This document shows positions 1 through 27,129 of a stretch of 27,129 nucleotides of DNA, piece by piece; positions within the stretch are counted from its first letter, which is position 1; every line of letters begins with the position of its first letter. The position numbers were made by a program, and so were the translations under genes. The notes under the pieces were generated by a model. That model had not been told where the DNA came from. It ran no database searches and was given only the letters and a program-made list of their open reading frames with translations. Source of the DNA: a virus. The DNA lies in IMG/VR virus record IMGVR_UViG_3300032401_000069, positions 1 through 27,129 of that record; one strand, given 5' to 3'.

Positions 1-363
1 GGTAGGTTATGTGTCCACTCACCCCCTTGCCTTCCCAAATGCTACCCCATAACCTTTAAAAAATTATGAGAAAAGAAAATTGCTCCCGGTGCGACAACCC
101 CTGACTAAAACCCCAAAAATATTGTGGGCCCTGTAAAAAAAAATATAATAGAAATCACAAACGCCCGACAATCCTACTCTTCTAATTATTATTCCAACCT
201 CCCCCCTCCCTTGTCCCATGTAGAACTTCCTCCATCTTAAATTGTGTTATGATTTAATTGCCTTGGGTGGGGTGGGTTTTGAAAAGTTCTTATTAAGGCC
301 AAAGGTTTTTTTACTTTTTCCTTCTGGCCCTCTCCTTGGAATTTTTCTTGTACTATTCAATGA

Positions 364-393
364 TTGATTTACACTCTACCCAAGGTTTATTAT
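364..393 (+). promoter_or_regulatory. Putative sigma70-type promoter for the plus-strand gene
   Basis: The sequence shows TTGATT (364-369) as a -35 element and TATTAT (388-393) as a -10 element, 18 bases apart. They lie upstream of a Shine-Dalgarno (AAGGAG at about 426-431) and the ATG at 440. The match is good for the -10 and moderate for the -35. The surrounding DNA is AT-rich, so chance matches are possible. Confidence 0.45.
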
Positions 394-404
394 ATTTTAT
401 TCAA

Positions 405-416
405 CTCAAATTTGAG
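405..416. promoter_or_regulatory. 12-bp perfect palindrome, possible operator
   Basis: CTCAAATTTGAG is a perfect palindrome lying just downstream of the putative -10 (388-393) and upstream of the ribosome binding site of the gene at 440. A dimeric repressor bound here would block this transcript. That role is an inference from symmetry and position only. Confidence 0.35.
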
Positions 417-439
417 CTTAACAAAAAGGAGATTTCAAA

Positions 440-808
440 ATGGAAATGGTACAAACGCAAGTTGAGGCAATGACAACTGAATCAATGGAATCAAATGTAA
501 AGCCCCTGACAAATGGTGCTGCTTTAAAAACAAATCCCAATGAAGTAACCGATCTTGAATTGGTATGGCATCAATCGGGAAAAGCGAATGAAAACCTTTA
601 CAATTTCTCTGCGGTCTTAGTTGGGAAAGGCGGTGTCCAATATTCTTATGACACTCAACTTGATTCAAAGGGCCTAACTTATTTCATGGAAAAAATAACT
701 AAAGAAGGTCTAAAGGGAATTAAGGGAATTAAGAACCATAGAGTTGGACTACAAGCGATCTATTGGCCAACTCCTACACCTGTAGATGCTGAGCCAGTAA
801 AAAATTAA
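440..808 (+). CDS. Hypothetical protein, 122 aa, only plus-strand gene
   Basis: I do not recognise this protein. It has a low-complexity polar N-terminus of about 35 residues rich in Met, Thr, Glu and Asn. A compact core follows (about residues 38-112) with aromatic and basic residues, including the motif GLKGIKGIKNHRVG around residues 90-103 and QAIYWPTPTP near the C-terminus. There is no signal peptide or membrane segment. The ATG is supported by AAGGAG about 8 bases upstream, and a plausible promoter and palindrome precede it. It is convergent with the lysis cluster and tRNA-like gene, and it stops six bases from the tRNA 3' end. Being the only gene on this strand, with its own promoter, suggests expression at a different time from the virion genes. 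It may be an early or accessory gene. Confidence 0.75.
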   Translation: MEMVQTQVEAMTTESMESNVKPLTNGAALKTNPNEVTDLELVWHQSGKANENLYNFSAVLVGKGGVQYSYDTQLDSKGLTYFMEKITKEGLKGIKGIKNHRVGLQAIYWPTPTPVDAEPVKN

Positions 809-814
809 TTTGAA

Positions 815-890
815 TGGTGGGGGCTGGAGTCGAACCAGCACCCCTGCCCTTTTTTGAGGGGCTGACTTCTGCCAGTTAAAATACCCCACC
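815..890 (-). tRNA. tRNA-like gene with enlarged anticodon loop
   Basis: Read on the minus strand, the acceptor arms GGTGGGG and CCCCACC pair over 7 bp, followed by discriminator A at 815. TA fills positions 8-9. The D-arm is TTTT / GAAG around an 8-base loop containing the conserved GG. The T-arm is a perfect GCTGG / CCAGC with loop TTCGACT, giving the usual GGTTCGA core. The anticodon arm is odd. The best stem (CAGCC / GGCAG) has an A-A mismatch and leaves an 11-base loop, or 9 bases with one extra C-G pair, instead of 7. The anticodon is therefore uncertain; CAA (Leu) would have a T before it, but there is no long variable arm. The CCA end is not encoded. The gene starts two bases after the stop codon of the membrane protein gene at 893, so it is probably co-transcribed with the lysis cluster. 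Confidence 0.6.
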
Positions 891-892
891 TA

Positions 893-1141
893 TTATTCTT
901 CATGGCTTTGATTTTCAGGATTACTTATCAAATATTCTTTCTCAGATTTTTCTTCTAAATGAAGCAAGATCACAAAAAAGAACCAAAATAAAATAACCAC
1001 AATATAGATCGGAAGCCTGTCTTTCCAGTTAATAGAAATATCCTCTGGGCAAAAGAAATCCGATCTTATCATTATGACTGTGGCCAACGTCCATAATCCA
1101 ATCCCAAAATAAATAAGTGAAATTAACAGAGCAAGGTTCAT
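893..1141 (-). CDS. Small two-helix membrane protein, 82 aa (holin-like?)
   Basis: The start is taken as the ATG at 1141, which overlaps the stop of the upstream secreted-protein gene as ATGA, a sign of translational coupling. An in-frame extension to 1174 would overlap that gene by 37 bases. The protein has two hydrophobic helices (about residues 2-25 and 43-61), joined by a polar loop containing one Cys. Its C-terminal tail (about 62-82) is strongly charged and Glu-rich. Size, topology and position beside the spanin genes fit a class II-type holin, but no family motif is recognisable, so the function is inferred from context. Another possibility is a membrane partner of the cysteine-rich exported protein encoded just upstream. 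Confidence 0.65.
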   Translation of the reverse strand: MNLALLISLIYFGIGLWTLATVIMIRSDFFCPEDISINWKDRLPIYIVVILFWFFFVILLHLEEKSEKEYLISNPENQSHEE

Positions 1142-1689
1142 TTTTGACCCATAGTTGTTGTGGTGACATTCCAATTTTCATCGGCTGGCTTTCCGTTTAT
1201 AAAATTATCCACACCACAAATCATTTTAACTTTTCCAGTTTCTTTCACATCAAGGATTGTTTCGTTTAAAGCCACTTCCTTATCAACTGCGTTTAAGCAA
1301 AACGTCAAAATATCTTTCATGGAAAGAATTTGTTCGCAAGTTACAGAATAGGTGAGGGCCACAGTAGAGCAAGTTTCTTTAAAGCCTGTGCATTTAAAAG
1401 GAGAGTCGGGCCAACCGCAAGGAGTACAAACTTTTGGGGCCTTGATGTTTGGTTTGGTTGTTATGGCAGTAGTACACATTTTTCTTGAGTTATGAAATGT
1501 CCCTGAGCCATCCGTTGTCTGCACCCATTCAATTCTTTCGTCCTTACAGGTAATTTTAATATCTGTGGGTGGGATTTGATTATGCCATCTTCCAGGGTCA
1601 GTACAACCTGATTTTAGATCAGAAATCCCATCGTCCCCAAATAAAGTAATTGAAAATAACAAAGACAATAAAACTAAAAAAGCTTTCAC
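1138..1689 (-). CDS. Exported ten-cysteine protein, 183 aa
   Basis: The best start is the GTG at 1689, which gives a textbook signal peptide: MKAFLVLLSLLFSITLFG, with a basic n-region and a hydrophobic core, and cleavage expected near the Gly-Asp-Asp at 18-20. AAAAGGG precedes that GTG by six bases. A TTG at 1707 would add six residues but has no good Shine-Dalgarno. The mature part holds ten cysteines, including CTPC and closely spaced FKC and ETC pairs, which suggests several disulphides and a periplasmic or outer location. I recognise no family. It lies between the outer spanin and a two-helix membrane protein, to which it is coupled by ATGA. A role in lysis, superinfection exclusion or surface change is possible, but none is shown by the sequence. 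Confidence 0.7.
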   Translation of the reverse strand: MKAFLVLLSLLFSITLFGDDGISDLKSGCTDPGRWHNQIPPTDIKITCKDERIEWVQTTDGSGTFHNSRKMCTTAITTKPNIKAPKVCTPCGWPDSPFKCTGFKETCSTVALTYSVTCEQILSMKDILTFCLNAVDKEVALNETILDVKETGKVKMICGVDNFINGKPADENWNVTTTTMGQK

Positions 1690-1734
1690 GGTAAACCCTT
1701 TTGCCAATCGGCCATTAATTATTGTTTAAAAAAA

Positions 1735-1875
1735 TTATTTTGTTACTTTAATTTCCATTTCAGGCTCAGGGCAATCGGTGGGTGAACCAATGCATATCTT
1801 CCCACTATGCTCCGCTGTCATTGAGCATCCAACTCCAAGTATGAGAAAAGATAAAATTACCAATAGCTTTATCAA
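1735..1875 (-). CDS. Outer-membrane spanin-like lipoprotein, 46 aa (o-spanin)
   Basis: This short gene starts with TTG at 1875, five bases after the stop of the inner spanin, and has GGGAG seven bases upstream within the end of that gene. The product begins MIKLLVILSFLILGVGC. That is a short basic start, a hydrophobic stretch and a lipobox (LGVGC) placing the lipidated cysteine at residue 17. The mature peptide of 30 residues has two more Cys and several Pro. Known outer spanins (Rz1 type) are small lipoproteins, often proline-rich, encoded with the inner spanin, and the pair fuses inner and outer membranes at lysis. The identification rests on the lipobox and the neighbour, not on sequence similarity. 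Because it is short and uses TTG it is easily missed by gene finders. Confidence 0.72.
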   Translation of the reverse strand: MIKLLVILSFLILGVGCSMTAEHSGKICIGSPTDCPEPEMEIKVTK

Positions 1876-1879
1876 TTAC

Positions 1880-2080
1880 TTACTCCCGGTTTTTTTTAAT
1901 GTGCTTAATTTCTTCTTGTTTTTTTTGTTCATGTTTCTCGGTGTTGACTTCGTTTTTACTGTTTTTTTCGCATTTTTCAAAATATTCTCTCCTGTGTTTT
2001 TGGTTAATGCTGTCAATCTTAAGTCCTGTTACTGCAAAAATCAATATCAAAATAATAAATAACAGAAAGTTAAGATGCAT
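1880..2080 (-). CDS. Inner-membrane spanin-like protein, 66 aa (i-spanin)
   Basis: The ATG at 2080 is preceded at 8 bases by GAGG, which lies inside the last codons of the 1427-aa tail gene. The product has a single N-terminal hydrophobic segment (residues 3-20). A very hydrophilic Lys/Glu-rich helix follows (about 21-66) that should form a coiled coil, with one Cys near residue 37. This is the architecture of inner spanins (Rz type), which act in the periplasm with an outer-membrane lipoprotein in the last step of lysis. The next gene encodes exactly such a lipoprotein. At 66 aa it is short for the family, so reach across the periplasm would be limited. The call comes from topology and context. 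Confidence 0.7.
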   Translation of the reverse strand: MHLNFLLFIILILIFAVTGLKIDSINQKHRREYFEKCEKNSKNEVNTEKHEQKKQEEIKHIKKNRE

Positions 2081-2081
2081 T

Positions 2082-5000
2082 TTAAAAACCTCGATTTATT
2101 ATTCCTCTAATTCTCAAGAAGGTTCCTGAGATATTTTGAACGACTCCGCTTCCTGAGTAAATCGCTCCGTAATCAGCCGAATCATTTGCTGGCCATTTTA
2201 TTCCAATGTAATTGCGATATAAAGTTTTACCAATCCTTTCACCTGACCACGATGCTGAACCTGAGATCATTCCAATGGAAGTCATTCTAACGGAATCATA
2301 AAGCTCAAAGAGTGTTGAACGATTATCAGGCATAACCAATAATTCTTCAAAGGCTTGGGATACGCCGAAATTATGATAAACTTTAAAGAAATCAGGTGTC
2401 CCTGTAGCTTGTTGTAGATCGGTCAAGTCTACAACGGTAATTCCATTGTAGGCATATTCGGTGTCAACTAACAGATTCCCATTGGTTTTATTTATCTCTG
2501 CGATTGGAAAAGCAATGGTTTCAACCCATCGGCTGGTTTGATTGGTGTAGGCAATATTTTTATCTATTCCGAGGTAGCTTAAATTGGTTTGCGGATTAAA
2601 CCTAAGCATTTGATCGAATGGAATTAAATAGTCTTTAGCAGGGTCGTCACAAATAGGGAAGTATCGGAAGTCGAAGAAATAACCGCCCCGGCCCGAAGCT
2701 TCTCTCCCCATTTGGATATTGTTAAAAATGCTAATTCTTGCAGTTGAGGGAACCATTATTCCGACAATGCCATTGACTTCAAGGCGGTAAATAAATCCAT
2801 CATAGGAAAATTTAATGTGATACCAAATGCCATCATTGCATTGATATGAAAAATGGTTTCCGCCTAAGGAAATATCCCATGAGGTTCCAGTTGAACTCAG
2901 ATATAAATCGAAGCCCACGTTACTATAGTTATAATCCACATTAAAATTATATCCAGCGAGCGCACCTGAGAATATTGAGGTTGCTCCTGAGTTTGAAGCC
3001 GTGAGGGGTGAAAATTTACACTCTAATGTAAAAGCGTTTTTATTAAAGCCTACACTTCTTGCAAAAGAAATATTGGCCCCATCTTCTAGTTTCAGCACAG
3101 GGAAACCAGCATAGGTAATGGGATCAACAACCCCAACTACTCCTGTTACTACTCCTTTATTTCCATACTGATCTAAAATTTCTGTGGGAGTATTCCCTAC
3201 AATCGAATAGAATTTTAAATCCTGAATACCAAAATGGCTTGTTGTCCCGACATTGGTAGCATCTACATCTAATCTATAGTAACTGTATGGCACAATATTT
3301 TCTAAAAAATAATATGTTGCTGTGTAATTGACCCATAGTAATTTACCAATCACATTAGAAAGGACAGTCCATACGGCCCCATCATTTGAGCCTCGAAATC
3401 TGAAATTTTTTGGCGTGTATAAAGTCGGGTCTTGTGGAAGTGTTATGGTAACGGCTTTAATTAATGTGGGTGTTGGAAGTTGAATTTGCAAATAGCCAGC
3501 GGCCTGTTGTCCTGAGCTTGGCCTCCAATAAGTTAAGCCACTATTATCGAAAGCATACCAGGCAGGGCTTGTACCACTATTGTCTGAGGAAGCTGAAGTA
3601 ACATAACCTGAAGGCGTGGTGTTTGAAGTCATAACAGGTGTTTCGTTTGTCGAAGTGAATAACTCTGGCTGTCCATTCCAAAAAATAGGTGTTCCAGGCA
3701 GAAAAAGATTTTCATCAAGTGTGAGTGTAGCTTCGTCCCCTATAATCCAAGGGATTCGATATTTTCCAGAAATAGCAACACTTCCATTACTCCTAAACTT
3801 CGACTCAACAAAAGTGTTCCCCTCAAATAGATCAATAAATGTTTTTGATGGGCCTTCAAGTAAAATATTATAAGTCCCAACATCATTAAACCCAGCAGCA
3901 AAAGCATGGAATGAAGGCTTCACGCTTTCATAGTAGGCCAATCTTATTTTTTCTTTGAAAAAATCTATTTCAGCAATTTGAACTTCTCCTGTGGTGTTGT
4001 AGTTATCAAGCCAGTCAAATTTAAAATATTTAAAAGGCTGAGTGCTAGAAAGAAGTGTGAAAACTTTAGTAACACCGCCTTGCCAACCTGTGGTGTCTTG
4101 TTGATAGTCAATGGGACTAAATGTAACGCCATCAATAGAACCTTCCAATGAAAAAGTTTTCGGATTACTATCAAGTGTTGAGGTAATGGAATAGCTTTTA
4201 ATCGGTTGAGCTTTTTCCGTGAAAAATGTTAAAGGGGTTGTAGTGCTTCCAGTCCAAACAGTTTCCATTTTTTTATCTAACACCACTCTGGAAGGAAACA
4301 AATGGTTAGGGACAGGATTTTCATTATTTAATAATTCTAACTTCCCAATATCTACATACGTCCCTCCGTTGTTCGCTGTAATATAAAGCCTATAGCAGCT
4401 AAAGGCCCTTCTGTTGGCCTCTGGAATTGTGTAGACAGTTCTTACGTTTTGAGAAAGTGCTGTTTGATTTACTTGAGTGTCGATTGTAACAAAATTAAAC
4501 CCATCATAAGAACCTTGAAAATACCAATCTCTAGGATTGCTGACCCTGGACGTGGCTTCGTTCGCTGTGGTGATTGCATAAGATATTACAAAGCTTGAAG
4601 ATTTTAAATTTAATTGAACCCATTGAGGCATAGGCTGTCCAGAAAGGGAAAGCCAACAATCGGTATGCGCATTATTTACATAATTGAAAGCTTTCCAAGC
4701 CGGGTAGCTGCCCCCTGAGTATTCAGAGCTTGCGCTTGCGATTAAAGGCGCAGGGGTCGTATGTGAGGTCATTGCCTGATAGGTGGAATAAGGTAATGCA
4801 TGATTTAAATTGCCTTCATAAATTCCAAACCCTGCGACTGGAAAAGTTTTAGATAAAAGATGGTTTTCTATTGTCCTGTTAAATCTCAAATTAGTAACAT
4901 AAACACCGTCTAAATTAGCTTCAATCATTCTAAAATCGTCAATATTTATTGGAGGTGGAGGTGATGAAAATCTCATATCATCAATAATGACTCCTATTGC

Positions 5001-6365
5001 AACGGCCATACGAAAATCCTTTATTATAACACTCGGACTAAGGGCATGAAGGCTTAGGTCTTTTATTATTACACCGACAACTAATTCTTCATATACCCTA
5101 AAATTATTTAAAAGAACTGGAGCCGCTGGGGCAAAAACTCTGAAATCATCAATTTGAACAGGCGTGGCTACATAAAATCTATTATCTTGAATTATTACAG
5201 GTGGGGGAACGGCCTTCACTCGAAGGTCATTCATCATGACCCCAACTTTGATCGCATTTAAACGATGATTTTGAATTACTATAGGTGGGGAAACGGCTTT
5301 GATTCTAAAATCTTGAAGTGTCACTCCAATTTGCGGAGCATCTACTCGAAAATTATTTAACATTATTCCCACAATAGGGGAATTGATTCTAAAATTTTGA
5401 ATTGATACAGGTGGGAGAACTGCTTTGATTCTAAAATCTTGAAGGATTACTGATTTAGAAGGGGTTCCACTAGAAGGCTGTTGCCCTGTGACTCTTAAAG
5501 AAGAAATCCTACTTGCGTTTGTTGGTACTGCCCCACCTGACCCTGCACTAATTGAAACTCTAAAATATTTATAACCAATGCTAGGAATAGGAAGTACATA
5601 TTGTTTTACATAAATAACATTTGACCAAGTAATGCCTGTTTGCGTATCTAGTGTTTCCCAAATAAGTTTATCATTAGACCCCTGAAATTCCCAATCAAGT
5701 GGGGCATTGTCAGAGGCCGAATTATAACTTGTTCCTAGTGTGTAAGATGCGACCGAAATTTCTTCATTTAAAAAAATCTGTAGCCACATAGGATAAGAAC
5801 CATTAAATCCTCTCCAAATTGATGATGAACTTGATTGGTTATTATCAAAGGCTTCCCAAGGCGGTGAATCACTTTGATTACTGCTCGCTGAGGCAATAAA
5901 TGGAACAGGAGCAGTATTAGAGAGCATGTTAGGGGGGTAAATATCTCCTTCACCGCCTATGAAGTAAGTAAGTCCAACAAGAGGGAATGAATTAATCCCA
6001 GTATTAGAAATCCTCCAATAGTTATATGCAGTTCCCGGTGAATTACAATTAAAACCGTAAGTAAAATTTGAAGCGAATGTAACAGTTCTTGAATCAACTA
6101 AATTCCAATCAGTTCCATTTGAGCTTCCCTCTAATTTAAAATTAAATGTCCCTGTCGTAACTCCGGCTTGTATTTCATAATAGGTAACATCATTTGGAGT
6201 TGGAAATTGAAGCTGTAGCCACACACCTGTGGTTAGAGTATATCCTGATTCAGTTGTCCTGTTAAATTCTTGCCAAGCTGTAGCCGAAGAATTACTAGAG
6301 GTAACAATATACCCACTAGGAAGGGTGTTTGATGTCATTAGTGGAGTTACATTCTGTAAGGCCAT
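2082..6365 (-). CDS. Giant modular discoidin/LamG tail protein, 1427 aa
   Basis: This is a probable receptor-binding or fibre protein built from modules. Discoidin (F5/8 type C)-like domains lie at about 1-145, 146-300, 531-680, 695-800 (degenerate) and 911-1055. Each has an N-terminal MTSNTxPSGY-like or related start, an AF(D/N) motif, 'WYFQGSxDG'-like strands and a YFR/YYR end. Residues 306-501 form fourteen short repeats. A LamG/concanavalin-like jelly roll lies at about 1060-1240. The last about 190 residues resemble the end of the 1101-aa tail protein (WPANxSAD ... GSGV ... GIINRGF). It lacks the tailspike-like N-terminal domain of its two paralogous neighbours, so it must attach to the virion in another way. 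The ATG at 6365 has AGGAG nine bases upstream. Discoidin and LamG folds commonly bind glycans; the target here is unknown. It is the last virion gene before the lysis cluster. Confidence 0.85.
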   Translation of the reverse strand: MALQNVTPLMTSNTLPSGYIVTSSNSSATAWQEFNRTTESGYTLTTGVWLQLQFPTPNDVTYYEIQAGVTTGTFNFKLEGSSNGTDWNLVDSRTVTFASNFTYGFNCNSPGTAYNYWRISNTGINSFPLVGLTYFIGGEGDIYPPNMLSNTAPVPFIASASSNQSDSPPWEAFDNNQSSSSSIWRGFNGSYPMWLQIFLNEEISVASYTLGTSYNSASDNAPLDWEFQGSNDKLIWETLDTQTGITWSNVIYVKQYVLPIPSIGYKYFRVSISAGSGGAVPTNASRISSLRVTGQQPSSGTPSKSVILQDFRIKAVLPPVSIQNFRINSPIVGIMLNNFRVDAPQIGVTLQDFRIKAVSPPIVIQNHRLNAIKVGVMMNDLRVKAVPPPVIIQDNRFYVATPVQIDDFRVFAPAAPVLLNNFRVYEELVVGVIIKDLSLHALSPSVIIKDFRMAVAIGVIIDDMRFSSPPPPINIDDFRMIEANLDGVYVTNLRFNRTIENHLLSKTFPVAGFGIYEGNLNHALPYSTYQAMTSHTTPAPLIASASSEYSGGSYPAWKAFNYVNNAHTDCWLSLSGQPMPQWVQLNLKSSSFVISYAITTANEATSRVSNPRDWYFQGSYDGFNFVTIDTQVNQTALSQNVRTVYTIPEANRRAFSCYRLYITANNGGTYVDIGKLELLNNENPVPNHLFPSRVVLDKKMETVWTGSTTTPLTFFTEKAQPIKSYSITSTLDSNPKTFSLEGSIDGVTFSPIDYQQDTTGWQGGVTKVFTLLSSTQPFKYFKFDWLDNYNTTGEVQIAEIDFFKEKIRLAYYESVKPSFHAFAAGFNDVGTYNILLEGPSKTFIDLFEGNTFVESKFRSNGSVAISGKYRIPWIIGDEATLTLDENLFLPGTPIFWNGQPELFTSTNETPVMTSNTTPSGYVTSASSDNSGTSPAWYAFDNSGLTYWRPSSGQQAAGYLQIQLPTPTLIKAVTITLPQDPTLYTPKNFRFRGSNDGAVWTVLSNVIGKLLWVNYTATYYFLENIVPYSYYRLDVDATNVGTTSHFGIQDLKFYSIVGNTPTEILDQYGNKGVVTGVVGVVDPITYAGFPVLKLEDGANISFARSVGFNKNAFTLECKFSPLTASNSGATSIFSGALAGYNFNVDYNYSNVGFDLYLSSTGTSWDISLGGNHFSYQCNDGIWYHIKFSYDGFIYRLEVNGIVGIMVPSTARISIFNNIQMGREASGRGGYFFDFRYFPICDDPAKDYLIPFDQMLRFNPQTNLSYLGIDKNIAYTNQTSRWVETIAFPIAEINKTNGNLLVDTEYAYNGITVVDLTDLQQATGTPDFFKVYHNFGVSQAFEELLVMPDNRSTLFELYDSVRMTSIGMISGSASWSGERIGKTLYRNYIGIKWPANDSADYGAIYSGSGVVQNISGTFLRIRGIINRGF
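4863..5450 (-). repeat. Fourteen tandem 12-15-residue 'DFR' repeats (coding)
   Basis: Residues 306-501 of the 1427-aa protein consist of fourteen uninterrupted units of 12-15 residues. The consensus is hydrophobic-x-hydrophobic-(Q/N/D/K)-(D/N)-(F/L)-R-hydrophobic, followed by a short Ala/Pro-rich turn. Examples are VILQDFRIKAVLPP, GVMMNDLRVKAVPPP and VQIDDFRVFAPAAP. Units with and without a leading Gly tend to alternate. Some units keep near-identical DNA (for example at about 5289-5320 and 5418-5445), which points to expansion by duplication. The alternating hydrophobic pattern suggests one beta-strand per unit stacked into a fibre or solenoid; this is an inference. Confidence 0.85.
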
Positions 6366-6390
6366 CTCTAAAAACTCCTATCTTAAAAGA

Positions 6391-6858
6391 TTACGGAGTC
6401 CCAGGGATTGAGCTTTCCAACAAATAAATCCTAAAATATCTATAGGCCACAGAAGGCGCACCTAAAGTAAATGTTTGAGTTGTTTGCCCAGCACCCCAAG
6501 TAACATTTGGCTGAGCATCAACCGCTGTCCAAGCTAAATTGTTTGCCGAGCCTTCTAAAATAAAAGATTTCGGAGCAGCCATATTTTGAGCAGCATCGTT
6601 TGTTGTGGTAATAGTGTAAGAGGTAATGGATTTTGGAGTTGAGAGATCAATTGAAAGCCAATCACCCGGAGTAAATTCAGCCGCCGCTTGCCAGCCTGTT
6701 GTATTACTAGAGTCGAAAGCCAAATAAGCGTTTGCATTGTTTTGGCTTGCAGCCGCTACATAGGGCGAAGGGACTGTATTGGAACTCATATTTGGTGGAT
6801 AAGTTACTGTAGCTTGAAGAAATCCACCAAGAGAAAAAGCTTTAGAAAGAAAATTCAT
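6391..6858 (-). CDS. Free-standing discoidin-domain protein, 155 aa
   Basis: After about 20 N-terminal residues (MNFLSKAFSLGGFLQATV) the whole protein is a single discoidin (F5/8 type C)-like domain. It shows PPNMSSNTVPSPYVAAAS, then AYLAFDSSNTTGW, GDWLSIDLSTPKSITSYTI, APKSFILEGS and AYRYFRIYLL, in the order seen in the neighbours. It is most like the C-terminal domain of the 857-aa tail protein just upstream; both even end in Gly-x-Pro. It therefore looks like a duplicated copy of that domain that lacks the inserted module. AAGGAG precedes the ATG. It lies between two large tail proteins, so it may be a small adhesin, a fibre tip or an accessory of the 1427-aa protein. The N-terminal segment could be its attachment point. 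Confidence 0.8.
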   Translation of the reverse strand: MNFLSKAFSLGGFLQATVTYPPNMSSNTVPSPYVAAASQNNANAYLAFDSSNTTGWQAAAEFTPGDWLSIDLSTPKSITSYTITTTNDAAQNMAAPKSFILEGSANNLAWTAVDAQPNVTWGAGQTTQTFTLGAPSVAYRYFRIYLLESSIPGTP

Positions 6859-6877
6859 ATATTACTCCTTATTTAAA

Positions 6878-9451
6878 TTATGGAACTCCGGTTGATGACA
6901 CTAAGTAAAGTCTAAAATACCTATATGGACTAGATACGCTTGAAAGCAAAAAGTTTTTTGTTGATTCTCCGTTGGCCCAAGATACATTAACCTGGGAGTC
7001 AATATCTTCCCAATTAAGATCGTCATTAGAGCCTTGAATAATAAAATCTTTTGGGGCGTTTAATCCATTATCAGGGTCAACGACTGAGGAAATATCGTAG
7101 TCGCTAATTGTAATGGCCGAACCCATGTCAATACTTAACCAATCTCCCATGATGAATATTTTATCGGGATACCATCCGGTATTTGTATAACCATCGAAAG
7201 CCAAATATGGGTCAGCTTGTGAAGGGCCAACTGGAATAGCTTGGGAATTTGTTGTTTTAGTATAAGGCTTAACATTCACACCTTCTGTTAATTGGATTCC
7301 AGAAATTAAAATTTCATTTGCAAGGTTGTTGTAATAAGGGCCAAAGCCAATATAATTTCTTAATAAATCAACTAATCCATCGTAGGTAAAATCCCAATTT
7401 ACTCTAAACCAACCGTCCCCTAAAACACTAGAAGATGATTCTCCTATTGAAAAATTTGTGCTATTCCCACCTGAGTTGCTGTATCCAACTATGTTGAAAA
7501 ACCTATTGCAGCCTGTATCCGCTTGAGTTGGAACGTCCGTATTGCAGCAAAACCCTTGATAATCAGATCCTGATATAAGTTTTACATAAGCAGAAAGATT
7601 ATAAGTCCCCCCAGCTTTAAGAGTGAATGGCTGCCCCAATACTGGACGATCATAACCTCCAAGTGTAGTTGTATCCATTGTACGAATCATAAATGCCGGA
7701 AGTCCATTTGGAGCAACTTCAATCGTTGAAGATACCAAACATTTATAAGCTGACCAAATTGGATTCAGTAAATCTTCTGACCACAATAATAAATTTTCCC
7801 CACCAGAATCATAACTCCTGTTTGCACTCGCCACATAAGGTGAGGGCAAAATATTGGAAGTCATATTTGGGGGAGAGCTATCTACAACGGTTATAACAGT
7901 TGATTCCGTGCCAAAGGTTGGTGTTATGCTTTCTTCTCCGTCCACTAAAAAATCAGCATCATTTTCAAATTCATAAAGAGCGAGGTTCGCAATTTGGGCC
8001 AAGGAACTTGCCCCGGAAATTGCAATAATAAAAATTCTAAAATTCGTGTAGGGCAAAGGATAAGTTTGTAAATAAAAAGTTCGGGTTCCACCTAAAGGCC
8101 AGCCGATCTGATTTTCTTGATAATCAAGATTAGTCCAACTGGAGCCATCATTAGAGCCTTGAAGATACCAGGTAGCAGGGTAGCCTTGATCGCTGTCGGC
8201 CCTTCTTGTGATGGAATAGGCCCTAACTCTTTTCTCTCCTGGTATTAAAATTGCAAGCCAAGAATTTGCCGAAGCATATAGGGCCGTACTCCAAGAAACT
8301 GTAGTTTCGTTGCTATCAAATGCATGGAATGGCTGGGAGGAAGCATCAAAGGCAGTTGAAGCCGTTGCCAAATAACCAGAAGGTGAAGTGTTGGAATCCA
8401 TTACCGGGACAACGTCTTTTAAAATAGGAATTTTAATTATATTTGGTTTTCCATTAGAATCAGCGTCCCCCGAAACAACTACATTCCTTTGTATAGGTGG
8501 GGCCTGTAATGAAATATCGGCTGTATTGCTTAAAAGAGGAAAAGCAATGGCCTGACCATCTTCATTCAAAATAACTTGGACAATATCACCAGCAAAAACT
8601 CTCAAATCCTCATCCCTCGGTGTTAGTATTGGAGGAATGACATTTCTTGTGTAGGTAATTACAGCATCTTCTTTGAAAAATAAATATTTTGTGGCCCCCG
8701 GTTGAGTATCACTTTCACTTCCAAAACTAGAAATTTCCCCAACCCCTGAAATTTCATGAAAGTTTCCGTCAACTGTCCAAATGGACATTATGGGAGCTAC
8801 AATAAAGTCTTGGCCTCTTTTATAATAAACTGACCCTCCAAGAAACATCGGATATGAAGTATCTTGCGAAGAAATAACTCCATATCTAACAGAATTAATT
8901 CTACCAATTAGAACCAATCCACGGTCTAAATCAAAAGTTATTCTAGTAACCGGGTCTGGTGAAGGACTGATTAAGGTGACATCTACAGCCCAACCGTAAT
9001 AATCCTGATTAGTAGATAAGCGAAGCCGATTATATTTTTTAATTTTTTGGGTAAAGTCCCCGATAATGTCTACAAATCCAAGTCCTGTCCTTATAACTTC
9101 GCTTGTAGGAATCCACTCTCTGATTGAAGCGAGGGAGTTTGCCCCTCCTTGAGTGAAGTCACCCACTCCTGATATTCCATAATAGGCCTGAATTAAGTTT
9201 CCTTCTTTGTCATAAAAAAAGAAATCATAGGAAACTTGCCACGGCAGCCAAATGGCCAAAGGAGCATGACCCAGAGAATCCATGTAAATTGGACTAGACC
9301 ATGCGGCCAATCCATCTTTGTCTTTATAGATTTTTACAGGATTTCCAACTGAATCACTAACAATTATTTTTCCCCCAACGGCTATTCTCTCTAAAAGAGT
9401 TTTGAATTGAGGAATCCCAAAAGGAGAAATAAAATTTATTAAAAATTCCAT
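6878..9451 (-). CDS. Tail protein: tailspike-like N-terminus, discoidin domains, nested CBM, 857 aa
   Basis: Residues 1-100 resemble the head-binding N-terminus found in P22-like tailspikes (GGKIIVSDSVGNPV ... DGLAAWSSPIYMDSLGHA). Residues about 110-325 match a second domain shared with the 1101-aa neighbour, for example GEISSFGSESDTQPGATKYL. A discoidin-like domain covers about 350-495. A second one starts near 530 but is interrupted at about 552-730 by a carbohydrate-binding-module-like domain (NLLLWSEDLLNPIWSAYK ... GIQLTEGVNVKPYTKT) and resumes to the C-terminus. Its start overlaps the stop of the 1101-aa gene as TAATG, with AAAGGG seven bases upstream. It probably binds the virion by its N-terminus and host glycans by the rest. 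No catalytic beta-helix (endoglycosidase) region is evident. Confidence 0.85.
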   Translation of the reverse strand: MEFLINFISPFGIPQFKTLLERIAVGGKIIVSDSVGNPVKIYKDKDGLAAWSSPIYMDSLGHAPLAIWLPWQVSYDFFFYDKEGNLIQAYYGISGVGDFTQGGANSLASIREWIPTSEVIRTGLGFVDIIGDFTQKIKKYNRLRLSTNQDYYGWAVDVTLISPSPDPVTRITFDLDRGLVLIGRINSVRYGVISSQDTSYPMFLGGSVYYKRGQDFIVAPIMSIWTVDGNFHEISGVGEISSFGSESDTQPGATKYLFFKEDAVITYTRNVIPPILTPRDEDLRVFAGDIVQVILNEDGQAIAFPLLSNTADISLQAPPIQRNVVVSGDADSNGKPNIIKIPILKDVVPVMDSNTSPSGYLATASTAFDASSQPFHAFDSNETTVSWSTALYASANSWLAILIPGEKRVRAYSITRRADSDQGYPATWYLQGSNDGSSWTNLDYQENQIGWPLGGTRTFYLQTYPLPYTNFRIFIIAISGASSLAQIANLALYEFENDADFLVDGEESITPTFGTESTVITVVDSSPPNMTSNILPSPYVASANRSYDSGGENLLLWSEDLLNPIWSAYKCLVSSTIEVAPNGLPAFMIRTMDTTTLGGYDRPVLGQPFTLKAGGTYNLSAYVKLISGSDYQGFCCNTDVPTQADTGCNRFFNIVGYSNSGGNSTNFSIGESSSSVLGDGWFRVNWDFTYDGLVDLLRNYIGFGPYYNNLANEILISGIQLTEGVNVKPYTKTTNSQAIPVGPSQADPYLAFDGYTNTGWYPDKIFIMGDWLSIDMGSAITISDYDISSVVDPDNGLNAPKDFIIQGSNDDLNWEDIDSQVNVSWANGESTKNFLLSSVSSPYRYFRLYLVSSTGVP

Positions 9452-12400
9452 TAAAATGCCCTTTCAATAATTCCAGAGAGATTTATGGCCCCGGAGGTTA
9501 TAATTGCACTAACACCTGACCCTCCATAAGCATTTAAAGTGTCAGCACTAACATTTGCTGGCCATCTTAATCTATAAAGGGTTGAAGTAATCATAACTCC
9601 AACTGGAATCCCACTAAAAACATTTGTCCCACTAACCATTCCAGTAGAATCAATCGGAATAATAGATTGATTGTCATAAGGGGAGGCAGCGGTTGGAGAA
9701 TTAACATTTAATTCAGGGTCAATTAGATCGCACCCAATATTATGAGGAATGTCAACCCAAGAATCAACTGTCGGGTCAAAAGTTGACCATGCAATTTGTT
9801 TTCTCCCATTGTAAGCGTAGGTTGTAGGGGTAACTGTGTAAGAGGTAGAGGAAAAGCTCGCAGCCTCTCCCAAACATACCATTTGTACGTCTGTAAAAGT
9901 GCCATCCTCTTCTTTTTCATATCCATTCATTTCATTGATATTGAAAATCCAAGGCTTCACATAGGGGACAGCGGCTGTGGGGACAGTATCTAAGACTTGA
10001 CCATTAAAATCATATTTAGCTGGCCTAAATCTGAAATCATCAATAAATCCACAAGCGGTTGAGGCTTCGGCTGCGTATGCCCCAATATTAAGTGAACTAA
10101 TTTGTGTCATTTTTAGCGAGGAAACTACGTTAATATCTTGAGTGCCATCAACCCAAACTTGATACCTTCGACTTGAAAATGCTATTTTGATATAATACCA
10201 AGTTCCAATAGCAAAATTAGCTTTAATCCCTGGTATATTGCTCGCAACGTCCCAGGTTGACCCATTTGAAGAAATATAAAGCGAAATTTTTGAGGCAGTA
10301 CGGCCATAAGAAAGCATCAAAGAAAAATCAGGAGTGCCGCCTATTAAATCTACATTTCCAGCAAGTGATGTTGGCTTCCACCAAAAATCAATTGTCCATG
10401 CATCCCTATTTATTCCCATACTTCTAGGGATTTTTAATTTAGAACCAGCGGAGCCAAATAAAATAGAGCCAGTTCCAAATTTAGGGGCCGTGGAAGAATT
10501 TGTTACGGTTCCAACCGTGGTCATTCCAGTATTTCCATAAGAATCAATAAAAAAGCTAGTCCCATTTGCTCCGTCACCCCTTAAAAGATTTGGAATAACA
10601 GGCAAATAATTTGGCTGATATAATCCATAAACAGGAGGAAACTCTTTATGCTCGTAGGTTATTTCGCCTGAAAGAACGTCACGCCTTAAATAAATATAAT
10701 TTACACAGGCCGTTCCGATTGGGACGTATTTGTTTTCCATTGGAAGGGCCATTGTGTAATCAAGTTGACCTTCACTATCAAATCCATTGGCTATTGAGGC
10801 TATTGTCTGTGTTTCGGATAAATTTAATTCAATTGTCCCATATTCGGCCGATGCCGTTATTGTATTAAAAGAACACTCCCCAATTAAAATTTTAGCTCCG
10901 CCGCCGTTTGAAATTGTCAAAACTCGGTAGTATAAATAAGGAGTGTTGTTTATAAAGTCATAGGACTTTGATTCGTTTATATTCCAAATAGGGCCATTTC
11001 CCCAACTGCCTAAAATAGTCCAATCGGTTCCATTTAAAGAACCTTGAATATTAAAATTAATTGGCATTTCAGTAGGGTTTGTTGAAGCCGCTGTTAAAAT
11101 AACTCGATTAATAGTTACTTGGTAAGCAAACTGCATTTGAAGCCATTCATTTGCAGCCGTGGCCGCTTCCCAATAAGAAGTTGTCGATCCAGAGAAAGCC
11201 TTATAAGCGTTGTTTGCTCCTTGCTCTGAGCTTGCCGAAACAATATATCCATTCTCAGATGCGGCGTTCATTGTTGGGGATGTTTTAGTGTAATAAACAG
11301 ACTTAATTAAATTCTCAGTAATGGCGGTTACAGTAGGGGAAACAATATCAGCTTCTTTATAACCATAAACATCAAGCTCTCTGATATACCAATCTTCGTG
11401 AGATACGTTATCAGCCGATACATAAACACCTTTGCATAAAGTGAGAGGAATATTAATTGTTTGCATCGAAATGCTGCCATTGCCACTATAATACATTTGA
11501 ATTAAATTGCCGCTAAGGTCTTTGATGTAAAATCTTACGTTCTCCGCTTGGATAGCTGTGTAATTATCAATCCATGAAAATTTATTAATCCACCAATTTT
11601 CTGGGAAATCAAGGCCAAAATATTGGTTATCTCTTAATCTAAATTCGGTTCCGGAATTATGATCGAAAATAATATATGGATTGCCCATAAAGGAACTATT
11701 TGAATATGCTACATAACCGCTTGTTGAGTTTGAGGTCATTGGGAAAGGTGGAACTTCATAATAAATCGCTGTGGTCGTGGAACCTATGAAAACTTCTGCT
11801 GGCCCAATTAAAACAGTTTGCCTCTTACTTAGTGGGGCAGAATAACTTGGAATTAAAATTGGTTTATTGGACATTAAGTGAGCAACATAATTTACTCCAT
11901 TCGCCCCTGCGAAAACTTCAATAATATCACCGGAATTTAAAGCAAGATCAACTCCTTTCGGAGTTTTAATCGTAGAGCCATTTTTTAATACGGCCCCACC
12001 GTCAACAAATCTTAAATATTTTGTGGCCCCTTCTTGATAAGAAGCTCCCATTGAAATAACATCACCTGTGCCAATTACATTGGCATAATTACCAGAAGTG
12101 TCCCATAGTTCAATCGTCCCAGCGGTTATAGTTAAATCAACTCCTTTCTTATACCATTGGGCCATTGACAGAAAGTTTGGATATGACTGAGGGGCATAAG
12201 AAAGAATCCCATAGTCAACTGTTAAAAGGGTGTCTGTTATTGCGTCCCCATCGTCCATTAACAACTTGATTAAAGTTTTATCAGTTCCAACATCAAATGC
12301 TGATTCAATTGTTGACCCATAAACATAACTGTCTAAAATGCCCAGCCTTACTCTTCGTCCAAAATGAAAAACATCGGTTACGTCACCATTTAGAAAAAAT

Positions 12401-12756
12401 TCATTTTCATCAATAAATGTGGGAGCACCACCTAAAACCCATTCTTTCCCAATATATTTTCCGATCTCAATTGTATCATTTACCCCAACAATATCGTCAT
12501 AAGTCCACATTAAATTATCGTTTGAATCGCTAACGACAAATTTATATGTTACTCCCTCAGATAACCAAATTGGGTCGTTGGCCATTCCATAATTATTTAA
12601 AATAATTGGATTGGTTTGCGTAACCAAACCACCTACGTCACCATAAGTTTCTTCTAAAGTAGTAGTTCCGGCCCGATAAGAAGTTATTTTACCTCCTACT
12701 AAAAGCTTTCCGTCCACTCCATAGATTTGATTGTTAAGCACCGGAGATATATTCAA
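9451..12756 (-). CDS. Tail protein: tailspike-like N-terminus, discoidin and LamG domains, 1101 aa
   Basis: The N-terminal ~95 residues match the tailspike head-binding pattern: DGKLLVGGKITSYRAGTTT, then NPIILNNYGMA, then a VSDSNDNLMW strand. A shared hinge-like domain follows (about 100-325), then discoidin-like domains at about 335-470 and 495-640. A beta-rich linker, a LamG-like jelly roll (about 725-915) and a C-terminal domain that recurs in the 1427-aa protein (TLYRLRWPANVSAD ... GIIERAF) complete it. The start is a TTG at 12756, supported by GAGAGG six bases upstream; no ATG lies near. It follows the last ejection protein gene by 10 bases. It is the first of the tail adhesin genes and the best candidate for the main tailspike position, though it lacks an obvious enzymatic domain. 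Confidence 0.85.
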   Translation of the reverse strand: MNISPVLNNQIYGVDGKLLVGGKITSYRAGTTTLEETYGDVGGLVTQTNPIILNNYGMANDPIWLSEGVTYKFVVSDSNDNLMWTYDDIVGVNDTIEIGKYIGKEWVLGGAPTFIDENEFFLNGDVTDVFHFGRRVRLGILDSYVYGSTIESAFDVGTDKTLIKLLMDDGDAITDTLLTVDYGILSYAPQSYPNFLSMAQWYKKGVDLTITAGTIELWDTSGNYANVIGTGDVISMGASYQEGATKYLRFVDGGAVLKNGSTIKTPKGVDLALNSGDIIEVFAGANGVNYVAHLMSNKPILIPSYSAPLSKRQTVLIGPAEVFIGSTTTAIYYEVPPFPMTSNSTSGYVAYSNSSFMGNPYIIFDHNSGTEFRLRDNQYFGLDFPENWWINKFSWIDNYTAIQAENVRFYIKDLSGNLIQMYYSGNGSISMQTINIPLTLCKGVYVSADNVSHEDWYIRELDVYGYKEADIVSPTVTAITENLIKSVYYTKTSPTMNAASENGYIVSASSEQGANNAYKAFSGSTTSYWEAATAANEWLQMQFAYQVTINRVILTAASTNPTEMPINFNIQGSLNGTDWTILGSWGNGPIWNINESKSYDFINNTPYLYYRVLTISNGGGAKILIGECSFNTITASAEYGTIELNLSETQTIASIANGFDSEGQLDYTMALPMENKYVPIGTACVNYIYLRRDVLSGEITYEHKEFPPVYGLYQPNYLPVIPNLLRGDGANGTSFFIDSYGNTGMTTVGTVTNSSTAPKFGTGSILFGSAGSKLKIPRSMGINRDAWTIDFWWKPTSLAGNVDLIGGTPDFSLMLSYGRTASKISLYISSNGSTWDVASNIPGIKANFAIGTWYYIKIAFSSRRYQVWVDGTQDINVVSSLKMTQISSLNIGAYAAEASTACGFIDDFRFRPAKYDFNGQVLDTVPTAAVPYVKPWIFNINEMNGYEKEEDGTFTDVQMVCLGEAASFSSTSYTVTPTTYAYNGRKQIAWSTFDPTVDSWVDIPHNIGCDLIDPELNVNSPTAASPYDNQSIIPIDSTGMVSGTNVFSGIPVGVMITSTLYRLRWPANVSADTLNAYGGSGVSAIITSGAINLSGIIERAF

Positions 12757-12766
12757 TTTAGACCTC

Positions 12767-14872
12767 TCATTCTTTTTTGTTCCTTGTTTTTACTGCGCCC
12801 GAAGCGGCGGCTGGCAAAAGACCTAAAGCCTTTTTTGCGGCCTTTGTTTGAAGTGCTGGGATTCCTTCAATCAGATTATTCATAAATGCTTTGCTGGTAA
12901 ATGCCTTCGCAGCCATTCTAGTTCCAACTAAAGGGGCCAACGCTCCAACAATGGCCATTTTTGGGTCGCCTGTAGCAAACTGTCCAATAGTCCCTCCAAT
13001 TAAGGACTGTGCGGCCATTCTCTGTGCGGTTGGAGATATACCTTGCAGAAATGGCTTGAATGTTTTATTAATATCACCCAATTTTCTTAGCTCAGGAGTT
13101 AATTCTTGCCCTTTTAAACTTCTACCTTTTTCTATTTCTCTGAATAATTTAGGCAAATTAACTTGGCCAGTTAATGGCTCCGCTGATTTTTGAACTCGAT
13201 AAATTTTAGCTTGCTGTGTTCGGGCTTCTTGAAGTGCTGGGATAAGATCAGCCTTTCCTTGATAACCAAGATTTCTTTCAGCCGTATCTTCTAATGTTTC
13301 GGCCATATCTCTTAGTAGTTTTGCATTTAAATCGTCTGATTCATTTGCAAGTGTTCTTAATTTTTTCGCACTATCAATAATATCGTTTCCAGTTGATGTA
13401 GAGGAATCCAATTCTTTTATAATTGTCTGGGCTTTAGCCAGACTTCTATATTCCTTGGCCACACCTTTCTCACCAGCTTTTTCCATTTCATCGGCCAACT
13501 TCATGAGTTGTGGGCTTTCTGGAATTTTTACTTCTTTTTTAAATTTATCCAAAAATTCTTGTGCCTTCCCAGATGCTAGTGGGTCTTTAATGGTCACTTC
13601 CTTTAACCTCGATTGAACTCCTTTCATAGAATCTTTAAATTCTTTGTCCAACCTAACTTCTTTGAGATTTCTAACAGCTTCAAACGCTTTCTCAGAATCT
13701 TTTAAAAGACCTTTTAATACTACTTCATCGGGAGCCGCTGGTAGTGATTTTGAAGCTCCCTCAAAAAGAGATTCAACCGCCGCTTTATTTGCTACTCTTT
13801 GATTTGCTTCAATGCCTTCCCTAAATATTTTTTCTCCCCCAATGGAGCTTTTTAAAGATTCCTCGGCCCATTGAACCATTTTGTTGTCTGATATTTGGCC
13901 GGGAGTTAATTTCCAACCCATTTCCCCAGCATCCTTAGCAATTTCGCTCGCACCTTTAGTCCCTATGATTTTTGCTGAAGGCTTGGCCAATGCACTTATG
14001 CCTTTTCCAATCGCTTGACCTCCAAGCCCTGCAACGGAACCGATACCAAGCTGCACACCTTTCTCACCAGCAAAATCTTTTATATCGGTTGATGTTGTCG
14101 GCTGTAGGCCAGCCATGCCAGCACCTAAAGCGGCGGCCTTTGCAAAGGTCGTAGGATTTAAAATTCCCTTGGCAAGTTGGGCCAATCTCATTCCACCAGC
14201 GACTTGCCCTACCCCTGTAGGGGCGGCCATTAAAGCAATTGACGGAGCAATGGCCCCACCGAAATAACCTAAGTTATACATTGTGGAATCTTTTCGATTC
14301 TTATTCATTTTTTCGGTAACTTCTTTAAATTCTTTTTCATTCCCTTTTATAGCATGCCAAGCTTGTAAAACTGAATCGGGAATGTCAGTCACAGAAGCCT
14401 TGGCCCCTTCCCATGCGTCTGAAAAAGTCCCAAAGTCGTCACCATATTCCTCAGTTCCTTTGGCTCTAATTTCTTTTCTAGCTACCCCAACTGAGTCATT
14501 AACAATTGATTCTACTTCTGGGTCAATTGGTTCTTTCGGAGTTTCACTCGCAATGGTTCTGGCCTTTTCTTTTTCCTTGGCCTTTCGAGCATTATATTCC
14601 TTGGTTCCTTTATAAAAGTTATTTCCAAACCAACTTATAAATTCAGGAGGTGTTTCTAATGGTTGATCTTGTGGAGCCTCTTCAATGGCCGCAGGATAAC
14701 GCCCACCTGGTTTTTTTTCAATAGGCTCTAATTGAGTGTCCCCTTCCTCCGAATATTCAATGGGAGAAAAACCTGGTTTACGGTTTCCCTTAAACTCAGG
14801 ATTAATAATTATTACTTTCGGAGCTTCTTTTTGTCCGAATGGGTTTCGATACCCTTTAAAATCTTCGGCCAT
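12767..14872 (-). CDS. Probable internal virion (ejection) protein with hydrophobic segments, 701 aa
   Basis: This is likely an ejection protein in the position of P22 gp16/gp20. The charged N-terminus (1-190) is followed by a Gly/Ala-rich hydrophobic region at about 200-295 (GYFGGAIAPSIALMAAPTGVG ...) able to enter membranes. A long Lys/Glu/Leu-rich helical region spans about 300-620, and a second hydrophobic segment lies near 630-690 (SLIGGTIGQFATGDPKMAIVGALAPLVG). Podovirus ejection proteins leave the capsid first and help the DNA cross the cell envelope; the membrane-active pattern fits. No lysozyme or transglycosylase motif is seen. The ATG overlaps the stop of the upstream 658-aa gene (TAATG), so the two are coupled and their products probably act together. 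Direct similarity to P22 gp16 is not evident to me. Confidence 0.7.
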   Translation of the reverse strand: MAEDFKGYRNPFGQKEAPKVIIINPEFKGNRKPGFSPIEYSEEGDTQLEPIEKKPGGRYPAAIEEAPQDQPLETPPEFISWFGNNFYKGTKEYNARKAKEKEKARTIASETPKEPIDPEVESIVNDSVGVARKEIRAKGTEEYGDDFGTFSDAWEGAKASVTDIPDSVLQAWHAIKGNEKEFKEVTEKMNKNRKDSTMYNLGYFGGAIAPSIALMAAPTGVGQVAGGMRLAQLAKGILNPTTFAKAAALGAGMAGLQPTTSTDIKDFAGEKGVQLGIGSVAGLGGQAIGKGISALAKPSAKIIGTKGASEIAKDAGEMGWKLTPGQISDNKMVQWAEESLKSSIGGEKIFREGIEANQRVANKAAVESLFEGASKSLPAAPDEVVLKGLLKDSEKAFEAVRNLKEVRLDKEFKDSMKGVQSRLKEVTIKDPLASGKAQEFLDKFKKEVKIPESPQLMKLADEMEKAGEKGVAKEYRSLAKAQTIIKELDSSTSTGNDIIDSAKKLRTLANESDDLNAKLLRDMAETLEDTAERNLGYQGKADLIPALQEARTQQAKIYRVQKSAEPLTGQVNLPKLFREIEKGRSLKGQELTPELRKLGDINKTFKPFLQGISPTAQRMAAQSLIGGTIGQFATGDPKMAIVGALAPLVGTRMAAKAFTSKAFMNNLIEGIPALQTKAAKKALGLLPAAASGAVKTRNKKE

Positions 14873-16848
14873 TATTCACCCCCACCCTCTTTCTTTTCAA
14901 TTAACTTAATCGCTTGCTTTAATTGCGCTCCCGATTTTGGCCCCCACTTAGTAATATACATTTGATCGTCTTTCAATTTACTTGGAAGATTTTTATCTTG
15001 AGTCAAAGGGCTTTGCACTTTAGGATGCACGAATTTCCCCTTAAGAGATTCAAGATCAATCGGCAAAGGTTTTGCCCCTTGTGCGGCTTGGTTTTGGTAT
15101 TGCTCATAAGGAATGTCTGTTTCAGTAGGAACTATAATTCCATTTTTATCTCTTATGATTTTTTGATTATTGTCTTTATATTTTCTCCAACGCTCGTTGA
15201 ATCCCTGGTCGGTTCCATGTTGATTAACGTATTGTTTTTTTGCCGAAATCATGTCTTGAGCATTTTCAAGTTGAGTTTTATAAGTCGTGGCAATGTTATG
15301 AATTACTTTTTTATCTTGCTTAACATTTGGGAAAGCTTTTTCCATTTGCGCCGCTTCCCGATCGGAGTCAGCTATTTTAGACATTCCTTTTAACATCCTA
15401 GCTTTTTCACCGAAACTGAAAGCATTTAACGCTTGCTCTAATTGTTGCCGATCTTCAGTAGGGTAAAGCCCCCCCATAGGCCCAGCGATTGGCCCAGTTC
15501 CAACTTTAGATTTAATGCCATAAGATTTTCCATCACTATCAAATTCAAGTTTTCCACCAAGTTCTTTTACTGTTTCTATATTATCAAAAGACTTTCCTAG
15601 ATCAACGTCACTTATTTCTTCGCTTTTTAGTCTTGCAAGCGAATCCTTTCTTTCTTGAATAGATTGCTCACCTTGTTGCTTTAATGTACCTTTAAATTTT
15701 AAATTAGGCCCCTCTTCTTTTCTGAATCCCCCAATAGTGCCTTCGGCTGGCAACGCTTCTTGCTCAACTCCACCCTTAATTGAAGCTATTCCCCTTGTAG
15801 GGGCCTGCCCACTTATAGAGCCATTTGAAGGAAGCCGTTGCCCGGTTCCAGTTTCATAATATTGTTTAGCCGCTTCTCTGGCCTCTTTTTGCATTGGCAA
15901 TTTATTAAAATCTACTTCAACCGAGCCATCGGCCTTTTCTTTATATGGGAAGCCTTTAGCTATTGCTTCCTCTTTTAAAGCTTGGCCCCTCGTTATTTTT
16001 TCTTGCACGATTTTAGCTTTTTCTTGTGCGGCCATAATCTTTGCGGCAAAACCTTTTTCAAGTTTTTCATTTTCGTTTTGAATTTTTAGAGCATCGTCCC
16101 CAAACCCAGATTTAGCTAAACCAGAAACTAATTTTCTTTTATCAAGCTTGCCATCTTCGCCTATAGCATCGTTAAAAGCCTTTCGTCTTAATCCTTTTTC
16201 ATAATTATCTAAGGCCCCTATTTTTTGGCCAAATTCAGTTTCTGCAACATCGTCAAGAATACCAAAACCGATTCTACCAAAATCAGCATTAGCAATTTTA
16301 TTCCCGATGGAACCAAAAAAACCTCTTTCTGTTTCTTTAGGAGCAAGCCCAGATTGAACTTGAGCGGCTTCTTGTGGGACAGGATTAGATTCAGTAAAAC
16401 TTGCAGGGCCTCTTACTGGCTCACCCATTTGTGGCCCTTGCTCAGGCCCAGCATTGTGAAGTGAAGAACCTTGTGTGGCGGCTTTCCTTTTTTGAGCAAC
16501 GGTTTTAATAACAGGAGCTAATTGTTTAACATTTTCTTGTCGAGTATCTTGAGCTATTTCTTTATCTAAACCACTTTGACCACTTTCTTGCTCTCTCCAA
16601 GGAATAGCACCGCCATAAGGAGAATTTAATCCAGACATTTCTCCCGAAAATCTTGGCTCACTATAAAACTTTCTTGGCTCAGGTTTAGGTTGAGTATTAA
16701 ATCTTTGAAAATTTCGCTGATCTTGGGACATAGGATTGTTTTGTCCCATCATACCTTCAGGGTAATTTTCTCTTCCTTTAGCAAAAAAATTACCTACGTC
16801 TTTTAAAAGACCTGAAGTTAGTTGTGCGCCTTTAGTTTGAAAAGCCAT
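14872..16848 (-). CDS. Probable internal virion (ejection) protein, mostly disordered and helical, 658 aa
   Basis: This is a large hydrophilic protein. The first ~180 residues are Gln/Pro/Asn/Gly-rich and look disordered. A short Gly-rich motif (RGFFGSIGNKIANADFGRIG) near 190-210 precedes long Lys/Glu/Ala helices (about 215-330). More low-complexity sequence follows and then a helical C-terminal half. There are no membrane segments, Cys clusters or lysozyme motifs. It sits between two other ejection-type genes, is coupled by TAATG to the 701-aa gene, and has AAGGAG upstream of its ATG. Position and composition suggest a capsid-internal protein released with the DNA, as for P22 gp20. The family could not be recognised directly. 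Confidence 0.6.
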   Translation of the reverse strand: MAFQTKGAQLTSGLLKDVGNFFAKGRENYPEGMMGQNNPMSQDQRNFQRFNTQPKPEPRKFYSEPRFSGEMSGLNSPYGGAIPWREQESGQSGLDKEIAQDTRQENVKQLAPVIKTVAQKRKAATQGSSLHNAGPEQGPQMGEPVRGPASFTESNPVPQEAAQVQSGLAPKETERGFFGSIGNKIANADFGRIGFGILDDVAETEFGQKIGALDNYEKGLRRKAFNDAIGEDGKLDKRKLVSGLAKSGFGDDALKIQNENEKLEKGFAAKIMAAQEKAKIVQEKITRGQALKEEAIAKGFPYKEKADGSVEVDFNKLPMQKEAREAAKQYYETGTGQRLPSNGSISGQAPTRGIASIKGGVEQEALPAEGTIGGFRKEEGPNLKFKGTLKQQGEQSIQERKDSLARLKSEEISDVDLGKSFDNIETVKELGGKLEFDSDGKSYGIKSKVGTGPIAGPMGGLYPTEDRQQLEQALNAFSFGEKARMLKGMSKIADSDREAAQMEKAFPNVKQDKKVIHNIATTYKTQLENAQDMISAKKQYVNQHGTDQGFNERWRKYKDNNQKIIRDKNGIIVPTETDIPYEQYQNQAAQGAKPLPIDLESLKGKFVHPKVQSPLTQDKNLPSKLKDDQMYITKWGPKSGAQLKQAIKLIEKKEGGGE

Positions 16849-16859
16849 AATAAAACTCC

Positions 16860-17465
16860 TTACATTTCAAATGGGTTTTTTCCACTTCCGGCCCTCGCCA
16901 TTTCGGAAGCCCCACCAGTCATTATCCCAGCACCTACTCGCCCAGCGGTTTTTAACATTCCTCCGGCACGTTTGTTGTAAGTTTCTGAATCGGCACGTTT
17001 CTGAGCTACCCTTGGGTCGCCTGTCCTTAGTCCGGCCATTTTATCTACTTGTTGTCCACTCCAATCAAACATAGAACTCATTGTAGAAAGATCGTCCCGG
17101 TGTTGCTGATATTGACGATTGTAAGCATTTCCATATTCTTGTGAAGCCAACTCTTGGCCATAGTTTTGGGAAGCCTTTAAAGCGTTCCCACTCATTAAAC
17201 CGCCCTTGGCCATAGCGGAGTTTTCAATTCCTTGCATCCCTTGTTGTTGTCTAAAGGCATATCCGGGGTCGTCTATCATAACGGTAGAAGGGTCAAATTT
17301 ATAACCTCCCCTATCGTAATAGCTTGCAAAATCTGTGGCCATTTTTCCGGCCATTTGATTATAAGGGTCTTGCTCTCTCATGGTCGTATCGAATTGTTCG
17401 TTTTCCAAGCGATTGGCTTCGTTCTTTGCTTCACGACTTTTCTTTTTATTACCAAAGATTGCCAT
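16860..17465 (-). CDS. DNA transfer / ejection protein (P22 gp7-like), 201 aa
   Basis: The N-terminus (MAIFGNKKKSREAKNEANR) is basic. The central part contains the sequence typical of this podovirus family: DDPGYAFRQQQGMQGIENSA, then AKGGLMSGNALKA, then YGQELASQEYGNAYNRQY (about residues 65-120). The C-terminus is Gly/Ala/Met-rich (VGAGIMTGGASEMARAG). P22 gp7 and its relatives are packed in the capsid and ejected to aid DNA transfer. The ATG has AAGGAG seven bases upstream and follows the 62-aa gene with one base between. It is the first of three consecutive ejection-type genes, the same order as P22 7-20-16. Confidence 0.75.
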   Translation of the reverse strand: MAIFGNKKKSREAKNEANRLENEQFDTTMREQDPYNQMAGKMATDFASYYDRGGYKFDPSTVMIDDPGYAFRQQQGMQGIENSAMAKGGLMSGNALKASQNYGQELASQEYGNAYNRQYQQHRDDLSTMSSMFDWSGQQVDKMAGLRTGDPRVAQKRADSETYNKRAGGMLKTAGRVGAGIMTGGASEMARAGSGKNPFEM

Positions 17466-17466
17466 T

Positions 17467-17655
17467 TTAAACTCCTTGCAATTTAGCTATTTCAATTTTT
17501 AAATCTTCAATTTCTTTTTTCAATTTTCTATTTTCCATTATAGTTTCATTCACCTTCATTCTCAATTGATCGAACCATAAAATCCAACTTGCCCTAGAGC
17601 TAGGCTTTTCATCATAAAGCGTTGGTTGAGGTTGTCGTCCTAGCTCGTCGGCCAT
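17467..17655 (-). CDS. Small coiled-coil structural protein, 62 aa
   Basis: The protein has a short Pro-rich N-terminus (MADELGRQPQPTLYDEKPSS) and a segment with two Trp (ASWILWFDQLRMKV). A Lys/Glu/Leu/Ile heptad-like helix follows (about 36-60) that should form a coiled coil. There is no signal peptide. It lies between the gp10-like head-completion gene and the first ejection gene, with AAGGA before its ATG. In P22 the tail needle gp26 sits in this region and is also a coiled coil, but this one is far too short to be a needle. Small coiled-coil proteins are common at this place in podovirus operons; its precise role is unknown. Confidence 0.65.
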   Translation of the reverse strand: MADELGRQPQPTLYDEKPSSRASWILWFDQLRMKVNETIMENRKLKKEIEDLKIEIAKLQGV

Positions 17656-17662
17656 ATTTTCC

Positions 17663-19087
17663 TTATCGTAGGCTTATTAAAGCACTAATAATTTTTCTTT
17701 TTACAATGTCAGTAATTCTAAGCTTTACGCAAAAGTCTGTAGCATACCCCAGCCGCCTCCAAACCAATCTAATTAAGTAATCTCCAAGCCTTCCAATTGA
17801 ACCCTGAAGCTCCGGTGTCCAACTATATCCACCGTCTTTTGAATAACTGAGCATTACTACTGGATTATCATAAAATTTAGCCAACTCACCTTGACCTACT
17901 TCCATTTTAAATTGAAGTTCGCTCAAGGAAAACTGATCTTCATCTAAAGAAATGTGCCTACCAACAAATTCTAGGTCTTGGAAGAAATCTCCGTCTTTAA
18001 TTAATTTATCATTCATTCTAAAGATCGTTTCACCAAACCTTGAAGTGAAATATTGCTCACCCAAACTGTAGACCCCAAATCCAAATATGTGGCTCCCAAT
18101 ACCCCTGGACGATCTTTCACCCCAAAGTCCAATATTGGCATCGTAGAAAAAAGTTCTATTTGAGCCAATAAAAGTTATTTGATAAATAGGCGAGCCATTG
18201 GCACTATAGCCACAGGCATAAGTTAAAGGAGCATTTGCCATTTCTTTAATTATGAAAGCCATTTGGCTATTTGTTATATTTTGTATGCTTTGACCTTCTA
18301 GTTGGTAAAAATTTTGCCCCTCGGTTTGACTTATACCTAGAAAGATAATTGAGTTTCCTAAAGTAACGATGCTTCTTTGTGAAAGAAGCCCAACATTCAT
18401 GACCCCACCTGACATTAAGGCGTAGGGAAAATCAGGGCCTCCGGTGTTATACCATGTTTCGACTGTTTCATTCCCCATCAAATAAAAAACTCCGAAGCCT
18501 CCATTTGCCAAGGACACAATATTATCAGGGAAAGTTTCAGCCGTTGCAAAATCTAGCCCATCCCAAACCAACCCATCAAATATTTTTGAGCCATGAAACT
18601 GACCTGTCCCTAAATTATTTACCAAAAATCTTCCGGTGTTAAAAATTACACTTGTTGGATTTTTAGGGAAAAACTCGCTAGTTATTTTGGTAACAGTTTG
18701 CTCAGTTCCTTCTGGTGGGGTTAGCTCAACAATATAACCAGCAAGGCCATCAACAATCATTAATTGAACACCACTATCGGCCATATAAATTGGAAGGGTT
18801 TCTGATTCGATGTTGCCGATTAATTTGACCTCACCACTTCGCTCAACTTTTAAAACCCTGGTTCCTTGGACAACATAAAGGCCCTTCCCATTAGAAACAG
18901 AATGAAAGCCTCTTGCCTTCCCTCCGATTTTAGCAAAAACCTCGGAGCCTGGAAAACCAACAAGAACTCTTTCTTTTTCTAAGGTAGGGTCGATAATATA
19001 ATGACAATTCATGTGCCGCATGGATGAAGCTAAAGGAGAAATTGACTTTATATCGTGTCCGAATAAATTTATTTCTTTTAATGGCAT
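17663..19087 (-). CDS. Packaged-DNA stabilisation / tail hub protein (P22 gp10-like), 474 aa
   Basis: Length (474 aa; P22 gp10 is about 472) and gene position match P22 gp10, the protein that extends the neck below gp4 and holds the packaged genome. The body is beta-rich with repeated blade-like segments. The C-terminal region has the family's recognisable pattern: MLSYSKDGGYSWTPE, then GSIGRLGDYLIRLVWRRLGY, then a VKLRITD strand (about residues 405-460). The ATG has AAGGGG upstream and follows the gp4-like gene by two bases. It is co-transcribed with the gp4-like gene and probably depends on read-through of the terminator after the coat gene. Confidence 0.85.
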   Translation of the reverse strand: MPLKEINLFGHDIKSISPLASSMRHMNCHYIIDPTLEKERVLVGFPGSEVFAKIGGKARGFHSVSNGKGLYVVQGTRVLKVERSGEVKLIGNIESETLPIYMADSGVQLMIVDGLAGYIVELTPPEGTEQTVTKITSEFFPKNPTSVIFNTGRFLVNNLGTGQFHGSKIFDGLVWDGLDFATAETFPDNIVSLANGGFGVFYLMGNETVETWYNTGGPDFPYALMSGGVMNVGLLSQRSIVTLGNSIIFLGISQTEGQNFYQLEGQSIQNITNSQMAFIIKEMANAPLTYACGYSANGSPIYQITFIGSNRTFFYDANIGLWGERSSRGIGSHIFGFGVYSLGEQYFTSRFGETIFRMNDKLIKDGDFFQDLEFVGRHISLDEDQFSLSELQFKMEVGQGELAKFYDNPVVMLSYSKDGGYSWTPELQGSIGRLGDYLIRLVWRRLGYATDFCVKLRITDIVKRKIISALISLR

Positions 19088-19089
19088 TA

Positions 19090-19785
19090 TTACCCCTTAG
19101 AAATATTATAGCCACGATTCTGAATATCCGTTAGAAATGGGATTTCAGTTCGCAGGGTTGTGGGGCGAATATTCATCCGCTTTACATTTGCCAATGATTC
19201 CACAGCAACACGCTCTACCATTACGGGAATTTGTAAACCAAATTCAGGAGCAAGCTCAACTGCCAAATTAAATGATAATGCCCTTTCATAAGATGGAGGC
19301 AAATCTATTTCATCGTCTGAGCTTTTTATATAGGTTAATTTTTTGGCTATTAAAAATTGAACTTCAAACGCACCGTTTGGAATTGGAAGAAAACTCACTT
19401 TTCCCAAGGGAAAGCTTGGGCTATAATTACAATATGCCATAACTCCAGTTTGGGCTGAGTTTACCAGGCTTAAAAAAGTTTCATCATTCACCATTGCGAT
19501 TTCATTCAACTCATTCGCATATATATAATAGGCCTTTTCTATTTTATCAGGCCTCTCACTATCGAAGTCACCTGTTGGCCCATAGGTATAAGAAGGCTGA
19601 CCTGGAGTCAACGTAAATTTTTCTAATTTCTTAACGTAAATTGTAAGGGCATCTACTGACCATGAAGAGAGAAGTTGATTCATGGCCAAAAGACAATCGG
19701 AAGTTTCTTCGGCGGTTGGTACTTCTCCCACACCCAAAGCACCTATGAGTCGCATAGATCGGCGAATTATCTCAATAGCTTTCAT
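19090..19785 (-). CDS. Head-completion / tail accessory protein (P22 gp4-like), 231 aa
   Basis: This resembles P22 gp4, which binds the portal after packaging and begins tail assembly. Family-like features are IIRRSMRLIGALGVGEVPTAEE at the N-terminus, the helix CLLAMNQLLSSWSVD, a Pro/Gly/Tyr turn (TPGQPSYTYGPTG), and LPPSYERALSFNLAVELAPEFG in the C-terminal half. P22 gp4 is shorter (about 166 aa). I place the start at the ATG at 19785, which has GGAGG five bases upstream, rather than at the in-frame TTG at 19797. The Shine-Dalgarno lies immediately after the T-tract of the coat terminator, so translation can only occur on read-through transcripts unless another promoter exists. P22 gp4 has muramidase activity; I cannot point to such a site here. 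Confidence 0.8.
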   Translation of the reverse strand: MKAIEIIRRSMRLIGALGVGEVPTAEETSDCLLAMNQLLSSWSVDALTIYVKKLEKFTLTPGQPSYTYGPTGDFDSERPDKIEKAYYIYANELNEIAMVNDETFLSLVNSAQTGVMAYCNYSPSFPLGKVSFLPIPNGAFEVQFLIAKKLTYIKSSDDEIDLPPSYERALSFNLAVELAPEFGLQIPVMVERVAVESLANVKRMNIRPTTLRTEIPFLTDIQNRGYNISKG

Positions 19786-19795
19786 AGGAGCCTCC

Positions 19796-19824
19796 AAAAA
19801 AAGGGAGTGAGCTTCCCCACTCCC
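19796..19824 (-). terminator. Rho-independent terminator after the coat gene
   Basis: On the minus strand a perfect 7-bp stem (GGGAGTG / CACTCCC) with an 8-base loop is followed directly by seven T. It begins 13 bases after the coat stop codon and ends at the ribosome binding site of the gp4-like gene. Only this strand has the T-tract, which matches the direction of the operon. Confidence 0.9.
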
Positions 19825-19837
19825 TGATTAAAAATCC

Positions 19838-21046
19838 TTAAGAAGCAATTCTACAAGCTAGTTGAGGTCGAAGTGTTTTATAACCGTAAAGCACATCAAG
19901 TCTGCAAGGAAATTTGTCTGAGTTTATATCAAACGCTTGGACAATTCTCATGCTTAGACCTTGCCATACTTCCCTGGCCTTAAAATGAACTCCGTCTGGC
20001 ATAATTAAGTCAGCCGATGCAAAGGTAAATGCATTTTTTTGGAATCCAATTCCTTGTGCATAAAGGGCGTTGACCCCGGCTGCAAAAGCCACAGGAGCAC
20101 TAGTTCCTGGCATTGCCACTACGTTTTTTAATCCTGTGTTTGTCACATAAAGGGCTGGCCAAAATGGGACGTTGACCGAGGTTGATGTAGCAGTTACATC
20201 GGCGGTAACAACAAGTTTTAAAAGATCGGTTGTCGGTTGTTTTGTTTGAGGGTGACACGCATACACATTGGCCAATGTAAAGGTTTGACCTTTTTTAAAT
20301 GTGGTTCCGTTTACAACGGTTCCAGTAAACACCGCTGTAGTCGCACCTTCAGCAAGAAGGCCAGCACCTAACGTAACACCTGTTACCATGCTTCCGATTT
20401 GCTGTGAAGGAAGTAGGGTATTGGTATAAAAATCAAAACCAGCCGTTTTTCCCATGCTCCCATTTGTGTATTGCTCAGAAATTGCGCTTGAAGATTGGAA
20501 AAGACCCTTTAAGGCGTTTACCAAATTAACTTCCATTAAAGGAGCAATTATCATTCTTCTTTGATCGTCCATTGGGGCCAAATTTATGTCCATTACCCCT
20601 TTTGCCGAAAGATAAGTCAAAAGATCGGTTGGAATTATCCCTGGTGAACCTACTTGGAAGGGAACATCTGCCATCATACTTAGAGCATCCCTTTCCATTT
20701 CAGCCGACAAAACTGACATAGCTGGATTTAAAATTCTTTCAGTAAAGTCGTCCATAGACAAAGTTAATTCTGCGCTTGAAAAGGTAGTGTCTACGCCTTT
20801 TTGAGAAGTAATCGGTAATGTTAAAGATTGTTCAACTGTGTCCTGTGCGGCTAGTGTGGCCCCACTTCTAACAACATACTGGTTTGGTAATCTTATTCGC
20901 AAAGTATCACCAATTTTTGCGCCTGATTTCGCAAAGGAATCATCGTATTGTCTATTGATTCCAGAAATAAAATTTAATTTTTGCTCAAGAATCATGAGGG
21001 CTTTTCTGGTAATTTGGTTTGGCGTTAAAAGTACATTTCCGGCCAT
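19838..21046 (-). CDS. Major capsid (coat) protein, P22 gp5-like, 402 aa
   Basis: Length (402; P22 coat is 430), position after the scaffold, and sequence pattern fit the P22 coat family with an HK97-type fold. The N-terminus MAGNVLLTPNQITRKALMIL begins an N-arm helix. The segment DSFAKSGAKIGDTLRIRLPN is followed by DTVEQSLTLPITSQKGVDTTFSSAELTLSMDDF, both typical of the group. The middle (about 225-320) is Thr/Val/Gly-rich and may correspond to the inserted domain. The C-terminus ends in RLDVLYGYKTLRPQLACRI. AAGGAG lies nine bases before the ATG. The gene is bracketed by its own promoter and a terminator, and it follows a GroES-like gene. It forms the icosahedral shell around the scaffold. 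Confidence 0.92.
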   Translation of the reverse strand: MAGNVLLTPNQITRKALMILEQKLNFISGINRQYDDSFAKSGAKIGDTLRIRLPNQYVVRSGATLAAQDTVEQSLTLPITSQKGVDTTFSSAELTLSMDDFTERILNPAMSVLSAEMERDALSMMADVPFQVGSPGIIPTDLLTYLSAKGVMDINLAPMDDQRRMIIAPLMEVNLVNALKGLFQSSSAISEQYTNGSMGKTAGFDFYTNTLLPSQQIGSMVTGVTLGAGLLAEGATTAVFTGTVVNGTTFKKGQTFTLANVYACHPQTKQPTTDLLKLVVTADVTATSTSVNVPFWPALYVTNTGLKNVVAMPGTSAPVAFAAGVNALYAQGIGFQKNAFTFASADLIMPDGVHFKAREVWQGLSMRIVQAFDINSDKFPCRLDVLYGYKTLRPQLACRIAS

Positions 21047-21122
21047 AAAATATTTCTCCTTAAAAAGTTAAAGTTAATGTTAATGTAGGACACTTTTCAG
21101 GATTTTGAGGCTTCCAGTAGGC

Positions 21123-21141
21123 CCCTTGTTGTGAGCAAGGG
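21123..21141 (-). other. Leader hairpin in the coat mRNA
   Basis: CCCTTG (21123-21128) and CAAGGG (21136-21141) form a 6-bp stem with a 7-base loop in the untranslated leader of the coat transcript. On the minus strand no T-run follows, so it is not a terminator for the operon. On the plus strand four T follow, which would make only a weak terminator. It may stabilise or regulate the leader. Confidence 0.45.
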
Positions 21142-21154
21142 TTTTCACAGATTC

Positions 21155-21168
21155 GACATTTTAATGTC
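21155..21168. promoter_or_regulatory. Inverted repeat at the coat transcription start
   Basis: GACATTTTAATGTC is a perfect inverted repeat with 6-bp arms and a 2-base centre, placed about 8 bases after the -10 of the coat promoter. It could be an operator for a dimeric regulator overlapping +1. Alternatively it could make a 5'-terminal RNA hairpin (5-bp stem, TAAA loop) that protects the mRNA. The sequence does not decide between these. Confidence 0.5.
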
Positions 21169-21175
21169 TAGCGAT

Positions 21176-21204
21176 ATAATAAAATAATTATTTAATCGAG
21201 TCAA
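21176..21204 (-). promoter_or_regulatory. Strong sigma70-type promoter of the coat gene
   Basis: On the minus strand TTGACT (21204-21199) and TATTAT (21181-21176) are separated by exactly 17 AT-rich bases. These match five of six consensus bases each with ideal spacing. It starts seven bases after the GroES-like stop codon and leads into a leader of about 120 bases ending at the coat ATG. Use of host sigma70-type polymerase is assumed. Confidence 0.75.
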
Positions 21205-21210
21205 GTTTGC

Positions 21211-21504
21211 TTAAATTAATCCTTCCCCAACCGCTAAAATATCACGTTCACACATAATTAAGTAATTTTCATCTTTCAACCTGACTTTGATTCCAGCATA
21301 TTTTCCAAACCAAATAGTTTGGCCAACTTCAACATCAATTGGCTCCCTTCCAGTAAAGTTTTTATTATAAAGGCCAGGCCCCTTCATAATTAACTCACCA
21401 CAAAGGGGCCTTTCCTCTTCATTTTGAAAGAGTAAAATGCCCCCATCGGTAAAAGTTTGAGTAAATGGCTTTACTAATATTCTATCTTTTAAAAGCGTAA
21501 TCAT
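21211..21504 (-). CDS. GroES-like co-chaperonin (Cpn10 family), 97 aa
   Basis: This is a phage version of the GroES ring subunit, which caps a GroEL chamber in which proteins fold. It has exactly the length of E. coli GroES (97 aa). It keeps the family pattern: LLKDRILVKP at the N-terminus, then a mobile loop with the hydrophobic GGILL (residues 21-25) that in GroES (GGIVL) contacts GroEL. A GEL strand follows, then IDVEVGQTIWFGKYAGIKV and the C-terminal DENYLIMCERDILAV. Its ATG overlaps the scaffold stop as ATGA, so it is translated with the scaffold. The coat gene follows after that gene's own promoter. No GroEL gene is in the window, so it probably works with host GroEL, most likely on the coat protein (inference). 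T4 gp31 is a known phage co-chaperonin needed for capsid folding. Confidence 0.93.
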   Translation of the reverse strand: MITLLKDRILVKPFTQTFTDGGILLFQNEEERPLCGELIMKGPGLYNKNFTGREPIDVEVGQTIWFGKYAGIKVRLKDENYLIMCERDILAVGEGLI

Positions 21505-22298
21505 TTAATTTTCCCTATTTTTTTTAACCTTGCTTTTTCCTTCGCCATCCATACCTCAATGGAATCTTTATCAGAAGGGCCATCATCCATTTTTACGCCG
21601 CCCTTAACTGTGTTTAATGGCTCAGGTAGGGATTTTGTTGATTTTCCCAATACTATTTTATCTCCACTCGATAACTTCGCCTCAATTTTTCCAAGTGCTA
21701 AAACTTGTTGGTAAGGAGTCATGTTGTTCAGCTTCGCTAATTCGGCTGGATTTTTTGCCAAATAATAAGCAACGTCTGGGCCATTTTCTGATTCAATCAA
21801 AGCATCTTGAATAATGGTAGTTGTTTCAATTAATGGGTCATTGATAACATCATAAAAATCAGGATTTTTTTCAAGAAACGCAGCCGCTTTTGTATTGAAG
21901 GATTGAATTTTAGTTTCGGCCATTCTCTGGGCAGCACTCTGAGCATTTTTATGGTCAATAATGGCCATTTTTTCGGACATTTTCTTTTCAACTAGATAAT
22001 CAGTATATTCTTCAATTGTTGCAAAAGTTGTCGGGTCTTTTACTGGTTCTTCTTTCTCTTTTCCTTGGTTTTTTTCAATAATGCTTAAAAGACGATCTCT
22101 TTCCGTTTCAGCCTTTCTTCTTTCATAAGTTAATTGATCGAACCTTTTTTGTATTGCAGTTTTATCTGCCTTTGCTTCGGCATCGGCGGCATCTTTAGTA
22201 ATTTGCTCAGGTGTTTTTTCTTCCTCTTTGACAATTTCTGTTTCATTTTCTATTACCTCAGTTTCAGTTCCAGTTCCAGTTCCTTCATCTAATACCAT
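21501..22298 (-). CDS. Capsid scaffolding protein, 265 aa
   Basis: This is an acidic and then basic, highly helical protein between the portal and the coat genes, the standard scaffold position. The N-terminus is Gly/Thr/Glu-rich and disordered (TGTGTETEVIENETEIV). Helices with many Lys and Glu cover about 30-150, a middle segment reads AAFLEKNPDFYDVINDP, and the C-terminus is a basic helix (WMAKEKARLKKIGKIK). In P22 the basic C-terminal helix-turn-helix of the scaffold binds coat, and the basic end here would suit that. AAAGGAG precedes the ATG. It is coupled by ATGA to the GroES-like gene, which ties co-chaperonin supply to procapsid assembly. Confidence 0.85.
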   Translation of the reverse strand: MVLDEGTGTGTETEVIENETEIVKEEEKTPEQITKDAADAEAKADKTAIQKRFDQLTYERRKAETERDRLLSIIEKNQGKEKEEPVKDPTTFATIEEYTDYLVEKKMSEKMAIIDHKNAQSAAQRMAETKIQSFNTKAAAFLEKNPDFYDVINDPLIETTTIIQDALIESENGPDVAYYLAKNPAELAKLNNMTPYQQVLALGKIEAKLSSGDKIVLGKSTKSLPEPLNTVKGGVKMDDGPSDKDSIEVWMAKEKARLKKIGKIK

Positions 22299-22309
22299 TT
22301 TTTGCTCCT

Positions 22310-24550
22310 TTAAAAATTTTCTACAAACTCATTAATTTTAAATTCATCGTCATTTTCGTCCTCAATTTTATCCTCAACCTCTTCGATTATTGGCTTTTCA
22401 CCAACGCCTACTTCGGCCAACAATTGCCCTCTCATAATATTAGCGAATGAACCCAACATTTTATCGGCCATTTCAGGCGAATATCCTTGTTGAATCAATA
22501 ATGATTTGTAACTTCCAATATTCTTCACAAACTCTTCTTGTACTTCACCTTTAGAAGTTAGCTTGGCCGATTTAACTTTTCCGGCCTCCTGAATCATCGC
22601 AATTTCTTTTTCAGTATCAAGTTTGGCCTGTGTTCTTAAATTCTCAGCATCCTCAGACATTTTTGTAGTTTCAAGCTTTGTTTGAGAATCTACCTTGGCT
22701 ATTTCCATTTTTTCAACAAGGCCAGATTTTAGTTTTTCATTTTCGGCCATTAACATTTCATTTTGTTGTTTTAATTGTTGTGCTTCAGGAGGTAACTCAG
22801 GATTTGGGTTTGTAATTTCCGGTGGGATTGTCCTAAAAATTCTTTGTGCTAATTCTTGGGAGCCGGGAAAATCCATAGCACCTACCATAATGTCACCCCC
22901 AATTTTTACCAATTCAGGGGAAGTCTGAGCTAATAGAAACATTGATTTGCTGGTTTCTTGTCGTTTTGTAGCACTCGATGGCCCTGCGGCCATGACAACA
23001 TCGTAGGAACCAATTGTTGGATTAATTTCTCTTCCAATCATTTCTTGATATTGATTAAGTTTATCTCTTACTACCCCGGCCATTTCTGGATTAATGAAAA
23101 CTTGCTTTAGAACCCCATCTTCGCCACGAATTTTCATAACCTTTGGGGCGTTATAAATTTTAGGAATAAGATCAACTATAATTCTGCCAGTTTGCTCAAT
23201 AGCATTTGCCGCCGAATCAAAAAAGTGAAATTGACTTTGCTCACCTTGTACTTTTCTGGCATCAATGGCAACGCCTGTCCTTTCATTACTAGATTGTCCC
23301 AATGAAGATTGGTAAAGGCCCATAGCTTGCTGAATATTTGAGGTCATGCTGGCATCAACCGCACCCCATCCGTCTGGAACTCCAGGCATAGGCATCCGCA
23401 TAGGCGGTGGGGCTGCGGTTCCATTAACTGTTACAGGGTCATATTCTAATACTGAAAAGTTTCTTTGATTGGCCTGTGACCATTGCTCTCTGAAATTTTC
23501 TATTTGTCCTGAAGCCGCAACAAAAGGTGACTTAGGAGCAAGTGCAACCATTTCAACAAAAGCAGACGAAGCATAATTGACCATTCTTTGAGCATCAACC
23601 GCCGGGTAAATCATTCCCTGGTAAAAAATTCCTTCGTTTGCTATTCGGTGTTCGTCCCCAACTACTCTAACAATTGGTAAATATTTTGATGGCCATTCTC
23701 CTTTCTCAATAATTTTACCGGAAGTTAATTTACACCACTTAACAATTGTTTTTTTAGTTTTTCTTGTTTTGATAAAACTAGAGCGATCTGATTGTTCGTT
23801 AATTTCTGAAACAATTCCACTCGCATCTATTCCAATCTCAACTTCGATTTTTTCTTTGTAGAAGTATTCGGCTATTCTTACCCGATCTTCTGAAATCCAC
23901 GCAGACGAAACACCTTCGCTTCCGGACGAAAACTCTCCGGCATCCGCCCCATATTGTTCTTCAAAGGCTTGCCTGTCCATGTCGTCAATAATAAAAACAT
24001 ACTCAGCATCCCTACCATCTGTATAATCTGCACTAGGGTCAAACCATACTGAAAACACATCGGGAATTTTTTTAATAAAAATTTCTTGAGTAAATGATGT
24101 TTCTGTTTCATAAGCTGTAATTACCCTCCAAAATCCTTCCCCTGCTTCTACAGTACATTGAAAGGCCCAATTATAAGCTTGGGAGGCGGTTGACTGGTTT
24201 TCTATTCTGCGAATAATGTCTTGGTAAACTTCAGCGACTTCAATATCGGCCCCACCGTCAACTGGCAAAACTTCAATTCCAGTTTTTTGTTGTCTAAAAT
24301 CATTCACTATTTGGTGGACATACTGCCCTAGTTTATCAACTGTCAGGCAAGGCCTTGCTCCGTCTGGGTCTTTTTCCCTGGAAGTTCTAACATTATCGGG
24401 CCATTGATCTAATGCTCTAAAATCTAAAGCTACCCTAGAGTTTTCCCGGCTTTGCCTAAAAGCAAGTTTGGAAATATTAAATCTTTTCATTGCTAGTGCT
24501 AAAATATCTTCGTCTTTTTTACTTTCTTTTGCGGTTTTGTTTTCTTCCAT
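22310..24550 (-). CDS. Portal protein, P22 gp1-like, 746 aa
   Basis: Length (746; P22 gp1 is 725) and pattern identify a P22-type portal, the dodecameric ring at the packaging vertex. Recognisable parts are ALDFRALDQWPDNVR, then GARPCLTVDKLGQYVHQIVN and DFRQQKTGIEVLPVDGGAD in the first 130 residues. KIPDVFSVWFDPSADYTDGRDAEY follows, then the stem region SLGQSSNERTGVAIDARK. The last ~150 residues are a long Lys/Glu/Gln coiled helix starting near PELPPEAQQLKQQNEML, corresponding to the C-terminal barrel that in P22 reaches into the capsid and senses fullness. AAGGAGAG precedes the ATG. It follows the large terminase, as in other P22-like phages. Confidence 0.93.
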   Translation of the reverse strand: MEENKTAKESKKDEDILALAMKRFNISKLAFRQSRENSRVALDFRALDQWPDNVRTSREKDPDGARPCLTVDKLGQYVHQIVNDFRQQKTGIEVLPVDGGADIEVAEVYQDIIRRIENQSTASQAYNWAFQCTVEAGEGFWRVITAYETETSFTQEIFIKKIPDVFSVWFDPSADYTDGRDAEYVFIIDDMDRQAFEEQYGADAGEFSSGSEGVSSAWISEDRVRIAEYFYKEKIEVEIGIDASGIVSEINEQSDRSSFIKTRKTKKTIVKWCKLTSGKIIEKGEWPSKYLPIVRVVGDEHRIANEGIFYQGMIYPAVDAQRMVNYASSAFVEMVALAPKSPFVAASGQIENFREQWSQANQRNFSVLEYDPVTVNGTAAPPPMRMPMPGVPDGWGAVDASMTSNIQQAMGLYQSSLGQSSNERTGVAIDARKVQGEQSQFHFFDSAANAIEQTGRIIVDLIPKIYNAPKVMKIRGEDGVLKQVFINPEMAGVVRDKLNQYQEMIGREINPTIGSYDVVMAAGPSSATKRQETSKSMFLLAQTSPELVKIGGDIMVGAMDFPGSQELAQRIFRTIPPEITNPNPELPPEAQQLKQQNEMLMAENEKLKSGLVEKMEIAKVDSQTKLETTKMSEDAENLRTQAKLDTEKEIAMIQEAGKVKSAKLTSKGEVQEEFVKNIGSYKSLLIQQGYSPEMADKMLGSFANIMRGQLLAEVGVGEKPIIEEVEDKIEDENDDEFKINEFVENF

Positions 24551-24572
24551 TGAAAACTCTCCTTATATTATT

Positions 24573-25964
24573 TTACCCCATCCAGCTTGAAGGTCTTGGA
24601 TAATTGTTTATTGGTTTGATTCTCATTCTTGGTTTTTCTTTTGAAAAGGTCAAGGTGAAAGCGTCCCCACCGTCCGGGCTTTCTAAGCCTCTTGCTTTCA
24701 TTTCATCTTTTGTTTCCACTCTTATTTTTCCATTTGATAAGACTTTGTATCTTGGCCCCGCTAACTCGGAAATCAAAACTTGATCTTCTGGAATGTCACA
24801 CGCTTTTTCATTAAACCAATCCCTAGCGGCAAACCAAAGTTCGTCCCTCATTTTAGGATATTTTTCATTCATTGACGACACTTCACAAGCGTTTATTCCC
24901 ACAACTGGTAATTCAAGCTCCTTAAGTCTATCAACTACCCCAGCACCAAGACCGACTACATCGACAACAATCTTTGATGGCTTTTTTTCTTTTTCCGTGT
25001 TGTCCCACTCCGTCTTAATAAGCCCAACCGTAGACATTAAATCTTTTTGCGCCCAATATTTTAATGGCTCAAGTAATTTTGGCCCTTGTCGTTTCGCTAG
25101 GGCCGTACGATTGAAGCCATACCTTGCAACGTCTACACCCCAAACAGTTTCCCCAAAACCTTCAATTCCCCGATTAACGGCTGCCTCTAAAACATCAAGG
25201 CCTATAATACAATCATCATTACTAACTGGAAATTCACCCAATACACGAATTTTGTAAATATTCGACTCAAGCCCATACTTCGCCATATCCTCGATATATT
25301 TCGGGTCAACTTGTGAGGAATCAAAACAAGAAACTGTGAAATTAGTCCACTTAGCTCTAAATCTATGAAAAGTGTCGAAGAAATATCCGCTAGTTCTAGT
25401 CGGGTTTGAAAAAAGAATTATCTTTGATTCAGCCGTGGACATGGAGCCTTCAATAACCTCGTAAACATTATTTGGAATACCAGAGGCCTCATCAATTAGA
25501 TAAAGGATATTCTTAGCGTGTTTTCCGGCCAACGACTCCGGCTGATCTCTTCTTGCAGTTCGGGCAATTCCGAAATTTTCTTTTGGGGCCTCTAGTAGTT
25601 GAATGGTATCTTCATTTTGGTGAAACAGGCTTGCAAAATTATATTTGGCCATTCTAAGCCACATTGATTTTTCTGCCCATAAAACATCATATAGCTGCGA
25701 AGCGGTGGGGGCAGTTGTAGGAACCTTCGCTGGTGTCCTAGTAGAAAGAAACCATAAAAGAATCCAACTCATTAAAGCAGATTTACCTGTGCCATGACCA
25801 CTTTTAACAGATATTCTTTGTTTATATGGTAATATTTCTAATACTTTTTTTTGCCAAATTTCTAACTTTAATTCAGGCCATAAGTCAGCAACAAACAGGT
25901 TTGGGCTGTCACGCCATTGAACTAATTTCTTTCTTAAATAATCTTGATCTGTTTGTAAATTCAA
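24573..25964 (-). CDS. terL: Terminase large subunit, 463 aa
   Basis: This is the DNA-packaging motor. In the ATPase domain the Walker A is SGHGTGKS (55-62), the Walker B is ILYLIDEAS (153-161, Asp158-Glu159) and the coupling motif is SNPT (186-189). In the nuclease domain the acidic residues are Asp278 in GVDVARYG, Asp335 in VVDVVGLG and Asp434 in GGDAF. The set is complete, so the enzyme should both translocate and cut DNA. The start is a TTG at 25964 overlapping the stop of the preceding small gene (TTGA). An in-frame TGA lies just upstream, so no longer start exists, and GGAG/GGAAAAG lies before it. P22 cuts by headful packaging; the mode here cannot be read from the sequence alone. Confidence 0.95.
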   Translation of the reverse strand: MNLQTDQDYLRKKLVQWRDSPNLFVADLWPELKLEIWQKKVLEILPYKQRISVKSGHGTGKSALMSWILLWFLSTRTPAKVPTTAPTASQLYDVLWAEKSMWLRMAKYNFASLFHQNEDTIQLLEAPKENFGIARTARRDQPESLAGKHAKNILYLIDEASGIPNNVYEVIEGSMSTAESKIILFSNPTRTSGYFFDTFHRFRAKWTNFTVSCFDSSQVDPKYIEDMAKYGLESNIYKIRVLGEFPVSNDDCIIGLDVLEAAVNRGIEGFGETVWGVDVARYGFNRTALAKRQGPKLLEPLKYWAQKDLMSTVGLIKTEWDNTEKEKKPSKIVVDVVGLGAGVVDRLKELELPVVGINACEVSSMNEKYPKMRDELWFAARDWFNEKACDIPEDQVLISELAGPRYKVLSNGKIRVETKDEMKARGLESPDGGDAFTLTFSKEKPRMRIKPINNYPRPSSWMG

Positions 25965-26167
25965 TGAATCTTTTCCACTCCCTCAAGGGAAAGATATTTC
26001 AAATGTTGATTCAGTTGAATGGTTTTTTGCATTAATTCCTTGAGTCGGCCCTTTCCAACAAAATAATTTTTTTTCTCTAACGCTTCTATTCCTATTTCAA
26101 GTTCTCTGATTCTTAAATCAAAAAAAGTAGGAAGGGCAGAAAATTTAATCATAAAAACGGATTTCAT
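25961..26167 (-). CDS. Hypothetical helical protein, 68 aa
   Basis: This is a small unrecognised protein between the packaging genes. I place the start at the ATG at 26167, which overlaps the previous stop as ATGA; a GTG at 26179 is possible. After a hydrophobic N-terminus (MKSVFMIKFSALPTFFDLRI) the rest is a Lys/Glu/Leu helix (RELEIGIEALEKK, then KGRLKELMQKTIQLNQHL) that may form a coiled coil. It overlaps the TTG start of the large terminase gene. Position and coupling suggest a link to packaging, for example a terminase accessory, but nothing more is visible. Confidence 0.6.
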   Translation of the reverse strand: MKSVFMIKFSALPTFFDLRIRELEIGIEALEKKNYFVGKGRLKELMQKTIQLNQHLKYLSLEGVEKIH

Positions 26168-26442
26168 AATAAGGCACACTCATTATCAAATTTTTCTTCC
26201 CTCATAATAGATTTATTTCCAAAGTGATCGACTAAAATCCAATCTCCTTTCCTTCCAAAAAGAGTCCCACTCAAAGTTTTTATGATGAAATGTTTCCCAA
26301 TTTTCTTCGCAAGAAAATGAACAGGCTTTTTAATTACTTTACTCCACGTTTCATCAACCGCTATTTGACTTAGGTTAGGCATTGTTTCGGCGGTTCTCCC
26401 TGACTCACAAGCGCATTTATTTTGTGGTTTCCTAGTTCTCAA
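26164..26442 (-). CDS. Small basic protein with a PGDY-like C-terminal motif, 92 aa
   Basis: The start is given as the TTG at 26442, which overlaps the previous stop as TTGA. The Shine-Dalgarno there is weak, and an ATG at 26382 (72 aa) is an alternative. The first half has two Cys (NKCACES) and is polar. The second half, VIKKPVHFLAKKIGKHFII followed by GRKGDWILVDHFGNKSIMREEKFDNE, resembles the short 'PGDYLV...G..Y.v....F...Y' domain found in many small phage proteins of unknown function. The lead KPVxxxA/KK also fits that family. The similarity is by eye. It sits between the small and large terminase genes in a coupled chain. Confidence 0.55.
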   Translation of the reverse strand: MRTRKPQNKCACESGRTAETMPNLSQIAVDETWSKVIKKPVHFLAKKIGKHFIIKTLSGTLFGRKGDWILVDHFGNKSIMREEKFDNECALL

Positions 26443-26756
26443 GCTTGCACCGTCCCTGCGATAAATAGATCAGGTTGGTTTAAGACTTCTACTTTTTCCA
26501 AAACTTCTTTTTTCTTCCCATGAGTTTCCTCGATCTCTCTTAAAAGCTCCATGAAAGACCCTTGATTTGTTTCTAAGTTCAATGTTTGTGTAGCACGGCC
26601 ATAGCCACGGTCTAAAAGGATTTGTGCTGCCTGTATTTTTATTGCGTCTTTAGTTCTTTCGCTTAAGACGATCTCAATTAATGACTCGACAATTTCTTCG
26701 CCGCACTCCTGTATTCTGGCCTGTAATCTTTTATGTGGATTTGTTTCATTAATCAT
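26439..26756 (-). CDS. Putative terminase small subunit, 105 aa
   Basis: The likely start is the ATG at 26756; a TTG at 26777 is in frame but lacks a Shine-Dalgarno. The core (NPHKRLQARIQECGEEIVESLIEIVLSERTKDAIKIQAAQILLDRGYGRATQTL) is an all-helical unit. Its ending 'AA.ILLDRGYG(R/K)..Q' is common in phage proteins encoded just before the large terminase and annotated as small terminases. The C-terminus is acidic and then basic (LREIEETHGKKKEV). Small terminases recognise the packaging site and feed DNA to the large subunit. It starts within the last codons of the 82-aa gene, and two further small genes lie between it and the large terminase. Confidence 0.6.
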   Translation of the reverse strand: MINETNPHKRLQARIQECGEEIVESLIEIVLSERTKDAIKIQAAQILLDRGYGRATQTLNLETNQGSFMELLREIEETHGKKKEVLEKVEVLNQPDLFIAGTVQA

Positions 26757-26997
26757 TTTCTTCGTTATCCTCTTCAACCATTCTTAATTGAAAAGTTTCT
26801 AATGGCAATCCAAAACATCGTGCGATCTCTTTAAGGTTCTTTACCTCTTCAAACTCAAACTTAGTACCATTGGAAAGACCTATAACTAAAAATCTATTTG
26901 TTTTGTTATAGTCAATATATTCTATTTTTTCTTGATTAAAGATATAAGTATGGGAAGGACATTCAATCGTAAAAAACCATGAGTCATATTCGTCCAT
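26749..26997 (-). CDS. Hypothetical acidic protein, 82 aa
   Basis: I do not recognise this protein. It has an aromatic N-terminus (MDEYDSWFFTIECPSHTYIF) and a beta-strand-rich middle (NRFLVIGLSNGTKFEFEEV). A helix follows (NLKEIARCFGLPLETFQLRMV) and then a very acidic tail (EEDNEEND). The 'EIARCFGLPLETF' segment looks like a short helix-turn-helix-like piece, but it is too short to call. AGGAG precedes the ATG, and the tail overlaps the putative small terminase gene. It is the first complete gene of the operon within the window. Confidence 0.65.
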   Translation of the reverse strand: MDEYDSWFFTIECPSHTYIFNQEKIEYIDYNKTNRFLVIGLSNGTKFEFEEVKNLKEIARCFGLPLETFQLRMVEEDNEEND

Positions 26998-27012
26998 ATA
27001 GTAAAACTCTCC

Positions 27013-27126
27013 TTACTCTTGTCTTATAATGCCCAACAATCTTTCTGTTTCCATAATAAGCCCCGGAATGATTTCTTGGCAAAATAATTGATTTGAATAA
27101 CTTGAATTTCTTTTTATTTGATCGTT
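27013..27126 (-). CDS. Possible small ORF at the window edge (37 codons)
   Basis: A frame of 37 codons reads NDQIKRNSSYSNQ ... PGLIMETERLLGIIRQE and stops at 27013, just before the ribosome binding site of the 82-aa gene. The composition looks protein-like. However, an in-frame TAA closes it at 27127-27129 and no ATG, GTG or TTG occurs in its first 24 codons; the first is an ATG giving only 13 residues. It may use an unusual start (for example ATA), be a decayed gene, or reflect an error at the contig end. Confidence 0.25.
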   Translation of the reverse strand, partial: NDQIKRNSSYSNQLFCQEIIPGLIMETERLLGIIRQE

Positions 27127-27129
27127 TTA

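Follow-up and report, generated by a model that had tools for sequence, protein, structure and literature searches.

Folding of the P22 coat protein is a textbook model of chaperonin-assisted capsid folding, and P22 itself relies on the machine of its host. In this machine the client is trapped in ATP-bound GroEL and a heptamer of GroES closes the chamber as its lid, and folding mutants of the P22 coat are GroEL/ES substrates. The DNA analysed here, hereafter the window, is the entire linear IMG/VR contig IMGVR_UViG_3300032401_000069 with a length of 27,129 bp. An initial annotation placed in it a GroES gene between the scaffold and coat genes of a P22-like phage, which raises the question whether the gene encodes a genuine GroES and what a phage would gain from its own lid at this position. 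According to our results the window is part of a P22-like phage genome carrying a genuine GroES gene, and the product probably acts as a lid on the host GroEL with the coat as main client.

The GroES open reading frame occupies exactly positions 21211-21504 on the minus strand, with an ATG start and a TAA stop; the forward strand of this interval contains many stops. The product of 97 amino acids (11.0 kDa) matched the Pfam Cpn10 profile PF00166 with E=3.2e-18 and 66 bits (cut-off 21.1 bits) over residues 2-92 of 97 and profile positions 2-92 of 93. Further matches were obtained to PHROG 3188, 'co-chaperonin GroES' (1.4e-17), and in a phmmer search of the PDB to the Cpn10 of M. leprae (4e-15). 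These three matches indicate that the gene is not a chance ORF. A single-chain AlphaFold2 model, for which the alignment input consisted of 19 phage sequences, reached a pLDDT of 86.5 with the minimum in the mobile loop. Foldseek returned 33 matches to this model at E<=0.001. The Cpn10/GroES chains matched had TM values of about 0.7-0.9 and E-values down to 8.7e-08; they included proteins of Mycobacterium, Thermus, human and E. coli, some of them chains from GroEL complexes. The model thus predicts the GroES beta-barrel fold, and the assignment of the 97-aa product as GroES was confirmed. The mobile-loop motif GGILL was found as annotated at residues 21-25 (21430..21444, minus strand). The segment TDGGILL aligns with SAGGIVL and TAGGILL of bacterial GroES, with ILL as the counterpart of the IVL-type tripeptide, and by homology the loop would present the hydrophobic tripeptide that binds GroEL.

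The protein is 36-44% identical to the GroES of Salmonella, Acinetobacter and Gastranaerophilales. A scan of viral contigs with this single protein recovered no relative, and a genome scan yielded one bacterial GroES, from Gastranaerophilales; its identity of 44% is too weak to name this group as host or donor. The Acinetobacter 'phage' and Salmonella matches were discarded, being groESL regions of bacteria that are listed as phage entries. Two entries of the phage collection, CAKLQH020000021.1 and AFYI01000007.1, are bacterial chromosome around groESL and mislead GroES searches of phage databases. CAKLQF020000019.1 and AGRM01000005.1 are probably of the same kind, and several unannotated 'phage' clones among these matches may also be bacterial. 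The GC content of the window gene (0.35, GC3 0.29) is the same as in the neighbouring genes, so that composition hints neither at a very recent acquisition of the gene nor at a chimeric assembly.

The gene is embedded in a P22-like head cassette on the minus strand. In reading order, the cassette comprises the terminase large subunit (463 aa, 24573..25964; phrog_2 6e-44, phrog_5902 3.8e-55), the P22-like portal protein (746 aa, 22310..24550; PF16510 4.5e-150), the scaffolding protein (265 aa, 21501..22298; phrog_8865 1.2e-36 and tblastn matches to scaffolds of P22-like phages), GroES, the P22-fold major coat protein (402 aa, 43.2 kDa, 19838..21046; PF11651 3.6e-26, phrog_283 1.9e-65), a probable tail accessory or adaptor protein 3' of the coat (19090..19797) and a head-closure or packaged-DNA stabilisation protein (17663..19087; phrog_578 1.1e-67). 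The adaptor assignment is suggested by phrog_12985 (4.5e-48, unknown function), a weak head-tail adaptor match and annotated tail adaptors at the same position in relatives. The proposed P22-like morphogenetic operon was verified by the ordered portal, scaffold and coat matches.

The GroES start overlaps the scaffold stop in the sequence ATGA (21504-21501, minus strand), as the initial annotation had stated. This overlap permits translational coupling, but GroES has its own Shine-Dalgarno-like AGGGA (21512..21516, minus strand) within the end of the scaffold gene, and the annotated synthesis in proportion to scaffold went beyond what the junction indicates. The placement directly before the coat is correct in that the coat is the next gene, but a non-coding gap of 164 nt (21047..21210) separates the two and the coat has its own strong Shine-Dalgarno sequence, AAGGAG (21056-21061, minus strand). 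A promoter-like TTGACT-17-TATTAT in this gap (21204-21176, minus strand) is uninformative because the region is AT-rich and such matches are expected by chance; three promoter-like matches were found against 4.2 expected, and a coat promoter in the gap is not supported by them. An Rfam search gave no match.

Elsewhere in the window, a tRNA-Phe was predicted at 815-890 (minus strand) with the unusual anticodon AAA, GAA being the norm; it may be a genuine tRNA of the phage, a tRNA that was called wrongly or what is left of an attachment site. Three very long tail-fibre-like ORFs of 1427, 857 and 1101 aa lie at 2082-12756 (minus strand). They carry repeated 'MTSNTTPSGYVTSASS...AFD' modules, discoidin-like as read by eye, and are probably host-binding proteins.

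The pairing of a phage GroES with the host GroEL is already known biology from T4 gp31 and RB49 CocO, which stand in for GroES in capsid folding (PMC3012670, PMC9598537). Like these proteins, the window GroES is a phage lid for which no phage GroEL was found and for which the host GroEL would be the expected partner in capsid folding. The gp31 of T4 has a longer mobile loop and lacks the roof loops (PMC6318259), changes which are thought to aid the folding of the 56-kDa gp23 (PMC6318259, PMC3012670). In contrast to this long-looped and roofless lid, the window GroES has a loop and a roof of bacterial size. Its mobile-loop segment, counted from strand 1 to the conserved Gly, comprises 24 residues with gaps of at most one residue against bacterial GroES, and its roof segment comprises 15 residues, from which bacterial GroES deviate by no more than one or two residues in an alignment count. 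In the Foldseek search with the window model, gp31 was placed at rank 35 with 12% identity. A gp31-type enlargement of the cage was rejected, since the loop is not longer, the roof loops are present and the coat has 43.2 kDa in comparison to about 56 kDa for gp23; on size grounds, such a coat needs none of the changes of gp31. The window protein shares with bacterial GroES/Cpn10 the full-length family match, the beta-barrel, the GGILL-type loop and the normal roof, and differs in being phage-encoded, within a head operon and without an adjacent groEL.

One Cpn10 gene and no GroEL/Cpn60 gene were detected in the 27-kb record. The annotated lack of GroEL is therefore true of the record, but the record is probably an incomplete fragment, so that the absence of GroEL from the phage as a whole is likely, yet unproven. 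In comparison, Flavobacterium phage immuto encodes both GroES and GroEL, and phages EL, OBP and AR9 represent the opposite case with GroEL only. As the record contains no phage chamber, the host GroEL is the expected partner, and a hybrid of phage GroES and host GroEL would be the natural expectation from the gene content. In the course of infection, a late morphogenetic transcript would yield GroES together with the scaffold, the protein would assemble into a heptamer, and the heptamer would cap the host GroEL ring via the I-L-L mobile loop. While the late proteins of the phage are being made, the additional GroES may increase how much of them can be folded; it would do so because lids become more numerous or fit better, and not through a larger chamber, and the 43-kDa coat would be the likeliest main client. 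The late-operon site suggests that the lid is made alongside the structural proteins, among which the coat is the most abundant; to our knowledge, no other late client of a tailed phage comes close to the coat in amount. The full-length Cpn10 match, the GroES-like model, the GGILL loop and the cassette site with its ATGA overlap together favour a lid for host GroEL with reasonable, though not high, confidence, and we infer a role in coat folding. It is possible that GroES is limiting in this particular host.

The distribution of GroES among relatives bears on how specific this role is. In a PF00166 search of complete related P22-like phage records, GroES was present in 4 of 15 (PBR31, DSL-LC05, MW202520 and MW202674). 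Cpn10 was also present in 24 of 150 IMG/VR records retrieved on the basis of similarity in portal or coat (3, 17 and 4 from three sets); these records were the best-scoring loci and not a random sample, hence the rates are descriptive only. Gene order across the loci was mapped by profile searches. The usual site of GroES was between the terminase (TerL) and the portal, as seen in 20 of the 82 loci in which both flanking genes were seen, and in 20 of the 22 cases scored for overlap, GroES extended into the start of the portal gene. No GroES was found between portal and scaffold (0/77 informative loci), and a position between scaffold and coat was seen in the window alone (1/95 loci). The gene described as locked between scaffold and coat is so placed in the window, but this arrangement is rare and relatives use the portal side or a site upstream of TerL. 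The Cpn10 genes of phage DSL-LC05 (WJZ48174.1), Xanthomonas phage PBR31 (QIN95328.1), MW202674 (UOF80240.1) and MW202520 lie in or beside a P22 portal/scaffold/coat cassette as in the window, but between TerL and portal or upstream of TerL, whereas that of the window follows the scaffold. Unlike the window protein, the GroES of DSL-LC05 and MW202674 have a mobile loop without GGI.

The coats nearest to that of the window share 49-57% identity with it. Among the 50 records with these nearest coats, 15 of which were at least 28 kb long, none contained a detectable Cpn10, and GroES was found between scaffold and coat in none of the 27 informative loci from this closest-coat search, a few of which were common to the earlier set. 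The result for the 50 records indicates that coats of this type do not in general require such a gene. In addition, the GroES of relatives adjoins the portal or lies upstream of TerL and not next to the coat, so that position alone is no pointer to the coat. The proposal of a coat badly served by the host GroES could not be upheld, given a 43.2-kDa coat within normal GroEL/ES capacity, a lid with bacterial-size loop and roof, and the nearest coats without Cpn10. These observations leave room for a second explanation, in which the phage GroES is a general late folding booster that offsets a limiting or shut-off host GroES for many phage clients, such as coat, terminase and tail proteins, and in which the site between scaffold and coat is incidental. 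The ordinary bacterial design of the lid, the occurrence of the nearest coats without GroES and the varied sites in relatives (between TerL and portal, upstream of TerL, after the scaffold, and in one phage upstream of a Mu-like head gene) are consistent with it. Nearly all placements, however, are within or beside the head-assembly cassette rather than with the early genes, and the coat is, as far as we know, the top late client by abundance. We therefore consider such a booster possible, though clearly less probable than a lid serving mainly the coat. The Mu-like case is Roseobacter phage CRP-902 (L019:5476-5880), where GroES lies a few genes upstream of the major head gene in a non-P22-like module.

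The junction of scaffold and GroES was found once more, in IMGVR_UViG_3300032722_000482 (L061). This contig shows the order portal-scaffold-GroES with the same 4-nt ATGA overlap and stops before any coat. It differs by a GroES of 34% identity with a short roof, followed 3' inside the head operon by a tRNA-Thr (5781-5856) and a GIY-YIG-like ORF (about 5950-6448). HNH-like ORFs, read as such by eye, lie between scaffold and coat in three further loci (L139:8881-9420, L151:1815-2330 and L155:9456-9971), which suggests that several phages tolerate insertions here. In the portal tree, the window and L061 are located within one 7-row set with long branches; their scaffold-GroES order may or may not go back to a common ancestor. 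In the GroES tree, computed from an alignment of 96 columns, the window protein is placed among bacterial GroES, outside a supported 22-row clade which holds the TerL-portal proteins. In approximately unbiased (AU) tests, all five alternative groupings remained acceptable (p 0.25-0.33), so that a separate acquisition of the window GroES appears as the better tree and is not an established fact. It is doubtful, although conceivable, that the window and L061 belong to a P22-like lineage in which GroES translation became coupled directly to that of the scaffold; the lid would then be co-dosed with scaffold and coat, and the coat passed from GroEL to the scaffold in a single assembly line.

A lid acting as competitor or decoy, which diverts or partly blocks host GroEL and thereby lowers the folding of host or defence proteins, would have a precedent in T4 gp31, which is described as a GroEL competitor (PMC6318259), and a late phage lid would do likewise; we regard this as quite unlikely, as the late-operon site suits assembly better than host takeover, the neighbours include no defence genes and the lid shows no sign of a dominant-negative change. 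Least probable is a captured passenger gene of little or no benefit, for despite the rare position, the HNH-like ORFs at the same spot and the tRNA-Thr and GIY-YIG-like ORF of L061, the Cpn10 is intact and complete with a conserved loop, the ATGA overlap is tight and repeated in the diverged L061, and GroES recurs across P22-like phages.

The GroES proteins encoded between TerL and portal form a group of their own design, with a loop segment of 19-23 residues without GGI and, in about half of them, a roof of about 5 residues. Examples are L051:9681-9929, L054:9681-9929, L060:1534-1782, L178:2873-3121, L096:6700-6945, L148:3303-3536 and L007:11731-11979 (DSL-LC05), among others; the genes usually overlap the portal start by 4-8 nt. 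Pfam assigned those tested to Cpn10 all the same (3e-7 to 1e-22), and an AlphaFold2 model of such a protein showed a GroES-like barrel (pLDDT 82.7). Many of these portal-linked proteins lack the roof hairpin, as in gp31, but their loop is shorter where that of gp31 is longer. The roof-reduced forms may be a more interesting lid than that of the window.

The window GroES is a known kind of phage lid, unusually placed between scaffold and coat. Searches of the open literature turned up no earlier description of three features, which on this basis are new: GroES recurs in P22-like head operons, it usually overlaps the portal, and in the window it stands in a rare order after the scaffold. The survey identifies GroES as a recurrent accessory of these operons, mostly overlapping the portal start, which indicates that it was repeatedly kept with head genes. 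With some members carrying their own lid and close relatives without one, the P22-like group offers a natural comparison for finding out under which conditions a capsid depends on a GroES of its own.
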